NCBI RefSeq assembly: GCF_000255115.2
Contig: NC_018068.1
Location: forward strand, 4,373,977-4,437,976
DNA from: Desulfosporosinus acidiphilus SJ4
Lineage (GTDB): Bacteria; Bacillota; Desulfitobacteriia; Desulfitobacteriales; Desulfitobacteriaceae
DNA length: 64,000 bases
Direction of reading: 5' to 3'
Shown here: positions 1 to 64,000 of the stretch, in pieces
How the letters are laid out: each line of letters starts with the position of its first letter
Position numbering within the stretch: the stretch's first letter is position 1
Made by a program: the position numbers and the translations under genes
Notes under the pieces: generated by a model
What the model was told of the DNA's origin: nothing
The model's database searches: none
The model's input: only the letters and a program-made list of their open reading frames with translations

Positions 1-405
1 AAAAGTGGTTTCAGAGCAACCTTTTTTATTGTTACGAACTCAGTAGGTCAAGGAATGATGAGTTGGGACCAACTTAGCGACTTGGTGAAACAAGGAAATT
101 CTATTGGCAGCCATACCGTTCACCATTTAGATTTATCGAAGCTTTCTTATAATAAACAAGAAAATGAACTTATAAGTTCAAAGGAAGCTCTGGAAAATCA
201 TCTTGGTATTAAGGTACAAGCCCTTTGCTTTCCCTCAGGAAAATTCAACAAAACAACCCTGGAATTGATGGCAAAAACAGGATATCAATTAGGGTTTACT
301 ACTAAGCAAGGAAGGGTTCATTCAGGAGATGACTTATTGACATTGCGCCGCGAACGGATTTATGGAGGGATGCCTCTGCCTTCTTTTCAGAAACTTTTTC
401 CTTAG
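1..405 (+). CDS. Polysaccharide deacetylase, C-terminal part (5' end outside window)
   Basis: The frame is open from base 1 and ends at TAG 403-405, so the gene starts left of the window. The visible part begins with ATFFIVTN and continues with GSHTVHHLDL and ALCFPSGKFN. These match the NodB/CE4 deacetylase fold: the Ser-His-Thr-Val-His block carries the metal-binding His pair, and the later F-P-x-G block is the usual next motif. The catalytic Asp block near the N-terminus is outside the window. Such enzymes remove N-acetyl groups from cell-surface amino-sugar polymers and are normally exported; the signal region cannot be seen. The exact substrate cannot be told. Confidence 0.85.
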   Translation, partial: KSGFRATFFIVTNSVGQGMMSWDQLSDLVKQGNSIGSHTVHHLDLSKLSYNKQENELISSKEALENHLGIKVQALCFPSGKFNKTTLELMAKTGYQLGFTTKQGRVHSGDDLLTLRRERIYGGMPLPSFQKLFP

Positions 406-524
406 TATTATCCAAGATCAATAAATCAAGCCAACATCCTTTACGAATTTCGGCCATTATTTTTGTTCCTCTTACTACTTAGTGATAAAATTAACAGAAA
501 ACAGTCAGAGAGAGGTTGAAGAAT

Positions 525-998
525 ATGCCTGATGAGCGCAAATACGTTAAAGATTATGCAAAAAGGCTGCAACGAGTTATAGTTGATTATGAACATACCA
601 TTGCAGAGCACCTAAACGAGGATTATCTGAAACAAACAAAGTGGCAAGATAAGCTGGCTGATCGGATTGCAGCGTTTGGCGGTAGCTGGAGCTTCATCAT
701 TATGTTTGCTACTTTTTTATCTGCCTGGATACTTATCAATACGTTAAATATCCTAGGCCATTTTGATCCTCCGCCCTTTATATTGCTCAATCTTATCCTA
801 TCCTTTATTGCTGCATTTCAGGCTCCAATCATCATGATGAGCCAAAACCGACAGACCGCTCGTGATAAACGAGAGTCTATCATAGATTTTGCAATTAATT
901 ATAAGGCGGAACTCGAAGTTGATGACATACAAGAACATCTCCATAGAATTGAAAGTGAAATGGCCCAGATAAAACTATTGTTACAATCTCAAAGATAG
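525..998 (+). CDS. DUF1003 family membrane protein
   Basis: A 157-residue protein with a polar helical N-terminus, two membrane segments (about residues 50-75 and 85-105) and a charged coiled-coil C-terminus (HRIESEMAQIKLLL). The central block with SWSFIIMF, a short Pro-rich loop (DPPPF) and the exit motif MSQNRQ is characteristic of DUF1003. I place the start at ATG 525, which has AGAGAGG nine bases upstream; a TTG at 516 lies too close to that site. Function is unknown for the family; a cytoplasmic-membrane location is inferred from the two hydrophobic segments. Confidence 0.85.
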   Translation: MPDERKYVKDYAKRLQRVIVDYEHTIAEHLNEDYLKQTKWQDKLADRIAAFGGSWSFIIMFATFLSAWILINTLNILGHFDPPPFILLNLILSFIAAFQAPIIMMSQNRQTARDKRESIIDFAINYKAELEVDDIQEHLHRIESEMAQIKLLLQSQR

Positions 999-1096
999 AC
1001 TGCAATGCAGCGAATGCATGTAAACTATTTCATTTATAATATGCTATTATTAATTTATAATGTCTTATTGATTTAAAACTATTGAAAGGACATTGT

Positions 1097-1813
1097 ATGC
1101 ACATAGTTATTCTAGTCATCATAGTCTTAGCCGCATCAATATTACAGGCAGGAACCGGATTTGGATTTTCAATTATGGCTACTCCGTTTTTACTGTTAAT
1201 ATTTGAGTCACACGACGCAATCCAGTTGAATATAATACTTTCTCTTTTGATATCTCTTCTTATGACCTTTAAAATACGAAATGAAATTAATAAAGAGAGC
1301 CTAAAACGATTGGTAAAAGGATGTTTAATTGGAATCTTACCCGGCCTTTTGCTTTTTATCTTTCTTGATATGCGTCCTTTAAAAATATTTGTTAGTGTTC
1401 TGATCCTCGTATCTACGGGTCTATTAGCAGCTAAAGTTACTGTCAAGCAAAGTAACCCAAAAGAATTATTAACAGGAGTATTATCGGGCTTTCTAACCAC
1501 AAGTTTAGGTATGCCAGGCCCCCCCTTATTGATTTATTTTGCGGGGGCAAAGGTCGATAAATCAACTCTTCGCAGTACAACGTTAGCTTATTATGTATTC
1601 GTATATTCTATTAGCCTCTTGCTTCAGTTCTCAATGTATCGTATCTCAAAAGGCGTATGGATTTCGGCTTTATGGGGGTTACCGTTTACATTATTAGGAA
1701 TTTATCTGGGCCAATGGTTATTTTCAAGACTTAATCAACAACTGTTTCAAAAAATAATATATACTTTGCTATTCTTTACAGGCATATATTTGTTAGTTAC
1801 CACTTTGTTTTAG
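1097..1813 (+). CDS. TauE/SafE (TSUP) family permease
   Basis: About 238 residues and strongly hydrophobic, with seven to eight predicted membrane spans. The N-terminal QAGTGFGFS and the repeat-like block TTSLGMPGPPLLIY in the middle are the two pseudo-symmetric motifs of the TSUP family, which moves small anions such as sulfite, sulfoacetate or other organosulfur compounds. The start at ATG 1097 is preceded by GAAAGGA at 1084-1090; TTG 1082 is an unlikely alternative. The substrate cannot be told from sequence. The gene stands alone and ends at a hairpin terminator. Confidence 0.85.
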   Translation: MHIVILVIIVLAASILQAGTGFGFSIMATPFLLLIFESHDAIQLNIILSLLISLLMTFKIRNEINKESLKRLVKGCLIGILPGLLLFIFLDMRPLKIFVSVLILVSTGLLAAKVTVKQSNPKELLTGVLSGFLTTSLGMPGPPLLIYFAGAKVDKSTLRSTTLAYYVFVYSISLLLQFSMYRISKGVWISALWGLPFTLLGIYLGQWLFSRLNQQLFQKIIYTLLFFTGIYLLVTTLF

Positions 1814-1838
1814 CAAGCTTAATACATTGAATAACTGG

Positions 1839-1865
1839 CGGGATAGCTAATGCTATCTCGTTTCT
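1839..1865 (+). terminator. Hairpin terminator after TSUP gene
   Basis: A nine-base-pair stem (with one G-U pair) closes a TAAT loop (CGGGATAGC/GCTATCTCG) and is followed by TTTCT. It lies 26 bases after the permease stop codon. Confidence 0.6.
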
Positions 1866-1919
1866 ATTAGGAGGTTACATTTGAATTATCCTATTCAAAT
1901 TATTTTTTTCACATAATTA

Positions 1920-1949
1920 TTGACATGAATAAATATAATATGGTAGAAT
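1920..1949 (+). promoter_or_regulatory. Sigma-A-type promoter for the CarD gene
   Basis: TTGACA at 1920-1925 and TAGAAT at 1944-1949 are separated by 18 bases. The expected transcription start is about 55 bases before the CarD start codon. Confidence 0.6.
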
Positions 1950-2010
1950 ATTTATTTTTAATTTTCAACGTTTCATGATATACTTAAGAGGTACTCTGAA
2001 GGTAGGTGTT

Positions 2011-2499
2011 ATGATGTTTAACGTTGGTGACAAGATTGTATATCCAGTTTATGGGGCTTGTTTTATTGAAGCAGTTGAAGAAAAGGAGATTTTAGGGGAA
2101 AGAAAACTCTGCTACATTTTGAACATCCCTCGGGAGAAATTGCAAGTTATGATTCCAATGGACAAAGCTGTCAAAATAGGTATGCGCCAAATAGTTAACC
2201 CTGAGATATTAGAAAATATACTCAGTGATTTTAACCTTGGAAATACTGACCCTATTATCTTTGAAAATCAACGATGGTGCAAAGATATTAATAAAAAGAA
2301 ATTTAAAAGTGGTGACATTTATAAAGGTGCGGAAATTATCCGTGATTTAACACGTAAGGGGCAAATAAATAAACTTGGTGCCGATGACGTAAACATGTTG
2401 AATAGTGCACGTCATGTTTTTGTCAGCGAAATAATGGAGGTTAAGGGCCTTAAAGAAGAACAAGCAGTTAATTTATTGGATGAAGTGTTGAAATCTTAG
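2011..2499 (+). CDS. CarD/CdnL-type RNA polymerase-binding regulator
   Basis: About 162 residues. The N-terminus (FNVGDKIVYPVYGACFIEAVEEKE) is the Tudor-like RNA-polymerase interaction domain shared by CarD and the Mfd RID; the C-terminal half is all helical and charged, as in CarD proteins that contact the promoter upstream fork. The predicted role is stabilising the open promoter complex. The start is ATG 2011 (or ATG 2014), with GAAGG eight bases upstream; the longer frame from 1975 has no ribosome binding site. The gene has its own promoter and no operon partner. Confidence 0.85.
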   Translation: MMFNVGDKIVYPVYGACFIEAVEEKEILGERKLCYILNIPREKLQVMIPMDKAVKIGMRQIVNPEILENILSDFNLGNTDPIIFENQRWCKDINKKKFKSGDIYKGAEIIRDLTRKGQINKLGADDVNMLNSARHVFVSEIMEVKGLKEEQAVNLLDEVLKS

Positions 2500-2715
2500 A
2501 GCTAATCTTTTCCACTGGGATGGGAACAAGCCCTTGTGAGAGGCTGCTCTTAAAAAATATTTATTAAAATATTTGACTTATTTCTAAATTAAAGTTATAA
2601 TTAGCAAGCTCGTTAGTATTTGTGGATTTACGTAAACCTTCCTCTATTGCCTAAAGCTATAGGAAGCAATAAATACTTCCCATTTAGCGGGTAATAAATT
2701 TTGGAGGTTTTTTTA

Positions 2716-3018
2716 ATGTTTGAAGAAAAAGTTTTAACGTGTAAGGATTGCGGTCGTGAGTTTACCTTCTCCGCTTCAGAACAAGAATTCTACGCAGAAA
2801 AGGGATTCACCAATGAACCTGGCCGATGCCCAGAATGCCGTTCCGCTAGAAAGGCACAAGGCAGAAACAACAATGGATACTCTCGTCCACAAAGAGAAAT
2901 GTTCCCAGCAATTTGTGCTAATTGCGGGAAAGAGACGACTGTACCTTTCCAACCGACGAATGATAAACCTGTATATTGCCGTGACTGTTATCAACCACGT
3001 ACACGAAACAATTGGTAA
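2716..3018 (+). CDS. Zinc-ribbon protein (two CxxC-type ribbons)
   Basis: A 100-residue soluble protein. The N-terminal half has CKDCGREF ... CPECRSARK, one four-Cys ribbon; the C-terminal half has CANCGKE ... CRDCYQ, a second CxxC-x17-CxxC ribbon. Between them lies a basic Asn/Arg/Gln-rich linker. This two-ribbon layout is a small conserved clostridial family, probably nucleic-acid or protein binding; no function is established. ATG 2716 is chosen because TTGGAGG lies nine bases upstream. A bidirectional-looking terminator follows. Confidence 0.8.
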   Translation: MFEEKVLTCKDCGREFTFSASEQEFYAEKGFTNEPGRCPECRSARKAQGRNNNGYSRPQREMFPAICANCGKETTVPFQPTNDKPVYCRDCYQPRTRNNW

Positions 3019-3032
3019 TTTCCTAATTGACC

Positions 3033-3072
3033 AAAGCCTTTCTGGGGGGTAACTTCTAGGAAGGCTTTTTCG
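3033..3072 (+). terminator. Terminator after zinc-ribbon gene
   Basis: AAAGCCTT pairs with AAGGCTTT across a G-rich loop, and the stem extends by a few pairs into the loop. A run of five T follows. Confidence 0.75.
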
Positions 3073-3241
3073 TTTCAAGGCATTTTTACTCATGGCTATA
3101 GGTTTTATTAAACAGCGATCATTCATTCTTGAATAGTTAAGTAAATTTTGAAGTTCGTTGTTAGGACTAGTCTGGCAAAGTAATTTAACTTGTCAATGAA
3201 GCCTCTATGGCTGATGAACTTATATGAAAGGAAGTGTGCTT

Positions 3242-3346
3242 TTGATTAAGAAACAAATTATTATTGTTGAGGAAATTCTCGATTCAGTTGGGCTTGAATC
3301 TTTAAAAGCCTGTGAGCCAAAAAATGTCCTCAAAAAAATCTCCTAA
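3242..3346 (+). CDS. Possible 34-residue small protein
   Basis: A short frame starts at TTG 3242, seven bases after AAAGGAAG, and ends at TAA 3344-3346. The peptide is amphipathic (IKKQIIIVEEILDSVGLESL) and carries one Cys. A terminator follows 56 bases later, which supports a short transcript here. I do not recognise a family. The evidence is only ribosome binding site plus terminator, so it may be chance. Confidence 0.35.
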   Translation: MIKKQIIIVEEILDSVGLESLKACEPKNVLKKIS

Positions 3347-3401
3347 AAAGGGGCGAAATGAAAAATGATGCTAATTTCATACTGCCAAACTTTAAGTGAG
3401 T

Positions 3402-3441
3402 AAAAACGAGTTCCTGATTAAACGTTAAGGAACTCGTTTTT
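3402..3441. terminator. Strong terminator, probably bidirectional
   Basis: AAAAACGAGTTCCT pairs with AGGAACTCGTTTTT around a 12-base loop. A/T runs on both sides let it serve the small plus-strand frame and the hut cluster, whose last gene stops at 3517. Confidence 0.8.
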
Positions 3442-3516
3442 CATTTATATTATCGATATTCGTTTTGTGCTGGCACCAAGCCTCCGGTGCAAGGAACTAG
3501 GGCTGCCTCTGTCAAG

Positions 3517-4806
3517 TCAAACTCTCCAAACAATTTTACCGTTCTTAACTACCACGTCAACCGGGTTATTCCCAAAATGGTAGGGCAAATAATTAAGATT
3601 AGGAACGTTTAGCACGAGAATATCTCCTTGCTTTCCAATCTCCAGACTGCCCACCTGATGGGCTCTGCCTACGGCATAGGCGGCATTAATTGTTGCCGCT
3701 GTAATAGCTTCTTCTGGGGTTAGACGAAGATAAAGGCAAGCTAGGGTCAAGACAAAAGGGATGGATTCCGTTGGCGACGAACCGGGATTAGAATCTGTAG
3801 CCACAGCCACAGGCACCCCTTTTTCGATCATAGTCCGTGCCCGGGCATAAGAATTCTTGGCAAGATTAAATGATGTTGCAGGAAGAAGGACCGCAATAAC
3901 CCCTTGTTCGGCAAGGGCAGAAATTCCTTGATCCGAAGCCTGCAGCAAGTGGTCGGCGCTTGTGACACCCATTTTCGCTCCTAATTCGGCTCCTCCGGCA
4001 GATTCCAATTCATCAGCATGAATTTTAAGCTTCAGGTTTAGTTCCCTGGCTTTTTTCAAAATCCTTTCACTGGATTGAACACTGAACACTCCCGGTTCGC
4101 AGAAAACGTCGCAAAACTCCGCCAATCCCTTGAAGGCAACTTGCGGAAGCATGCCTTCCACAACATAGTCCGTAAACTCTTCTTCAGTATATCCCGATGG
4201 CACAGCATGGGCCCCCATAAAGGTGGGCACAAGGTCCAAATCCTGCTCATGATCTAATTCCTTGATCAAGCGCAGCATCCGGAGTTCTTCCTCAAGGGTA
4301 AGTCCATATCCGCTCTTAACTTCTGCTGTTGTCGTTCCCATGCTCAGCATCGTCTTAAGGCGGTTTCTCGTTTGACTTTTTACTTCAGCATCAGAGGCCA
4401 GTCTCGTACTCCGAACCGTAGAATGAATTCCTCCGCCCTGCCGAAGAATTTCCAGGTAAGGCACCCCTTTTAATTTTAGAGACAACTCATTCTCACGCGA
4501 ACCTGCATAAATCACGTGGGTATGAGGGTCAACAAACCCAGGAGTAACCACCTTTCCCTGAGCATTAATTTGAACAGTATAAGGTCCAACCCAGCCATCG
4601 GCTAAAACTTCCTCTGTTGAACCTACTGCAACGATCTTACCGTCCCGCACAGCGACAGCACCATTTTCAATCAAACCAATCTCCGACATTCCCTCTTTAC
4701 ACGCTGGGGAGTCAGAGTGCCCCTTCATCGTCACCATTATATCAGCAGAATGGATCACAAGATCCGCACTCGGCATGATACCATCTCTTCTTAGAATCTG
4801 ATCCAC
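3517..4806 (-). CDS. hutI: Imidazolonepropionase
   Basis: About 429 residues, the normal length for HutI. It hydrolyses 4-imidazolone-5-propanoate to N-formimidoyl-L-glutamate. Visible motifs of the metal-dependent amidohydrolase fold are FVDPHTHVIYAG (metal-binding HxH), a middle HADE block and the late ATDSNPGSSPTES block with the metal-binding Asp. It is the last gene of the minus-strand cluster, 15 bases after ftcD. The start is uncertain: GTG 4806 is the longest; ATG 4776 gives the more family-like N-terminus MPSADLVIHSADI. Transcription ends at the hairpin at 3402-3441. Confidence 0.93.
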   Translation of the reverse strand: MDQILRRDGIMPSADLVIHSADIMVTMKGHSDSPACKEGMSEIGLIENGAVAVRDGKIVAVGSTEEVLADGWVGPYTVQINAQGKVVTPGFVDPHTHVIYAGSRENELSLKLKGVPYLEILRQGGGIHSTVRSTRLASDAEVKSQTRNRLKTMLSMGTTTAEVKSGYGLTLEEELRMLRLIKELDHEQDLDLVPTFMGAHAVPSGYTEEEFTDYVVEGMLPQVAFKGLAEFCDVFCEPGVFSVQSSERILKKARELNLKLKIHADELESAGGAELGAKMGVTSADHLLQASDQGISALAEQGVIAVLLPATSFNLAKNSYARARTMIEKGVPVAVATDSNPGSSPTESIPFVLTLACLYLRLTPEEAITAATINAAYAVGRAHQVGSLEIGKQGDILVLNVPNLNYLPYHFGNNPVDVVVKNGKIVWRV

Positions 4807-4821
4807 GTTCCCTTTTCACTC

Positions 4822-5721
4822 CTAAAACCCAAATACCCGCTTCTCTAAAATCTGCTCGCTTGAAAAGTCGTGCAGTTTCAAGTAATAAGTAGCCGCATCG
4901 AGCATAGCATCTAACGGAACAAGCCCGACGATTTCGCTTCCGATCACCGGAACCCCGAAATGAGCTGCTTCCGTTTTAATAAATTCCATGGCTCGATACA
5001 ACGGAGTTCCTTGGGTATCGACCATATTCATCGAGATTTGGATCATTCCTTGCTCAGAAAGATCTATCCCTAATGCCTTAACGTTGACAAACCCCCCTGA
5101 ACTGCCCCGAATCCCCTTCGCAATCGCTTTGCCGATTTCCAGATTTGTTGTCCCTAAATTGACGTTAAAAGCAACTAACGGAGGTCGTGCACCGACAGCA
5201 ATGGCGCCGGCCTTGCCTAACACACTCGGTCCAAAGTCCGGAGTACGCTCCGGTGTTTTAACACTTTCCTTCAGACCTTCATACTGCCCTCTGCGCACAT
5301 CAGCTAAATTGCGCCGTTCCGGCCGGGTCGCCGCTTTCTCATAGAGATAAACCGGAATCGACAACTCCCGCCCAACGCGTTCTCCCAATCGCTTCGCCAA
5401 CTCCACACATTCATCCATCGTCATTCCCCGGACAGGAACAAAGGGCACAACATCCGTTGCTCCCATCCTTGGATGTTCACCTTGATGCTGATCCAGATCA
5501 ATCTTTTCCGCCGCTTTAACAATCAGCCTCCAAGCAGCCTCCAGAACCTTTTCCGGTTCACCGATCATACTAATGACAGTTCGATTATGATCTGCATTGC
5601 TTGAATAATCCAACAAGGTCACACCCGCAACCTGTCTCACCTCATCAAGAATCTCCTCAACAACTTCCAACCGACGTCCTTCACTGATATTTGGAATACA
5701 TTCTACGATTTTAACCACCAT
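4822..5721 (-). CDS. ftcD: Glutamate formimidoyltransferase
   Basis: A 299-residue protein that matches the transferase half of the bifunctional vertebrate FTCD. It moves the formimino group of N-formimidoylglutamate to tetrahydrofolate. Motifs seen are VECIPNISEGRR at the N-terminus, the DADHNR-like SSNADHNRTV block, HPRMGATDVVPFVPV and the NVNLGTTNLEIGKAIAKGIR block. ATG 5721 follows AGGGGG. In this organism the cyclodeaminase half is a separate upstream gene. Together with hutI it channels the histidine one-carbon unit into folate. Confidence 0.92.
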   Translation of the reverse strand: MVVKIVECIPNISEGRRLEVVEEILDEVRQVAGVTLLDYSSNADHNRTVISMIGEPEKVLEAAWRLIVKAAEKIDLDQHQGEHPRMGATDVVPFVPVRGMTMDECVELAKRLGERVGRELSIPVYLYEKAATRPERRNLADVRRGQYEGLKESVKTPERTPDFGPSVLGKAGAIAVGARPPLVAFNVNLGTTNLEIGKAIAKGIRGSSGGFVNVKALGIDLSEQGMIQISMNMVDTQGTPLYRAMEFIKTEAAHFGVPVIGSEIVGLVPLDAMLDAATYYLKLHDFSSEQILEKRVFGF

Positions 5722-5864
5722 TAATCCCCCTAAAAATCTTCTGCTTCTTTCTCTAAACTTACTTCATTAAGTATTAAACCAATATTAACCCCTGTCAATG
5801 TCTTCACTACTCCAAGAACTGGCTTCACCGATCCTGTTACTAACTCCTCTTAACCTACTTCTTA

Positions 5865-6494
5865 TTATTTCAATCCCTTCAGAACCTTCTCCTGGCACTC
5901 AGCAAACAGCGCATTCCCTTCATCGCGAAGCCTTTGACATTCCGCCAGCAAGTCCTCTTTCTTAGCCTGAGACTTTAACCCTAAAGCATTAATCTGGACA
6001 TTATATAAAGCCCCTTCTAATCCGGACTTAAACATCAAAGATGCTACACCCATATCACTTAAAGCATTAGGATTGCCTTTATCCAACAAACCAGGAAGCA
6101 CACGCAGCCCCGCCAAACACTCCCGCGCCGTATGCATAGGAATATCCGCAGCCTTCATAGTTGCCCCTTCCAAAGCCTCACGCCGCAAAACCTTTTCCTC
6201 ATCACTAGTTTTAGGGAGGCCCAAAGCCCCCATCACAGCCTTAAACCCTTCAGTATCCTCATCCACAAGGGCCAGCAGAATCTCCTGCTTCTTCTCGGCC
6301 ATATCCAATAACGACTGCATCTCATCCTGAACAGCAGAAAACTTTTCTCTCCCTAACGTCAATCGACAAACCATAGCCGCCAAAGCAAATCCCTGCACCC
6401 CAGCATAGGCGGCAACACTCCCACCCCCCGGCGCCGGTGAAGAAGAAGCCACCTCCAGCCCAAACTCACGTAAACTCATATCCTTCAAATCCAA
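5865..6494 (-). CDS. fchA: Formimidotetrahydrofolate cyclodeaminase
   Basis: About 210 residues and mainly helical. The signature SSSPAPGGGSVAAYAG at the N-terminus is the cyclodeaminase folate-binding region. The enzyme converts 5-formimidotetrahydrofolate to methenyl-tetrahydrofolate and ammonia. I choose TTG 6494 because AGGAGG lies nine bases upstream and the resulting N-terminus (MDLKDMSLREF) fits the family; ATG 6479 is the alternative. About 140 bases separate it from ftcD, and 620 bases of tandem structured repeats separate it from hutU. Confidence 0.9.
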   Translation of the reverse strand: MDLKDMSLREFGLEVASSSPAPGGGSVAAYAGVQGFALAAMVCRLTLGREKFSAVQDEMQSLLDMAEKKQEILLALVDEDTEGFKAVMGALGLPKTSDEEKVLRREALEGATMKAADIPMHTARECLAGLRVLPGLLDKGNPNALSDMGVASLMFKSGLEGALYNVQINALGLKSQAKKEDLLAECQRLRDEGNALFAECQEKVLKGLK

Positions 6495-6535
6495 CTTCGG
6501 ATTCCTCCTACGCAAACTTTACTTAAAACTTCCTT

Positions 6536-7104
6536 CATCAGGCAGAGCGGAACACAGGATGTGTCCGCCGGCCATGCGACAGCGTCGCATCGGCCGAACC
6601 TGCCCTCCCCAAATTACGGCCCTTTACTTATATGTCTGCTGAAACAAAGACATAATGAAGCATCATGCACACGACCCCAAATTCACTCTTCACGTCCCCT
6701 GCCCCAGAAGGTCACGAGAACACTCGCGAAACCTTTACGACGAGACGTAAAAACTCAGCCTAAACCATTCTTGCATCAGGCAGGGCGGATCACAGAATGT
6801 GTCCGCCGGCCATGCGACAGTGTCGCATCGGCCGAACCTGCCCTCCCCAAATTACGTCCCTTCCTTATATGTCGGCTGAAGCAAAGACATAATGAAGCAT
6901 CATGCACACGACCCCAAATTCACTCTTCACATCCCTTGCCCCAGAGGGTCACGAGAACACGCGTGAAACCTTTACGACGAGACGTGTCAAACTCGGCTTT
7001 AAACTTTTCATGCATCAGGCGGGGCGGAACACAGGACGTGTTCCGCCGGCCACTGCGACAGGGACGTCGCATTGGCCGGGAACCCCGCCCCACCCAAAAT
7101 CAAA
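6536..7104. repeat. 2.4 tandem copies of a 238-bp structured element
   Basis: Copy 1 starts near 6536, copy 2 near 6774 and a third partial copy near 7013; copies 1 and 2 differ at few positions. Each unit starts with an 80-base GC-rich head and continues with a 155-base AT-richer tail. The head forms a three-way junction: an outer stem GGCAGG/CCTGCC, a second stem GCGGAACAC/GTGT(T)CCGC and a third GGCCATGCGAC/GTCGCATCGGCC. In copy 3 the outer stem is GGCGGGG/CCCCGCC, a paired change that keeps pairing. It lies within the hutU-fchA gap and would be in the transcript if the genes form one operon. No known RNA or mobile family is recognised. Confidence 0.8.
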
Positions 7105-7114
7105 GTTTAAAGCC

Positions 7115-9163
7115 CTAGTTTGACCGGCCCGGCGTATGGTCGAGCAAGTGTCTCGTGACCCTCTCTATGAGCTCCTCCCTCGCCACAAACGGTATCGTAA
7201 TATGCCCCTTACCGGCGTACCTATCATTAAACTCAATACTCGTCTCAATAGAATGCTGGTTGCGGGCCCAGGAACGGCGGGCAACCCCTCCGATCACATC
7301 CCAGAGAAGAGCCGACTTAATAACATTATCTACACGTTCACTCCCGTCAAGCACTAAGCCAAAGCCGCCGTTGATCGCCTTACCGATTCCTACGCCCCCG
7401 CCGTTGTGCAGGGACACCAGGCTCATTCCCCGGGCGGCATCGCCGGCGAAGCTCTGAACGGCCATATCTGCCATGACATTACTGCCATCTTTAATGTTGG
7501 CAGTTTCTCTAAAGGGTGAATCCGTTCCGCTTACATCATGGTGATCCCGGCCGAGCATAACCGGCCCGATCTCTCCCTGGCGGACTAATTCATTAAACTT
7601 AAGGGCAATTTTAATTCGCCCTTCGGCATCTTGATAGAGAATCCTGGCCTGCGTTCCAACCACCAGCTTATTCTTTTCAGCATCCCTAATCCAAATATAG
7701 TTGTCTCTGTCTTGTCCCCGGCGGTTCGGATCAATACAAGCCATAGCAGCTTCATCGGTTTTGTGCAAATCCTCTTTCCTTCCGCTCAGGCAAACCCAGC
7801 GGAAAGGCCCGTATCCGTAGTCAAAAAGTTCAGGTCCCATAATATCTTCCACATAGGAAGGGAAAATAAACCCGTCTTTTTCATCGATCCCGTTTTTGGA
7901 AATCTCCTGCACCCCGGCATCATAAACCGCTTTCATAAAGGAATTTCCATAGTCAAAGAAATAAGTTCCGCGCTTAACTAACTCCGAGATCAAATCATGG
8001 TGGCGTCTCAGACTTTGATCTACTCGCTTCTTAAATTCCTCACGGTTTGAAGCAAGCATCTCTGTCCGTTCGGAGAAGGTAATCCCCTGCGGACAGTAAC
8101 CGCCCTCATAAACCACGTGGCAGGAGGTCTGATCAGAAAGCAGATCCACCTTAATGTTCTTTTGAACGGCATACTCCAGAAGGTCTACCACGTTCCCCTG
8201 ATAGGCAATCGACATAGGCTCTTTCTTCTGTATATACTCCTCAGCAATCCGAAAAACCTCATCTAAATCGGCGGAAACTTTAGTCACCCAGCCTTGTTCA
8301 TGCCGGGTCTGAATGCGGGACCCGTCGACTTCAGCGATAATCCCTACACCTTGAGCAATTTCTATGGATTTAGCTTGAGCGCCGCTCATGCCGCCCAAAC
8401 CTGAGGAAATAAATAAAAAGCCTTTCAGATCTCCGTCATGGGGAACACCTAATTTCATCCGCCCGGCATTAAGCAGTGTATTAAAGGTTCCATGGACAAT
8501 CCCTTGCGGCCCAATATACATCCAGCCGCCTGCCGTCATCTGTCCGTAATTGGCTACACCCATTTGTTCAGCGATTTCCCAGTCTTTTTGATTGTCAAAC
8601 ATGCCAACCATCAAGGCATTGGTAATAATGACACGGGGCGCCTCAGGACGTGAGGGAAACAATCCTACCGGATGACCGGATTCTAAAACTAACGTCTGTT
8701 GATCTGTCAAAACCTCCAGATACTTTTTGATAAGGCAATATTGCAGCCAGTTCTGACAGACACTTCCGGTTTCACCGTATGTAACTAATTCATAAGGATA
8801 TAAAGCCACATCAAAGTCAAGATTATTGTCAATCATCACTTGGAAAGCCTTTCCTTCAAGGCAGTTTCCTTTATATTCGGAAATAGGTTTGCCGTATAAA
8901 CGGCCTTCCGGCCGGTAGCGATAAGCATAAATTCTCCCCCGGGTACGCAGTTCCTCTAAAAACTCGGGAGCTAACGTTTCGTGGAGTTCTTCCGGTACAT
9001 AGCGCAATGCATTTTTCAGAGCTGTCTTCGTCTGTTCAGGGGTAAGGCAATACCCACGGTCCGGCGCCCGGCGAATGCCTTTCACAAATTGTTTCGGCTC
9101 CGGCAAGGCAGCATCTAATTTAATGGTCATGGCTTGCGAGATGTCTTGATTAGTGATCATCAT
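7115..9163 (-). CDS. hutU: Urocanate hydratase, long form
   Basis: A 682-residue urocanase, which converts urocanate to 4-imidazolone-5-propanoate with tightly bound NAD as electrophile. It belongs to the longer class (about 670-680 residues) rather than the 550-residue enterobacterial type. Motifs seen are SSGLGGMSGAQAKS (NAD binding), QTSCHVVYEGGYCPQG, GRDHHDVSGTDSPFRET and LHNGGGVGIGKA. ATG 9163 (or ATG 9160) follows AAGGAGG at a good distance; the frame extends 36 codons further but without a ribosome site or family similarity. It is first in the cluster. No histidase gene is adjacent. Confidence 0.94.
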   Translation of the reverse strand: MMITNQDISQAMTIKLDAALPEPKQFVKGIRRAPDRGYCLTPEQTKTALKNALRYVPEELHETLAPEFLEELRTRGRIYAYRYRPEGRLYGKPISEYKGNCLEGKAFQVMIDNNLDFDVALYPYELVTYGETGSVCQNWLQYCLIKKYLEVLTDQQTLVLESGHPVGLFPSRPEAPRVIITNALMVGMFDNQKDWEIAEQMGVANYGQMTAGGWMYIGPQGIVHGTFNTLLNAGRMKLGVPHDGDLKGFLFISSGLGGMSGAQAKSIEIAQGVGIIAEVDGSRIQTRHEQGWVTKVSADLDEVFRIAEEYIQKKEPMSIAYQGNVVDLLEYAVQKNIKVDLLSDQTSCHVVYEGGYCPQGITFSERTEMLASNREEFKKRVDQSLRRHHDLISELVKRGTYFFDYGNSFMKAVYDAGVQEISKNGIDEKDGFIFPSYVEDIMGPELFDYGYGPFRWVCLSGRKEDLHKTDEAAMACIDPNRRGQDRDNYIWIRDAEKNKLVVGTQARILYQDAEGRIKIALKFNELVRQGEIGPVMLGRDHHDVSGTDSPFRETANIKDGSNVMADMAVQSFAGDAARGMSLVSLHNGGGVGIGKAINGGFGLVLDGSERVDNVIKSALLWDVIGGVARRSWARNQHSIETSIEFNDRYAGKGHITIPFVAREELIERVTRHLLDHTPGRSN

Positions 9164-9753
9164 TATTACCCTCCTTCTTTTTAGGCCGCTCGAAATTACC
9201 GCTGCTGACAGCGGTTTTCCACGAGTCCGTTCCGAGCGAATGGCTTTTTCTAGCTCCATAGGGTCCATCAACTAATAGCTATCCCCATTTGCTATGAGCA
9301 ACATCCGGCAACAGGTCTCATGTCTGGCACTTCATAGTGTTTGCCAAACTTTCCCCTCTTACTATACCAGTTAATACATCGATATCAAGATCTTTTGTAA
9401 TGACATTTTAAACTTTGCAACACTTCATCTCCGACGTTCTAACCCAGCCTTATTTCAAAAGAAACCCCTACGGAAAAGAAGCATTTTTAGTTTAAAATAG
9501 TAACCATAATTTCTGCCCAAGGTTTATAATTGGAATGACAAGGGACTATTTTTCGCTTTTTAGACATTTTTCCCCTTACTTCGCAAGGAAATTATGGGAT
9601 TATTAAAAAGTAGAGCAGATTGGGCCACATTTTAGCAAAGTTTTTGTAATTGATGATAAGTATCGCACTTATTATGCTGGATGAAAGTAGTTAAGCGAAG
9701 GTATCTTTTGATAGTATAAATAGCCGCAGCAGAAAGAAGAGAACAAAAAACGA
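9164..9753. other. 590-bp divergent intergenic region hutU / SGNH gene
   Basis: Besides the candidate hut promoter I see a short GCTG...CAGC hairpin near 9200 in the hutU leader. The part 9389-9753 is AT-rich and should hold the promoter of the plus-strand hydrolase. No riboswitch or convincing small gene was recognised. Confidence 0.4.
9361..9388 (-). promoter_or_regulatory. Candidate promoter of the hut cluster
   Basis: On the minus strand, TTGATA and TATAGT are 16 bases apart. The implied leader is nearly 200 bases, enough for regulation that I cannot identify. Confidence 0.45.
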
Positions 9754-10461
9754 ATGATCATAAAGAACAAAGCGATATTCTTATCCCTAACCATGTTGTT
9801 CATAATGGCCGGTTTCATCATTCCCCATAAAGCACAAGGAGCGCAGCTCCCTATTAACACCGCCACAGGCATCAAAAAGTTAAAAACCGCTGACATTAAT
9901 GCCGTTATTTTGGGAGATTCTATTGCCGTCAGCCAAGACGCTTCGGATCCCCTCACGACAGGATGGGATTCTGATCTTAATACCTTGATCAGCCGAAAAT
10001 ATTCACACAGGATACTTTGGAATAACAAGGCTAAATCAGGAACCCTCGTCGATTACTGTTTGCAGCGGGCTGAAGAAATCGACAGTAAAACAGACGCAGT
10101 ATTTATTTGTGTAGGCAGAAACGACAGAAACTTTTACACCCCCGGTCAGTTCTGCTTAAAGTATTCCGATCTAATTTGGATGGTCCACCGAAAAGCTCCG
10201 AAAGCCGATATATTTTGTATCGTTGAGCCCCCTATGGTATCTTCAGACGATTCCTCATTCACAGCCATCCGATCACAAATCATCGTCAATGCATTTAATG
10301 ATCAGGCCAACTCCATAGATGTCTGGAGTGACTTTCCAATAAAGCAAAGGGATTTGGCTGACGTTCTGTCCGACGGACTTCACCCCAACGATGCAGGGTA
10401 CAAGATAATGTCCTACTCCATAGGCAAAAAATTGTTTTCGATAATAGATTCGGGAAAGTGA
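9754..10461 (+). CDS. Secreted SGNH/GDSL-type hydrolase
   Basis: A 235-residue protein with a signal peptide (hydrophobic run LSLTMLFIMAGFII, cleavage likely after AQGA). The GDSIAVS block near residue 53 carries the nucleophile Ser of SGNH block I, the VGRND block the Asn of block III, and SDGLHPNDAGY near the C-terminus the Asp/His pair of block V. It is therefore an extracytoplasmic esterase or O-acetyl hydrolase; the substrate is unknown. The start ATG 9754 has only a weak purine-rich AGAAAGAAGAGAA upstream. It is monocistronic and followed by palindromic DNA. Confidence 0.8.
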   Translation: MIIKNKAIFLSLTMLFIMAGFIIPHKAQGAQLPINTATGIKKLKTADINAVILGDSIAVSQDASDPLTTGWDSDLNTLISRKYSHRILWNNKAKSGTLVDYCLQRAEEIDSKTDAVFICVGRNDRNFYTPGQFCLKYSDLIWMVHRKAPKADIFCIVEPPMVSSDDSSFTAIRSQIIVNAFNDQANSIDVWSDFPIKQRDLADVLSDGLHPNDAGYKIMSYSIGKKLFSIIDSGK

Positions 10462-10468
10462 AACTCGT

Positions 10469-10640
10469 TCAGCTAAAGCTGAACATCAGGGCTTCGGTGG
10501 CGAAAGTGCCCTGTGGACACTTTCGCCGAAAGCATCCAGCCAATAATAAATACCAGCGAACTGTAGGATGAACTCTACCCCCGCCGAAGCAGGGAACGAG
10601 GACTGCTCCTACATATAGACCGAGAGTTCATGATTGGTTA
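10469..10640. repeat. Cluster of nested palindromes
   Basis: Three parts follow each other. GTTCAGCT/AGCTGAAC forms a small hairpin. GGCGAAAGTG and CACTTTCGCC with flanking GCTTCGG/CGAAAGC form a long hairpin at about 10490-10533. Then TGTAGGA (10561) pairs with TCCTACA (about 10608), and ATGAACTCT (about 10568) pairs with AGAGTTCAT (about 10624), in the interleaved order A-B-A'-B' of a pseudoknot. The outermost CCAAT/ATTGG also pair. It may be a mobile palindromic element or a structured RNA. Confidence 0.6.
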
Positions 10641-10646
10641 AAAAAC

Positions 10647-10687
10647 AAAAAAGGTTTTAGGAGAGCAAATCCCCTGAAACCTTTTTT
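10647..10687. terminator. Bidirectional terminator
   Basis: AAAAAAGGTTT-AGG pairs with CCTGAAACCTTTTTT around an eight-base loop. It can end the SGNH transcript and the minus-strand yhbY transcript. Confidence 0.8.
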
Positions 10688-10767
10688 CTTTCTGTCTGAA
10701 ATTTGACTTCCTGTTGTATAATTTCCTCTAACGCAGGTGCCCATTAACATCCTTGCTCATCGAGAAC

Positions 10768-11061
10768 CTAATCAGGCAATACAATCATGGCCTTTTCTTT
10801 GGATGGTCTGTAAAGCAAGAAATTCCGCCCGATCACTTGAACCAGTTCAGACCTGGTTTGTTCCGCCAGATCGGCGGCCACACTTTTAGGCTCTTCCAGG
10901 CAATTTTGCAGAACCCGGCCTTTGATCAGTTCGCGAGCTTCCAGAGCATCATTCGTCTGGGTGACAACGGCTTCGGCAATCCCGCCCTTGCCGACTTGCA
11001 GAATGGGGTCCATTTCATTGCCCATGGCCCTTAAATAACATTTTTGCTTACCTGTTAACAC
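10768..11061 (-). CDS. yhbY: YhbY/CRM-domain RNA-binding protein
   Basis: A 97-residue single-domain CRM protein. The N-terminus LTGKQKCYLRAMG, the GxxG-type loop in QVGKGGIAEAV and the C-terminal IGRNFLLYR strand are diagnostic. The family binds pre-50S ribosomal particles. GTG 11061 is the start because AAAGGGAGG lies seven bases upstream and the N-terminus then matches the family; an ATG further upstream overlaps the ribosome site. The neighbour obg, also a 50S assembly factor, lies in the same direction beyond the transporter genes. Confidence 0.9.
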   Translation of the reverse strand: MLTGKQKCYLRAMGNEMDPILQVGKGGIAEAVVTQTNDALEARELIKGRVLQNCLEEPKSVAADLAEQTRSELVQVIGRNFLLYRPSKEKAMIVLPD

Positions 11062-11100
11062 TAAGTATCCTCCCTTTAACATTACTATGGATATTTTATC

Positions 11101-12300
11101 TTACTCATATCTTAAGGCAGTGATAGGTTCCAGTTTTGCCGCTTTCATGGCCGGATAATATCCGAAGAAGAGCCCCACTGCCAGGGAAAAGGTCACAGCA
11201 AACAGAATCGACCATCCGGATAATAAAGGCGGCCAGTTCAAAAGATTCGCTGCTGTAAACGCACTCCCCACTCCCAAAAGAATCCCCACGATACCTCCTG
11301 CTAAGGCTAAAACGGTAGCTTCCAAAAGAAACTGCAGCAGAATATCGCGTTCTTTGGCCCCTACGGCTTTGCGCAGCCCGATTTCATGGGTGCGTTCCGT
11401 CACTGACACCAGCATGATGTTCATAATTCCGATTCCTCCAACCAGCAGAGAGATCCCGGCCACTAAGCCAATAATACTCGTTAAAATTTGGGTGATTTTA
11501 TTGGCTGACTGTACTAACTGCTGAACATTATAAGCATCATACTGGTCTGTGGTTCCATGACGCAGGTTGAGAATTCTTTTGGCGCTAGAGATGGTACTGT
11601 CCAAGTCCGCTTCCTGATAAGTGGCTCCCTCTAACTGGTCCACCCGAGTCGATTGGAACATATCCGACCAAGTTCCCCAAGGGACATAGGCATAAGAATT
11701 CTGAGGCCCCACTTGGAACTGGGAAAAGGCAGAGGTATCCTTTGCTAAAACTCCGATCACCCGGCAGGGGATATTTTGAACCATCACCTGCTGTCCTAAG
11801 GGATTTCCGGCCCCAAACAAATTATTGGCCAAATCTTGGTCAATCACCACCACCCTGCGTTCCGCTCCGTACTCCTCCTCAGAAAAAAAACGCCCCAAGG
11901 CAACGTCACGGCTGCGCAAACCGGCAAATTCCGGGGTTGTCCCCACAATCATCGCCGAAGAGTTCTTTTGATTCACTTCCAAAGCAGCGTAATCCACACT
12001 TGCCGGCAGCAGTGTCTTTACTTGGGGCAAGGACCTCTTTAAACTTTCGCAGTCCTGTAAGGTCAGGATAGCCTCTTCAGATTGTCCCGTTTGCCCCACG
12101 GATTTCGTATATAAGACAAAGAGATTGACACCGCTTTTCTGCATTTCCTGCATTATGGCGGCCTTTCCGCCTAAACCGATGGTTACCACGGCAATCACGG
12201 CTGCAATGCCAATGACAATTCCCAGCATGGTCAGCCCTGTTCTCAGCTTGTTCGTTCTCAGACTAAACAAGGCTCCCCGCAAAGCTTCAAACAGACTCAT
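11101..12300 (-). CDS. MacB-type ABC transporter permease (FtsX domain)
   Basis: About 399 residues with the MacB layout: membrane segment at residues 20-45, a large extracytoplasmic domain (about 50-260), then three C-terminal membrane segments with the FtsX motif VGGIGIMNIMLVSVTERTHE and GLRKAVGA. It should form a mechanotransmission-type exporter. The adaptor gene just upstream overlaps it by the ATGA of stop and start. No ABC ATPase gene is next to them, although one would be needed; it may be encoded elsewhere. Confidence 0.9.
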   Translation of the reverse strand: MSLFEALRGALFSLRTNKLRTGLTMLGIVIGIAAVIAVVTIGLGGKAAIMQEMQKSGVNLFVLYTKSVGQTGQSEEAILTLQDCESLKRSLPQVKTLLPASVDYAALEVNQKNSSAMIVGTTPEFAGLRSRDVALGRFFSEEEYGAERRVVVIDQDLANNLFGAGNPLGQQVMVQNIPCRVIGVLAKDTSAFSQFQVGPQNSYAYVPWGTWSDMFQSTRVDQLEGATYQEADLDSTISSAKRILNLRHGTTDQYDAYNVQQLVQSANKITQILTSIIGLVAGISLLVGGIGIMNIMLVSVTERTHEIGLRKAVGAKERDILLQFLLEATVLALAGGIVGILLGVGSAFTAANLLNWPPLLSGWSILFAVTFSLAVGLFFGYYPAMKAAKLEPITALRYE

Positions 12301-13571
12301 CCGCTTCCACTCCCTTGATCAGGAGTGACCGCCAGACCTTCGGAGAGTTCATTGGTAGGATTAAGAACAATGAGATCCCCGGGCTTAAGACCGGAGGTGA
12401 TTTCTTGATCCGTATCATTGCCGATCCCCACTTTGACCTCTGTCTTATGCAGGTGCCCGTCTTGAATACGGTAGACATAGTTTTTGCTTCCCTCTTGAAA
12501 CAGAGCTTCCAGAGGAACGGCCAAAACTCCTTTTTTCGTCGCCACAATCGCTTGAATCGTTACGGAATAGCCGGGCTTCAATTCGGCAGGCACTTTGTCT
12601 AAACGGATGGTCACCGCCACCGTAGGGGAAGCACTCCCTTGGGCCGCCGTTGGCTGGGCAACTGCTTCCGGTGCAATTTTTTCGATAACCCCTGTCAAAG
12701 AGGCACTGCCCAATGTCTTACTGGTTACCTTGACCTTTCCCCCTACCTTAACTTTGGTGGCATCCATTTCATTGAGCTGCACCAGGACATTCAAGTGAGC
12801 CAGATCGGCAACCACCACTAAAGGCTGTTGGACAGGGGCCGGCTCTCCGGCCTGGACATTCACCTCGAGAACTGTCCCGTCAGCCGCCGCCTTCGACGTG
12901 AACTGGTCTCTCTGCACCTGAGCTACATTCAAGGCCTCCTGGGCCTGTTTTAAACCGGCTTGACTCTGAGCCAACGTTCCTTCCGCCTGGTGAACAGCCT
13001 GAGTACTTTCCAGGCTGCTGCTTAGTGCAGTATTGGCTGCCGCCAAACTATGAGTCGCCGGGTTTGTCACCGCCCCATTGCTGCCGGCGCCGTTATTAGG
13101 GATGAGATTTCCGCCGCCGGTGCCGCTGATATTAACAGTGCCTGAACCCGCTTGGACTCCGCCTGCAGTCACCGCAGAGGCTTTGGCAGCACTCTGAGCT
13201 TGCTTTATATCCTCTAAACCGCGCTGGGCGGCGTTGACCGAGGCCTGAGCTGCCTCAACATTCGCCTGAGCTTGAGCAACTTGGGCATCCGCTAAGGTTG
13301 AGTTAAAAGCTACCAGAGCCTGGCCGGCTTTGACGGAGTCTCCGGCCTGAACAGCGACCTTGGAAACAATTCCGGAGTTTAAAGCATACACATCCTGGCG
13401 GGAATTAGGAACCACGCTTCCTGTGGCATAGATATCTTCCTGCATCGAGATCCGAGACACCATGCCGGAGCTGACTTTAAGAGGACTCTGAGAATTCCTC
13501 CAGAACCACCAGCCGAGACCTGCGGCAAGTACCAGCCCAATCCCTATTCCCCACCCAAGACGTTTCTTCAC
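12297..13571 (-). CDS. MacA/HlyD-type membrane-fusion adaptor
   Basis: 424 residues. It has an N-terminal anchor (IGIGLVLAAGLGWWFW), a first half-lipoyl segment, a long Ala/Gln-rich helical hairpin (about residues 95-225, interrupted by a Gly/Asn-rich insert), the second lipoyl half and beta-barrel domains. GTG 13571 follows GGAGG. It overlaps the downstream MacB-type permease by four bases, so the two products should work together. The Gly/Asn/Ser insert within the hairpin is unusual and could be a flexible linker. In a single-membrane cell such adaptors probably help release substrates through the wall. Confidence 0.88.
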   Translation of the reverse strand: MKKRLGWGIGIGLVLAAGLGWWFWRNSQSPLKVSSGMVSRISMQEDIYATGSVVPNSRQDVYALNSGIVSKVAVQAGDSVKAGQALVAFNSTLADAQVAQAQANVEAAQASVNAAQRGLEDIKQAQSAAKASAVTAGGVQAGSGTVNISGTGGGNLIPNNGAGSNGAVTNPATHSLAAANTALSSSLESTQAVHQAEGTLAQSQAGLKQAQEALNVAQVQRDQFTSKAAADGTVLEVNVQAGEPAPVQQPLVVVADLAHLNVLVQLNEMDATKVKVGGKVKVTSKTLGSASLTGVIEKIAPEAVAQPTAAQGSASPTVAVTIRLDKVPAELKPGYSVTIQAIVATKKGVLAVPLEALFQEGSKNYVYRIQDGHLHKTEVKVGIGNDTDQEITSGLKPGDLIVLNPTNELSEGLAVTPDQGSGSG

Positions 13572-13601
13572 AGTGTTACCTCCAGAGGTCTAAATTGATT
13601 T

Positions 13602-14876
13602 TTACTCCCATTCAAAGGTCATGCCTGCGATCTCTACGCTGTCTCCTTCTTTAATACCCGCCTCACGCAGAGCATCATCAATCCCCATAGCCTTTAAGAT
13701 ATTTTGAAAGCGGTAAATACTTTCTTCCCGGTCAAACAAAGTCATGCGCACATGTTTCTCCACTTCTTTGCCCATAATCACGAATTGGTTATTTTCCTTA
13801 ATAATCTCAAATCGTTGTTCCGGCTCTGCTTTGGTTACCACATGTTCCGCCGTGTAATTAGTGATTTCCGGAACGGGAATATCCGGCAGAAGCTGGGCAA
13901 TTCGATAGGTCAAAGGCTGCAGCCCTTCCCCCGTTGCCGCAGAAATCGGAAAGACCTCCAGCTCTTCCCCCAGCTCCTCTTTTAAACGCCGGAGATGTTC
14001 CTCAGCACCCGGAATATCTATTTTATTAGCGGCCACCAGCACAGGCCTCTGGGCGAGGTCAGGACTATAGAGGCGAAGTTCCTCTTGAATAATGCGAAAA
14101 TCCTCTAAGGGATCCCGTTCTTCTGAACCGGAGATATCTAAAACGTGGAGAATCAAACGCGTTCTCTCAGTATGACGCAAAAATTCATGACCCAAACCTG
14201 CCCCTGCATGGGCACCCTCAATCAGGCCGGGAATATCCGCCATGACAAAACTCTGCCCGTCTTCAAGTTCAACTACCCCGAGGTTCGGTACGAGGGTCGT
14301 AAAATGGTAATCCGCGATTTTCGGCTTTGCGGCCGAAACTTTGGAGATCAGCGTCGATTTTCCCACATTCGGGAACCCTACTAAACCGACATCCGCCAGC
14401 AGTTTCAGTTCTAATCTCAGCCAGCGTTCCTCGCCTGGTTCTCCGTTTTCCGCTAAGGTCGGGGCTTTATTGGTATTGCTCATAAATCGGGCATTTCCCC
14501 GTCCCCCTCTTCCGCCGGCAGCAACCACCACTCGTTGACCATGCTCCGTAATATCGGCAATCACGTCGCCGGTCTCATCCTCTAAGACCACCGTGCCCAC
14601 CGGGATACGCAGTTCAACATCAGTACCTCTTTTTCCGGTCATATTTTTAGCTTGTCCATGCTCGCCCCGTTCCCCTTTATAATGGCGTTTATAGCGGAAG
14701 TCTACTAAGGTGCTCATCCCTTCATCTCCAACGAAGACAATATTGCCCCCGCGGCCTCCGTCCCCGCCGCTTGGCCCCCCCTCGGGAACGTATTTTTCCC
14801 GGCGAAAGGCGACGGCGCCTGCTCCGCCATCGCCCCCCTTGACATAAATCTTTGCCCGATCATAAAACAACGACAT
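13602..14876 (-). CDS. obg: GTPase Obg/CgtA
   Basis: 424 residues in three domains. The Gly-rich Obg fold comes first (KGGDGGAGAVAFRREKYVP). The G domain follows with GFPNVGKST (G1), DIPGLIEGAH (G3) and NKID (G4). The C-terminal OCT domain ends MTFEWE. It is a late 50S assembly factor and links to sporulation in Bacillus. ATG 14876 is chosen since AAGGAG is seven bases upstream; an ATG two codons earlier almost touches the site. It follows the spo0B-like gene as in B. subtilis. Confidence 0.96.
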   Translation of the reverse strand: MSLFYDRAKIYVKGGDGGAGAVAFRREKYVPEGGPSGGDGGRGGNIVFVGDEGMSTLVDFRYKRHYKGERGEHGQAKNMTGKRGTDVELRIPVGTVVLEDETGDVIADITEHGQRVVVAAGGRGGRGNARFMSNTNKAPTLAENGEPGEERWLRLELKLLADVGLVGFPNVGKSTLISKVSAAKPKIADYHFTTLVPNLGVVELEDGQSFVMADIPGLIEGAHAGAGLGHEFLRHTERTRLILHVLDISGSEERDPLEDFRIIQEELRLYSPDLAQRPVLVAANKIDIPGAEEHLRRLKEELGEELEVFPISAATGEGLQPLTYRIAQLLPDIPVPEITNYTAEHVVTKAEPEQRFEIIKENNQFVIMGKEVEKHVRMTLFDREESIYRFQNILKAMGIDDALREAGIKEGDSVEIAGMTFEWE

Positions 14877-14932
14877 ACCCATTCTCCTTGTATCCCAAAA
14901 TAACTCGTTTACAACGTAAGTTTACTCACTTC

Positions 14933-15445
14933 TTAGGAATCTATCTGTTCAAAGCTGATCATCTTTTCGATAAGGACTTTTTCTTCATCCTCCAAAATAA
15001 ATTGACAAGAAAATCCTTTCCGCTCTTCAAACAGATATACTTCTGCATTCATATCCGGTAATCCGTTAAACTGTTCCGCAGCTTCCAAACATTCTCTAGT
15101 GTACCCGAATAAGCTCTCTCCATATTCTTTTTGCCAATGATCCTGCCAAAAATCTTCCAATCTCATATCATCCGGGTAATTCACCGAGGTTCTAATATTG
15201 AGCAGCCTGAGCCGTATAGCCCAGCCAAGAAGAATCGCCGCAAGCACAGGCGCCGGGATCAGCCCGATCTTTTGCTCTTCTTGAGGCTTTATTAAATCAC
15301 GAATATATTCAAGGGCCTTCTCCGGTTGTTGAAGTTGAATATTCCCCATCACAACTTGCCAATGATTAAAAAAATCATGTCTTTGAAGGCGATACCACTG
15401 TAAGACCTCTTCTAATAAATTATGTTCAAGCTCTGACATTGTCAT
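14933..15445 (-). CDS. spo0B: Spo0B-like sporulation phosphotransferase
   Basis: 170 residues. An N-terminal helical hairpin carries LQRHDFFNHWQVVMGNIQL, matching the dimerisation/phosphotransfer helix of Spo0B with the phosphorylated His at about residue 23; the rest resembles a degenerate ATPase fold without N, G1 or G2 boxes. In B. subtilis Spo0B passes phosphate from Spo0F to Spo0A. The position between rpmA and obg is the Bacillus arrangement. ATG 15445 follows AGAGG. Whether this organism has Spo0F cannot be seen, so the partner could be different. Confidence 0.8.
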   Translation of the reverse strand: MTMSELEHNLLEEVLQWYRLQRHDFFNHWQVVMGNIQLQQPEKALEYIRDLIKPQEEQKIGLIPAPVLAAILLGWAIRLRLLNIRTSVNYPDDMRLEDFWQDHWQKEYGESLFGYTRECLEAAEQFNGLPDMNAEVYLFEERKGFSCQFILEDEEKVLIEKMISFEQIDS

Positions 15446-15567
15446 CGTTTCCTCTCATTATGGGTAACTAATCACTCATTCCTCTAAAATACAACACCGG
15501 ATTGCATCATGTATAAAACCGGCTCACGTCCAAAACGTTAAAAAGAACTATCAAGAAGCATAAAGAA

Positions 15568-15588
15568 AGCTCGGCTTAGGCCGAGCTT
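15568..15588 (-). terminator. Hairpin between rpmA and spo0B
   Basis: AAGCTCGGC pairs with GCCGAGCTT around a short loop. On the minus strand it is followed by TCTTTATG, only a weak T-tract, so it may partly terminate or process the transcript. A smaller hairpin CGGCAA/TTGCCG lies at about 15620-15635. Confidence 0.5.
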
Positions 15589-15667
15589 GGAAGATCAGAA
15601 GCCGTTACAATTATGCTTCGGCAAGAATTGCCGAATGTTCCTGAAGACATAAATTAAAAGCATTTAC

Positions 15668-15694
15668 GAAAAACCCCTGGGGAAAACCCAGGGG
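15668..15694 (-). terminator. Terminator after rpmA
   Basis: CCCCTGGG and CCCAGGGG pair around a TTTTC-type loop, followed on the minus strand by TTTTT. It lies 16 bases past the rpmA stop and should separate the ribosomal genes from spo0B-obg. Confidence 0.8.
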
Positions 15695-15709
15695 CGTAAA
15701 GGAAACAGC

Positions 15710-16015
15710 TTATTGCGCAACAACCGCCGGTGCTTTGCGTTCCGCATAAACGCTCACTTGTTTATGCATCCTGTCTTTATGCTCAAATTTAACATAACCG
15801 TCAATCAGAGCAAATAAGGTATCATCTTTGCCAATACCGCAATTTTTTGCGGGATGGAACTTAGTTCCTCTTTGCCGTACAATAATTGTTCCGGCTTTGA
15901 CGAATTGCCCGTCGCCGCGCTTTAATCCAAGGCGCTGTGCATTACTGTCACGACCGTTTCTGGAACTACCTACCCCTTTTTTATGGGCAAAGAGCTGCAG
16001 ATTCATGTTTAACAT
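15710..16015 (-). CDS. rpmA: 50S ribosomal protein L27, extended form
   Basis: 101 residues. The N-terminus [18 protein letters not shown] is the Firmicutes form: residues up to the Phe of NLQLF are removed by the cysteine protease Prp to expose AHKKG, which reaches the peptidyl-transferase centre. The body ([23 protein letters not shown]) is typical L27. ATG 16015 follows AAAGGAGG. The gene start overlaps the end of prp by seven bases, so substrate and protease are translated in coupling. Confidence 0.97.
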
Positions 16016-16347
16016 GGAGTCCACCTCCTTTGATCTATTAATATATACGCCGGTCCGTAGACCGCTTCTATTTGTTCGATGCCAAGCTTTAAGGTTTGCA
16101 GAATCCACTGAGCTTGTTCCAATTCCTGATCGGAAATTCCTGCAAGCTGACAAGAAAGAAAACCTTCCTCTTCCCTTACTTGAGGAGCCCTGGAAAGAAA
16201 ATGTTCTAAGCCATTAGCAGCTGCAATACTCAGGGCGGAAACGCCTGCACAGACAATATCTTGCCCTGCTTCCGCATATCCGGCATGACCGGAGATTTCA
16301 AAACCGTGAATCCGTCCCAGTTCATCTACCCAGACCAGAAAACGAAT
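16009..16347 (-). CDS. prp: Ribosomal-processing cysteine protease Prp (YsxB)
   Basis: About 112 residues. [21 protein letters not shown] contains the catalytic His and Cys of Prp; the C-terminus is a helical DUF464 fold. It cleaves the N-terminal extension of L27, which is encoded next. After the rplU stop there is no ATG, GTG or TTG before the conserved region; in-frame candidates are ATT 16347 and CTG 16338, and the nearest TTG upstream lies deep within rplU. I use ATT 16347 provisionally because it gives the family-like [14 protein letters not shown]-terminus. Confidence 0.85.
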
Positions 16348-16360
16348 TCCGTCTTGTCGC

Positions 16361-16672
16361 TTAGGCTTGGAGTGCTTCGACGAGAACCTTTGTGTAAGGT
16401 TGACGATGTCCTTGTTTACGACGATAGTTTTTCTTCGCCTTGTATTTGAAAACAATAACCTTCGCCCCTTTGCCGTGCTCCACAACTTTAAGCACTGCGC
16501 TAGCACCCGCAACAACGGGAGTACCTACTTTGACAACTCCCTCTTTTTCTAAGAGAAGAACTTTGTCAATGGTAACGGTGTCTCCAACATTAGCTTCCAA
16601 TTTTTCAACGAAAATTTCGTCGCCTTCTTGGACCTTAAACTGTTTACCACCGGTTTCAATCACTGCGTACAT
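16361..16672 (-). CDS. rplU: 50S ribosomal protein L21
   Basis: 103 residues with the L21 signature [18 protein letters not shown] at the N-terminus and [18 protein letters not shown] near the C-terminus. ATG 16672 follows GGGAGG. It is first in the operon rplU-prp-rpmA, downstream of a leader that probably carries the L21 autoregulatory structure. Confidence 0.97.
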
Positions 16673-16770
16673 TATTACACCTCCCATACCCTAGACTCGC
16701 CATTGCAGGCCGGCTTAAAAAAACCCGTTGTTGCCTGATTTGAGCGGTTGCGGTGAGAAGTCACCACATT
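16673..16770 (-). promoter_or_regulatory. Leader of rplU, probable L21 leader RNA
   Basis: The roughly 100-base leader contains pairing segments (ACCGCAACCGC and GCCGGC/GCCGG-like blocks) and a T7 tract near 16720. Firmicutes often have an L21 leader RNA here. I infer this from position; the fold itself was not modelled. Confidence 0.35.
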
Positions 16771-16775
16771 TAGTA

Positions 16776-16805
16776 ATTTTAGCATTTGAACACTTCATTT
16801 GTCAA
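16776..16805 (-). promoter_or_regulatory. Sigma-A-type promoter of rplU operon
   Basis: On the minus strand TTGACA and TAAAAT are 18 bases apart. The start would be about 100 bases upstream of rplU. Confidence 0.65.
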
Positions 16806-16957
16806 ATAAAGTTTAAGCAAAGAATTTAATCTCGATCCACTAGCGACCCCAAAAAAATCTCAGAAAAATCCCCATTATTTGCTAATTGCACCGAAAGGAG
16901 AATTAATAGTTATGTGGAATACACTTTCTATCCATTTATTGTTAGGAGTGAGAAACT

Positions 16958-17083
16958 ATGCCATGGAAACAGCTTAATGGGTCCCCTTTCCGTCTTCCAT
17001 CACGCCAAGATCTATTTATTATAGGAGGGGCTGTGCTAATTTGCCTGCTGATTATCGCCTTTTACCTCTGGCGTTCCGCTTAA
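16958..17083 (+). CDS. 41-residue single-span membrane protein
   Basis: A short frame from ATG 16958 to TAA 17081-17083, with AGGAGTG ten bases upstream. The polar N-terminus (PWKQLNGSPFRLPSRQDLF) is followed by one membrane span (IIGGAVLICLLIIAFYLW) and a short RSA end. Its coding appearance and terminator at 17195 make it a plausible gene. No family is recognised. Confidence 0.55.
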   Translation: MPWKQLNGSPFRLPSRQDLFIIGGAVLICLLIIAFYLWRSA

Positions 17084-17194
17084 CGTTTCCGGCTTCCCAT
17101 AGAATCCATCTGCGAAGCTTTCCCCTTTTCACATCCCGAGTTCCAAAGAGAGCGCCGTGATCCCCTGCCTGCTTTTTCCACCTGTTAAGTTAAG

Positions 17195-17231
17195 AAAGGA
17201 CTCAGTTGAGTGAGCCTCAGCTGAGTCCTTT
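17195..17231. terminator. Bidirectional terminator
   Basis: AAAGGACTCAG pairs with CTGAGTCCTTT; a second short TGA/TCA pairing lies inside. It serves the small membrane gene and the efflux/marR operon that ends at 17296. Confidence 0.75.
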
Positions 17232-17295
17232 AAGTCTATCGCGTTAAAACTAAGTTCCTTCCTCATTGTTGGAACGCAGCTTTATTGGAAGCAAT

Positions 17296-17763
17296 TTATT
17301 CGGAGGGTTCATGTTCTTTGCACAATAAGTCGTGGAGGACCTCCAGCCCAACGATAATTTTCTCAATTTCTTCATCACTGGCACCTTTGATTGAATCCGA
17401 AATGTAATTATTGATAAGCTCTTTAATGACGTTATTTCGTTCGAATTCCGGTGAAAGAGATAAACGCACAATTCTGCGGTTATTTTCGGGAATCTCGCGA
17501 ATAACAACACCCTGTCCTACCAACCGGTTTACGATTCCGGAAACTGTGCTTTTGGACAACCCTATACATTCGCTCAGCTCATTTAACGTGGAATAGGGAT
17601 GCTTGCTGAGGCCGAGAATCAGACCCATTTGCGGTCCAGTGAAGCCATATTGCTGAGACTTTTCGAAAATTTGGTCCCGGTAGATTTTTTGAACCGCCTT
17701 AAACAGAAATATGATTCGTTCGGAAGCATTACTCCATAAAGGCAAATCCAGATTCTGGCTCAT
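17296..17763 (-). CDS. MarR-family transcriptional regulator
   Basis: 155 residues with a winged helix: LNELSECIGLSKSTVSGIVNRLVGQGVVIREIPENNRRIVRLSLS covers recognition helix and wing. The start ATG 17763 lies inside the end of the EmrB-type gene (35-base overlap) with AAGG six bases upstream, so it is the last cistron of the efflux operon. By analogy with EmrR/MarR it probably represses the operon and is released by the transported drug. Confidence 0.88.
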   Translation of the reverse strand: MSQNLDLPLWSNASERIIFLFKAVQKIYRDQIFEKSQQYGFTGPQMGLILGLSKHPYSTLNELSECIGLSKSTVSGIVNRLVGQGVVIREIPENNRRIVRLSLSPEFERNNVIKELINNYISDSIKGASDEEIEKIIVGLEVLHDLLCKEHEPSE

Positions 17764-19357
17764 GATCTACCTTCTCTCCTGCTTGACTGGGATCCTTCTT
17801 ATCGTGCCCAGTCGCTTTTTTAGGACTCATCAAGAGAACTAAGAAAATCGCGACAAAGATTATCGGAACAGTAAGGGCGACCGCGTGATTCATCGCATCC
17901 AGATAAGCCTGACCATAAATCACCTTTCCTAAGGTTGCATAGGCATTTTGCATAGCATCCAATTGAGGCAATCCGTAACTCATATAGACACCTTTAATCA
18001 TGGCGATGACAGAGGAGGCCGTCCGATTAAAAGGAGTTATCTGTTCAGACAGGCGGGCATAGTTAACATTGGACGAACCGGAAATTACTGTTGTCATAAA
18101 GGTGATGGCTATAGCTTGCGTAATACTTCGGATCGTCGTGGAAAGGGCTGTGGCTCTACCATAGAGAGGCCTGGGTACAGCGTTCATAGCAGCCGTATTA
18201 ACAGGCATCATGGCAAGACCAAGGCCAAATCCCCGGACCATGGCAATGAATGTAATATAGGACACAGCTGTATTCATATTAAACAATGACATTTGATAGG
18301 AGGCAAAGGCAACGATCAGAAGTCCGGGAAGGGTTACCACTTTTGCCCCAAATTTGTCGAATATAGCGCCGCTGACGGGCATCATCAAGCCTGAGGCAAT
18401 GGCTGAGGGAAATAGGATCAACCCTGTTTGCATGGCCGTATAGCCTCTTAAGTTTTGCAGGAACAACGGGAGCACATAAACTCCGCCCATCAGAGCCAGC
18501 ATAGTAATGGCCGTGATAAATTGACTAAGCGTAAAATCATAGATTTTAAGGACTCGCAATTCCAGCATGGGATTAGGATGAGTTAATTCGTTAACTACAA
18601 ATATCAAAAGGCCAAAAATACCCAGAGCAATCAGGAGCGGAAATTTAATATTTCCCCAGTCTATGTTATCTGCCTCACCCAGAACATACAGCAGACTTAC
18701 AATACCCACCACCACGGACACCAAGCCAATATAGTCAAAATTTCCTTTATAAGGTATCAAAGGCGTATCTTTAAGTAAAATACTCGCAAAGATAACTCCA
18801 AAGATTCCAATGGGAACGTTGACATAGAAGATAAAGCGCCAATCCATGTATTGAATGATATATCCACCTAAGGTTGGACCAATGGCCGGTGCAGCCATAG
18901 AGGCAATCCCCCAGAAGCCTAAAGCCTTTCCACGCTCTTGAACTGGGAAAATCATCATAATATAGGACATTCCGACAGGCATAATAGCTCCGCCGCCTAT
19001 GGCCTGAATGACCCGGAAAACAACCATCACATTATTGCTCCAGGAAAAACCACATAGGAAGGAACCTATCGTAAATATACCCAAAGCGGCAATGAAGAGT
19101 CTTTTAATGCCAAAGGTATCGCTTAAAAAACCTGTAATAGGAACAACGGCGCCCATAGCCAGAGTATAACCCGTAAGCACCCACTTAATAGAATCTAAAT
19201 CCGTGTTAAAAACATTCATCATTTTGGGAATCGCAATATTGACAATACTGCTGTCCAACATAACCATGAAGGTGCCGATGACAACGACAAACAGAGCTAA
19301 CCACTTATACGATGCGTCACCTGCTCCTTCTGGTTCCTGATGGTGATGTTCAGTCAT
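17729..19357 (-). CDS. EmrB/QacA-type multidrug MFS transporter (DHA2)
   Basis: 542 residues and 14 predicted membrane spans, the DHA2 number. Motifs: LDSSIVNIAIPKM in span 1 (motif D1), GFLSDTFGIKRLF in loop 2-3 (motif A) and AAPAIGPTLGGYI in span 5 (motif C of drug-proton antiporters). ATG 19357 follows GAGGTGA. Together with the two adaptor genes just upstream it should form a proton-driven drug efflux unit. The short cytoplasmic tail overlaps marR. Confidence 0.93.
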   Translation of the reverse strand: MTEHHHQEPEGAGDASYKWLALFVVVIGTFMVMLDSSIVNIAIPKMMNVFNTDLDSIKWVLTGYTLAMGAVVPITGFLSDTFGIKRLFIAALGIFTIGSFLCGFSWSNNVMVVFRVIQAIGGGAIMPVGMSYIMMIFPVQERGKALGFWGIASMAAPAIGPTLGGYIIQYMDWRFIFYVNVPIGIFGVIFASILLKDTPLIPYKGNFDYIGLVSVVVGIVSLLYVLGEADNIDWGNIKFPLLIALGIFGLLIFVVNELTHPNPMLELRVLKIYDFTLSQFITAITMLALMGGVYVLPLFLQNLRGYTAMQTGLILFPSAIASGLMMPVSGAIFDKFGAKVVTLPGLLIVAFASYQMSLFNMNTAVSYITFIAMVRGFGLGLAMMPVNTAAMNAVPRPLYGRATALSTTIRSITQAIAITFMTTVISGSSNVNYARLSEQITPFNRTASSVIAMIKGVYMSYGLPQLDAMQNAYATLGKVIYGQAYLDAMNHAVALTVPIIFVAIFLVLLMSPKKATGHDKKDPSQAGEKVDHEPESGFAFME

Positions 19358-19372
19358 ACTTATCTCACCTCA

Positions 19373-20026
19373 TCACTTTATGTGAATATGAACCACAGCA
19401 TTTGTCCCTGGCAGAATTGAAGCATCGTTTTTATCGAGATATATTTTTACCGGAATTTTTTGCACAACCTTGGTGAAGGTTCCGCTGGTTGAGGTCGGTA
19501 GCAACGAAAACGTTGAGTTTGCGGCTTCACCAACATATTTAACGGTACCCGTAAATTGCTTGTTCCCAAATTGGTCAATGGTCAAATCTACTTTTTGGCC
19601 TGCTTTAACATAGCCAAGTTTGGTTTCTTCAACGTTCGCCGAAACATAAAGTTTCGTGGGATCAATGAGGTAGGCAATCGTTTGGCCGGGAGAAACAATC
19701 TCTCCCACAGTTGCTTGTTTCTTAATGACAATTCCGTTGATGGGAGCTCTGAGCACGGTTTCATCGATGTTAGTATCCGAAGGATTATCGATTCCCTGGC
19801 GGCCAACAATTTGCCCCTTAACCACCGTATCTCCCTCTTCCACATTTAACTCCACCAGTTTGCCGGACATCTGAGGACTTACAGCAACAAGATCGCCCGT
19901 CACAGTAGCATCATCTGTAGAAACGTAGTATTCACTTTGATACCAGTAGTAACCTCCGATCCCGGCAAACACCACGACCATAACTGCAAGAATTAGTAAA
20001 ATCATTTTTTTGCGTTTTTCATTCAT
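19373..20026 (-). CDS. Short EmrA/HlyD-family adaptor
   Basis: 217 residues. One N-terminal span (ILLILAVMVVVFAGIGGYYW) is followed by VSTDDATVTGDLVAVSPQMSG (first lipoyl half), a very short connector, LRAPINGIVIKKQATVGEIVSPG (second half) and the beta-barrel. The coiled-coil hairpin of E. coli EmrA (about 390 residues) is missing, so alone it could not form the long periplasmic tunnel. It sits between a hairpin-bearing lipoprotein adaptor gene and the EmrB-type gene. Confidence 0.88.
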   Translation of the reverse strand: MNEKRKKMILLILAVMVVVFAGIGGYYWYQSEYYVSTDDATVTGDLVAVSPQMSGKLVELNVEEGDTVVKGQIVGRQGIDNPSDTNIDETVLRAPINGIVIKKQATVGEIVSPGQTIAYLIDPTKLYVSANVEETKLGYVKAGQKVDLTIDQFGNKQFTGTVKYVGEAANSTFSLLPTSTSGTFTKVVQKIPVKIYLDKNDASILPGTNAVVHIHIK

Positions 20027-20040
20027 ATTCTCGCCTCTCC

Positions 20041-21009
20041 TTACTTTTTAAGGCCTATTTCTGCCAGCATGCCTGGTTTTAAGGCAGGATCAGGATCAGT
20101 AATCTGGACTTTCACTAAGACACTCGTATTTTGAGAGTCAACGACTGAATTGACCATCGATACAGTACCTGAGAAATCCTTATTGGGGATTTCGGAAACT
20201 TTAACTGCAACGACCTGACCAACCTTTACACTCCCAGCGAGATCAGCCGGCAGAGAGGCATTGACAAATAAAGAGCTGTTGTTGGTGATGGTAAGTAAGG
20301 TTTCTCCAGGGGATGCCAATTCACCAACATTGATACTTTTTGCACTAATGGTTCCTGAAATAGGGGCAACAATAGTGCCGTTAGCAAGCATCGCTTTAGC
20401 ATAATCTAAGGCCGCCTGAGCCTGTTGAACTTGGGCCTTCAGGGCATCTATCTGATCTTGAGTTGACCCTTTTTTTAATAAATCCAATTGTTGTTGATCC
20501 GAATTATACACTGACTGAGCCGTAGAAAGTACTGTCTGAGCAGCATCCAACTGTGCTTGGGGAAGAGCCCCTCCTTGAAAGAGCTGTTGATCCCGGTCAA
20601 AATTCGTCTTGGCATTATTATAAGCTGTTTGCGCAGCATCCAGGGCAGCCTGGGCTTGGGCAATCTGTTCCGGTCGAGCCCCGGCTTGAGCATTGGCCAA
20701 ATTTGCCTGAGTCATAGAAACTTGAGCTTGAGCTTGATTCACTTGGGCTTGAATATCGTTCGTATCTAAGGTAAGTAAAGTATCTCCTTGTTTAACAACA
20801 GAACCCACATCTACTGAGATACCTGCAACTTTAGCCCCAATCTTAGACGTGATGTTCGCCTTGTCGTTGGCATTTATAATTCCTGCCATCACATAAACCG
20901 GCTTGTTTGTTTGAACACCGGCACTTGCTTTTTCAGCCGGTTGACTCGTCGTACCGCAGCCCGTCAGGACAACAGCCAAAGCCAGCATGATTAAAACAAC
21001 TCTTTTCAT
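20041..21009 (-). CDS. Lipoprotein HlyD-type adaptor with helical hairpin
   Basis: About 322 residues. The signal peptide ends in a lipobox (VVLTGC), so the protein is lipid-anchored outside the membrane. Domains are a first lipoyl half (GSVVKQGDTLLTLDTND), a long Ala/Gln-rich hairpin (about residues 85-205), the second half (GTIVAPISGTISAKSINVGELASPG) and a beta-barrel. ATG 21009 follows AAGGGGG; the longer frame upstream is not a signal peptide. It is first in the operon and complements the short adaptor downstream. Confidence 0.9.
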   Translation of the reverse strand: MKRVVLIMLALAVVLTGCGTTSQPAEKASAGVQTNKPVYVMAGIINANDKANITSKIGAKVAGISVDVGSVVKQGDTLLTLDTNDIQAQVNQAQAQVSMTQANLANAQAGARPEQIAQAQAALDAAQTAYNNAKTNFDRDQQLFQGGALPQAQLDAAQTVLSTAQSVYNSDQQQLDLLKKGSTQDQIDALKAQVQQAQAALDYAKAMLANGTIVAPISGTISAKSINVGELASPGETLLTITNNSSLFVNASLPADLAGSVKVGQVVAVKVSEIPNKDFSGTVSMVNSVVDSQNTSVLVKVQITDPDPALKPGMLAEIGLKK

Positions 21010-21044
21010 TCCAATCCCCCTTATGTTAGCACTCCAACCGTTCG

Positions 21045-21052
21045 TATGCATA
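21045..21052. promoter_or_regulatory. Possible MarR operator core
   Basis: TATGCATA lies between CCAAC and GTTTGG in the leader of the efflux operon, 36 bases before the first gene. The flanking arms are not evenly spaced, so this is a weak candidate for the binding site of the operon's own MarR. Confidence 0.25.
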
Positions 21053-21071
21053 TTGTTTGGTAGCATGACTA

Positions 21072-21100
21072 ATTCTCTTCCAATCTGCCGTTCTTGTCAA
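21072..21100 (-). promoter_or_regulatory. Promoter of the efflux operon
   Basis: On the minus strand TTGACA and GAGAAT are 17 bases apart, about 65 bases before the lipoprotein start codon. Confidence 0.55.
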
Positions 21101-21258
21101 GACCTAAAATACGACGTTTCGGCCCGAATTCCTACAAGTTACAGAGGCAGTACTGATTTTAGCATTCTTCCTATCACAGATAAAAAAGGCTCCCAGGCAC
21201 TTCCTGAAGGACATGTCCATATAATATTAGGATTAAATCTTGAAGGAGGGCTCGGAGT

Positions 21259-21474
21259 TTGAATAAGAAGAATCCGGTTGTCTATCATGGTCAAAAATTG
21301 AGAGATGCCCGCCTTAAAGCGGCTATTGGAACTCAAAAGGAACTATCAGAAAAAACAGGAATTCCGGCCAATATTATCAGCGATTTAGAACGGGGCAAAC
21401 GACGCATGAGCCCCTCTTGGGCTCAGAAAATAGCCGAAGTTTTAGGCGGAGACTGGACGGATTATGCAAATTAG
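21259..21474 (+). CDS. Small Xre-family HTH protein
   Basis: 71 residues, almost only the helix-turn-helix: TQKELSEKTGIPANIISDLERGKRRMSPSWAQKIAEVL. The start is TTG 21259, eight bases after GAAGGAGGG; no ATG is available. It is divergent from the efflux operon but does not overlap its promoter. Its target is unknown. Confidence 0.8.
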   Translation: MNKKNPVVYHGQKLRDARLKAAIGTQKELSEKTGIPANIISDLERGKRRMSPSWAQKIAEVLGGDWTDYAN

Positions 21475-21672
21475 CAGGAGGGTAATTTCATTCCCGGTCA
21501 TTTCCCAATTGTGACAGGAATTCATTGCCTCCATATACTGAAATTAGGACAACCACTCCTCCCTCTTTCCTAAGCAGTCGCAGCACCGGCTGTTTTCGCA
21601 TCGAGAATCGGAGTGAGGTCCATTTGAAGTCCAATTAATAAAGTCTATTTAAATAAGAAAGGAAGTGATACG

Positions 21673-21894
21673 ATGCCTGTTGTCGCGAGCGCCAAAGACA
21701 CCGTGATGGTGGTAACCTACCAGATCGGTCTGACTGCGCAAGGTTCACCGAAACTCAGTCAGCACAGCTTCCCAAATGTCAAATCTACCAGCTCAGACCA
21801 AGACGTCTACGATGTCGCGGCAGCCCTTTATGGGCTTCAAGACTACCCCCTAATCAGTGTACGGAGAGACAATCGAGTCGATCTGACTCAGTAG
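21673..21894 (+). CDS. DUF1659 protein
   Basis: 73 residues. The core (VTYQIGLTAQGSPKLSQHSFPNVKSTS, then DVYDVAAALYGLQDYPL) fits DUF1659, small soluble proteins of endospore formers without known function. AGGAAGTGA precedes ATG 21673. It is followed 77 bases later by a DUF2922 gene, the usual pair. The 200 bases before it show no feature beyond this ribosome site. Confidence 0.85.
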   Translation: MPVVASAKDTVMVVTYQIGLTAQGSPKLSQHSFPNVKSTSSDQDVYDVAAALYGLQDYPLISVRRDNRVDLTQ

Positions 21895-21971
21895 CAGCCG
21901 TTATTAAACCAGTCGAAACATGGAAATCAAAAATCCTCACTAGGAGGATTCAATAAGAAAGGAGGAGTACC

Positions 21972-22199
21972 GTGGCCAGCACCACAAAAAAAGTCCTGCG
22001 CATGACCTTTAACAATGCCGCAGGTAACGCCGTCACAATAACCCTGCCCCAGCCAAAAGCAGCCTTAACCGCTGCAGATATCGAAGCCGTCATGGATCAA
22101 ATTATTGCCAAGAATATATTCCTCACCCCCGGAGGAGAGCTCATCTCCAAGCGAGATGTGAGAATTATTGACACCACTACAAATGACCTTTATGACTAA
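21972..22199 (+). CDS. DUF2922 protein
   Basis: 75 residues. KVLRMTFNNAAGNAVTITLPQPKAALTAADIEAVMDQII is typical for DUF2922. The start is GTG 21972, right after GGAGGAG. DUF1659 and DUF2922 genes occur as a pair in many clostridia and bacilli; their role is not known. Confidence 0.85.
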   Translation: MASTTKKVLRMTFNNAAGNAVTITLPQPKAALTAADIEAVMDQIIAKNIFLTPGGELISKRDVRIIDTTTNDLYD

Positions 22200-22254
22200 A
22201 ACAGAAAGGTATGAATGAACCGGCTATAGGGAGCAAGCTCAAGGGTAATTTAAG

Positions 22255-22290
22255 CGTGAAGGCACCGATCTGTTCGATGCCTTCACTTTT
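22255..22290. terminator. Bidirectional terminator
   Basis: GTGAAGGCA pairs with TGCCTTCAC around a 13-base loop whose ends also pair (ATCG/CGAT), followed by TTTT. It overlaps the last codons of the convergent DUF134 gene. Confidence 0.65.
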
Positions 22291-22726
22291 CGCAGGAAGT
22301 CTGACAACATTGCTTCTTATTGCATTCTACTCTATCCGAACCACAATGTTGACAGACCAGACCCCTTTCTTCATAAGTTGCCATCATTTCCGTACCGCAG
22401 GCCGAACACTTGAGATAACAGACGTTTTTCGTATAATGCCCGCCCCCAATAGTTATGGCCTTATTTTCCAAAAGCGCTCTGACAACCTTCTTCCGCGCCT
22501 CATCAATAATATTTTGAAAGGTCTGCCTGGAGATCTGCATCCGTACAGCGCATTCTTCTTGAGATAACTCTTCCATATCTTTTAAACGCATCGCTTCTAA
22601 TTCTTCTATCTTAAGCTGAACCTCTTGAACCCCATCCAGGCAGGGACACTTTCCCTTGGAACAGGGGGCAAACATTTTGTTCTCAGGTATATACTCTACT
22701 CTTCTCCATTTAACCGGTCTGGGCAT
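22283..22726 (-). CDS. DUF134 HTH protein with zinc ribbon
   Basis: 147 residues. The N-terminal DUF134 domain starts PRPVKWRRVEYIPE and has a sigma-region-4-like helix-turn-helix (LSQEECAVRMQISRQTFQNIIDEARKKV). The C-terminal part has CSACG ... CQHCG, a zinc ribbon, and ends in a Cys-rich tail (ECNKKQCCQTSC). ATG 22726 follows GAAAGGAG. The divergent neighbour is a CoA-disulfide reductase-rhodanese, and a perfect inverted repeat lies between. A regulator of sulfur or redox genes that also controls itself is a reasonable inference. Confidence 0.85.
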   Translation of the reverse strand: MPRPVKWRRVEYIPENKMFAPCSKGKCPCLDGVQEVQLKIEELEAMRLKDMEELSQEECAVRMQISRQTFQNIIDEARKKVVRALLENKAITIGGGHYTKNVCYLKCSACGTEMMATYEERGLVCQHCGSDRVECNKKQCCQTSCEK

Positions 22727-22772
22727 AGGCCTCTCCTTTCGGTCTAATCTTCTCTCATTTATCTCACCTGAG

Positions 22773-22812
22773 AATATCACGATTATTGTCAAATGCCAAT
22801 AATCGTGATATT
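22773..22812. promoter_or_regulatory. Perfect 16-bp inverted repeat, probable operator
   Basis: AATATCACGATTATTG at 22773-22788 and CAATAATCGTGATATT at 22797-22812 are perfect complements with an eight-base spacer. It sits between divergent DUF134 and the reductase gene, 47 and 67 bases from their starts, a place for an operator controlling both. Confidence 0.75.
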
Positions 22813-22878
22813 ATTTTCTTAAATTCTATTACCCCGTAGGGGTGGGGTATCAAGTTATATGCTGAAGGAGACGTTGTA

Positions 22879-24531
22879 ATGGGCAAGAAGGTAGTGATAG
22901 TCGGCGGAGTAGCTGGAGGAGCCAGCGCCGCGGCACGCTTGCGTCGTTTAGACGAAAACATGGAAATCATCATCTTTGAACGTGGAGAACATATTTCTTA
23001 CGCCAACTGCGGGTTACCCTATTATGTCAGCGGAGTTATCGCCCAAAGAGATGCCCTTCTGGTGCAAACACCGGAAGGAATGAAAAAACGTTTTAACATT
23101 GATGTCCGAACCTTTAGCGAAGTCACCCGTATTCTTCCCGCCGAAAAAACAGTGGAAGTCCAAGAAGCTCACGGCAAGACCTACCGGGAAACCTATGATT
23201 ATTTGATCCTTTCTCCCGGAGCAGCACCGCTTCGCCCGCCGATTCCCGGAATTGACGACATCGAAGCACTGGTAGTACGCAACGTTACAGATATTGACCG
23301 CATTAAACAATATATCGATGAAAAACAGCCTCGAACTGCTGCTGTCGTCGGCGGCGGTTTTATCGGCCTGGAAATGGCTGAAAATCTCCAGCACAAAGGC
23401 GTCTCCACCACCTTGATTGAAATGAGCAATCAAGTGATGGCCCCGCTGGATTATGAAATGGCCGCCATTCTTCATGAACACATCTTTAACAAAAACGTGA
23501 ACCTTATCTTAGAAGACGGCGTAAAGTCCTTCGCTCAAGAAGGAGATAAGACTTTTATTACCCTTCAAAGCGGCAATAAGGTTGAGACGGAATTAACCAT
23601 CCTGGCCATTGGCGTCAAACCGGAAATTAAACTGGCCAAGGAAGCCGGGTTAGCCATCGGAGAGCTGGGCGGAATTAAAGTCAATGAACACCTGCAAACT
23701 TCTGACCCTAACATCTACGCCGTGGGCGACGCCATCGAAGTGAAACATTTTGTCACCGGCCAACCCGCCCTGATCCCTCTCGCCGGTCCCGCCAATAAAC
23801 AAGGCCGCATCGTTGCCGATGTGATTGCCGGCCGGGACAGCAAATATGAAGGAACCCAAGGAACTTCCATCGCTAAAGTCTTTGATTTAGCGGCAGCTTC
23901 TACCGGAGCCAATGAAAAAATGCTTAAAAAATACGGAATTCCCTACGAAGTCATCTTCACTCACTCCGGCTCCAATGCCGCTTATTATCCCGGAGCCACC
24001 CGCTTATCCACAAAACTGCTCTTTGACAAGAGCAACGGCCGAGTCCTGGGCGCTCAAATTGTTGGCGGCAACGGCGTGGATAAACGCATCGACGATATCG
24101 CCGGCGTCATCCGCCGCCAAGGCACCGTCTATGACCTGCAGGAACTCGAATTGGCCTATGCCCCGCCTTTCTCCTCCGCTAAAGACCCGGTCAATATGGC
24201 CGGCTATGTGGCTGAAAACGTCATCAACGGCGACCTCAAGACTATTCAATGGTATGAAGTCAAAGATTTAGACCCCAAAGAGGTCTGTATCGTCGATGTC
24301 CGAACTATCGAAGAACGCAGAGGAAAATTCATCCCCGGATCAATCCATATCCCCATCGACGAACTCCGTGACCGCCTCTCCGAACTTCCTAAAGATAAAG
24401 ATATCGTGGTCTACTGCGAAATCGGCTTGCGCGGCTACGTTGCCTCTCGGATGTTAACCCAGCACGGCTTCACCCGGGTGAAAGATTTAACCGGCGGTTG
24501 GGTGACGTATTTCCCACCGGTGTTTGGGTAA
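22879..24531 (+). CDS. CoA-disulfide reductase/persulfide reductase with rhodanese domain
   Basis: 550 residues. The FAD-binding start is VVIVGGVAGGASAAARLRR; the redox Cys is in SYANCGLPYYV (about residue 43); the NAD-binding motif is VVGGGFIGLEMAEN; the second FAD motif is YAVGDAIEV. The C-terminal 90 residues form a rhodanese domain with active Cys in VVYCEIGLRGY. This fusion reduces CoA disulfides, persulfides or polysulfides with NAD(P)H. ATG 22879 follows AAGGAGA. It is divergent from the DUF134 gene with a shared palindromic operator. Confidence 0.93.
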   Translation: MGKKVVIVGGVAGGASAAARLRRLDENMEIIIFERGEHISYANCGLPYYVSGVIAQRDALLVQTPEGMKKRFNIDVRTFSEVTRILPAEKTVEVQEAHGKTYRETYDYLILSPGAAPLRPPIPGIDDIEALVVRNVTDIDRIKQYIDEKQPRTAAVVGGGFIGLEMAENLQHKGVSTTLIEMSNQVMAPLDYEMAAILHEHIFNKNVNLILEDGVKSFAQEGDKTFITLQSGNKVETELTILAIGVKPEIKLAKEAGLAIGELGGIKVNEHLQTSDPNIYAVGDAIEVKHFVTGQPALIPLAGPANKQGRIVADVIAGRDSKYEGTQGTSIAKVFDLAAASTGANEKMLKKYGIPYEVIFTHSGSNAAYYPGATRLSTKLLFDKSNGRVLGAQIVGGNGVDKRIDDIAGVIRRQGTVYDLQELELAYAPPFSSAKDPVNMAGYVAENVINGDLKTIQWYEVKDLDPKEVCIVDVRTIEERRGKFIPGSIHIPIDELRDRLSELPKDKDIVVYCEIGLRGYVASRMLTQHGFTRVKDLTGGWVTYFPPVFG

Positions 24532-24586
24532 GCATTGGATTATTCTTTGAAGTATCTGATAGGATATAAATACAGATAGAGAATTA

Positions 24587-24643
24587 GAAAAGAATCCCTG
24601 GAGCAGCCAATAATAATTGGACTCTTCTGGGATTCCTTTTTTC
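24587..24643 (+). terminator. Terminator of the reductase gene
   Basis: GGAATCCC-type arms (AGAATCCC/GGGATTCC) enclose an inner CCAAT/ATTGG hairpin, followed by TTTTTT. Confidence 0.7.
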
Positions 24644-24701
24644 TGTAATACAAGTATTGCTAGAAACATTATGTACTTACTAACGAGGCAATCTTCGTCC
24701 T

Positions 24702-25094
24702 CTATAGTCGTTTTTCGATATTCTCTAATAGATTAGTAAGTGCTATGAAATATTTCTCTTGTATGTTTTTACAGATCTCCATTGCTAATTGTTCATTATA
24801 AATATGTACGGTCGAATTTCTATCATTAAGCATGGCAAGCCATAATTCATCATCCCTTATTAGCTCTGCCGCAAAGGCTTCTCGTAACACAGATTTTGGA
24901 GAATTTAACCCAATTAAACCCTCATCCTCGAAGACAGCTTTTAAAGTTTTCCAGGCAAGTTCAAACGTGAACTCAAAACGTTGTATGAGTCCATCTCTTA
25001 GCAGATCATCTGAATTATTACATTTAGCAATCCCCTCTTTAAGTTTAGAAAGAGCATTTTTAAAATTATTGACTTTTACATGCGGATCGCTCAT
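24702..25094 (-). CDS. HI0074-type nucleotidyltransferase partner protein
   Basis: 130 residues, all helical. FEFTFELAWKTLKAVFEDEG ... SPKSVLREAFAAELI ... WLAMLNDRNSTVHIYNE matches the HI0074 (NTase substrate-binding/HEPN-like) family. It overlaps the preceding nucleotidyltransferase by 29 bases. Such pairs behave as MNT-HEPN (type VII-like) toxin-antitoxin modules in some species; the RX4HXY motif is replaced here by RNSTVHIY, which fits that pattern (R-x4-H-x-Y). Confidence 0.85.
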   Translation of the reverse strand: MSDPHVKVNNFKNALSKLKEGIAKCNNSDDLLRDGLIQRFEFTFELAWKTLKAVFEDEGLIGLNSPKSVLREAFAAELIRDDELWLAMLNDRNSTVHIYNEQLAMEICKNIQEKYFIALTNLLENIEKRL

Positions 25095-25380
25095 AAAGAG
25101 ACACTCCTTCTCTATTAATATTGTCTAATAATTTGGGATCAATAGTTTCACTAATGAATATGGTATCTATTTTTAAGAGAGTATTAAGATCATCAAAGTT
25201 GCTGGTTAATCGCCCTTTAGAATTAAACTCGGGCAAAGGAAAAACTGCTAAATCTATATCACTTGTGGGATTATTTTCCCCTCTTGCTCTTGATCCAAAA
25301 AGAACAATCTTCTCAATAGCATAGTTTCTTCCGATTTCACGAATCCTCTGAATCAGACCCTTGTCAAGATTAAAGTTCAT
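25066..25380 (-). CDS. MNT-type minimal nucleotidyltransferase
   Basis: 104 residues. GSRARGENNPTSDIDLAVF contains GSx10DxD, the active site of minimal nucleotidyltransferases. ATG 25380 is preceded by AGGACTATT; a longer frame begins at 25416. In MNT-HEPN modules this protein adds AMP groups to the HEPN toxin and neutralises it. The gene lies behind a palindromic promoter-operator shared with another module 2.5 kb away. Confidence 0.85.
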   Translation of the reverse strand: MNFNLDKGLIQRIREIGRNYAIEKIVLFGSRARGENNPTSDIDLAVFPLPEFNSKGRLTSNFDDLNTLLKIDTIFISETIDPKLLDNINREGVSLYERSACKSQ

Positions 25381-25445
25381 AATAGTCCTAGTCCCCCTAC
25401 GAGATTTGGTTCCCAATTTAACGCAATCATTTCACTCATTAAAAT

Positions 25446-25475
25446 ACAACCATATTATACCAATAACATGGTTGT
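25446..25475 (-). promoter_or_regulatory. Palindromic promoter-operator, copy 1
   Basis: ACAACCATATTAT and ATAACATGGTTGT form a 13-bp inverted repeat (one mismatch) with spacer ACCA. On the minus strand it contains an extended -10 (TGGTATAAT), so binding would block RNA polymerase. The same site lies before the second MNT gene (27927) and a diverged one before the RAYT gene (33177). Confidence 0.7.
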
Positions 25476-25706
25476 AAATAAAGCTTATTACGTCCTTTAG
25501 TATCCCTCATGATTACCTCTAGAGAGAGCATCTGGCCATTATTTTCAACATAAGACGCTGGAATAATGAATAAATATGCATTTTGTTTTACGAAATAGCA
25601 TCTCGCCCTTCAATTAAGTATTAAGTAAACCTTAAAGTAGTTAAAGTAGTTAAAGTAGTTAACCTTAACCAAATGTCACCCATCCAATAATTAATGTCGT
25701 ATATAA

Positions 25707-25735
25707 TTGACATTCATTCACATATATATTATAGT
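25707..25735 (+). promoter_or_regulatory. Sigma-A-type promoter of the Xre/membrane pair
   Basis: TTGACA and TATAGT are 17 bases apart, 18 bases before the Xre start codon. Upstream, at about 25630-25665, the nine-base unit TTAAAGTAG is repeated three times. Confidence 0.7.
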
Positions 25736-25752
25736 TTAATCGAGGTGTTGAA

Positions 25753-25962
25753 ATGGGAAGAAACATCAAAATTAAAGTTGCCCGTGCGGAACTCGACATG
25801 ACTCAAAAAGCCTTAGCCGAAGCCGTGGGAATATCTCGTCAAACCATGAATGCCATAGAACAAGGGGAATATAACCCCACCATAAAATTATGCCGCAATA
25901 TTTGCAGAGTACTTGGAAAGTCACTTGATGAGCTGTTTGGAGAGGAGAATGAAGATGCGTAA
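25753..25962 (+). CDS. Xre-family regulator (YgzD-like)
   Basis: 69 residues. MTQKALAEAVGISRQTMNAIEQGEYNPTIKLCRNICRVLGKSLDELF is the compact HTH of this family. It overlaps a membrane-protein gene by eight bases, a frequent pairing in Firmicutes in which the small regulator controls its own operon. Confidence 0.88.
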   Translation: MGRNIKIKVARAELDMTQKALAEAVGISRQTMNAIEQGEYNPTIKLCRNICRVLGKSLDELFGEENEDA

Positions 25963-26398
25963 AAACAATTTAGATGAAATGCAAGAGAAAAAATTATTGA
26001 GTATTGAACATAACGGAATGTGGCTGGCCTTTTGGGGCCTGCTGGCAGCCATAATGATTCAAATATGTCAAGGCGCTAATTTTAAACAGTTTGCCGGTGA
26101 ATGGATCATTTTTATGCTGCTTAGTTTTTATACTTTGATCGCCTGCATCAAGAACGGTATTTGGGACAGACGCTTAAAGCCGAACCTCAAAACGAATGCC
26201 TTGCTGAGTCTGCTTGCCGGCTTGAGCGTATCCGTGATCTTCGGAATCGAATTTCATCTCCAGAATAAGCAAAGTCACTCGTCACTGTCGATTGGATCGA
26301 TAGGAATATTCACATTCTTGCTATGCTTCGGTGCCCTTCAGTTTTCAAGCTATTTATACAAAAAGAGGAAGGAAAAACTTGAGCGAGAATGTGAATAA
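25955..26398 (+). CDS. Membrane protein, partner of the Xre regulator
   Basis: 147 residues with a charged N-terminus and four predicted membrane spans (about residues 20-35, 45-60, 80-100, 115-130), ending in a basic tail. ATG 25955 lies seven bases after AGAGGAG inside the preceding gene. The layout matches small four-span proteins (DUF6773/DUF2178-like) paired with YgzD-like regulators; the exact family is not certain, and no function is known. Confidence 0.7.
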   Translation: MRKNNLDEMQEKKLLSIEHNGMWLAFWGLLAAIMIQICQGANFKQFAGEWIIFMLLSFYTLIACIKNGIWDRRLKPNLKTNALLSLLAGLSVSVIFGIEFHLQNKQSHSSLSIGSIGIFTFLLCFGALQFSSYLYKKRKEKLERECE

Positions 26399-26451
26399 AA
26401 ACGCAGACTTGGATTGTTCTGTGAAGAGACGAGAAATAAATAGGCAAAATG

Positions 26452-26497
26452 AAAATCCCTGAGGGCGGTTTGCATAAAACCTGTTCAGGGATTTTTT
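26452..26497 (+). terminator. Terminator of the Xre/membrane operon
   Basis: AAAATCCCTGA pairs with TCAGGGATTTT, with an inner GGTTT/AAACC stem, followed by a run of six T. Confidence 0.8.
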
Positions 26498-26520
26498 ATC
26501 CGGAAGCAGTGAAACACTTT

Positions 26521-26673
26521 TTACTTACCTAAAGGCATCGGGATAAAGGCATTGGGAAACTCATGGTCTTTTCCTTCGTATAATTCGCAGGCTATTTTTT
26601 TCTTCGCATGAGCACCATAATTAAATAATAATAGAATAGTCAAAGCGAAGAAATAAAAAAGAATGAATTTCAT
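26521..26673 (-). CDS. 50-residue secreted protein under c-di-GMP riboswitch
   Basis: A short frame from ATG 26673 to TAA 26521, with GGGAGG seven bases upstream. The N-terminus is a hydrophobic run (FILFYFFALTILLLFNYG) followed by AHA, a good signal-peptidase site; the mature part would be about 27 residues (KKKIACELYEGKDHEFPNAF...) with one Cys. It is the only gene between a cyclic-di-GMP riboswitch with terminator and the convergent terminator at 26497. No family is recognised. It could act as a secreted peptide or a small membrane-bound factor. Confidence 0.65.
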   Translation of the reverse strand: MKFILFYFFALTILLLFNYGAHAKKKIACELYEGKDHEFPNAFIPMPLGK

Positions 26674-26711
26674 CTTGATCCCTCCCAATCTTTAGTAGAC
26701 CTTTGGGAAAA

Positions 26712-26749
26712 TAAAAAAATCGCTTACCTATAAAAAGGTATAGCGATAA
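26712..26749 (-). terminator. Expression-platform terminator of the riboswitch
   Basis: On the minus strand ATCGCTATACCT pairs with AGGTAAGCGAT (one mismatch), followed by seven T. The 5' arm overlaps TTATCGCTA, which can instead pair with TAGCGATAA on the other side of the aptamer, so the two folds exclude each other. Confidence 0.75.
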
Positions 26750-26761
26750 TAGCAACAACTG

Positions 26762-26850
26762 TTCGGCGGCTTGGCAGTCATCAGCTTTACCTGGAAGATC
26801 CATAGCTTTGCGTCCTTAGTTTTCACTAAGTTTGCCTTTATCGCTAGTAG
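26762..26850 (-). promoter_or_regulatory. Cyclic-di-GMP-I (GEMM) riboswitch aptamer
   Basis: On the minus strand the order is AAAGGCAAAC, a hairpin CTTAG-TGAAAA-CTAAG, then GGACGCAAAGC, then GGATCTTCC ... GGTAAAGC, then ATGACTGCCAAGCCGCCGAA. These are the conserved blocks of the GEMM-I class, including the GAAA tetraloop and the ACGCAAAGC junction strand. The flanking TAGCGATAA and TTATCGCTA would form the outer stem that competes with the terminator, which suggests that ligand turns expression on. Confidence 0.9.
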
Positions 26851-26876
26851 ATATTAGCAATATTTAAATTGTAGAA

Positions 26877-26885
26877 ATTATACCA
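26877..26885 (-). promoter_or_regulatory. Extended -10 promoter of the riboswitch
   Basis: TGGTATAAT on the minus strand; the start would be about 20 bases before the aptamer. No clear -35 box is seen. Confidence 0.5.
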
Positions 26886-26889
26886 CGAA

Positions 26890-27069
26890 TCATACAAATT
26901 TTATGTCGAAATAAACAGTAGGGAATAAATAATTACTCAAATTCCCCATTTTTAATAAAACGAAGGGCCAATGATATAGAAAGAGCCAGACAATAAAATA
27001 GACTGTGACGATAAAACCGATTATTTCTGGCAGCAACCGCTGCGAAATCAGAAATGTCCTCAGTCCCAC
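26890..27069 (-). CDS. Possible 59-residue membrane peptide
   Basis: A frame from GTG 27069 to TGA 26890 encodes a hydrophobic peptide with one or two spans (IIGFIVTVYFIVWLFLYHW). No good ribosome site is seen, and the 3' end overlaps the riboswitch promoter. It may be the end of a lost gene or chance in AT-rich DNA. Confidence 0.2.
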   Translation of the reverse strand: MGLRTFLISQRLLPEIIGFIVTVYFIVWLFLYHWPFVLLKMGNLSNYLFPTVYFDIKFV

Positions 27070-27079
27070 CTTACAAACT

Positions 27080-27487
27080 CTAAAACCTCTTAAGCATAAT
27101 TTTACTAAATTCCTTTAAATCATCGAGATAATGCTCAATGACTTGACTTACAATCTTTAAATTGAGAGATTGATAATTATGTACCGCGATATTACGGAAA
27201 CCAACCATTGATTTTAAAGATTCGGCTAACGATTCCTCCATGCAATTATGTTGGTGAAGAATATCAAACGCTTCACGGCTATTTTGCGGGATTCCCCATT
27301 TCTCTTCGGCCACTATGTGCATAGCTAAGTCAATAGCAGCCTCACAGCTTCTTTGTATATTCAGAATGATCGAATCCTGCTTTGTATAGTTTTCCAGATT
27401 TTTAGGGTTGTTTTCATATTCCTCATGAATACGCTCAATACAACGCTCGATAATCGAGCATTTGTTATAAATTACATCATCCCCCAT
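27080..27487 (-). CDS. hepT: HepT-like HEPN-domain protein (DUF86)
   Basis: 135 residues. The motif RNIAVHNY (R-x4-H-x-Y) near residue 103 is the RNase active site of HEPN toxins; the N-terminal helices (CSIIERCIERIHEEY, CEAAIDLAMHIVAEE) are typical DUF86. It is translated from an ATG that overlaps the preceding mntA-like gene by 11 bases. In studied systems HepT degrades RNA and is silenced by AMP addition on the Tyr. Confidence 0.9.
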   Translation of the reverse strand: MGDDVIYNKCSIIERCIERIHEEYENNPKNLENYTKQDSIILNIQRSCEAAIDLAMHIVAEEKWGIPQNSREAFDILHQHNCMEESLAESLKSMVGFRNIAVHNYQSLNLKIVSQVIEHYLDDLKEFSKIMLKRF

Positions 27488-27899
27488 AGATCGTCCCTCT
27501 CTCTTTTATCCTTTTTAGAATAGGCTCCCGTTCCTCATTAAGAAGAGCGTACTCTTTGTACGTACGGAGGAAATAATATTTTCGTCGTGTCTCATCCTGA
27601 CAATAAAGCACTTTTCCGTATCCAACCACTTGAACTTGAAACACAGTACTAACTAACTTCAAGTTAATACAATCACAACTCTTACCTAGTAAATCGGCCA
27701 AGCCTTGGGCCATACAAAAAGTCTGATATTCATTAACGACCTGATCGGTCAGATAAGCGATATCAATATCACTATCCCCGCGGGCTCTGCCCTTGGCATA
27801 GGAGCCAAATAGGATAATGAGCCAAGGAGCTACAGATTTTCTTAGCGTATGGATAATAGTCTCTATTTGCTCTGAATTAAGCTCAAAGTAGCCCTCCAT
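27477..27899 (-). CDS. mntA: MntA-like nucleotidyltransferase antitoxin
   Basis: 140 residues. GSYAKGRARGDSDIDIAYL contains the GSx10DxD site. It is longer than the first module's enzyme and ends in a basic helix. It precedes hepT in an overlapping pair, the usual MntA-HepT order, and starts downstream of copy 2 of the palindromic promoter-operator. The role as AMP-adding antitoxin is known for the family; here it is inferred. Confidence 0.9.
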   Translation of the reverse strand: MEGYFELNSEQIETIIHTLRKSVAPWLIILFGSYAKGRARGDSDIDIAYLTDQVVNEYQTFCMAQGLADLLGKSCDCINLKLVSTVFQVQVVGYGKVLYCQDETRRKYYFLRTYKEYALLNEEREPILKRIKERGTIYGG

Positions 27900-27926
27900 T
27901 AATAATCGCTCCTTCTTCCAAAAACT

Positions 27927-27956
27927 ACAACCATATTATACCAATAATATGGTTGT
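27927..27956 (-). promoter_or_regulatory. Palindromic promoter-operator, copy 2 (perfect)
   Basis: ACAACCATATTAT-ACCA-ATAATATGGTTGT is a perfect 13-bp inverted repeat that includes an extended -10 (TGGTATAAT) on the minus strand, 28 bases before mntA. It equals copy 1 at 25446 except for one base; 10 more bases downstream (AAATAAAGC) are shared too. Confidence 0.75.
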
Positions 27957-27991
27957 AAATAAAGCCACCACTCTTTGTTGGGCACACTGTT

Positions 27992-28190
27992 TTAACTTCG
28001 AAGGCCTTTCCCGACCCGAGAATTAATTAATTTGAAAAATAATTGGTCGGTATCGCGGTTCTGGTATTGGGATGCCATTGGACATAGCAGATTCGACTCA
28101 AACCTTTTTGCTGCCTGTAATTCTCGTAATGCTTCCTCCGGTGTTACACCAAATGCCGAGCACCCTTTTAAATCTGGCATGTCGGCAATA
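27992..28190 (-). pseudogene. Remnant of a HicB-family antitoxin
   Basis: The reading ADMPDLKGCSAFGVTPEEALRELQAAK is the hallmark of HicB (partial RNase H fold; PDLPGCxAxGxTxEEAL). The first strand is missing and the part after the Ala-rich helix no longer looks like HicB. No hicA is adjacent. It is a decayed toxin-antitoxin gene, in line with other broken modules nearby. Confidence 0.6.
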
Positions 28191-28217
28191 TATCCTAAAA
28201 AGAAAGGGGTCTAGTAC

Positions 28218-28256
28218 CTGGGCGGAACAGCGACCTTTGGGATCTGTTCCGCCCAG
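28218..28256. repeat. Perfect 13-bp inverted repeat hairpin
   Basis: CTGGGCGGAACAG and CTGTTCCGCCCAG pair perfectly around a 13-base loop. On the plus strand it is followed by TAAAAACG. It resembles the GC-rich arms of the REP-like elements further right but does not align with them. Confidence 0.6.
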
Positions 28257-28327
28257 TAAAAACGCAGATTTGGATTGTTCAATGAAATATCTTACCCTAG
28301 TATCAACCGATATATTATTTAATGGCA

Positions 28328-28513
28328 TTATTCATTCTTCTCCGGCTTCTCCAGTTGCTCCGTCCGCTCTTCACATGACTTCAGAAGAATGAATTTACTA
28401 TCCTTGCTATGCATATACATTTCCTCTGTTCGACGCTGCACCTGCTGGATTTCTTCTATTATATCTGTCAATTTGTTAAATAATATACTGTACATTTCCT
28501 TATAATCTGCCAA
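28328..28513 (-). CDS. 61-residue coiled-coil protein
   Basis: A charged, helical peptide (YKEMYSILFNKLTDIIEEIQQVQRRTEEMYM) with no membrane span. The start is TTG 28513 with GGGGG and AAGAG upstream. Similar small proteins seem usual next to Xre genes in this group, but I cannot name a family. Confidence 0.5.
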   Translation of the reverse strand: MADYKEMYSILFNKLTDIIEEIQQVQRRTEEMYMHSKDSKFILLKSCEERTEQLEKPEKNE

Positions 28514-28552
28514 TGCTCTTTACCCCCAAAAACAATTTCTTATACATGCATA

Positions 28553-28592
28553 ATGCGATAATTGCATAATTATCAATATGCAATTATCGCAT
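28553..28592. promoter_or_regulatory. Twin palindromic operator before the Xre pseudogene
   Basis: ATGCGATAATTGCATA at 28553-28568 and TATGCAATTATCGCAT at 28577-28592 are perfect complements; each is itself nearly palindromic (ATGC...GCAT). Their centres are 25 bases apart. It sits before the broken Xre gene and after the divergent 61-residue gene. Confidence 0.7.
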
Positions 28593-28620
28593 AATATAGA
28601 ATGCTATTGAGGTGACCACA

Positions 28621-28845
28621 ATGTCCCAAGAATACGCGATTTAAGAGAAGACAGGAATCTAACTCACTCAACAGGAGCTTGCAGCCTTTCATAAAGTAAG
28701 CCAAACAACCTATTCAAGATATGAAAGCTGTGTCCTAGATATTCCTAGCTCCTCGCTCATTAAACTTGACGAGTTTTATGAAACGAGTATCGACTATCTA
28801 GTGAGGCTGACCAATAATAAAAAGCCTTATCGCCGAATAGCGTGA
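28621..28845 (+). pseudogene. Xre-family regulator, frameshifted
   Basis: One frame reads IRDLREDRNLT and the other TQQELAAFHKVSQTTYSRYESCVLDIPSSSLIKLDEFYETSIDYLV, joined at about 28665 by a one-base shift; in-frame TAA codons follow the ATG. The ribosome site TTGAGGTGA and the protein end (NKKPYRR) match the intact paralog at 28981. So it is an inactivated duplicate of that gene. Confidence 0.8.
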
Positions 28846-28910
28846 TCGCAAATTCAAATTCGTTTGCGCCTATCCTCTTACATTTTTTAATTTACCATTT
28901 GAGATAATAT

Positions 28911-28952
28911 TAGCGAAATTTTCGCTAAAAGTCAATAGCGAATAATTCGCTA
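28911..28952. promoter_or_regulatory. Twin palindromic operator before the intact Xre gene
   Basis: TAGCGAAATTTTCGCTA at 28911-28927 and TAGCGAATAATTCGCTA at 28936-28952 are both 8+1+8 perfect palindromes with centres 25 bases apart. TATAAT lies just behind at 28956-28961, so binding would cover the promoter of the Xre gene. Confidence 0.75.
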
Positions 28953-28980
28953 AACTATAATTATCTTGAGGTGATTTTTG

Positions 28981-29199
28981 GTGTATGAAAGAATAAGACA
29001 CTTAAGGGAAGACAAAGATCTGACGCAAACGCAAGTTGCAACTTATCTAAATTGCAGTCAGAGAATATACAGTAATTATGAACGCGGTGAAGTGGATTTG
29101 CCCACCGTAATTTTAATCAAATTGGCGGAATTACATAATACAAGTACTGACTATCTCTTGAATAGAACAAACAGGAAAAAGCCTTATCCAAAAGACTGA
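28981..29199 (+). CDS. Xre-family regulator
   Basis: 72 residues. IRHLREDKDLTQTQVATYLNCSQRIYSNYERGEVDLPTVILIKLAELHNTSTDYLLNRT is a complete HTH of the Xre type. GTG 28981 lies six bases after GAGGTGA; a TTG one codon earlier is too close. The twin operator in its promoter suggests autoregulation. No partner gene follows, so it may act on the neighbouring decayed module. Confidence 0.85.
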   Translation: MYERIRHLREDKDLTQTQVATYLNCSQRIYSNYERGEVDLPTVILIKLAELHNTSTDYLLNRTNRKKPYPKD

Positions 29200-29228
29200 T
29201 ATTCACTTGCATAATGGTATTATTTAGA

Positions 29229-29392
29229 TTTCGGTCGAGACCGAAAGTTAGGTTTAGGTTTAGGTTTAGTTATAATTAGCTCCAACTAATTTTATTGGCC
29301 TAGAAAGTAAAGTATACTAATAATAAGTATTTCGACGGAAAAGAAAGGGTCCAAAAAAAGGGTCCTGGAACTTCACACCCAGTACAGGCATC
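29229..29392. repeat. Palindrome, TTTAGG repeats and a degenerate REP
   Basis: TTTCGGTC/GACCGAAA (29229-29246) is followed by four units of TTTAGG. Then 29269-29335 (TTAGCTCCAACTAA ... AAGTATTTCGACG) is similar to 37829-37892, and 29336-29392 (GAAAAGAAAGGGTCC ... AGTACAGG) looks like a decayed copy of the REP-like element. Confidence 0.5.
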
Positions 29393-29435
29393 TGTAAATC
29401 TAACAACCTGGTTCTATCAATCAATTCTGATAATT

Positions 29436-30554
29436 TTACTCAACTTCAGACAATCTCTTTACCTTCTGTCCTAATATCGAGACTTTTCCCTCAAGCTCCA
29501 TTCTGCAAAGCAATTCAATTAAGCCACTAATATCACCGTTACATACATCAAGAAGGTCGTTTATATCTTGTACCTGGTCAAGTCGATCAAGTATAACCTG
29601 CTCTTGAAGTTTATTTGAATCGCATCTATTTTGCCTTTGCTTCTTTAAAGCCTTACTCTTTTGTGGTTTTTTAAGCAACGAGTTGTTTGAGTCTTCCTTT
29701 TTACACTTTTTAAGTAATTGATCGGGTCCAAGATAGACCTCCGCCCCGTGCAAAAGCAACCGATTAGTTCCTAAACTTTCCGGACTATAAATACTATTGG
29801 GTACAGCATATACCCTATGCTTAAACCACATCGCGTATTCAGCTGTAATCAGAGCTCCGCTTCGATCGGCAGCCTCCACTACTAAAAGCTTTTCTACCCA
29901 AGCAGCTAAAAGCTTATTCCTTTCTGGAAAATATTCTTGCCTGGGTCTCGTCCCAGGAGGATATGAAGAAATTACAGCTCCGCTTTCAACAATTTCTTCC
30001 ATTAGCATTTGATGTTCAGGAGGGTAGCAAATATCCACTCCATTCGCCACCAGAGCTAAGGTATATCCACCAGCCTTTAAGCAAGCCGTATGAGCGTAAC
30101 TATCGATGCCCTTAGCCATTCCGCTCACGACTGTCATGCCTGCATGTCCTAGAAAGGCAGCGGCATCAGCAGTTACTTCCTTGCCATAAGCGGTACATCG
30201 TCGACTTCCAACAATCCCAATACTTGACGTCAAAGTACGCAATTTCCCGCGATAGTAGAGTATTGCCGGAAGGCCTGGAAATTCATTTATATAGGGAGGA
30301 AAATAGGGATCGTCATAAGTTAAAAGATTAATCCCATTTCTCTGCATGTAATCTTCAATTCGTTGAGCACTTTCTAATGAATGTTGACTCAATAACGTCT
30401 CAATTTGACCTAACTTCAGGCCCTTAATATTTTGCAATTCTTCTATCGATGCCTGATAAACTGCCATAGGTGAACCCAATCTGTCTACAAGTTTCCGTAT
30501 AGTTACTGGTCCTATACCCTTTAGATTTATAAGCCACAACCAATATGTAATCAC
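29436..30554 (-). CDS. dprA: DNA-processing protein DprA (Smf)
   Basis: 372 residues. An N-terminal HhH/SAM-like part (NLKGIGPVTIRKLVDRLGSP) precedes the Rossmann-type fold with GIVGSRRCTAYGKEV, VVSGMAKGIDSYAHTACLKAGG and FPERNKLLAAWVEKLLVVEAADRSGALITAEYA. The C-terminal winged part follows a basic linker (KCKKEDSNNSLLKKPQKSKALKK). DprA binds incoming single-stranded DNA and loads RecA. It lies 19 bases after comM, as often in Firmicutes. Confidence 0.95.
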   Translation of the reverse strand: MITYWLWLINLKGIGPVTIRKLVDRLGSPMAVYQASIEELQNIKGLKLGQIETLLSQHSLESAQRIEDYMQRNGINLLTYDDPYFPPYINEFPGLPAILYYRGKLRTLTSSIGIVGSRRCTAYGKEVTADAAAFLGHAGMTVVSGMAKGIDSYAHTACLKAGGYTLALVANGVDICYPPEHQMLMEEIVESGAVISSYPPGTRPRQEYFPERNKLLAAWVEKLLVVEAADRSGALITAEYAMWFKHRVYAVPNSIYSPESLGTNRLLLHGAEVYLGPDQLLKKCKKEDSNNSLLKKPQKSKALKKQRQNRCDSNKLQEQVILDRLDQVQDINDLLDVCNGDISGLIELLCRMELEGKVSILGQKVKRLSEVE

Positions 30555-30572
30555 GTAAGACCCCCAAATTCT

Positions 30573-32117
30573 CTAAACGACAAGCATGCCGCTTCGATCT
30601 TTGTCTAAATCACGGCTCATCAAAGCAGCACTAATATCTTTTTTACGAATGACCTCTGATTCCTCGAGGTCTGCAAACGTTCTTGCTGTCTTAAGAAATT
30701 TGTTGTAGGTTCTAGCACTGTAATGAAACTTTTCAAAGGCCACTCTTAACAATTTATTGCTCTCTTCATCAAGCTTGCAAAACTCTTTGATCATCGCTTC
30801 GCTCATTTGGGCATTCGAATTGACATTGGGAATTCCATTGAACCTTTCTTGCTGAATTCGCCTAGCCTTCTGAACCCTTTCTCTGAGTTCAGCCGAACTT
30901 CGTCCTTTCTCCTGCATTGATAAATTCAGAAAATTTACAGGTTGAACGTATTTATGGACTTCAATCCTATCCAGAATGGGCCCAGATAATTTCTGTCTGT
31001 ATTTAAGCACCTCATAATCTGTGCACCGGCAGCGCGATTGCCCGTAATATCCACACGGACATGGATTCATAGCAGCAACAAGCATAAAGTTCGCCGGGAA
31101 TACTCCTATACTTTTCACTCTTGAAACTGTAACGACTTTATCTTCCATTGGCTGCCGAAGAGCGTCCAGACTTTTTTTATCAAATTCTGCGATTTCATCA
31201 AGAAAAAGAATCCCATTATGCGCCAATGATATTTCACCGGGTACAACTGGACTCCCACCACCGACAAGGGAATTCATCGAAGCATTATGATGTGGTGAGC
31301 GAAAAGGACGTTTTTCAATTAAACTTCCACGTTCACGCAAATGACCAGTTACACTATAGATTCTTGTAATCTCAAGTGCCTCTTCCTCGCTAAGCTCTGG
31401 CATAATAGTCGATATCCTTTTCGCAATCATAGATTTCCCGCACCCCGGAGAGCCAATCATGAGGATATTATGTCCCCCAGCCACTGCTGCAACAATATAT
31501 TCGATCAGAACATCCTGACCGCGAACATCAGCAAAGTCAAGGCCTTCATAAGAATCAGAGGTCTTCTCCGCTTCTTCAAAGGTCGGACAATAGTACTCTT
31601 GTTTTCCTTGTAAAAATTCGACCACTTCGATAAGAGATTTAAAAGCATAGATATCCAAACCTTTAACGAGACTAGCCTCTCGGTTATTTTCAAAGGGAAT
31701 AAAAATCCGTTTGATTCCACTTTCTCTTGCCGCCATGACCATCGGCAGGACTCCGCTAACTGAGCGCAACTCCGCATTCAGGGAAAGTTCTCCTATAAAT
31801 GCGGAATCATACAGCTTATCTCGATCCACCAACACTTGTCCTGCCTCAAGCAAAAGACTTACAGCCATTGCCAGATCGAAATGTGAGCCACTTTTCTTGA
31901 TCCCACTCGGAGCTAAATTAATCACAACCTTAAGTTTCGGAAATTCGAAACTCCCATAAGTCAAGGATGCCTCTAATCGATGAGCAGCCTCTTTAACCGC
32001 GGTGTCACCCATGCCAACGATATTCACCGAAGGCTGGCCATATAGTGTCACAGTCTCTACCGTCACAGAATACGCATTAACCCCAGACAAAGCAAAGGAC
32101 CGGACAACTGTTGCCAT
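30573..32117 (-). CDS. comM: YifB/ComM-family Mg-chelatase-like AAA+ ATPase
   Basis: 514 residues. The N-terminal Lon-like domain (VETVTLYGQPSVNIVGMGD) is followed by the AAA+ core with GSPGCGKSM (Walker A) and GILFLDEIAEF (Walker B), and by the Mg-chelatase C-terminal domain. In Vibrio ComM is a branch-migration helicase for transformation. ATG 32117 follows GAGGTGG; an upstream ATG adds six residues not found in the family. It shares an operon with dprA. Confidence 0.93.
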   Translation of the reverse strand: MATVVRSFALSGVNAYSVTVETVTLYGQPSVNIVGMGDTAVKEAAHRLEASLTYGSFEFPKLKVVINLAPSGIKKSGSHFDLAMAVSLLLEAGQVLVDRDKLYDSAFIGELSLNAELRSVSGVLPMVMAARESGIKRIFIPFENNREASLVKGLDIYAFKSLIEVVEFLQGKQEYYCPTFEEAEKTSDSYEGLDFADVRGQDVLIEYIVAAVAGGHNILMIGSPGCGKSMIAKRISTIMPELSEEEALEITRIYSVTGHLRERGSLIEKRPFRSPHHNASMNSLVGGGSPVVPGEISLAHNGILFLDEIAEFDKKSLDALRQPMEDKVVTVSRVKSIGVFPANFMLVAAMNPCPCGYYGQSRCRCTDYEVLKYRQKLSGPILDRIEVHKYVQPVNFLNLSMQEKGRSSAELRERVQKARRIQQERFNGIPNVNSNAQMSEAMIKEFCKLDEESNKLLRVAFEKFHYSARTYNKFLKTARTFADLEESEVIRKKDISAALMSRDLDKDRSGMLVV

Positions 32118-32442
32118 TTTATCTAACCACCTCAATCCTTAAAGCAAATAGAAAATCATCTCAATTTCATAACTTTGTGTTTAGAAAAACAAACTAAAAA
32201 ATTGCACATATTATATTTACCTGGTCATCAAAATAGCTATTCTCCATCACTTCCCATTTTTCCTATCACTTTCCTATAACTGTTTAATATTTTTCATTGT
32301 GGTATATTATATGACGGCATCAGCTTCCTAACGTTAGTCCAATCACCGGGGAGGCTTCCCTTGCTACGTTACACTTACGTAACGAATGGATCATTTCGTA
32401 CGTTTTGGCACCTCCTCGTTAATACTACTTCGGCGGGAACAC
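32118..32442. other. Intergenic region comM / RAYT
   Basis: AT-rich at first, with presumed comM promoter. Near 32370-32392 CGTTAC and GTAACG form a hairpin; at about 32427-32440 TACTACTTCGGCGGGAAC resembles the reverse complement of the REP-like end. No gene is seen. Confidence 0.35.
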
Positions 32443-32472
32443 AAAAAAACCCTCGTTGTCAACGAAGAGCTC
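32443..32472 (-). terminator. Terminator of the RAYT gene
   Basis: On the minus strand CTCTTCGTT pairs with AACGAGGG and a run of seven T follows, right after the stop codon. Confidence 0.7.
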
Positions 32473-32475
32473 ATA

Positions 32476-33042
32476 TTATTTCAATAGACCTATGACATCC
32501 TGAATAACCCCGTCTTCGACAAATCTTTGATACCTGATCCTCTTAGGTTCTATAAAATAACCTAACAGTTTCTGTGTATCTACCAAGATATCTTCTAACT
32601 CTTCCTGAGAATAGGATTGATAACTACTCCATTTATACTCATTAGGTCTTAGCACCATCTCAGCTTTAACTGGATTAAGATGAATATATCGGCTAACTTC
32701 AAGAAAATAAGGATCGTTATCAACTAATTCCCAGCGAAAACGTCCTTGAAAAAGATGCCCGACAAAATGGTACTTCTGATTAAAGTAAACAGCATAGTCC
32801 TTATTTATGCGGTACATAACCTTAGATATATCAACGGTTGTTGTCTCAATAAGCAAATGAACATGGTTATCCATTAAGCAATAAGTGTGAAGTACGTAAG
32901 GAGTAATTGACCTTAACCGTTTCAAAACTATAAGATAAAATTCGCGATCCTCATCATCTCGAAAGATGTTCTGCTGATGATTGCCCCGACATGTAATATG
33001 ATATATATCTCCAGGGACCCAGCACCTCTTTTTCCTTGGCAT
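32476..33042 (-). CDS. REP-associated tyrosine transposase (RAYT, Y1 family)
   Basis: 188 residues. PGDIYHITCRGNHQQNIFRDDEDRE at the N-terminus, the HUH motif in MDNHVHLLIET and the catalytic Tyr region SKVMYRINKDYAVYFN, then HLFQGRFRW and the RYIHLNPVKA block are typical for RAYT/TnpA-REP. These single-strand nucleases act on REP palindromes. Five or more REP-like elements lie within 7 kb to the right, and two fragments of this gene are among them. The promoter shows a diverged copy of the palindromic operator of the MNT modules. Confidence 0.92.
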   Translation of the reverse strand: MPRKKRCWVPGDIYHITCRGNHQQNIFRDDEDREFYLIVLKRLRSITPYVLHTYCLMDNHVHLLIETTTVDISKVMYRINKDYAVYFNQKYHFVGHLFQGRFRWELVDNDPYFLEVSRYIHLNPVKAEMVLRPNEYKWSSYQSYSQEELEDILVDTQKLLGYFIEPKRIRYQRFVEDGVIQDVIGLLK

Positions 33043-33176
33043 TTCCTCACCCCAACTCTATTACACTATAATGCCCATAGCAAAGAACTTGGCAGAATGG
33101 GAATTCAAGTCAAAATTAACAAATTCCTTAAATTATTTCTATTTCATTGTGAAACAACCTTATTCGTAACTCTCAC

Positions 33177-33202
33177 CCATATTATACCATTATTATGGTT
33201 GT
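33177..33202 (-). promoter_or_regulatory. Palindromic promoter-operator, diverged copy 3
   Basis: CCATATTATACCATTATTATGGTTGT differs from copies 1 and 2 in few bases and keeps the extended -10 (TGGTATAAT, minus strand). It lies 135 bases before the RAYT start. Confidence 0.5.
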
Positions 33203-33323
33203 ATAAGAAACCCGTTCTTTTTAGATGAGATCAGGTAGTATTGAACTAATTACCAAAAGTCTATAACCTATCGTCTTTTCATTGGTACTCAGTTACTTAT
33301 AGCTCCACAGTTGCAATAAAATA

Positions 33324-33397
33324 TGTCGAACTTTCGAAGAAAAGAAAGGTTCCGGGAACCTGCCCGGGAGACCACCGGGAGCCGTTCCGGCGAGTAC
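33324..33397 (+). repeat. REP-like palindromic element 1
   Basis: The unit starts TGTCGAA, continues GAAAAGAAAGGTTCCGGGAACC, and ends GGGAGCCGTTCCGGCGAGTAC. Inner palindromes are GGTTCC/GGAACC and CCGG.../...CCGG arms. This copy lacks the AACGGTG piece (GCCCGGGAGACCACCGGGAG). The rest of the gap to the hypothetical gene shows nothing else. Confidence 0.8.
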
Positions 33398-33444
33398 TAA
33401 AATGGCCGAACCGTTAACCATTCTGGAGAGTACTATTACAACCG

Positions 33445-33717
33445 TTAGTTAGCTCCCAAGGTTTCTATCAACTCAAACTCTCCATTAGTCAATTGGTATG
33501 TATCCATGCCTATGCATAATTTCCATATACCGCTTTCAAACTCCAAGAAATACGTTGGCATGATCCGTTTATAAATAAAGCTGACATTGTCTAGCCCAAT
33601 TCTTGAGCATGTTTCAATTAATTCCAAAGCATACTTCTTTATTTCTTCACTTAACTCTCCATTGTATTTATAAAGCCTTTCAAGTCTTGCTCTTTCAATG
33701 AACTTATTGTAATCCAT
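33445..33717 (-). CDS. Hypothetical protein, 90 residues
   Basis: A soluble mixed helix/strand protein (FIERARLERLYKYNGELSEEIKKYALELIETC, then strands FIYKRIMPTYFLEFESGIWKLC). Codon use looks genuine. It lies between two REP-like elements. No family is recognised. Confidence 0.55.
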   Translation of the reverse strand: MDYNKFIERARLERLYKYNGELSEEIKKYALELIETCSRIGLDNVSFIYKRIMPTYFLEFESGIWKLCIGMDTYQLTNGEFELIETLGAN

Positions 33718-33754
33718 CTGTCACTCACCCTTACACTGAATTGACCGAACATAA

Positions 33755-33831
33755 TGTCGAATTTTTGAAGAAAAGAAAGGTTCCGGGAACCTACCCGGAA
33801 CGGAGACCACTGGGAGCCGTTCCAGCGAGTA
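33755..33831 (+). repeat. REP-like palindromic element 2
   Basis: TGTCGAA ... GAAAAGAAAGGTTCCGGGAACCTACCCGGAACGGAGACCACTGGGAGCCGTTCCAGCGAGTA (positions 33755-33831). Arms CCGGAACGG and CCGTTCCAG pair with one mismatch. Confidence 0.8.
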
Positions 33832-33902
33832 TTAATGTCAGATTTTACGTGAATTAATTTCCATCATCCTGTATAATGAGTCTATAAAGGTGGGTGATAT
33901 TC

Positions 33903-34193
33903 ATGAAATACATTACAACAAATCAGCTTCTCGAAAAATTTAGGCACAAAGAAATATTAGGAATATCAGACCTTGTTCAAGTCATTAAAGATGAATTTAA
34001 TGTAAACGTTTGGATCGAAGAGGAAAACGAAGATAGCATAGATATCGAATCCTTAGCTGATGATACTAATTTAATTCACCAGATAGAACACAGCCGTGAT
34101 GATCGGAAATCCGGAAGAGTATATGATCATCAAGCAGGGCTAGAGTATTTGCGCGAAAGAATCAAGGAGTTTGAGCGTGGACAAAATGTTTAA
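33903..34193 (+). CDS. Probable antitoxin of a RelE/ParE-type pair
   Basis: 96 residues, acidic (VWIEEENEDSIDIESLADDTNLIHQIEHSRDDRKSGRVYD) with a helical, basic-acidic C-terminus (LEYLRERIKEFERG). ATG 33903 has AAAGGTGG upstream and TATAAT at 33872. It ends in ATGTTTAA, overlapping the original start of the downstream toxin gene, a typical antitoxin-toxin coupling. The family is not certain. Confidence 0.6.
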   Translation: MKYITTNQLLEKFRHKEILGISDLVQVIKDEFNVNVWIEEENEDSIDIESLADDTNLIHQIEHSRDDRKSGRVYDHQAGLEYLRERIKEFERGQNV

Positions 34194-34470
34194 AGTATAC
34201 TGATCACAGACCGGTTTAGATGAACTTGCAAACATGTTGTCTTATCCTCCCGAAGTTAAGGAGCGCATTTTTAATGATTCATTCACTCGGTTATCTCATT
34301 TACCAACTCTTACTGCGAAGCAAATACCTTACGGAAAATTAGAAGGTTATTGGGCAAGACTTGGACTCTATCAAGTGATTTTAATTCTTGATGTGGATGA
34401 ACAGAATTCAATCGTTTGGATTGATGGCATTAAACATAAGCGTCAAAATATATACTGGAAGAAAAACTAA
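34186..34470 (+). pseudogene. RelE/ParE-like toxin broken by an early TGA
   Basis: From ATG 34186 the frame reads MFKVY, then TGA at 34201-34203, then SQTGLDELANMLSYPPEVKERIFNDSF and on to KHKRQNIYW, the usual RelE-type ending. One in-frame stop at codon 6 disrupts an otherwise clean toxin. A shorter product from ATG 34234 would lack the first strand and probably be inactive. Confidence 0.75.
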
Positions 34471-34480
34471 GTATGCAATT

Positions 34481-34507
34481 ACCTCCTTTCATCAGGAGGT
34501 TTTATTA
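34481..34507 (+). terminator. Terminator of the broken toxin-antitoxin pair
   Basis: ACCTCCT and AGGAGGT pair around a six-base loop, followed by TTTTATT. Confidence 0.7.
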
Positions 34508-34624
34508 TCCCTTTATGATACTTAATGGCCTAGTGTAACATTTGATTGTCAGAATTACGTGATGGTCAGACTCGGGGAAGGACTAACGAACGAGAGACTC
34601 TTAAGGACAGTAGTAGCATCGAAT

Positions 34625-34701
34625 TGTCGAAATATCCAAGATAACAGAAGTTCCTGGAACCTTTCCGGAACGGGGATCACCGGGAGCCGTTCCGGCGAGT
34701 A
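34625..34701 (+). repeat. REP-like palindromic element 3
   Basis: TGTCGAA ... GTTCCTGGAACCTTTCCGGAACGGGGATCACCGGGAGCCGTTCCGGCGAGTA (positions 34625-34701). It cuts into the minus-strand gene fragment to its right and supplies that fragment's last codons. Confidence 0.8.
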
Positions 34702-34892
34702 TTGGCATTATTGTTCTTGGCATTATCCTTTACCGTCGGACCACTTTCCGCCCCAGAACCACTGCCAGCTTCTTCAGTATTAAAGGAAGTAAAATAATCC
34801 GCCCCAAACTGATTGGTGAGTTGTTTCTTAACCTGTTGGTTGGGCGCAAAATACTGTTGATAACCCCAGAGGGCACCAATCGCTATGAGCAT
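34677..34892 (-). pseudogene. Gene fragment between IS1182-like element and REP
   Basis: A 71-residue frame: hydrophobic start (LIAIGALWGYQQYF), then APNQQVKKQLTNQFGADYFTSFNTEEAGSGSGAESG. It resembles the N-terminus of a membrane-anchored extracytoplasmic protein. The last residues (TRRNGSR) come from the REP-like element; the first codons touch the left end of the IS. It is therefore a piece cut on both sides. Confidence 0.55.
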
Positions 34893-34916
34893 TAGCAGAC
34901 AACATATAAATGAGTC

Positions 34917-36469
34917 AATTTCATAATGTTTAATTGTTAAAGCTCAGGCCTTCAGAATTTCGTTAGTAACATTTTTTGAAGATTTATGCTGCAGCTATAC
35001 GTTTGAACTTGTTCAATCGGTCTACGGCTAATTTGCAGAGGGTATAGGTCAGATAGAAAACTCGAAGTCGACTTTGGCTACGTTTCCTCGATGTCGAATG
35101 TTGTTTAACTGAAAGTACTCTTTGAGATAAGCATTAACACGTTCTACTGCTGTTCTCTGTTTATAGAGTTCAAAGTAGCGCCCACTTCCTCTGGCTGGAA
35201 CGGTGTATTTTCTGGGGTCTGAGGAAACCTTAACCTTGAATACCTTTTGACACTGGTTGTTTTCTTTCAGAGGACACTCTTTGCACTCCTTGGGTTGAGT
35301 ATATTTCAACGTGTCGTATCGGGAATCATAGCTATCATATCGGTAGGAATGACCTTCTTGACACTTAGGGCAAAAGTATTTGTCCTTGTCTTCGGGTAGT
35401 TGTTCATTGCGTGGATTGTAATCAATCAGGGCCCTTGACCCCATGGCTTTTGCTTGTTGGTAAATTGAGCTGTAATCGTAACCAGCATCCAAAAGCGAAT
35501 AGGAAGGCTTCAGCTGGGGGTGAAGTTCATGAAGAGCCTTGAGTAGAGGAATCGCCATTTTGCCATCATTGACATTTCCCGAAGAAAGTAAGGACTTTAA
35601 AATGTATTGGCTTTTACAGTCCACGAGAAGATGACCTTTGAACCCGAACCAAAAGACGTTTTTGCCCTCGGAGTTTTTCTTAATTCCCCAGTGAGGATCT
35701 TGCGGGATTTGCTGTTCGATCGTCTTGAAATCAAGAGGAAGTTGAGCTTCAATTTTCTTCTCAAAGAGGGGTCGATTCTCTTCCAGTTCCTGTTGTTCTT
35801 TGAGCCATTTCTCCCGTTCCGATTTGGGTTTTCGTCCGCGTTTTTTGGAGGTTTGCTTGACAGGAATCTCTTCGTCTTTCTTTTTCTCAGGTTTACGGTC
35901 TCTCGCTTCAATATGAGTAGCATCGATGGCTATAACATCCCCATCGATGAAGCCTTCTTGAAACGCCTGAGAGACTAGTTCATTTTGAATTTTTTCCAAA
36001 GCAGAAGAACCCTTGATTTTTTGAATCATTCGAGTATAAGAGGACTCGCTAGGAACTGCATCAGCCATCGTAAAGCCGCAGTCGAAACGGAATTCCAAGC
36101 TGTTTTTTAATCGTTTTCGTAAATCTTTGATCGTAGGAATTCGTTCGATCACTCGAATGAATAAAGAATAGATCATGGCTGAATAGTTAAGCGTGGTTGG
36201 AGCTCCCAAAAATGCCCTTTTTTGAAACCACTCTCAACAAAGGAGTAATATTCAGCGGTTCCAATAGAAGCGGATACGATTCTTTCGGTGACATTTCTAA
36301 GATTTCTTCCAAGGAAAATAGACGTTCTTGGCGAATACTAAACATTGGGAGTTCTCCTTTCAACCTCTCGGTGTTTGTTTGGTCACTTACACTTTCGAGA
36401 TTTTGGGGAGGTACTCCTTTTTTACGGGTAAAAAGCCCGCTTATATCAAGGGGTATGAATTATGAAACT
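34917..36469 (-). mobile_element. IS1182-like insertion sequence, decayed
   Basis: The matching ends are ATTTCATAAT-type sequences at 34918-34927 and, inverted, at 36459-36468. About 1.55 kb with one transposase gene on the minus strand that carries two frameshifts. Direct target repeats were not found by eye. Confidence 0.7.
34984..36345 (-). pseudogene. IS1182-family DDE transposase with two frameshifts
   Basis: The original start is ATG 36345 (MFSIRQERLFSLEEIL) behind GAAAGGAG. A one-base shift near 36205-36225, at a poly-T run, moves it into the main frame (GAPTTLNYSAMIYSLF ... DGDVIAIDATHIEAR ... FWFGFKGHLLVDCKSQ ... LLDAGYDYSS ... RTAVERVNAYLKEYF). A second one-base loss near 35050 separates the last part (YLTYTLCKLAVDRLNKFKR). 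Catalytic Asp (IDATH), Asp (LDAGYD) and Glu (AVERVN) regions are present, but no full protein can be made. Confidence 0.85.
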
Positions 36470-36686
36470 AACTCAAATGTTAATAATTTCTTTTTTATTT
36501 TCATAAGCAACCTCCGCCAGGTTTCATCCTAAGATATTATTACGATCAAGAAGATTTTATTCAGAATAGGTTCAGGCGAGTAATTTTTCGGATATTAAAC
36601 ATTCACCATTTACAAATTTCGGCAGATTAATAATATTAACTAATGGTATAGTTTATAACAGAGAATATTTCGGAAGGAAGACATTG

Positions 36687-37298
36687 ATGCTAAACGATGT
36701 ATTACTTATCATTTTAATTGTAATAATTCTAGTCATGATAATAGTTTTAATATCTATTACTTTTGTACAACCCAAAATAGTTTCTTATCTAAAAGAGCGG
36801 AACTATGAAATAGCATACAGAAATAGTATTAAATTGATAAATCAACAAGAATGGTCCGAAGCCGCGGAGATTTTGGATAATTTAGCTCATAGCAGTCCAA
36901 AGGGTTATAAAAACTCGTTTATATTATGGTGTTATGCTTATGCCAAAGATATTAAAACCAAAAATCCTCACTCAACAATTACACTAAATTTTCTGCCCTC
37001 TGATTATAACGGTGAATTTGTTGAGGATATTAAAGTTTACGCAACCAAATTGGAGCGAGAAAAGGTAGAACTGCAAAAGGAAAATTTAGCTCATCTAACA
37101 ACTAGCTTTCCCGAACCCCCTTCAGAACCTAAAATCGGAATGACATCTGATCAAGTGCTGGAATCCTCATGGGGAAAACCAACAAAGGTAAACCAAACTA
37201 CTACCGCTTATAGTGTAAGAGAGAAATGGATTTATGACTCTGGCAGAACTGTTTATTTAAGCAATGGCAAAGTAATAGTTATTCAAGATGAATTTTAA
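36687..37298 (+). CDS. Membrane-anchored protein with BamE/SmpA-like C-terminus
   Basis: 203 residues. One N-terminal span (VLLIILIVIILVMIIVLISI) is followed by a TPR-like helical part (AYRNSIKLINQQEWSEAAEILDNLAH) and, after a Pro-rich linker, IGMTSDQVLESSWGKPTKVNQTTT ... WIYDSGRTVYLSNGKVIVIQ, which resembles the SmpA/OmlA fold. ATG 36687 follows GGAAGGAAG. The function is unknown. AT-rich codon use sets it apart from the housekeeping genes. Confidence 0.65.
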   Translation: MLNDVLLIILIVIILVMIIVLISITFVQPKIVSYLKERNYEIAYRNSIKLINQQEWSEAAEILDNLAHSSPKGYKNSFILWCYAYAKDIKTKNPHSTITLNFLPSDYNGEFVEDIKVYATKLEREKVELQKENLAHLTTSFPEPPSEPKIGMTSDQVLESSWGKPTKVNQTTTAYSVREKWIYDSGRTVYLSNGKVIVIQDEF

Positions 37299-37344
37299 AT
37301 GAAGACAATTCCTTATTGTTACTGAAGCTGTTTTATATCCGAAA

Positions 37345-37546
37345 TTGTCTCAATAAGCAAATGAACATGGTTATCCATCAAGCAATAAGTATGAAGTACG
37401 TAGGGAGTAATAGACCTAAACCGCTTCAAAACAATAAGATAAAATTCACGATCCTCATCATCTCGAAAGATGTTCTGCCGATGATTGCCCCGACATGTAA
37501 TATGATATATATCTCCAGGGACCTAGCATCTCTTTTTCCTTGGCAT
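37345..37546 (-). pseudogene. Fragment of the RAYT gene (N-terminal third)
   Basis: It repeats bases 32844-33045 of the intact RAYT gene with a few changes, from the start codon to the HUH region; similarity extends about 60 bases upstream of the start. The edge at ATTGTCTCAATAAGCAA is the same as in the 39832 fragment. Confidence 0.8.
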
Positions 37547-37790
37547 TTCCTCACCCCAACTCTATTACACTATATGCCCATAGCAAAAAACTCGGTGGAA
37601 TGGGAATTCAAAGTCGTTTTTTAATATTCTCTTCAGATTAACAAGTTTCATAAATTTATATTGTGAAACATATAAATTGTTAATCTTTCATTATATATGT
37701 GGGGTCATTATTGTTGCATAAGTTATGAATCCGCTTTGCCAATAGCTTTATTTAAAATTGGCTAATTCCTATATTTACTTATATGGTGTA

Positions 37791-37892
37791 TACGAAAGAA
37801 AAGGAAGGTTCCGGGGAGTATAATACTTAGCCCCAACTAACTTGAATTGACCTAAAAAGTAACGTCTAATAATGGTAAGTATTTCGTCGTAA
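37791..37892 (+). repeat. Degenerate REP plus linked repeat
   Basis: ACGAAAGAAAAGGAAGGTTCCGG joins GAGTATA directly, so the centre of the REP is missing. The following 37829-37892 is similar to 29269-29335. Confidence 0.5.
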
Positions 37893-37962
37893 TATAAACT
37901 GGGATGGGCTAACATCCCGGCATTATTCTAGTGACCTAACTTATTACTCTTTTCTAAAATAT

Positions 37963-38040
37963 TGTCGAAACTTATAGGAAAAGAAAGGTTCCCGGAACCT
38001 GCCCGGAACGGTGACCACCGGGAGCCGTTCCGGCGAGTAC
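37963..38040 (+). repeat. REP-like palindromic element 4
   Basis: The fullest copy: TGTCGAAAC, GAAAAGAAAGGTTCCC, GGAACCTGCCCGGAACGG, TGACCACCGGGAGCCG, TTCCGGCGAGTAC in order. It borders the truncated end of the IS66-like element. Confidence 0.85.
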
Positions 38041-38873
38041 TACATAATATACGGCTCTACATAAGACGAATTATGTGAAGCTTTACATAATTCATCCCCA
38101 TGCAGTACCTGCCGGGCGCAAAGCCTTCGATGCAGTTCACGATAGATGGGCTCCAGCCAGTCCTCGGTGCTTTTCAGTACCCAGTTGGACAAGGTTTGTC
38201 GCGAAAGCGTTATTCCCTGGCGCAAAAAGGCTTGTTCCTGCCGGTACAGCGGGGCTCCCATGACAAACTTTTGCGTGATGATGTGCGCCACCGCCTCCGG
38301 TGAGGCAAAGCTGCCTTTGATGACATTGTTTCTCTGTGGCGTTCTAATCACGGGGACGTTAGTTCCGGTTTTTTCGCAGGTTCGGCAGGCATAGGTATAA
38401 TAAATATCCTCCAGGATTACCGCGCTGGCCGGAATGATTTTTAGCCGTCGCTGTACGGTCTTACCGATGATTTGCAGTTCGTCGCTGCATACCGGGCAGT
38501 TTCGCTCTTCCTTCGGCAGAAAATGCTCGGTGGTTTCGACGGGCAGATCCTCTGGTAGCTTTTCCTTCGTTTCTCGGCGCTTCTTCCGAACGTGTTTTTT
38601 AACGTCGGTTAGCTCTGGTTCCGGCATGGCTTCGTCTGCGAAGACTTCCGCTTCATTGAATAGGTTCGGCTGCTCCCACTCGTCATATTTGCTTTGCTCA
38701 GACGAAGACCCAAAACGTTTTTGCCGGGTCAGGCGCAGTTGTTCCAGAAACCACTCTACCTGACGCGACAATTCAGCGTTTTGGGTCTTCAGTGAAAGAT
38801 ATTCATTGTATTCTGTGCGCGAAATCGTGACGATTTCGACGCTGTCTTTAACGGTTTCATTCGCGTTTTTCAT
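38040..38873 (-). pseudogene. IS66 TnpC transposase, C-terminal half missing
   Basis: About 277 residues against roughly 500 for complete TnpC. The N-terminal leucine-zipper part (EYNEYLSLKTQNAELSRQVEWFLEQLRLTRQKRFG), the zinc-finger-like CPVC ... CRTC and the start of the catalytic core (ASPEAVAHIITQKFVMGAPLYRQEQ) are present. After VLHGDE, which should continue to the first catalytic region, the frame runs into foreign palindromic DNA. ATG 38873 gives the usual N-terminus. Confidence 0.85.
38068..38093. repeat. 26-bp palindrome at the tnpC break
   Basis: GAATTATGTGAAGC and GCTTTACATAATTC pair with one mismatch. ACATAAT and CTACATAA motifs repeat to its left. This may be the trace of a further small mobile element inserted into tnpC. 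Confidence 0.55.
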
Positions 38874-38940
38874 ACTTGAATTATACCATATTTTTCCTCG
38901 AAAAACAATGAAAAAGTCGTATTTCAAAGGCTTTCCGGCG

Positions 38941-39294
38941 CTAAACAATACTCAAATCCTTCATCGGACGCAGGGCTTTGGGCTGGTCGATGGAGAGTCC
39001 TTCCATGAGCCAGCGGAACTGCTGCTCCGTGAGTACACGGACGTCTTCCGGGGTTCTCGGCCATTGGAAACGCCCGTTCTCCAACCGCTTATACAGAAGC
39101 ACGAACCCGTCTTCCTCCCAGTAGAGCGCTTTAATACGGTCGGTTCTCCGGCCGCAGAACAGAAACAGACTGTCCGAGAAGGGGTCAAGCTGAAAGCGTT
39201 GCTGAACCATAGCTGCCAGTCCGTCAATGCCCCGCCGTAGGTCTGTGTAGCCGCAGGCCAGATACACGTGCGCAGCGCGTGTGACATCTAACAC
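38941..39294 (-). CDS. tnpB: IS66 TnpB (Orf2)
   Basis: 117 residues, full length. YLACGYTDLRRGIDGLAAMVQQRFQLDPFSDSLFLFCGRRTDRIKALYWEEDGFVLLYKRLE is the IS66 Orf2 signature. It overlaps tnpA by seven bases; the product is an accessory factor of IS66 transposition. Confidence 0.92.
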   Translation of the reverse strand: MLDVTRAAHVYLACGYTDLRRGIDGLAAMVQQRFQLDPFSDSLFLFCGRRTDRIKALYWEEDGFVLLYKRLENGRFQWPRTPEDVRVLTEQQFRWLMEGLSIDQPKALRPMKDLSIV

Positions 39295-39650
39295 AGCGCC
39301 TTCACCGCTCTTAGGACAGCTTCCACGGTTTCTGAACTGACCCCGTTTTGAATTTCCAGTGTGACAGCATCGAGATGAAGGATGACGGCAGCCGTAGATG
39401 CAGGCGCGCTCTGAATCGGAGCCGACAACGGGTATTCGGCAAATACCGCTGTCTCATCCAGTATCATAACCGGCTGCCGCTTTGACCCTTCAAGAAGGTT
39501 TTGTGTCCCTGCGTCCCAAACAACACGCTGCCACCGATAAAAGGTCTGAGGACTAATATTGTGCTCGTTGCACCAAGTGCGAATTGTTTGTCCGCTGTTC
39601 CGACATTCATAGATAAGCTTGCGCCATTTCTCCACTTTTAGCTCTCTCAT
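39288..39650 (-). CDS. tnpA: IS66 TnpA (Orf1), HTH protein
   Basis: 120 residues. WRKLIYECRNSGQTIRTWCNEHNISPQTFYRWQRVVW is the helix-turn-helix of IS66 Orf1 proteins. It is the first gene of the element. Confidence 0.88.
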   Translation of the reverse strand: MRELKVEKWRKLIYECRNSGQTIRTWCNEHNISPQTFYRWQRVVWDAGTQNLLEGSKRQPVMILDETAVFAEYPLSAPIQSAPASTAAVILHLDAVTLEIQNGVSSETVEAVLRAVKALC

Positions 39651-39831
39651 GTTTTACCTTTTGCAGTTCCATTTTTCATCCTCTCCTGCGAGTAGTATTA
39701 AGAGCTACTGAGAGTTCTCGCGATATCTCAGGATACTCTCGCTACCATAGTTTCTCACAGAAAAAGCGTGTGAGCTATGTGTCGTTAGATTTGACGCTTA
39801 CAAGAGAACTGTCTATTTTAGTGTAACCTAT

Positions 39832-39910
39832 CCATTGTCTCAATAAGCAAGTGAACATGGTTATCCATTATGCCCGGAACGGGGACTACTGGGAGTCGTT
39901 CCGGCGAGTA
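39832..39910. repeat. RAYT fragment fused to partial REP
   Basis: Bases 39832-39870 repeat the RAYT gene from ATTGTCTCAATAAGCAA to TTATCCATTA; at 39871 the sequence switches to TGCCCGGAACGGGGACTACTGGGAG and ends TTCCGGCGAGTA, the right half of a REP. Confidence 0.75.
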
Positions 39911-39920
39911 AGGCTTTTGT

Positions 39921-41786
39921 TTAGCGTACGGGAACCATCTCAAGGTAAGGATGACTGAATAGGAGCCCATTGCTGTACTTCAAAATATGTTTGATAACAA
40001 TATCTGCTGCAGTCTCGATAGAAAACTTACTCGTATCGATCTCAATATCAGGATTATCCGGCGCTTCATAAGGACTAGAAATTCCGGTGAAATTGGGGAT
40101 CTCACCAGCTCTGGCTTTTTTGTAAAGTCCTTTTACATCTCTTTTTTCACATTCTTCGAGAGGTGTACTTACATATATTTCTACAAATTCTTTGCCAATA
40201 ATCCTTCTGGCGTTTTCCCGATCATCTTTATATGGCGAGATAAATGCCGTAAGAGTGATAATTCCTGCATCATTCATTAGCTTAGCGACTTCGGCAATCC
40301 TTCTGATATTTTCAATTCTGTCAGCCTCTTTAAAACCTAAATTTTTATTCAAACCGTGTCTGACATTATCACCATCAAGCAACATAGTATGTTTGCCCAT
40401 GGCAACGAGCCCTTTCTCTACTTCATTTGCAAGGGTAGACTTCCCGGAACCTGATAAGCCCGTGAACCATAGAGTCAGCGGTTTTTGGCACTTTTGTTGT
40501 GCACGGATTTCTCGAGTGATATCAGTATTCTGCCACACAACATTCGTTGATCTTCTTAATGAATGTTCAATAACCCCCAATGCGGAGGTTTTATTTGTAA
40601 TCTTGTCGATTAAACTAAGAGACCCTAATGACTTGTTATTCTTAATTTTATCAAACACTATATTTTCAGACAGAGCTATATCACATACTGCCAGCTCACT
40701 CCTGAATACACTATTGACACTAATCCTATTGCCAGTGTTTATGTCAATTTTATATTTAAGAGCCATTACCGTAGCTGTCAGAACTTTGGCCCCTACCCTA
40801 ATAAGGTAGCTTTTCCCAGCAACAAGCTCTATGTTATCCAACCAAAGGATTGTAGCGGTAAACATGTCAGCAATTTGAAGATTTGCTTCTTTAACTAATA
40901 CACATCCTCTTGCTACATCCACTTCTTTGTCAATGCAAATAGTAACTGCTTGCCCCATAAATGCCTGATCTTTTTTACTATCCGTATAAATACCTTTTAT
41001 TTTGGCCTTTTGTCTGCTCGGAAGAGTAAGAACCTCATCACCAACAGAAATGGTCCCAGATTCTATCTGTCCCTGAAGTTCTCTGAAGGAATCATTAAAT
41101 TTTAGGTTTGTCACCTTTTGGACTAACATGACAAAACTTTCGCTGTTCGATTTTGAGTTTGTTTCGATCTCTTCGAGATAAGAAAGTAAAGGTAACCCTT
41201 CATTCCAGGACATATGATTAGATGGCTTGATAACATTATCGCCTTCAGTTCCCGAAACCGGAATGAACTCGATACTTTTCATGTTAAAATCAGCTGTAAG
41301 ACTTAAAAAGTCCTGTCTAATTTCCCTAAATCTATAAAAATCATAATGAAGCAAATCCATCTTATTTACAACCACAACAATGTGATGAATGCCCATCAAA
41401 GTGCAAATTTTCAGTTGTCTTTTAAGTTGCTCAGACACACCTTGGACACCATCTAAGACAATAACAGCCAGATTTGAAAGAAAAGCCCCCAGAGCTATCT
41501 CACACAAAGTTTGCTCATCACCAGGAGCATCGGTAACAATAAAAGACTTAGTTGCGGTTTCATAATATCTACTTATATTATTTAAAATTTCTTGTTTGGT
41601 TAGCAAGTCGTTTAAAAAATAGTCAAAAGAATAGTTAATTTCTTCACCATGAATGCCAGTTTTGTTATCTGGTTCCGCGACAGAATTAGAAGTTATTAAT
41701 TTTTCCTTACCAAATATTCTTTCGACCAATGTTGATTTTCCGCTATTAACCGGTCCGCAGAAAATCAATTTAAGTACGGTTTTCAA
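39921..41786 (-). CDS. CysN-CysC fusion (divergent GTPase + APS kinase)
   Basis: 621 residues. The N-terminal EF-Tu-like domain has CGPVNSGKST (G1), DAPGDEQ in place of DTPGHEQ (G3) and NKMDLL (G4); the usual GITIDVAYR switch block is missing, so GTPase activity is doubtful. From about residue 440 a complete APS kinase follows: WFTGLSGSGKSTLANEVE, LDGDNVRHGLNKNLGF, ISPYKDDRENAR. It makes PAPS from APS. No cysD is present; APS might come from the dissimilatory ATP sulfurylase. The neighbours cysQ and a sulfotransferase suggest sulfation of the polymer. Confidence 0.88.
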   Translation of the reverse strand: MKTVLKLIFCGPVNSGKSTLVERIFGKEKLITSNSVAEPDNKTGIHGEEINYSFDYFLNDLLTKQEILNNISRYYETATKSFIVTDAPGDEQTLCEIALGAFLSNLAVIVLDGVQGVSEQLKRQLKICTLMGIHHIVVVVNKMDLLHYDFYRFREIRQDFLSLTADFNMKSIEFIPVSGTEGDNVIKPSNHMSWNEGLPLLSYLEEIETNSKSNSESFVMLVQKVTNLKFNDSFRELQGQIESGTISVGDEVLTLPSRQKAKIKGIYTDSKKDQAFMGQAVTICIDKEVDVARGCVLVKEANLQIADMFTATILWLDNIELVAGKSYLIRVGAKVLTATVMALKYKIDINTGNRISVNSVFRSELAVCDIALSENIVFDKIKNNKSLGSLSLIDKITNKTSALGVIEHSLRRSTNVVWQNTDITREIRAQQKCQKPLTLWFTGLSGSGKSTLANEVEKGLVAMGKHTMLLDGDNVRHGLNKNLGFKEADRIENIRRIAEVAKLMNDAGIITLTAFISPYKDDRENARRIIGKEFVEIYVSTPLEECEKRDVKGLYKKARAGEIPNFTGISSPYEAPDNPDIEIDTSKFSIETAADIVIKHILKYSNGLLFSHPYLEMVPVR

Positions 41787-41827
41787 GGCGATATACCCTC
41801 TTTTTCTTATTACCTATACACAGTTAA

Positions 41828-42621
41828 TTAAATCCATATATTCTCTTTTCTATTCACAACATAAAACCCTTTTTCATTCAGGATGTTTTCCCGATTATAA
41901 AGCATCTCGGTCCCATCCATTTGTCTAAAGATGCACCCAGCTTCTTCAACGATACACTGCATAGCTGCCGTATCCCATTCCGAAGTAAACCGAAACGATA
42001 ATATACATCTGCTTCACCTGAAGCTACCAAGCAGCCTTTTAGTGAGCTACCTGCCGATACGGTCTCTTTGATTTTGTCATTATTCACTTCAATTAGCTTA
42101 ACGTCTTTTTCTGATGAATGAGACTTGATGGATACCATGATAAGATTTTCAACTTTATCTGTAAATTGAAGTCTCCTTTTTTCCAGACTAATTTCTCCGT
42201 TTTGAACTTTCTCTATATATGATCCATAATCTTTACTGGCGAAATATAAGTCACCCGTAACAGGCACGTATATAACACCAATGATAATCTTATGCTTATA
42301 GGCTAATGCAATGTTGACCGTAAATTGACCATTTCTATTAATAAACTCCTTTGTCCCATCTAATGGATCAACAATAAAGCAAAAGTCATTAACTAATCGA
42401 CTTTTATCATCTCTAGATTCTTCCGATAATATTGCATATTCCGAATAATTAGCTTTAAGCCCTGTCATAATGATTTCATTAGATTTGCGATCAGCAAAAG
42501 TCAAAGGGGATTTGTCTTCTTTAACTTCAATATTAAAATTCGTCTCATAAATTTTTTGTATTTCGGTCCCAGCTTTTATTGCCAATGTATAAAATTCTTC
42601 CATTAATGTTTCTAGGTTCAT
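41828..42621 (-). pseudogene. cysQ: CysQ-like 3'(2'),5'-bisphosphate nucleotidase, frameshifted
   Basis: The frame from ATG 42621 shows the Li-sensitive phosphatase motifs: ILSEESRDD, FCFIVDPLDGTKEFINRNGQFTVNIAL. After VYYRFGL (about 41995) the frame loses the family; one base earlier the other frame gives TSEWDTAAMQCIVEEAGCIFRQMDG and ends at TAA 41828. WDTAA holds the last metal-binding Asp, so the frameshifted product (ends at 41878) is probably inactive. A sequencing error is possible. The intact enzyme would hydrolyse PAP left by sulfotransferases. Confidence 0.85.
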
Positions 42622-42736
42622 CTAAAAACTCCATATTCCATTACTTATGCTGGCATTTGACAGTTAACCACTGGCCGAGGCCGAAGATAATAAATTCCTT
42701 CAGGTTTACGCTAATGACCCCGACGAGAAATAATTA

Positions 42737-44335
42737 CTAATTTAGGAAGATCTTCACTGCCTTAATCCGTCCGACCTTCCTTCTCACCCAAGCGATCCCC
42801 TTGCACACTTCTTCAACCCGAAAAACATAAGTCAGTACCAGATAGACCAACAGCCCAGCCAGGACGCTTAAAAGGGTGCTGAGGATTAACCCTTTAAATC
42901 CAGCCCAATATCCGTGCAAAAGCGTATTAGCAAAATAAACAACTACTCCCGTAAGCCCTCCGGCCGCTAGGATCTGCAAGGCAAAGACCACTAAGGCCCG
43001 GTAAGGCAGAGGTGCCTTCTTCTGGAGCTTCAGCACGACAAAAAATCCGAGAAAAAGGAGGATTAAATTAGTCAATCCCGAAAGTGAGTTGGCAAGAGCA
43101 AGCCCCCGCTGCTGCAGTAAACGAACCAGGATGATACTTAAGAAAATATTAACCAATAAAGCCATGGCACCGGTTCCGACTGCCACAACCATCTTTTTCA
43201 AGGCAAAATAAACGTTCACCAGCATGCCTACCATCGACCCAGTTAAGAGCACACCCAGCAGATATGGGACGGTCTCTGCCGTAATCCGCGTATCCTCCGT
43301 ATCAAAAACTCCATGCTGAAAAAGCATCTGGACGAGAGGGAAACGGAGAACGTAGAGCCCGATAACAGCTGGAAAAATGACGAGTAAGAGGAGACGTACA
43401 GCTCGATTGAGCCCTTCGACCAAGCGGGGCCAATCCTCGAGGGCTGCCGCATTGACCAAGAGCGGATAGACTACCATACCCACCGCCCCGCTAAAGATAG
43501 TCTGGGGCAGGAGTACCAATTTGCTGGCAAAATACAGCGCAGAAACCCTTCCCGCCGGTAGCCCTGTCGCTAAGGTACGGTCGACGATGAGGTTCACCTG
43601 AGCCACCGCGGCTGAGACTATAAATGGAGTCAGCAAAGTAAACATCTCCCGCACCCCAGGGTCGTAAAAATCCAAAAGAAAGCGGTAGTGAAACCCATGC
43701 TTGCGAGCTGAAGGTAGTTGGAGCAAAAACTGGCCCAGCACCCCAAGAACAGATCCCGCTGCCAGTCCGTAAATGCCCCAAAACCTACCTAGCGTGAAGA
43801 TGCTACTGATAATAAACACATTAGAGATAAGTCCGATCGAAGATGGAGCAAGGAATGAGTGGTGAGCGTTGTTCACCCCCACCAGGATTCCCAGAAGCCC
43901 GCCGAAGAAAAGATTCGGCAGCATTATGCGAGTAAGCTCTACCGTGAGGTTTAATCGACTTCCAGCATAGCTTGGCGCAATCAGGTGAACGATGAACGGC
44001 GCAAAAAGGAAAAAGATTGTTCCCAACGCTCCAAGTAGTAAAATGAAAAGGGAAAAGACAATGTTTGTTGTGCGCCAGGCTTTCTCTTCCTCACCTTTAG
44101 CTAAGTAACTAGCATAGACCGTAATAAAAGTGCTAGTTAGCGAACCGCTGATTGTACCAGAAAAAAAAGTAGGAATAATTGCGGCAACAAGATAGGCATC
44201 TGTCATTCCAGAAGCCCCAAACGTATAGGCGATTGATGATTCCCGGATAAGCCCTAAAACAGTGCTAAATCCTATTATGAGTGCAACCATTAGTGCGTTA
44301 CGAGCAATAAATTTCTGTGTGGATAAAACCGTCAT
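42737..44335 (-). CDS. MurJ/MviN-like lipid flippase
   Basis: About 532 residues and 14 predicted spans. LGLIRESSIAYTFGASGMTDAYLVAAIIP in span 1-2 and ARIMLPNLFFGGLLGILVG-type blocks fit the MOP-superfamily MurJ proteins. ATG 44335 follows GGAGGAG; the frame runs 24 codons further without a ribosome site. Within this cluster it could move a lipid-linked repeat unit rather than lipid II, since the normal Wzx is reduced to a stub at 47526. Confidence 0.88.
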   Translation of the reverse strand: MTVLSTQKFIARNALMVALIIGFSTVLGLIRESSIAYTFGASGMTDAYLVAAIIPTFFSGTISGSLTSTFITVYASYLAKGEEEKAWRTTNIVFSLFILLLGALGTIFFLFAPFIVHLIAPSYAGSRLNLTVELTRIMLPNLFFGGLLGILVGVNNAHHSFLAPSSIGLISNVFIISSIFTLGRFWGIYGLAAGSVLGVLGQFLLQLPSARKHGFHYRFLLDFYDPGVREMFTLLTPFIVSAAVAQVNLIVDRTLATGLPAGRVSALYFASKLVLLPQTIFSGAVGMVVYPLLVNAAALEDWPRLVEGLNRAVRLLLLVIFPAVIGLYVLRFPLVQMLFQHGVFDTEDTRITAETVPYLLGVLLTGSMVGMLVNVYFALKKMVVAVGTGAMALLVNIFLSIILVRLLQQRGLALANSLSGLTNLILLFLGFFVVLKLQKKAPLPYRALVVFALQILAAGGLTGVVVYFANTLLHGYWAGFKGLILSTLLSVLAGLLVYLVLTYVFRVEEVCKGIAWVRRKVGRIKAVKIFLN

Positions 44336-44457
44336 TCCATTACTCCTCCGACCTAGTACTATTTTACAACTATACTTCCGAGGGGGGATACAGTCTGTGG
44401 TCAACATAAAATTGAAAAGAGACTTTTTGTTAAGTAAAGCTATAATCGTTCTATTGG

Positions 44458-45330
44458 CTAAAAGAGATTTCCATAACCCAATCTTTTAACCACCACATCG
44501 TCCTTAAGCTGTTTGTATACATTAACAAGTTCTTTGTCATTTAAAAAAGCGTATTTCCGGGATAATTGCGTAGTATCTACGATATTCCTTAGCTTGCCAC
44601 GATCAAAGTCTGTTCCAATAAAATCTGATAAGCTGTTTAAGTAATATTCAGGTCGTTCCACATAATCCTCGTATTGAATGCTCATCCAATCAGAGGAAAA
44701 TCTCTCTTCCATCAAGGAAGCCTGACAAATGTATTCCTTCCATAACCCAACTCCCCCATGAATCTCTGCTACTCTCATGGATTCAAGAATGTTCGTTTTA
44801 CCTAGTAAAAGTGCTTGTTTGATATATGTTTTTAATGAATGTTTAAATTCTTTTCTTATTGTTAATTCCCTTTTTCGGAGGCTCTCCGCTGTATCAATCG
44901 GATTTCTATAGATATGGACTATTTTAGCTGACGGAAATATCTCCTTCCAAAATTCAACGGTAAAGGTATTCCTCGGGTCCTTCCATCCCCACGGTATACT
45001 AAGCTTACTGATATTCCCATATCTTAGATAATGACGGAGGCCCATGTATTCAATTGCACGGAGTGATGACAAATGGTATGTAGTAACTTTAATTAGCTCT
45101 CGTTTAATATTGACATTTGAACTTATGCATTTAGTAAAATAACCCGGATTGTCCCAGCTAGCGCAACACTCCGATAAAATCCACGAATTTAACTTTAAAA
45201 AAAACACAGATTCGCAGTTCTCTTCTTTTTTGCAACCTACAAATAATCCTAAAGTTTCAAGATGTTTTGTTAGCATAGTGGTACCAGACCGATGCATTCC
45301 AAGAATAATAACGGGAGCTAAAAAATTCAT
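44458..45330 (-). CDS. PAPS-dependent sulfotransferase
   Basis: About 290 residues. The start LAPVIILGMHRSGTTMLTKHLE is the 5'-phosphosulfate-binding loop; GWKDPRNTFTVEFW and IFPSAKIVHIYRNPIDTAESLRKRE hold the 3'-phosphate-binding part (Arg and Ser). It should transfer sulfate from PAPS to the polysaccharide. ATG 45330 follows GTGAGG. With the CysN-CysC fusion and cysQ it makes a sulfation set within the polymer cluster. Confidence 0.85.
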   Translation of the reverse strand: MNFLAPVIILGMHRSGTTMLTKHLETLGLFVGCKKEENCESVFFLKLNSWILSECCASWDNPGYFTKCISSNVNIKRELIKVTTYHLSSLRAIEYMGLRHYLRYGNISKLSIPWGWKDPRNTFTVEFWKEIFPSAKIVHIYRNPIDTAESLRKRELTIRKEFKHSLKTYIKQALLLGKTNILESMRVAEIHGGVGLWKEYICQASLMEERFSSDWMSIQYEDYVERPEYYLNSLSDFIGTDFDRGKLRNIVDTTQLSRKYAFLNDKELVNVYKQLKDDVVVKRLGYGNLF

Positions 45331-45403
45331 TTTTTGCCTCACTCCAGAAATTTGTTTTCACATTTTTAGGTTATACTTTGACAAAATATCTAAATAGCAA
45401 GTC

Positions 45404-46528
45404 TTATCCGTTTTTATTATAGTTGTTAAGAAGATTTTGGTAGCCTACTATAGTTTGTTTCGCAGCATTTTCCCATGTATAAAAATTCTTTACCCGTTCT
45501 TTTAGTCTTGGATTATTTTTTTCAATAACTGCTTGCTTAACAGCTAAAAATATTGACTGAGGATCTTCAGGTTCACAATAGTAAGCCATGTCTCCAAAAT
45601 AGTCGATTGTTGTTCCCCTGTTCGTTACTACAATATTACATCCACAAGAAGCTGCTTCTAAACTTACTAGACCGGGCGTTTCGTACCAGCTTGGTAAGAC
45701 ATGAACTTTTGCTTTTAAATACATCTCATAGACTTTATCATAAGAGACGTGACTTAAAAATACTGTATTATTATTTGCGTTATTAACTACCATTTGATAA
45801 TATTTCTTGTGATTTGGTGCAGCGTCTCCAACGATATACAACTTGTAGTTCGTGTTATATAATGCCCTAACTAAGTTCAATTGGTTTTTTCGAGGCTCAA
45901 TACGTCCAACGCATAAAATGGTATTTTCATAATCTAATTTAGCCTTTGATTTATTAAGTGAGGGCTCACAATTCAGCTGAGTTGTATCAATAGCATTTAC
46001 CACGACATTATAATTCGTCAAATTGCGTCCGAATTTTTTGTTTAGTTCTTTAATCTCTAACACAGAATTCGGCAGTAACCAGTCAGCCGATTCTAAAATT
46101 TTTTCTTGGATGCAGGAATATGTCTTTAAAACCATTTTTAAAGGCGGAAGTTTCTTTTCTTCTTTTATATATTTAACGTTCATTTTTATAGTTTCATAAC
46201 GATTAACTCCTAAGATTTTATTCAATGTTTTTCTTAGTTTAAATTGACCTTTCAATTCGAGTTCATCTGTAGGCCAATAAATTGTTGAAAGAATTACTGG
46301 TTTATTATATTTTTTTGCATTTAGTAATTGAAGATAAGTTTCCTGAACCCTTGTCAAATTAAAAAGATGCACAATATCATATTTTCTAACATCTTCAAAA
46401 ATACTTAATGATAAATCAACGTGAACATTGTATTTTTCTAAGTACTCTTTTGTTTTTAAAATTTGAATCGTATCTCCGCCCTTAGTCGAAAGTAAATTTG
46501 ATCTCGATTGCATCAAAATCTTCATCAC
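45404..46528 (-). CDS. Glycosyltransferase, GT4-like
   Basis: 374 residues with GT-B fold: an N-terminal domain starting KILMQSRSN and the sugar-nucleotide part TILCVGRIEPRKNQLNLVRAL ... LPSWYETPGLVSLEAASCGCNIVVTNRG with the E-x7-E signature. Overlaps the upstream GT2 gene by four bases (GTGATG; ATG 46525 is an alternative start). Cytoplasmic assembly of the repeat unit is inferred. Confidence 0.88.
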   Translation of the reverse strand: MMKILMQSRSNLLSTKGGDTIQILKTKEYLEKYNVHVDLSLSIFEDVRKYDIVHLFNLTRVQETYLQLLNAKKYNKPVILSTIYWPTDELELKGQFKLRKTLNKILGVNRYETIKMNVKYIKEEKKLPPLKMVLKTYSCIQEKILESADWLLPNSVLEIKELNKKFGRNLTNYNVVVNAIDTTQLNCEPSLNKSKAKLDYENTILCVGRIEPRKNQLNLVRALYNTNYKLYIVGDAAPNHKKYYQMVVNNANNNTVFLSHVSYDKVYEMYLKAKVHVLPSWYETPGLVSLEAASCGCNIVVTNRGTTIDYFGDMAYYCEPEDPQSIFLAVKQAVIEKNNPRLKERVKNFYTWENAAKQTIVGYQNLLNNYNKNG

Positions 46529-47484
46529 ATTTTAAACCTCTGATTAGAATTAGTCAGTTTACGTTCTTTCAATCCCATTCCAAACCCAGTGATATTAGCA
46601 GACAAAGTATTTAGAGCGTGGATCTCTTTATTTGTAATTTTCTTCATTAAAAGTACTATGAATAAAAAAATAAAATAATAGATTATTTGATACCAAGAAA
46701 AGTACTTTCCCATTATATATGTAAAGCATATTATACCATTATTATTTTTAACATCATTTTTTATGTGACCGAAATTGTTTGGTAGTAATCGATTAATTCC
46801 TAATTTCCTCGCATGCCTTTTCCATTGATTTAAGTTCAAAGAATGTTTATGTTCCAAATTCGGATGAACAATCTTAGCATTATTTACTACAAATATTGTA
46901 AAGCCATATTTTTTTGCTCGCAGGGAATACTCTATATCTTCGCCTCCAACAAAAAAATGTATATAATCATAAAACCCAATAACCCCGAGGACTTTCCTCG
47001 AAATGAGAACACCATTAGTTCCAAATGAATCGATAAAAAAATCCTTTGATTTAGAGCAAACGTAATAAAACTTTCCAAAAATACTTATTCTCATTCTAAA
47101 AAAACCCTGTTCGTTCATTTCTTGATCCAGAACTATGGGGCAAACAATTTCTGCTTTAGATATGTTAGCAGCTAATTGCTCTAAACAATCGTTATAGGGA
47201 ATACCATCTTGATCCAGTAACCAGATATAATCAGCCCCTTGGCAATAAGCCATTTGCATGCCTTTTGAAAAACCTTTTGCAGAACCACAGTTACCCTTCA
47301 TATCGACATATTCAATATTTAATGTACTATTCAAAACAACTTCCTCATTTTGTCCCTTTGTTTCTGTGCTATTATCTAAAACAATTAACTTATTTATCTT
47401 ATAAGTTTGATTTGTTAAAGCTTTTATTAATTCCATTAAATCTAAAGGTGAATTATATGCAACGATGACCGCAAAGACTTTCAC
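46525..47484 (-). CDS. Rhamnosyltransferase-like GT2 protein
   Basis: 319 residues. AVIVAYNSPLDLMELIKALTNQ, VLDNSTET and WLLDQDGIPYNDC (DxD) are GT2 features; the LDQD form is usual in rhamnosyltransferases. C-terminal hydrophobic segments (YQIIYYFIFLFIVLLM) may anchor it to the membrane. dTDP-rhamnose is made by the rfb genes of the same cluster. Confidence 0.85.
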   Translation of the reverse strand: MKVFAVIVAYNSPLDLMELIKALTNQTYKINKLIVLDNSTETKGQNEEVVLNSTLNIEYVDMKGNCGSAKGFSKGMQMAYCQGADYIWLLDQDGIPYNDCLEQLAANISKAEIVCPIVLDQEMNEQGFFRMRISIFGKFYYVCSKSKDFFIDSFGTNGVLISRKVLGVIGFYDYIHFFVGGEDIEYSLRAKKYGFTIFVVNNAKIVHPNLEHKHSLNLNQWKRHARKLGINRLLPNNFGHIKNDVKNNNGIICFTYIMGKYFSWYQIIYYFIFLFIVLLMKKITNKEIHALNTLSANITGFGMGLKERKLTNSNQRFKM

Positions 47485-47525
47485 TCTTTCATCTCCATTC
47501 TAAAAGTTAATCCTCTTTATTTATT

Positions 47526-47675
47526 TTATATAACAAGTAACGGAATATGGGCATATTGGCCAAGCCTATCACTGCTACCTAAAATCCCTGCAACATATGG
47601 TATGGTGATTATTGGTATTATTACATTGAATACTTGTGCCACCAAATTGTACATATAACTTTTTATTATACTCAT
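47526..47675 (-). pseudogene. Stub of a Wzx-type polysaccharide flippase
   Basis: A 49-codon frame: IIKSYMYNLVAQVFNVIIPIITIPYVAGILGSS, then DRLGQYA. This is the well-conserved first membrane segment of Wzx/RfbX proteins (PxITxPYVxRxLG, GxGxY), after which the gene ends. About 400 residues are missing. Upstream (47676-47850) nothing else coding is seen. Confidence 0.75.
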
Positions 47676-47850
47676 TTATCTATTCCTTAATTTATACAAT
47701 TGTTTTATGTATAGAAGTCTATCTTGATTTGACGTTGACCATATAACCCTATCCCTAGCGTACCAAAATGAATAAAATAAAAAGCTCAAGAATAACTAAA
47801 GGTAAACCACAGTATTTAATAATTTTTACTTCTTTTATACTTTAATTTAA

Positions 47851-48984
47851 TTAATTATTAAGAGCCTCTTTAATAACCTTTTCAAATTGTTCCAACCACT
47901 TATCCCAGTTCAATTCTCTCTCATATTTTTCCCTAGTTGAATACATCAGTTGCGAATAAATAAATGGATTATTATATAAATATTGAATTTTATTGGCATA
48001 ATCTAATCCTTTAGCTTTTAATTCGAACTTGAAACCATTAACATTATCTTCAACATAACTACCTACCCCCCCAGTATTAGTAGTTAAAATTGGTAGTGCA
48101 AAAGCGCTTGCCTCACAATATACAATTGCTGAACACTCCGCTCGAGTAGGTAAAATAAGGAAACTACTTTCCAAAAATAATTTATATAACTTTTCAAAGT
48201 CTTTATTATTATTTTTATTTAGAAAGGGAATAATATTTACCTTATCATCCAAAATATGGGGATTGCATCCAACAATAATCAAGTTAGTATTTATTCCTCT
48301 TTCATTTAGTGTTTTTAAAGTTTCTAAGGCTATACCACCACCTTTTCTTTCCCAATCCACCCCTACAAATAACAAATTTATGGTATTTAATTGCTTTTCC
48401 CATACAATTTCCTCTTTTGTAGGTATTTTTTCTAAATTTGGTCCAAATTTTAAGATTCTAACTTTATTTCCAGCTACATTATACTGTGCATTTGAAGAAT
48501 CAGCGGCCCATTTAGATGAAAGAACAATTCGTTTAGATTTATGCAAAGCATTAGACTCAATATCGTTTCCAGATATTATATTCGATTTGATCAAGTTCTC
48601 AAAAGAATGATAATAATTTAGCATTATTTGAAATGTAGCATCACTTAAGTAAATAATTGGCACGTTTGTCTCAACATAAGCAATTTCTGAAGACGCAAAG
48701 GGAGCAATTATAATATCATAATCTCCTTCTTTTATTAACTTTGTATAAATCCTCCCTAAATTCCGTGAAAAAAAGTGAGTATGACTAATCATGTATTTCC
48801 TTTTGAGGACTTTTATAACAAAATATTTTTTAATTAACAATGAAAATTGAATAATAGATATATTAGCAGGTCCAATCCATTCAATATTGTATTTATTTTT
48901 AAGTAAATGAAAAATAGTATAAATTGTTCCAGATGCGCTTGTTTTATCAATAGGATTATTCGTAGTTATAAATCCAATTTTCAT
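47851..48984 (-). CDS. Glycosyltransferase, GT4-like
   Basis: 377 residues. The start MKIGFITTNNPIDKTSASGTIYTIF and the C-terminal domain with LLFVGVDWERKGGGIALETLKTLNE and LPTRAECSAIVYCEASAFALPILTTNTGGVGSYV (E-x7-E region) indicate a GT-B retaining transferase. ATG 48984 follows AAAGGAGG. The DNA is very AT-rich, typical for transferred polysaccharide genes. Confidence 0.85.
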   Translation of the reverse strand: MKIGFITTNNPIDKTSASGTIYTIFHLLKNKYNIEWIGPANISIIQFSLLIKKYFVIKVLKRKYMISHTHFFSRNLGRIYTKLIKEGDYDIIIAPFASSEIAYVETNVPIIYLSDATFQIMLNYYHSFENLIKSNIISGNDIESNALHKSKRIVLSSKWAADSSNAQYNVAGNKVRILKFGPNLEKIPTKEEIVWEKQLNTINLLFVGVDWERKGGGIALETLKTLNERGINTNLIIVGCNPHILDDKVNIIPFLNKNNNKDFEKLYKLFLESSFLILPTRAECSAIVYCEASAFALPILTTNTGGVGSYVEDNVNGFKFELKAKGLDYANKIQYLYNNPFIYSQLMYSTREKYERELNWDKWLEQFEKVIKEALNN

Positions 48985-49168
48985 TACTATCCTCCTTTCT
49001 GACATGCTGTCTAAGAATGATGTCGATATTTTATTTGTATTTCATTGAGGGAGTGCTGCTATCTTGCAAATTCAGAGCACTTGTCAGGGCTTCAAGAGTA
49101 TCCGTCCCGTTGAGATAGCATTGGATAAAATAGCAATTTATTAAGCGTACTGAATTACTCTGGGATTG

Positions 49169-49300
49169 TTAAATTTGACATGGAACCCCTCGACGGATGC
49201 TTCAATTGGGTCGAGGGCTATGGCTCAAAAGATGTTCATTTGGGGTAAGCCCTATCCCTTAGCATTAGGGTACCATCCGCCGCGCCCATATCAAATTTAA
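49169..49300. repeat. 132-bp element with 15-bp terminal inverted repeats
   Basis: TTAAATTTGACATGG (49169-49183) and CCATATCAAATTTAA (49286-49300) pair with one mismatch. Inside, CCCTCGAC and GTCGAGGG form a hairpin. It lies in the 340-bp gap before the GT4 gene and is much richer in GC than its surroundings, like a small non-autonomous mobile element. The rest of the gap shows no gene. Confidence 0.5.
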
Positions 49301-49327
49301 TTTGGGGTTTGAGGACGTATAAATGCA

Positions 49328-50662
49328 CTATAGCCTAGAACACGAATCACTGACCGAATTAGGTGTTCTTTTGAGCGATATAGGTGCTCTGCTTGCGTGT
49401 GACAAATGCTCAGTTTCACCGAGATCACTGATCTGGTGAAACGAAATATTCATTTTATTATGGATTCCAAATAAAACGCTACTTAACAAACTTGCTGTAA
49501 AAAGTATTTCGAAGCATCCAGTTTGACTATAGATACCAGTTACTACCAGTGTCAAAAATGTAATGGATACTAAAAGCGCTCTTATTATTTTAACAAAAGC
49601 ATTATATTGTACATGTTCTACTTCTTTTAAAAAATCATTAAATCTATATAAAAATAAAAAAAACATTAACAATCCAAATAGCCCAGTCTTTATTAAAATC
49701 ATATAATATCCATTATGTGTTATAACCACTTCATCATAAACCTGACCATTTAAATCTATATTTATGCCTAAATCGACCAAAGATCCTAAACCATATCCAA
49801 ATAACTTCTTAGTTATAGTTCCGTTTTCGAACATTTCTTTAGTCCTATATGCTTCATATCCCCGCCAATTTTTATTAATCTCGGCAATATCAGAATAATC
49901 AGAAGGGCTTATTTCATTAATAGAGTTAGCAATTTTATTATAAAACACAAATACTGGAGATTCTTTCATACCTGTTAAAAATATAGAAAATGAACCTAAA
50001 ATGATTAAAGTCGTTAATAAAAAAATTAGCGATTTAAATTTTTTTTTACTTCTGTTAAAAATCAAGAAAAAGACAAGAATTATTGATACTCCAAATACAA
50101 CTCTAGATAAGTATGAAATTATAGAACATAATAATATAAATATAATAATTCTTTTTAATATTTTGTTGTATAAATTTTTACTATTAAAAATTAAACTTAT
50201 AGCAATTACTTCTATATAACTATCTAGACCACCATATTCTCTTATACTATTATAATCACCTAAAACTGAAGGTTTATATATAAATTTACCAATATGAATT
50301 AAAGAAATAATTATTGCAATATTGATTATTATTTTGGTTACAGTTTCTACGTCATTTATTTTTTTGGTTAACATAAAACCAGTCATGAGAATAATTATTG
50401 GATTTGCAAAATAAAAAATATCATGTTGAATATAATAGTTTTGATTATTCATACTATTTATTAAACCGATTATTAATAAGAGTATATTAGGTAATAATAA
50501 AGCAAACATTTTCTTTTGAATTTTAAATTTATTTCTTATTAATAAAATCAGACTAACTAATAACATTACAAAAAAGTTAATTTTATATGAAAAGAAATAA
50601 AAACTAAAGAATATTAAATATATTACATTTTGTTCCGTTTTTCTTTTATCTATATAGATCAT
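49328..50662 (-). CDS. Wzy/O-antigen-ligase-like polymerase
   Basis: 444 residues with about 10-12 spans and a large loop (residues about 235-310) before YGLGSLVDLGINIDLN ... ITHNGYYMILIKTGLFGLLMFFLFL. The HNGY motif after the loop is typical for Wzy/WaaL-type proteins. It probably polymerises the repeat units outside the membrane. The last 35 residues (ISDLGETEHLSHASRAPISLKRTPN...) are polar, have different base use and contain a palindrome, so the natural C-terminus may be lost. It overlaps the upstream GT2 gene by 17 bases. Confidence 0.8.
   Translation of the reverse strand: MIYIDKRKTEQNVIYLIFFSFYFFSYKINFFVMLLVSLILLIRNKFKIQKKMFALLLPNILLLIIGLINSMNNQNYYIQHDIFYFANPIIILMTGFMLTKKINDVETVTKIIINIAIIISLIHIGKFIYKPSVLGDYNSIREYGGLDSYIEVIAISLIFNSKNLYNKILKRIIIFILLCSIISYLSRVVFGVSIILVFFLIFNRSKKKFKSLIFLLTTLIILGSFSIFLTGMKESPVFVFYNKIANSINEISPSDYSDIAEINKNWRGYEAYRTKEMFENGTITKKLFGYGLGSLVDLGINIDLNGQVYDEVVITHNGYYMILIKTGLFGLLMFFLFLYRFNDFLKEVEHVQYNAFVKIIRALLVSITFLTLVVTGIYSQTGCFEILFTASLLSSVLFGIHNKMNISFHQISDLGETEHLSHASRAPISLKRTPNSVSDSCSRL
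49413..49442. repeat. 30-bp palindrome at the end of the polymerase gene
   Basis: GTTTCACC(G)AGATCA and TGATCT(G)GTGAAAC mirror each other with only the G/G positions and centre unpaired. It lies within the foreign-looking 3' end. Confidence 0.6.
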
Positions 50663-51512
50663 TTTTAATCTCCAAGACTTTTAGAAAAATATGTTTTTCA
50701 ATTATACTTAATTCAGCAAACAGATGAAAAAGTAATTTTTGCAAAAAGTTTATTTTAAGATAGTAATTATTGTATATCCTTGTACTATTTATTAATGTTT
50801 TGTATTTTTTTATCAAATTCAAATTCCTATTTATTGATACAGAGTGGCTATGATAGTAAGTAATATCAGGAATAAGCACATTCTTATAACCATGTTGTTT
50901 CAATCTATAACCTAAAACATTTTCTTCCATATATAAAAAAGTTCTTTCGTCAAAATAATTAATATTTTTAATAGCTTCGGTACTAATCATAAAAAATGAA
51001 CCTGGCAAAACTTCAACCAAAATGTATTTACTAGTTTTCCTAGCTTTCTTATTCTCTCTTTGGAAAAATCTATTTAGGAAAAACAAAGATTTAATTGTAT
51101 CAAAAAAAGTAGGCAATTTCCAGGATTCCAAAGTTCCATTCTGCTCACTAATCATCCTAGGCGCTACTATGCCGACCTTTTCAATTTCATTATAAACTTT
51201 TATCATTTCGTTTATAATTTTATTGTCAAAGTGTACATCAGGATTAGCAATAATAAAGTAACTTATACCGAAATTCCTTAAGGCGTATTTTATTCCAAAA
51301 TTATTTCCATACGCATAGCCGCCATTTCTTTCTGTTTTGATAATATCTATTTTTTGAGACTTTGATTGCATTAATACTGAAAAGGAATTATCAGTTGAAC
51401 AGTTATCAACAACAATAATTTTAAAAAATGAATCATAGTCTTTAACTGAGTTTATAAAGTTTCTAGTCGTGTCTAAGTCATTGTAATTTAATACTACTAG
51501 TGCTATTTCCAT
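50646..51512 (-). CDS. GT2 glycosyltransferase (rhamnosyltransferase-like)
   Basis: 288 residues. IALVVLNYNDLDTTRNFINSV, VVDNCSTDNS, GYAYGNNFGIKYAL and FIIANPDVHFD (metal-binding region) are GT2 motifs; SFFMISTEAIKNINYFDERTFLYMEE is the second half. The start ATG 51512 lies in the end of the preceding gene (35-base overlap). Confidence 0.87.
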   Translation of the reverse strand: MEIALVVLNYNDLDTTRNFINSVKDYDSFFKIIVVDNCSTDNSFSVLMQSKSQKIDIIKTERNGGYAYGNNFGIKYALRNFGISYFIIANPDVHFDNKIINEMIKVYNEIEKVGIVAPRMISEQNGTLESWKLPTFFDTIKSLFFLNRFFQRENKKARKTSKYILVEVLPGSFFMISTEAIKNINYFDERTFLYMEENVLGYRLKQHGYKNVLIPDITYYHSHSVSINRNLNLIKKYKTLINSTRIYNNYYLKINFLQKLLFHLFAELSIIEKHIFLKVLEIKNDLYR

Positions 51513-52731
51513 TTTTTGTCACTTCATCTCTTTGTATAAAGTAAGAAAAAAATATACTTTCATATCTTTCAATAATGTATTCCCAACCATAACAGTCATT
51601 GATTCTCTTTCTCGCAAGCGTGCTCAATTCATGAGTTTCTTTAGGACTCATTTTGTCTGCTACATCGATTAATTTAGCAAGACTCATATCTTCCTTCATC
51701 CAATAAATAGCCCCATCTTCACCGACTTCCCGATTAAATCCTACATCCAGTAATAAGTTCAGATCTGTGCTGCCAAGAGCTTCCAATAAGCTTGGATTAG
51801 TTCCTCCCACTTCATGACCGTGAATATAACCATAAGCATTTTCTCTAATTTTCGTGAGTAATTGCTGTTCATATACTGTACCAACAAATTTGATTCTTTT
51901 ATCGTTTTCAAACCCAGTTGCTAATTTAAGTTTATCATAAAAAGGATTATTTCTAATTTCAGTAATTATAACAATATCTTTATCTGTGTTCGATCTCATA
52001 AACTCTCGAATGATTGTCTCATAATTGTTTTCCGGTACAAATCTTCCGACAACAAGATAGTACTCATGAGGTCTGACATTCTTGTTTTGATACCAAGCCA
52101 CAACTTTTTGATCGTCATCCATTAATTTTGACTTAGTAGTTTCTGATCCATAAGCAATAAAAGTTGTGTTCGGATTGAATTTTTTATACCGTGTCTTAAT
52201 ATACTTTTGAATATTCTTACTGTCACAAATTAAAACATCCGAATACTTTACCATTAGCATTTCCGAAATTCTCCAATACCTCCTGACTAGTGCATTCCAC
52301 TTAGCCCTTTTCCATTCATGCCCATCGGGATTAACATAAAGTCGCCCGCCAAGTTTTTCAATCTTCGCCTTATAATACCCAATGAAAGGACCGATACGGC
52401 AAGCAAGCACATAAATAATTGGGTGCTGAATTTTGTTAGACTTGATATACGCTAAACAATACTTCAAAGACTCCACATCATAAAAAATTGCTTTGGCTGG
52501 TCCTATATTATAACCTTTAATATCAAAACATTTTGCACCATTATGGGAAAACGTACGCAATTTCTCATTATCATCCACAAGACACGAAACGTGATACTGA
52601 ATATCAGGAGATTTTTGATAAAGAGTAAGCTTTTCTACAAAGGTTTCAAATCCGCCGTACCTAGCCGGAATTCCCTTTGAGCCTATAATAAAAACGTGTT
52701 GTTTTTCTATTTCGGTCATCTTAGTACACAA
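51478..52731 (-). CDS. DUF1972 rhamnosyltransferase (Cps2T/RgpA-like)
   Basis: 417 residues. FIIGSKGIPARYGGFETFVEKLTLY is the DUF1972 start of beta-1,4-rhamnosyltransferases such as Cps2T; the rest is GT4 (YLVVGRFVPENNYETIIREF ... YIHGHEVGGTNPSLLEALGS). It usually adds the second sugar, rhamnose, to the lipid-linked primer. The start is TTG 52731 behind GAGG; ATG 52719 is the alternative. It directly follows the rfb genes. Confidence 0.9.
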   Translation of the reverse strand: MCTKMTEIEKQHVFIIGSKGIPARYGGFETFVEKLTLYQKSPDIQYHVSCLVDDNEKLRTFSHNGAKCFDIKGYNIGPAKAIFYDVESLKYCLAYIKSNKIQHPIIYVLACRIGPFIGYYKAKIEKLGGRLYVNPDGHEWKRAKWNALVRRYWRISEMLMVKYSDVLICDSKNIQKYIKTRYKKFNPNTTFIAYGSETTKSKLMDDDQKVVAWYQNKNVRPHEYYLVVGRFVPENNYETIIREFMRSNTDKDIVIITEIRNNPFYDKLKLATGFENDKRIKFVGTVYEQQLLTKIRENAYGYIHGHEVGGTNPSLLEALGSTDLNLLLDVGFNREVGEDGAIYWMKEDMSLAKLIDVADKMSPKETHELSTLARKRINDCYGWEYIIERYESIFFSYFIQRDEVTKNGNSTSSIKLQ

Positions 52732-52779
52732 TTTATCAACCTCACATATTTAAAACGAAAAATACAGTTCTAGTTAATG

Positions 52780-53334
52780 TCAGAACTTTATCATATCCGT
52801 TAATCCCAGCCACTTTTGATCCTTTTCACTCATTATGAGTTCTATGCCCTCGAGGATCGGCCACTTAATTCCAATTTCAGGATCATTCCAAGCTAAACCG
52901 CACTCATCACCCGGATGATAAAAATCAGTAACCTTATAACAGAATTCTGCTTCATCGGATAGAACCAAAAAACCATGCGCAAACCCCTCACTGATATAGA
53001 ACTGCTTCTTGTTTTCCGCTGTCAACTCCACACCGTACCATATACCATACGTTGCCGAATTGTGTCTCAGATCGACAGCAACATCAAAAACAGAACCTCG
53101 AATTACACGAACCAACTTGCCCTGAGGAAAATGTTTCTGGTAATGTAGACCACGCAGAACTCCTTTTACAGACATTGACTGGTTATCCTGAACAAATACC
53201 ATGTCTAATCCTGCTTCATGCATATCCTTCTGATTATATGTTTCCATAAAGTACCCTCTACTGTCTCCATGAACAGCAGGCTCTATTATATATAGTCCCT
53301 CAATCGGACATGTGCTTACTTTTATCTGTCCCAT
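52780..53334 (-). CDS. rfbC: dTDP-4-dehydrorhamnose 3,5-epimerase
   Basis: 184 residues. GDSRGYFMETYNQKDM, FVQDNQSMSVKGVLRGLHYQ (with the catalytic His) and FYISEGFAHGFLVLSDEAEFCYKVTDFY are RmlC motifs. Third step of dTDP-L-rhamnose synthesis. Confidence 0.96.
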   Translation of the reverse strand: MGQIKVSTCPIEGLYIIEPAVHGDSRGYFMETYNQKDMHEAGLDMVFVQDNQSMSVKGVLRGLHYQKHFPQGKLVRVIRGSVFDVAVDLRHNSATYGIWYGVELTAENKKQFYISEGFAHGFLVLSDEAEFCYKVTDFYHPGDECGLAWNDPEIGIKWPILEGIELIMSEKDQKWLGLTDMIKF

Positions 53335-53346
53335 AATAACGCTCCA

Positions 53347-54210
53347 TTACAACTTTATTTCTTTTAGATAACGGCTCAACGCATCCTGCCATGAAGGCAA
53401 TCTATCGAACCCATTATCAGTTAACTTCTTCTTACTCATCCGGCTGTTAGAAGGTCTTTTTGCCTTTGCTGGATAAGTGCTACTATCTACTGGATCAATC
53501 GAAATATTCTTGTAGATAGGGTCTATTTCTGCTGCCTGTCTAAAAATTTTACAGGCAAACTCATACCAAGAACAAAAGCCTTCATTCGTGGCATGATAAC
53601 GACCATATTTTTCAGTCTCAACCATATCAATCAGAAGACGAGCAAGATCGAATGTATAAGTAGGAGAACCAATCTGATCATCTACAATATTAAGATGAGT
53701 GTTCGTCTTACCTAGATTTAACATTGTTTTAACAAAGTTCTTGCCATTAACACCAAATACCCATGCAATACGAACGATGAAGTATTTTGATAAATTACTT
53801 TCTACTACGACCTCGCCTTCATACTTCGTTTGTCCATATACATTAAGTGGATTTCGTTCATCATCTGGAAGCCATGGTCTAGTGCCCTGCCCGTTAAAAA
53901 CATAGTCTGTAGATAAATATAACATCTTAATATCGAGTTTTTTGCAGATCTTTACAATGTTTTCTGTCCCAGTCGCATTAGCAAGTCTGCATTTTTCTAT
54001 ATTATCCTCTGCCGCATCTACCTCTGTCCATGCAGCACAATGGATTACTGCATTAGGGTTGGCCTCCTCAATTATTTTTTCCACGGATTCCGAATCCGTG
54101 ATATCCATCTCCTGAATATCAACACCAATTGCCGTGTAGCCTCGATTTTTTATTTCATTAACGACATCAAAACCGAGTTGTCCCTTTGCACCGGTAACAA
54201 GTATTTTCAT
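53347..54210 (-). CDS. rfbD: dTDP-4-dehydrorhamnose reductase
   Basis: 287 residues. ILVTGAKGQLGFDVV (NADPH binding), MLYLSTDYVFNGQG with YGQTKYEGE (catalytic Tyr-Lys) and FVKTMLNLGKT are RmlD motifs. It lies 12 bases before rfbC. Last step to dTDP-L-rhamnose. Confidence 0.96.
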   Translation of the reverse strand: MKILVTGAKGQLGFDVVNEIKNRGYTAIGVDIQEMDITDSESVEKIIEEANPNAVIHCAAWTEVDAAEDNIEKCRLANATGTENIVKICKKLDIKMLYLSTDYVFNGQGTRPWLPDDERNPLNVYGQTKYEGEVVVESNLSKYFIVRIAWVFGVNGKNFVKTMLNLGKTNTHLNIVDDQIGSPTYTFDLARLLIDMVETEKYGRYHATNEGFCSWYEFACKIFRQAAEIDPIYKNISIDPVDSSTYPAKAKRPSNSRMSKKKLTDNGFDRLPSWQDALSRYLKEIKL

Positions 54211-54262
54211 TGATCTTCTCCTCTATTGAATAGACTTAACAATAAGTAGCTTTCTTTACTTC

Positions 54263-55291
54263 TTAACTAACTATTTTGTTACCATACGTATTCCCAAGGT
54301 ACTTAGTATACTCCCCGGAGAGAATTTCTTCCCACCACTTCTTATTATCTAAATACCACTGAATAGTCTTTCTGATACCATCCTCAAATTTTGTTTCGGG
54401 AAACCAACCGAGCTCATTATAGATTTTGGTGGGATCGATAGCATAACGCATATCATGACCTGGACGGTCAGTAACAAATGTTATTAGACTTTCAGGCTTG
54501 TCTAACTCACGAAGAATAGTTTTTACTACCTCGAGATTAGTTCTTTCATTATGCCCACCAATATTATAGACTTCGCCCAAGCGGCCTTTCCTCATTACCT
54601 GATCTATTGCTGAGCAATGATCCCTCACATAGAGCCAGTCTCTTACATTCTCGCCTTTACCATAAACAGGTAAAGATTGATCAGCTAAAGCTCGGCTAAT
54701 CATAAGAGGTATCAACTTCTCCGGAAAATGGTATGGCCCATAATTGTTTGAACATCGTGTAATCGATACAGGCAGTTTATATGTTCTATAGTAGGCAAGT
54801 ACCAATAAATCTGCACCAGCTTTACTAGAGCTATAAGGGCTACTTGTATAAAGTGGGGTATCCTCAGTAAAGAATAGATCAGGACGATCTAATGGAAGGT
54901 CGCCGTATACTTCGTCCGTAGAAACTTGATGGAAACGAGTAATACCATATTTCCTGCATGCATCCATTAGAACTCCAGTACCGATCACGTTAGTCTCAAG
55001 GAAAATACCTGGATTTTCTATACTTCTATCCACATGACTCTCGGCCGCAAAATTGACTACAATGTCCGGACGTTCTTCTTCAAATATCTTAAAAATAGCT
55101 TTTCGATCAGAAATATCCGCCTTAACAAACTTAAAATTGGGATTATTCATAGCCTCTTCAAGTGTTGAAAGGTTTCCGGCGTATGTTAGACTATCGAGAC
55201 AAATGATTTGGTCCTCTGGGTTCTCTTGTAATTCAAAGTAAACGAAATTGGAGCCAATAAAACCTGCTCCCCCGGTTACAATAATTTTCAC
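54263..55291 (-). CDS. rfbB: dTDP-glucose 4,6-dehydratase
   Basis: 342 residues. IIVTGGAGFIGSNFVYF (NAD binding), FAAESHVDRSI, VSTDEVYGDL and YSSSKAGADLL (Tyr-Lys) are RmlB motifs. It makes dTDP-4-keto-6-deoxyglucose from the rfbA product. Confidence 0.97.
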   Translation of the reverse strand: MKIIVTGGAGFIGSNFVYFELQENPEDQIICLDSLTYAGNLSTLEEAMNNPNFKFVKADISDRKAIFKIFEEERPDIVVNFAAESHVDRSIENPGIFLETNVIGTGVLMDACRKYGITRFHQVSTDEVYGDLPLDRPDLFFTEDTPLYTSSPYSSSKAGADLLVLAYYRTYKLPVSITRCSNNYGPYHFPEKLIPLMISRALADQSLPVYGKGENVRDWLYVRDHCSAIDQVMRKGRLGEVYNIGGHNERTNLEVVKTILRELDKPESLITFVTDRPGHDMRYAIDPTKIYNELGWFPETKFEDGIRKTIQWYLDNKKWWEEILSGEYTKYLGNTYGNKIVS

Positions 55292-55304
55292 AGTCTCTTC
55301 TCCC

Positions 55305-56204
55305 TTATATTGCGTGTATCTTGTCTAGGTATTTTCCACCCAGTACATCCATTAAATAAGCCCCATACCCGTTTTTCTTAAGTGGGTCAATTGACTTAAT
55401 TAACTGTTCTCTATCAATCCAACCGTTTAAATAGCCAATTTCCTCAAGACAACCGATTTTTCGATGCTGATGTGTCTCCACAGTCTTCACGAAATTCGTA
55501 GCTTCTACAAGACTCTCGTGAGTACCCGTATCTAGCCAAGTAAAGCCTTGGCCAAGCAATTCAACATTCAGTTCCCCGTTTTGAAGATAAATGCGATTGA
55601 GATCTGTTATTTCAAGTTCACCTCTAGCCGAGGGCGATAAACTTTTTGCATATTCAACTACACGATTATCATAAAAATACAATCCAGTTACACAATAGTT
55701 TGATTTGGGGTTTAAAGGCTTCTCTTCTATTGAAATGGCTTTCCCATTCTTATCAAACTCAACAATACCAAAACGTTCGGGGTCATCTACATAATACCCA
55801 AACACTGTAGCAATCTTATCGTGAGCGTAAGTCACAGCATTTTTTAGCCGCTCTTTAAGACCATGACCAGCAAAGATATTATCCCCTAGAACCATTGCTA
55901 CATTGTCATCACCAATAAATTTCTCACCTATAATAAAAGCCTGTGCCAGGCCGTCAGGACTGAGTTGAACTGCATAAGATAGTCTTATACCAAACTGATC
56001 GCCGTCGCCCATAAGTGCTCTAAATCTAGGAGTATCGGCAGGAGTGCTTATAATCAAAATATCCCTTATACCTGCATCCATTAATACACTTAACGGATAG
56101 TAAATCATTGGCTTGTCGTAGATTGGCAACAACTGCTTAGAAGTAACCATTGTTAATGGATAAAGTCTGGTACCGGAGCCTCCGGCTAGCACTATACCTT
56201 TCAT
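55305..56204 (-). CDS. rfbA: Glucose-1-phosphate thymidylyltransferase
   Basis: 299 residues. [44 protein letters not shown] and [13 protein letters not shown] are RmlA motifs. ATG 56204 follows AAGGGGA; the frame runs eight codons further. First step of dTDP-rhamnose synthesis and first gene of the rfbABDC run. Confidence 0.97.
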
Positions 56205-56273
56205 ATCTAAGATTCCCCTTAACATCATTTCATAAGTATTGATTCATTAGGTTTAGATATCAAGTCTATGTTT

Positions 56274-57665
56274 TCAACTCGCACCCTTCCTCATCAACAC
56301 CACTGGCACAGTCTTTGCCAAAATCTTCACATCCATCCACAGCGACCACCGCTCAACGTAATCAGCATCCATTGCCATCCACTCTTCAAAGTCCACTTCA
56401 TTACGACCACTAATTTGCCAAATACACGTAATCCCTGGTTTTACCGCCAACCGTTTCCGATGCTTAAGATCATACATATTTACCTCACTCGGTAGTGGAG
56501 GCCGCGGCCCCACAAGACTCATGTCACCAATCAATACATTCCACAACTGCGGTAACTCATCCAAACTCGTTTTCCTTAAAAACCTTCCAACCGACGTAAC
56601 CCTTGGATCATTCGTAATTTTAAACACCGGCCCGCTCATCTCATTAAGATGAGCTAACTTCTCCCTTAACTCTTCTGCATTAACAACCATCGATCTAAAC
56701 TTGTACATTTTAAACGTTCGCCCATTGACACCCACACGATCTTGAGCAAATATCACTGGCCCTTCAGCCGTCAGCTTAATAGCAATCGCAATGGCCAAGA
56801 GAATTGGACTAATAACTATAAGACCAGCGCCTGTAAGAACAATATCGAATATCCTCTTGGCTAATTCATGCCAGGGACGCCTGGCTCCTCCGTCGTACGC
56901 AACCATCGCCAATCCATCAAAATCAACAGGCCTGCTTCGCGTTACCTTTGCAATCAAATCATCGAGAAGAATCGTTACTGTTTTACCCATTTCATTGAGC
57001 AAATCCACACAAATTTTAACTCTTTCATCGGATAAGGGGGCTGTGATTACCGTAAGATCGACGATTTTCATACTAATCACAGTTTGAAGATTCGAGTAAT
57101 CTCCTAAGTAAGGGATTTCTAAGCTGTTCCTTTCCGGTGCCAAATAACCAATGACTTTATATCCCAACTGAGGGTTAGAATTGACCTTCTCCAGATAAGT
57201 GTGAGCTGCTGCGCCGCTACCTAGAATTAGAACATAACGAGTATTGCGACCGATAGTGCGCCATGCTTGTAGGAACAAACGGACCACCAAGTGAAAACCT
57301 AACGTCAAACACAAAGCCACTATCTCAAAGTAAAATACAAATCGGTTATGGATCATCGTTGGATCATATAACGTCACCGAAGCAATGGTTATAACGAAGG
57401 TTAAAAGATGTGCTTTAATCAATTGCTTAACCTCAAATAGCGTTGTCATAAACCGCCTAGACTGATATATACGATATATGTTAGCACCAATAATCCAGCA
57501 AAAGATATAGACGAGAAATATGAGAAAGTACTGTTCCCAGACTCTTCCGACTAAGGCATGTTTATAGTGATATATTTCCACACTAAAATAGAAACCTAAT
57601 CCCAGAATAACTAAATCGACGAACTGGGAAATATCATCTAAAATCGCCTCGTGTTCTCTTAACAC
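56274..57665 (-). CDS. Undecaprenyl-phosphate sugar phosphotransferase (WbaP/WcaJ-like)
   Basis: 463 residues. Four to five N-terminal spans and a CoA-binding-like middle (VLILGSGAAAHTYLEKV) precede the sugar transferase domain: FAQDRVGVNGRTFKMYKFRSMVVNAEEL, KTSLDELPQLWNVLIGDMSLVGPRPPLP and RLAVKPGITCIWQISGRNEVDFEEW. It starts repeat-unit synthesis on undecaprenyl phosphate; DUF1972 and rfb neighbours suit a glucose- or galactose-1-phosphate primer followed by rhamnose. GTG 57665 follows GGAGG; an ATG 12 codons earlier is a weaker start. Confidence 0.93.
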   Translation of the reverse strand: MLREHEAILDDISQFVDLVILGLGFYFSVEIYHYKHALVGRVWEQYFLIFLVYIFCWIIGANIYRIYQSRRFMTTLFEVKQLIKAHLLTFVITIASVTLYDPTMIHNRFVFYFEIVALCLTLGFHLVVRLFLQAWRTIGRNTRYVLILGSGAAAHTYLEKVNSNPQLGYKVIGYLAPERNSLEIPYLGDYSNLQTVISMKIVDLTVITAPLSDERVKICVDLLNEMGKTVTILLDDLIAKVTRSRPVDFDGLAMVAYDGGARRPWHELAKRIFDIVLTGAGLIVISPILLAIAIAIKLTAEGPVIFAQDRVGVNGRTFKMYKFRSMVVNAEELREKLAHLNEMSGPVFKITNDPRVTSVGRFLRKTSLDELPQLWNVLIGDMSLVGPRPPLPSEVNMYDLKHRKRLAVKPGITCIWQISGRNEVDFEEWMAMDADYVERWSLWMDVKILAKTVPVVLMRKGAS

Positions 57666-57956
57666 AATCTTTCCTCCCCAAGGTAACCTGTCTCTATACA
57701 TACTTGGTAAAAGCCTATCCGACTTGACAACTCCGCCTACATCTCTTACTGCTTATTTCACTGATTACGGTCTAACGTAACCAAGGTGATGCAATAGGAG
57801 CAGTCATCATTCAAGGCTTAGAAACAAGGGCAACTATGTTCTTCGGCCTTTTAGATCACCATTTTCTATCACATGAAATATTTCAAAGCTCTGATTGACA
57901 GACTCTAATTTCTCCCAAGCCCGCTCTATAGCGGATTACAGAACTTCAGACATCTC

Positions 57957-58280
57957 CTACCCCTTACTTAAATTCCCAATTCCCATACCATCCACAGTTC
58001 TCAAATCCCCCCTAAACAAGTTGAACAATTGAGGCAATTTATCAATCCTCGTTTTGCAAAAAAATCTTCCTACTGTTGTTACTTTGGGATCATTGGTAAT
58101 TTTAAAAACCGGTCCGCTCATCTCATTTAAATGAGCTAAGCGCTCCAAAACTCGCTGAACCATGGATTCTCGTTCACCGCTTATGCTCTCAAGAACTTTA
58201 AGAAACTGTTTTGACCGAGCATCATTGGACAGAGGCCACAGGCGTTTGCCTGATCCCACTGAAAGTAAGATTAATCTCAT
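57957..58280 (-). pseudogene. Chimera of guanylyltransferase start and sugar-transferase piece
   Basis: The first 45 residues (LILLSVGSGKRLWPLSNDARSKQFLKVL ... GERESMVQRV) are the N-terminus of a mannose-1-phosphate guanylyltransferase, with Gly-Gly changed to Val-Gly in the nucleotide loop. At about residue 46 it switches to RLAHLNEMSGPVFKITNDP, KVTTVGRFF and KLPQLFNLFRGD, a copy of part of the priming transferase 1.5 kb away, now degenerate. It looks like the result of a deletion that joined two genes. Confidence 0.85.
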
Positions 58281-58336
58281 AAATTAATCTCCTTTTCCAA
58301 CCAATAGTATGCCAACGATGTAATTTATGCTCATAG

Positions 58337-58375
58337 CTAGGACCGTAGACCAACCTTATAGGTCTACGGTCCTAG
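58337..58375. repeat. Perfect 15-bp inverted repeat
   Basis: CTAGGACCGTAGACC and GGTCTACGGTCCTAG pair perfectly around a nine-base loop in the gap after the cps trio. No T-run follows on either strand, so it is not a normal terminator. The rest of 58281-58490 is AT-rich without a gene. Confidence 0.7.
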
Positions 58376-58484
58376 GACAAATGTACTTCTATTTACCTAT
58401 TGATATTCTTCACCTTCCTTGAATTTCCTTCAATTAAATTTAAACATTATTCCCCAAATTGTTACATTTAAGATGCATTTATAT

Positions 58485-58549
58485 ATAAAAAAGATAAAAC
58501 GAAAGAAATTATTTCATAAATTGAATTAACCTCTTTCGTTTTATCTTAA
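58485..58549 (-). terminator. Terminator of the cpsCDB-like operon
   Basis: A 16-bp perfect stem (AAGATAAAACGAAAGA/TCTTTCGTTTTATCTT) with a 25-base loop, followed on the minus strand by TTTTTT. It lies 30 bases after the phosphatase stop. Confidence 0.75.
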
Positions 58550-58578
58550 TATCTAATTTAAAAACTACTATTTCGACA

Positions 58579-59376
58579 TTATCTTCTTATTATTTCCCAA
58601 ATACTTCTTACTTTCTTCTTTCTATTTGCATCTTTCAACACATAATCCCCGTTATTACGGACAATTTCGCCTTTAAGAATGCTCTTTGGATTCTTAACAG
58701 TAACTTCTTGAAATCTTTCTTCGCCCATACTTTTCCATACCTTTTGGAGTACTTCCCTATTTGAGGATTCATTTCGTGAAACGCGATGGGCATCAGAGCC
58801 GACAAGATGAATTAAGCCACTGCTCAGCATCCGTTCCGCCAGCTGCCTAGGCTGCGGACCATATCGCCCTCTTAAGCTTCCAAGATCAATTTGAAAGAGG
58901 ATTCCTCGCTTTGCCCACTCAATCAGTTGTTCAGGTTTGGATAATAATCCCAGATATCTCTCCGGATGTGCAAGTACTGGGATTAGGCCCTTGACCTGTA
59001 ATTCGAAGAAGACTTGATCCGTATACCGGGGTATTTCCATCATTGGCAGTTCGACAAGAATATACATACCGGTGTTGCCCAAGGTCAGCAATCTGCCCTC
59101 TCGTACCCATTTGGCCATATCCGGAAAGATGTAATTCTCTGCTCCCGGGACGATTTCTACTGAAACACCTGCCTCAGCCACTGCTCGATTCACTTGCTCT
59201 GTTGCAGCAAGGATTTCTCCGGGTTTTAGATAATCCGTTCCTTCCAAGACATGCGGTGTAGCAACAATGGTCTTAAAGCCGGTTCTTTCTAACTGGCGCA
59301 CCATAAGCAGTGTTTCTTCCATGCTTTTAGACCCGTCATCGAAGCCGGGCAGAATGTGGCTGTGAATATCAATCAT
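58579..59376 (-). CDS. ywqE: CpsB/YwqE-type tyrosine-protein phosphatase
   Basis: 265 residues of the PHP type. MIDIHSHILPGFDDGSKSMEETL (metal-binding His), TIVATPHV, LAHPERY and HLVGSDAHRV are the metal sites. It removes phosphate from the CpsD-type kinase next door. ATG 59376 follows GGGAGAG. Confidence 0.93.
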   Translation of the reverse strand: MIDIHSHILPGFDDGSKSMEETLLMVRQLERTGFKTIVATPHVLEGTDYLKPGEILAATEQVNRAVAEAGVSVEIVPGAENYIFPDMAKWVREGRLLTLGNTGMYILVELPMMEIPRYTDQVFFELQVKGLIPVLAHPERYLGLLSKPEQLIEWAKRGILFQIDLGSLRGRYGPQPRQLAERMLSSGLIHLVGSDAHRVSRNESSNREVLQKVWKSMGEERFQEVTVKNPKSILKGEIVRNNGDYVLKDANRKKKVRSIWEIIRR

Positions 59377-59456
59377 TTTAAACTCTCCCAAAATCAAAAC
59401 CGACTCTTTCAATGACTTTCAGGAAAGTGGAAAGAATCGGTTTCTGGTGTTGTAAT

Positions 59457-60176
59457 TTAATGTGCTCTTTGCCGTTTATGCTTTCTCTTGCTTTCATTAG
59501 GATCTTCAGACCCATGATAATAGTAGTAATAATAATATTCGCTGGTTTTTAAATCTGCTTTATTAAGAACTGCTCCTAAAATCTTTGCTCCAACTTTATC
59601 TAATTGTTCCTTCGCACGCTGAGCATAATCCTTGTTTACTTCACCGGAAGCCAAAATTAGGATGACTCCATCGACTTCCTGTGCCAAAATGGAGGCATCT
59701 GTTACCGCCACCACAGGCGGAGTATCGATAAGGACCATATCAAATTGTTCACTGGCTTCTTCAATGAGTCGTTTCATTCGTTTTGAACCGACCAGTTCCG
59801 CCGGATTCGGGGGGATTGGCCCTCCGGTGATGACTCTTAAGCCCGAAACACTCGTTTCCCTGGCATAATTAATATAGTCTTGATCCTGAACTAAGGCCAC
59901 GGATAAACCTTCAACATTCGGCAGTCCAAAAAGCTTATGCTGTGTCGGATTACGCAGGTCCGCATCCACTACCAGAACAGTTTTTCCTGTTTGAGCGATG
60001 CTGACAGCCAGATTAGCAACCGTCGAAGATTTCCCTTCCTGCGGGCCTGCACTTGTCACCATAATCTTCTTAGTCTGGGAATCCACGCTTGTGAACTGAA
60101 CATTCGTGCGCAGTGTGCGAAAGGCTTCTGAGACCGGTGATTTCGATTGCTCTAATGTAATTAATGAATGCTTCAA
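59457..60176 (-). CDS. ywqD: CpsD/YwqD-type tyrosine kinase
   Basis: 239 residues. SAGPQEGKSSTVANLA (Walker A), VLVVDADLRNP (Walker A') and MVLIDTPPVV (Walker B) are BY-kinase motifs; SEAFRTLRTNVQF is the usual start. The C-terminus has seven Tyr in a row, then a basic tail; these are the autophosphorylation sites. It needs the CpsC-type protein encoded 15 bases upstream. Confidence 0.95.
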   Translation of the reverse strand: MKHSLITLEQSKSPVSEAFRTLRTNVQFTSVDSQTKKIMVTSAGPQEGKSSTVANLAVSIAQTGKTVLVVDADLRNPTQHKLFGLPNVEGLSVALVQDQDYINYARETSVSGLRVITGGPIPPNPAELVGSKRMKRLIEEASEQFDMVLIDTPPVVAVTDASILAQEVDGVILILASGEVNKDYAQRAKEQLDKVGAKILGAVLNKADLKTSEYYYYYYYHGSEDPNESKRKHKRQRAH

Positions 60177-60191
60177 TGAAATCTTCCTCTC

Positions 60192-60890
60192 TTATGCCTG
60201 TTTTCCGATCTCATAGTTCGGTATGACTCCTAAAACCGGTATTCCCAAAAGAGTTTCCACGTCATTTGAAGTTTTTATTGTGTTATCCAAATACTCCAAC
60301 AGAAAAGCAAGGCCCACAGCTGCCATCAAGCCCACTACAAAACCAATTAAGATATTGAGCTTTTTATTGGGTTTAACAGGGGCATCCGGGGTCTCAGCTT
60401 TATCAACAATACTGACGCTGTCTACCTTTTTTATCTCAATTACTGCTTTAGAAAATTCCTTAGCCATGGTATTGGCTATGGAGGCGGCCAATTTAGGATC
60501 GTTATTGCTTACTTTTATTTCTAAAATCTCCGTTGTCTTCACTTGGTCAACCGTGATGAGCTTATCAAGTGCCTCTACGGTCAGCGGCAGGTCTAAATCT
60601 TTAATAACTTGTTCCTCCACGGTTCTGCTTTGAGCAATAGTGGCATAGGTCTTGGCCAATTGCTGATTGGCCAGCAGGACATTATTGTCCAGCATTTGGG
60701 CTGCCGCTTGCCCTTCTTCAGTGGCTTTCTTGCCGACGATCAAGGTCGTAGACGCCTCATAAGAAGGCTTGAGAATAAAAAAGCTTATGACTCCGCTTGT
60801 GATTGCTGCAATGAGAGGTATTGCCACTATGATTAACCATCGTTTGCCCAGCACTTCTAAGTACTGCCGTAAATCAATTTCCTCTTCCAT
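60192..60890 (-). CDS. ywqC: CpsC/YwqC-type chain-length regulator and kinase activator
   Basis: 232 residues. Two spans (IIVAIPLIAAITSGVISFFIL near residue 20 and ILIGFVVGLMAAVGLAFLLEY near 190) enclose an extracytoplasmic Wzz domain with YEASTTLIVGKK and PDAPVKPNKKLN. The cytoplasmic tail (VETLLGIPVLGVIPNYE) contacts the kinase. ATG 60890 follows GGAGG. It is first in the operon. Confidence 0.94.
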   Translation of the reverse strand: MEEEIDLRQYLEVLGKRWLIIVAIPLIAAITSGVISFFILKPSYEASTTLIVGKKATEEGQAAAQMLDNNVLLANQQLAKTYATIAQSRTVEEQVIKDLDLPLTVEALDKLITVDQVKTTEILEIKVSNNDPKLAASIANTMAKEFSKAVIEIKKVDSVSIVDKAETPDAPVKPNKKLNILIGFVVGLMAAVGLAFLLEYLDNTIKTSNDVETLLGIPVLGVIPNYEIGKQA

Positions 60891-60974
60891 TGTCAACCTC
60901 CCATATCTGTCTTTGTAAACTTGTCCAAAATTTAGTATTCGCGATCAGTCTTAATATTCCTTCAGATTACTTTT

Positions 60975-61002
60975 CTAATATTCCGGTATATTGCCATATC
61001 AA
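60975..61002 (-). promoter_or_regulatory. Candidate promoter of the cps trio
   Basis: TTGATA and TATTAG on the minus strand, 16 bases apart, 85 bases before the ywqC-like start. A CCAAAGC/GCTTTGG hairpin at 61071-61099 between the two operons lacks a T-run. Confidence 0.4.
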
Positions 61003-61120
61003 CCTAATGAGTCCAAACATACAATTCGTTACTTTATGAAAGTTATATTTAACTAAAATGCATGGCAATTCCAAAGCCGCAGTATGCCTACAGCTTTGGA
61101 GCAAATAGCCATTGCTGGGA

Positions 61121-62674
61121 TCATTTAAATTTCAAGGTTACCGTCAAGGTCCCGGCAGAAACTCCATCTTTCAAAAGCTGTCCGGTCAGGGTTTTCGTTG
61201 TATAAACTGCTCTGAATTCCCCTAAATTAACTTCTGTCTGAATTTGTCCGCCTGTAATTAAATCCCCAACCGTAACATCCTTCTGTACATTAGCTGTCAA
61301 AGGGATATTCTGAGTTTTATCCAGTAACTTAAACTGAAGAGTGCAATCCTGATCTGCGGTTAAGCTAAAACCAAGCACTTTTACAGAATCATCCAACCCG
61401 GAAAGATCAATCGTCGTCCCATTTTTAAACGGTCCCAAGAAATTGGCCGGATTGGTGTTGACTCGAAGATTGCCTACCGTGACCTTGCTCGGATTAGTAG
61501 GAGATGTAGGTGTCGATGGTGCTGAAGGAACTGACGGAACCGATGCAGCCACGCCTCCAACGCCTCCGGTCGATACAGGCGTCTGGGCGGGAGCGTTCCC
61601 CGAAGAAGGTGATGATGACTTCCCCCCTCCACTGACAGTAGATAAAGACGCCAATACTCCGTCGGGAACAACGAACGTTCCGCCAAGTGCTACAATATTT
61701 TGCAAGTGATTCTGTATCAGGAATTCCTGCATAGGGGCCGGCCATTCTTTTTGACTTAAAAGGATCGGAGAATCGCTGAGAGAAGCCAGTGACACTCCAG
61801 CCAAGGCATCGACAAAAGTATCTCCGTTTGCTATATAAACCTTATCAAAATGTAGGTCACCGGCAAATCCCTTCAGCACTTCCAGGTTCGTATCAAATTT
61901 CGTTTCTCCGGAAAAGCGATGAACCGTTCCCGGAAGCCCCCCCATAATTGAATTTCCTACAACAGCCGTTCCGCCGATGACATAGGAATCTGTAACGCCT
62001 TGGAGATTGCTCATAACATCCTTGATTGACGGAGGCAGAGTATCGCGTGTCGTTGCTAAAATAGGAATTCCCTGAGCAGCGGCGATGGAGGAAACGGACA
62101 AGGCATCTGCCGGAGCCATCCAGCCGGCGGCAACGATCACCTTCGTAACCTTAGCCCCCTGAGCTATCATTTCCTTAGCAATGTTGGCAGAGGTTTCATA
62201 TTGATCATTTCCCCCAAGTAAAACAGGAGTGATCCCCAGCTCTTTGATTTCTTCAATCACCGAGGGTTTAATTACTGCTGTCCCACTGGTAATGTATATC
62301 TTCTTCGGTTTAAGGCGCTGCAGTTCAATTTTGGTAAATGAGTTCAACGTTTGCCCGTTATCCGTTAACAGAATGGGAGCTTTTAATTGAGCCGCCAAAG
62401 GACCCGCCGAGAGTGCATCAACAAGGGCCTTGCTTATTCCCGAAGAGAGAACAATGTTATCCGCCGTTCCTGTCCAGCCTTTCTCAGCGATGAGCGCAGC
62501 TGTCTGGTATTGATCAACTCCGCCAATCCTGGACACATTACTAGTTACTGTCTTCGTAGTGGACGGGGTACTCGTCGTGTCAGCTTTTGCGGTTACCGGC
62601 GTTAGAAGTGCGGATAAGACAACAATCCCTGCCATACAACCCCGTATCAACTTCCGTTTTATCCTTTGAGGCAT
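61121..62674 (-). CDS. Secreted CWB2 cell-wall-binding protein
   Basis: 517 residues. A signal peptide (GCMAGIVVLSALLTPVTAKA) precedes three CWB2 repeats (about residues 48-345) of the form RIGGVDQYQTAALIAEKGW, LLGGNDQYETSANIAKEM and RFSGETKFDTNLEVLKGF, each with DALSxxPLAA-like and YITSGTAVI/YVIGGTAVV strands. A Ser/Pro/Thr-rich linker follows, then a beta-rich domain of about 120 residues. CWB2 repeats bind the anionic wall polymer non-covalently. AGGAGG precedes ATG 62674. Confidence 0.93.
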   Translation of the reverse strand: MPQRIKRKLIRGCMAGIVVLSALLTPVTAKADTTSTPSTTKTVTSNVSRIGGVDQYQTAALIAEKGWTGTADNIVLSSGISKALVDALSAGPLAAQLKAPILLTDNGQTLNSFTKIELQRLKPKKIYITSGTAVIKPSVIEEIKELGITPVLLGGNDQYETSANIAKEMIAQGAKVTKVIVAAGWMAPADALSVSSIAAAQGIPILATTRDTLPPSIKDVMSNLQGVTDSYVIGGTAVVGNSIMGGLPGTVHRFSGETKFDTNLEVLKGFAGDLHFDKVYIANGDTFVDALAGVSLASLSDSPILLSQKEWPAPMQEFLIQNHLQNIVALGGTFVVPDGVLASLSTVSGGGKSSSPSSGNAPAQTPVSTGGVGGVAASVPSVPSAPSTPTSPTNPSKVTVGNLRVNTNPANFLGPFKNGTTIDLSGLDDSVKVLGFSLTADQDCTLQFKLLDKTQNIPLTANVQKDVTVGDLITGGQIQTEVNLGEFRAVYTTKTLTGQLLKDGVSAGTLTVTLKFK

Positions 62675-62722
62675 TTAATTTGGACCTCCTCTTATCATTT
62701 TAAGTCATGAATGCTTTGCTTG

Positions 62723-62765
62723 AAAAAAACGAACTCTCTGCGGTTAAATCATGCAAGAGAGGGTT
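62723..62765 (-). terminator. Hairpin with T-run in the CWB2 leader
   Basis: AACCCTCTC-TTGC pairs with GCA-GAGAGTT and TTTTTTT follows on the minus strand, 50 bases before the CWB2 start. It may be the second terminator of the gene upstream or an attenuator of this one. Confidence 0.6.
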
Positions 62766-62817
62766 ATTTAGTTAATAGCCCGGATCGAAATAATCAATTT
62801 GGAGTTTTCAAACTTAG

Positions 62818-62847
62818 AAGAACCCGCTGCTTTTCTAGCGGGTTCTT
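62818..62847 (-). terminator. Terminator of the surface-protein gene
   Basis: AAGAACCCGCT and AGCGGGTTCTT pair around an eight-base loop, 65 bases after the stop codon. The T-tract is short. Confidence 0.6.
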
Positions 62848-62911
62848 CCCCAGGAAAAACTCTTTGTTCAAGCCAATCCTAAGAACTTAACTTCTCCATC
62901 CTACTGGTATA

Positions 62912-64000
62912 TTAGGACTTAACAACGGTATACGTCGTAGTGGTTTGGTTGGCATTAGATAAGGACAGTGTCACTGTATTGGGACTTGTCATTACTAATT
63001 CCAGCAGAGCTCCGTAATCAATTGTGTTGCTGAGATTCGTGGATAAAGCCACTTGGTAGATAACGGCACAATCCAGGTAAACAAGGTCTTTATTGGCTGA
63101 TGGTAAACTGTCCACAGAGGTGAACAGAGCTGTAAAGTTTATGGCTGTGTATACAGCCCCTTTATTTGGGGAGGTACGCAAGACACTAAACAGTTGTTGA
63201 AAATCAAGATTGCTGAAGAACGCATTCATTTGATTTGAGCTGCTCAGCGTCGCGACAGCGGTTGCCGAGGTTGAGGAAGACAACAATTGGGCGGCGGTTA
63301 CACCTGTGGGAGTCGGCAAGGCATTTAAGGCATTATCAATAATTGAACTGATACTTGTCTGGGTATTCACATCAGCCGCTGCATATATTCCCGGTAGATT
63401 TAGAGCCTGATAAAATGAATTTGCTGCGCTTGTATTTTTCCCTTGACTCATAATATCAGCCAGCGCATTATACACTTTTTGTTTATCCGTTGTTGATAAG
63501 CCTTGAGCTGCAGTCAGAAGCGCCTGGAAATTTACTGCACTAAAAATTTGAGAGCTGGTGATTTGTGAGGCTTTTAAGGCCTTAAGAGTATCAATCAGGT
63601 TCAGATCGGAAGCATTGCTCACTGAAAGGATATCGTTGCCTGCGGATTTCGATAGGTTCCAGGACCCAAGATTATATTGGGTACCATTTCTCGTCACTGT
63701 AATTTTCATCGTTGAATTTTGATCCACGGATATAATTGGTTCTTTAAAAGCTCCTGAGGCGATCGTTATCTGAGTTCCGCTGACAGTGGCAGCAGATCCT
63801 CCGGTGACACCACTGATAATAGACGTTACTTTTGGTGCCGGCGTCGTCACGGTTTGACCTCCCGGAACACTCTGCCCGCCTACTGAGGCACTGCCGGCCG
63901 AATTCGAAACAGTCGTTGAAACGGGAGATTGTTCGATGGTCGTTCCGCTGGCATTAACCGTCACGTTCTGGATAGCCCCCGAACCGGTGACACCGGTAGC
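62912..64000 (-). CDS. Large surface protein, C-terminal part (5' end outside window)
   Basis: The frame stays open to the right edge, so the start is outside. The visible 362 residues begin VTGSGAIQNVTVNASGTTIEQSPVSTTVS, a Ser/Thr/Val-rich beta-type region, then PAPKVTSIISGVTGGSAATVSGTQITIASGAFKEPI, followed by a helical domain with three similar FxxLLTxxxxLSxxDKxxVYNAL-like segments (FQALLTAAQGLSTTDKQKVYNAL, FQQLFSVLRTSPNKGAVYTAI, FTALFTSVDSLPSANKDLVYLD). Few Lys, no Trp cluster, one Cys: an extracellular protein. No family is recognised. Confidence 0.7.
   Translation of the reverse strand, partial: ATGVTGSGAIQNVTVNASGTTIEQSPVSTTVSNSAGSASVGGQSVPGGQTVTTPAPKVTSIISGVTGGSAATVSGTQITIASGAFKEPIISVDQNSTMKITVTRNGTQYNLGSWNLSKSAGNDILSVSNASDLNLIDTLKALKASQITSSQIFSAVNFQALLTAAQGLSTTDKQKVYNALADIMSQGKNTSAANSFYQALNLPGIYAAADVNTQTSISSIIDNALNALPTPTGVTAAQLLSSSTSATAVATLSSSNQMNAFFSNLDFQQLFSVLRTSPNKGAVYTAINFTALFTSVDSLPSANKDLVYLDCAVIYQVALSTNLSNTIDYGALLELVMTSPNTVTLSLSNANQTTTTYTVVKS

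Follow-up and report, generated by a model that had tools for sequence, protein, structure and literature searches.

The sulfation genes of the window, the 64,000-nucleotide stretch of DNA analysed here, form the downstream end of a minus-strand CpsBCD/rmlABDC/Wzy glycan cluster (Table 1). Judged from sequence comparison, they are best read as a PAPS-using glycan-sulfation module, because a similar block recurs in three congeners, where it likewise lies close to flippase, glycan and sulfotransferase genes, and because the cluster of Vibrio sp. KMM 8419 follows the same logic (PMC11641403). It is rather probable that this module of a Wzy-type cluster is fed by Sat, has lost CysD and carries a degenerating CysN.

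In the pathway we infer, APS would be supplied by Sat, the ATP sulfurylase with which the cell carries out dissimilatory sulfate reduction, and would be converted to PAPS by the APS kinase that forms the C-terminal half of the former CysNC fusion. The sulfotransferase would transfer the sulfuryl group to a sugar, either in the lipid-linked repeat unit or in the polymer, and the flippase and Wzy would export and polymerise the sulfated glycan. The CysN half would have given up its role as GTPase subunit in a CysND ATP sulfurylase. Both the loss of CysD and the degeneration of CysN would follow from their being superfluous given Sat. If cysQ is really broken, PAP is probably disposed of via NrnA or another phosphatase.

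Table 1. Features of the glycan cluster and its sulfation genes (window positions).
Feature	Position	Strand	Remarks
CysN-CysC fusion, 621 aa	39921-41786	-	aa 2-406 degenerate CysN, 436-602 intact APS kinase
CysQ-like PAP phosphatase, frameshift-shortened	41878-42621	-	C-terminal part with EWDTAA in other frame, 41995-41831
MurJ-family flippase	42737-44407	-	Pfam MurJ 255 bits
PAPS-type sulfotransferase, 294 aa	44458-45342	-	PF13469
Glycosyltransferase	45404-46528	-	PF00534
Glycosyltransferase	46525-47484	-	PF00535
Glycosyltransferase	47851-49005	-	PF00534
Wzy-type polymerase	49328-50662	-	PF04932, 37.4 bits (cut-off 31.7)
Glycosyltransferase	50646-51512	-	PF00535; rhamnosyltransferase likeness below model cut-off
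Beta-1,4 rhamnosyltransferase, Cps2T-type	51478-52731	-	649 bits, above cut-off
RmlC	52780-53334	-	
RmlD	53347-54210	-	
RmlB	54263-55291	-	
RmlA-type nucleotidyltransferase	55305-56228	-	PF00483; RmlA name from neighbours and reading
Initiating sugar-phosphate transferase	56274-57701	-	PF02397 with PF13727
CpsB/CapC	58579-59412	-	
CpsD-like ATPase	59457-60176	-	
Wzz chain-length protein	60192-60896	-	

The fusion, the CysQ-like gene, the flippase and the sulfotransferase are present on one strand and in the order given by the first-pass annotation (open reading frames and Pfam). They share the cluster with the rml genes and glycosyltransferases, as it had also proposed, and a Wzy-type protein is found there as well. 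The components of a Wzy-dependent cluster comprise PF02397, PF04932, the MurJ-type flippase, PF02706, the CpsD-like ATPase and PF19567. IS66 pieces and Y1-transposase relics adjoin the sulfation genes directly downstream. Truncation of the fusion by IS66 was considered; the fusions of two relatives of the same genus (G015 and G019) stop similarly, with little beyond the kinase, so the end looks natural. A plasmid-borne module was likewise considered; the sulfotransferase has one match (21%) in 72,556 plasmid records.

The APS kinase half is intact, as previously described. It matches PF01583 with 235.1 bits (cut-off 21.1) and TIGR00455 with 249.7 bits (cut-off 138.7) over the full length. The P-loop GLSGSGKS, DGDN, FISPY and the lid are present, which we take to be the functional segments of APS kinases. 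Among the module genomes (window, G015, G019 and G017), dN/dS of this half is 0.038–0.076 in every one of the six pairwise comparisons. The CysC tree places these four within a clade of fusions otherwise accompanied by CysD (support 99/96); omitted from it are the solo CysC of G014 and G002 (frame unusable), several others (e.g. L085, L088, L089) and G416 (poor CysC alignment), and G011 forms a long branch.

The fusion is a real open reading frame with an intact APS kinase, but its CysN half lacks G2, the G3 His and a CysD partner. The CysNC subfamily model is matched over the whole length with 638.1 bits (cut-off 715). The TIGR02034 cut-off for CysN is missed narrowly (327.1 against 336.1 bits), and the G015 fusion clears it (356.8 bits). 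These scores are by themselves no proof of CysN decay, since the fusion of G007, which belongs to another branch and has CysD and intact motifs, reaches 340.2 bits with the CysN and 632.1 bits with the CysNC model (cut-off 715). In the window, G1 is kept, G2 (GIT) reads EILNN and G3 (DxPGH) reads DAPGD. The G2 Thr and the G3 His are lost, whereas the P-loop, G4 (NKMD), G5 and domains II and III are retained. In every one of the 20 aligned CysN genes accompanied by CysD, motifs G1, G2 and G3 are intact; none of the five without CysD has all three, and two of these lack the whole GTPase domain. This table of 25 omits two further CysD-bearing loci, G266 (L073) and Solihabitans (L061), and most low-identity CysN matches from the phylum sample.

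The p-distance ratio of G domain to CysC is 0.42–1.02 in eight CysD-bearing pairs compared to 2.36–3.52 in the pairs window–G015, window–G410 and G015–G410. Identities for G domain, domain II, domain III and CysC are 46/58/61/80% between the window and G410 and 82/64/62/61% between G175 and G410. The G domain has a dN/dS of 0.32 (CI 0.20–0.51) between the window and G015; being below 1 after G2 was lost in both, it indicates that the domain is not drifting freely. In this pair the two halves of the fusion have unequal dS (0.43 for CysN, 0.93 for CysC), which suggests recombination, and the dN/dS values are accordingly rough. Saturated values (those with G410 and part of G175–G255) were excluded.

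A genome search found no CysD in the own genome, and two CysD queries yielded no trace in the window or in L028, L029 and L030 (best E 0.14). A CysN-type match occurs in 48 of the 398 genomes of a phylum sample, 46 of which also have CysD (counted from tables). The remaining two are the genome of the window and G167, where the CysN-type gene begins at base 3 of its contig. Within the family, none of the 21 genomes with Sat has an unbroken CysD, compared with 9 of the 24 that lack Sat (Fisher p 0.0018, kinship ignored). Mutual exclusion of Sat and CysD as a general rule was rejected: 7 of the 47 CysD genomes of the phylum sample have Sat, so Sat does not generally force the loss of CysD. G033 (a 92% complete draft) has a degenerate CysN and neither a CysD nor a Sat match. 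The loss of CysD looks derived, because two loci outside the family retain the arrangement CysQ-CysD-CysNC.

A CysN half without its CysD partner and GTPase motifs cannot be assumed to take part in APS synthesis, and for the same reason APS probably comes from Sat. Matches to DsrA (541.9 bits) and Sat (417.9 bits) in the genome, which is of Desulfosporosinus type, support the description of the organism as a sulfate reducer, and the hint that such an organism already supplies APS fits this Sat. The likeliest source of PAPS is the intact CysC half acting on APS from Sat; an APS step by the fusion is disfavored.

The CysQ-like gene has the expected domain (Pfam Inositol_P, 142 bits), but the assembled frame reaches 176.6 bits with TIGR01331 (cut-off 228.8) and covers the model to position 204 of 250. 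The rest, including the WDTAA segment, lies in another frame, i.e. the gene is frameshifted as assembled, which makes the proposed removal of PAP by this protein doubtful. CysQ of G015 and G019 clear the cut-off (238.3 and 239.4 bits, respectively). Beyond the frameshift, 55 residues are still 89% identical to G015; the lesion would therefore be recent or a sequencing error.

The related genomes, in which a search for the same genes had been proposed, contain a similar block: G015, G019 and G017 carry a Wzx, a CysQ or its remnant, a CysC fusion or its remnant and a sulfotransferase in other glycan loci, each with flippase, glycan genes and sulfotransferase nearby. Glycosyltransferases and Wzy were named there by reading translations; the family scan covered sulfotransferases, flippases and few others. 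CysQ and the fusion are partly remnants, and the sulfotransferases differ: none of the three has a BLAST match to that of the window at 1e-5 and one belongs to a different Pfam family. Of the CysN half, these relatives retain a version without the motifs, a version without the GTPase domain or almost nothing. No rml match is found in the 19.9-kb stretches of these three genomes (BLAST 1e-5), and rhamnose genes as an obligatory partner were rejected.

The window sulfotransferase is of the PAPS type, as had been stated (PF13469, Sulfotransfer_3, 66.7 bits with cut-off 27; PF00685, 41.4 bits with cut-off 22). Among the 44 other family genomes it has one weak match (G007, 30.8 bits), and a single-sequence structure prediction has a pLDDT of 35.5. 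The flippase lies between CysQ and the sulfotransferase; its type, left unspecified before, is MurJ and not PF01943 Wzx. Its GC content (0.46–0.51) is above that of its neighbors, and it is 79% identical over 534 residues to a MurJ of the rhamnose/CysNC cluster of G033 (L031).

A working bifunctional ATP sulfurylase subunit and APS kinase, with CysQ removing PAP in a self-sufficient PAPS cycle, would agree with the whole-length CysNC match and the G1, G4 and G5 motifs. This is highly improbable given the missing CysD, the loss of the G2 Thr and G3 His and the cysQ frameshift, and a working CysN half was rejected. The CysN half might instead have taken on a new role without catalysis, serving the APS kinase as a scaffold or by sensing GTP. 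Its P-loop, NKMD and domains II and III are kept and the confidence interval of its G-domain dN/dS excludes 1, but the kinase persists in G019 without the GTPase domain and in G017 without nearly all of CysN, and we consider such a role quite unlikely. A more specific form of the preferred glycan-sulfation reading is put forward tentatively: Sat may feed a PAPS module that would have been acquired complete with CysD and then stripped to an APS kinase and an exchangeable sulfotransferase, CysN having become a non-GTPase domain that serves as a scaffold in the window and G015 and is deleted in G019 and G017.

A decaying locus is a further possibility, suggested by the frameshift in cysQ and the neighboring IS66; the sulfation genes would then be relics, with little or no polymer sulfation today. 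The Y1-transposase relics, the CysN degeneration and the cysQ remnants of G017 point the same way. However, the APS kinase half is strongly constrained in 6/6 pairs, the sulfotransferase, flippase and glycosyltransferase frames are open and the cysQ lesion appears recent or artificial, so that decay is unlikely. Equally unlikely is that the sulfotransferase acts on another acceptor (lipid, glycolipid, peptide or cell-wall glycan), its operon position being incidental. Both Pfam families concerned, PF13469 and PF00685, are broad, the best match to a solved chain (a polyketide-synthase protein) has an E of only 0.02, and in G032 a sulfotransferase and CysC lie in an Asn-synthetase/HPr-kinase (lasso-peptide-like) cluster. 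Against this, four genomes have a sulfotransferase close to the CysC fusion together with glycan genes and a flippase, although the sulfotransferases of the three relatives do not match that of the window.

If the glycan-sulfation reading is true, a two-part GTPase enzyme was made purposeless by an unrelated enzyme with the same product, and sister genomes show intermediate stages of that loss. The window fusion would be misannotated under the label 'bifunctional sulfate adenylyltransferase/APS kinase'. Sulfated surface polymers would be indicated in sulfate-reducing Firmicutes, for which none were seen among the matches listed in a full-text literature search (no British spelling, few subscription journals). 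If Sat feeds glycan sulfation, polymer sulfation would be tied directly to sulfate respiration.

Known systems resemble the window in part. In Vibrio sp. KMM 8419, PAPS genes and sulfotransferases lie in a polysaccharide cluster that also contains a rhamnose operon, and the capsular polymer carries sulfated L-rhamnose (PMC11641403). The structure of that polymer is solved, unlike that of the polymer predicted for the window; furthermore, cysD, cysN and cysC are reported, the organism is Gram-negative and export uses an ABC transporter (PMC11641403). The synechan (xss) cluster of Synechocystis 6803 combines Wzx/Wzy with two sulfotransferases and a demonstrated sulfated polymer, but it is cyanobacterial and the main text does not contain the terms PAPS and APS kinase (PMC8205485). 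Rhizobial NodQ is a CysN-CysC fusion for oligosaccharide sulfation; unlike the window fusion with its damaged CysN half, it partners a CysD homologue, NodP (PMC1780047). In G175 and G255 (L098, L099), CysQ adjoins a CysNC fusion amid glycan-type genes as in the window, but CysD lies between the two and the three G motifs are intact. Compared to G015, their CysQ is 59–60% and their CysNC 55–56% identical.

The sulfation genes stand at the end of a minus-strand glycan cluster at C3:4373977-4437976 of the Desulfosporosinus acidiphilus SJ4 genome (G000; 4.99 Mb, three contigs). The cluster starts with Wzz, a CpsD-like ATPase, CpsB, the initiating transferase, an RmlA-type protein, RmlB, RmlD and RmlC. 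A Cps2T-type rhamnosyltransferase, one glycosyltransferase, a Wzy-type protein and three further glycosyltransferases follow, and the sulfotransferase, a MurJ-type flippase, CysQ and the CysN-CysC fusion complete it. Gaps of 61, 50, 115 and 91 bases successively separate the last glycosyltransferase, the sulfotransferase, the flippase, CysQ and the fusion. This gene order confirms the first-pass annotation, which had placed the sulfation genes in one cluster with rml genes and glycosyltransferases. Profile matches to DsrA (541.9 bits) and to Sat, the ATP sulfurylase of sulfate respiration (417.9 bits), support the host being a sulfate reducer. The earlier observation on the sulfation set is largely right; the mechanism proposed with it needs correction, and the sulfated polymer is a prediction.

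Features of the window and of loci elsewhere in the own and in compared genomes
Feature	Position	Strand	Remark
CysN-CysC fusion	39921-41786	-	
CysQ-like gene	41878-42621	-	frames 42621-41986 and 41995-41831
MurJ-type flippase	42737-44407	-	
Sulfotransferase	44458-45342	-	
Gap behind Wzy-type gene	49006-49327		322 bases; possibly an old insertion; odd-looking C-terminal tail on the gene
107-aa ORF	57957-58280		start of a ManC-like nucleotidyltransferase joined to a piece of the initiating sugar transferase; recombination relic
Repeat shared with this ORF	56510-56664		155 bases, 73% alike
Flanks of IS66 remains	37344-37383, 38000-38039, 39834-39910		Y1-transposase-like fragment copies and hairpin-forming 40-base repeat
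Y1_Tnp gene	32476-33042		
Degenerate fusion, G033	L031:9092-10945		
Solo APS kinase locus, own genome	L033:9667-17070		C3, ~4.56 Mb
Lasso-like cluster, G032	L035:45-18604		
Broken CysD, G002	L054:6714-9931		two stop codons

The APS kinase forming the C-terminal half of the fusion is complete by Pfam, as annotated before. The alignment of the N-terminal CysN half to 1zun_B spans its length; its G2 motif reads EILNN in place of the GITID of other CysN proteins, and its G3 motif DAPGD in place of DxPGH. In Desulfosporosinus nitroreducens 59.4F (G015), whose fusion is 81% identical to that of the window over residues 1–615, G2 is lost at the same place and Arg replaces the G3 His. Of two further relatives in the genus, G019 has a fusion frame without the GTPase domain, and the match in G017 starts near residue 390, leaving only about the last 20 CysN residues. 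On the CysN model the window fusion scores 327 bits and that of G015 357, against 551 for G410 and 540 for G175, both of them CysD-bearing genomes; the apsK scores of all four are 247–253. The CysN score alone proves little, because the CysN of the CysD-bearing family member G007 also reaches only 340 bits. In G033, of the same family, the CysN half of the fusion is degenerate and even the P-loop Lys is gone.

No CysD was found in the own genome or in the surroundings of the module in G015, G019 and G017. Among 25 aligned CysN genes, motifs G1–G3 are all intact in 20 of the 20 with CysD (including G040, where a contig edge truncates CysD) and in none of the five without it (window, G015, G017, G019 and G033; in G017 and G019 the GTPase domain itself is absent). 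In a phylum sample of 398 genomes, 48 contain a CysN-type match, 46 of them together with CysD; CysD is missing from the window genome and from G167, where the CysN-type gene starts at a contig edge. Of the fusion as a proposed maker of PAPS, the CysC half stands, whereas the CysN half has neither its G2 and G3 motifs nor a CysD partner.

Dividing the p-distance of the G domain by that of CysC gives 0.42–1.02 in eight CysD-bearing pairs. The quotient is 3.52 for window–G015, 2.67 for window–G410 and 2.36 for G015–G410; for G033 it is 1.77 versus G007 and 1.10 versus G422. G175 and G410 share 82% identity in the G domain and 61% in CysC, which is reversed for window–G410 (46% and 80%). For window–G015, dN/dS is 0.32 (0.20–0.51) in the G domain, 0.19 (0.11–0.31) in domains II+III and 0.055 (0.025–0.096) in CysC; the G domain of G175–G255 gives 0.037. 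By these measures the CysN half is under weaker, yet still present, constraint, leaving room for a structural role. That it can be lost is clear from G019 and G017, which lack it.

In a CysC tree of 32 rows, the window, G015, G019 and G017 group together (support 96/94) and adjoin G410 with weak support (88/62). The other members of the enclosing clade (99/96), namely G410, G175, G255, G230 and G132, all have CysD, and in G175 and G255 CysQ-CysD-CysNC lies among glycan-type genes. The fusions of G007 and G033 fall away from this clade. In the simplest history, a CysQ-CysD-CysNC-like block would have entered the genus, CysD would then have been lost from it, and decay of the CysN half would have set in. 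Sat is the likely reason: of the 21 family genomes that have Sat, none carries an unbroken CysD, compared with 9 of the 24 that lack Sat (p 0.0018, uncorrected for kinship). A strict rule is contradicted by Sat in 7 of the 47 CysD genomes of the phylum sample and by G033, a 92% complete draft with no match to either CysD or Sat. G002, which has Sat, carries its broken CysD close to a solo APS kinase and is likely a further case of CysD loss.

PAP removal by CysQ, as proposed in the first-pass annotation, is doubtful, as the window cysQ runs in two frames as assembled. The gene is whole in G015 and G019, and the break may be a true lesion or an assembly error. PAP could be cleared by another route, since the genome encodes a DHH-DHHA1 protein matching the NrnA model (138 bits, below the cut-off of 350) and, elsewhere, an inositol-monophosphatase relative.

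A search for the same gene set in relatives recovered a similar block in three genomes. G015 has a sulfotransferase (PF00685/PF13469), Wzx, CysQ and the fusion; G017 a sulfotransferase (PF03567), Wzx, a CysQ remnant and CysC; and G019 Wzx, CysQ and the shortened fusion, with a PF13469 sulfotransferase ~2.6 kb further on. None of these sulfotransferases has a BLAST match to that of the window at 1e-5, and the latter finds a single match (30.8 bits) in 44 other family genomes. The sulfotransferase and the flippase thus differ from locus to locus, with CysQ-CysC kept. Of the 45 family genomes, three (G000, G015 and G019) have a CysQ of the window's kind. On a single G033 contig lie a sulfotransferase, rml genes, a MurJ 79% identical to the flippase of the window, and the degenerate fusion, but no CysQ.

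Among the literature-search matches listed, no paper on sulfated glycans of sulfate-reducing Firmicutes was found, and neither Firmicutes nor Bacillota is mentioned in a review of sulfotransferases that act on polysaccharides. The capsule of Vibrio KMM 8419 contains sulfated rhamnose, its cluster carrying cysNDC and sulfotransferases (PMC11641403), and sulfated polymers are reported for Pontiella strains. The paper on synechan regards cyanobacteria as the sole bacterial makers of sulfated polysaccharides (PMC8205485), a statement contradicted by the Vibrio capsule. Two sulfotransferases and a gene of the sulfate adenylyltransferase/APS-kinase family are reported to be required for normal sporangia in Actinoplanes. 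CysN/NodQ and the unrelated ATPS1 are described as functional analogues (PMC1780047). Among the papers listed for CysN, CysD and their fusions, which include PMC1780047, PMC11641403 and PMC11625862, none has an orphan CysN as a subject of its title or abstract.

The second APS kinase of the own genome is a solo protein; in the CysC tree it forms a group with its G007 and G033 counterparts (100/99). Its neighbours are a ManC-type protein, a Wzy-type protein and a Sulfotransfer_2/Wzt_C fusion (sulfotransferase and Wzt C-terminal domain); by gene content this is a putative second glycan-sulfation locus. G014 has a comparable locus (L034), whose CysC match is interrupted by a stop. In G032, an APS kinase, a sulfotransferase, and Asn-synthetase, ABC-transporter, HPr-kinase-like and PF14907 proteins form one cluster. 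A second set of similar-looking ORFs adjoins it; the family scan of this set covered the sulfotransferase. The cluster looks like a lasso-peptide pathway equipped with a sulfation supply of its own; some lasso clusters are reported to include an HPr kinase and a sulfotransferase (PMC4289311).
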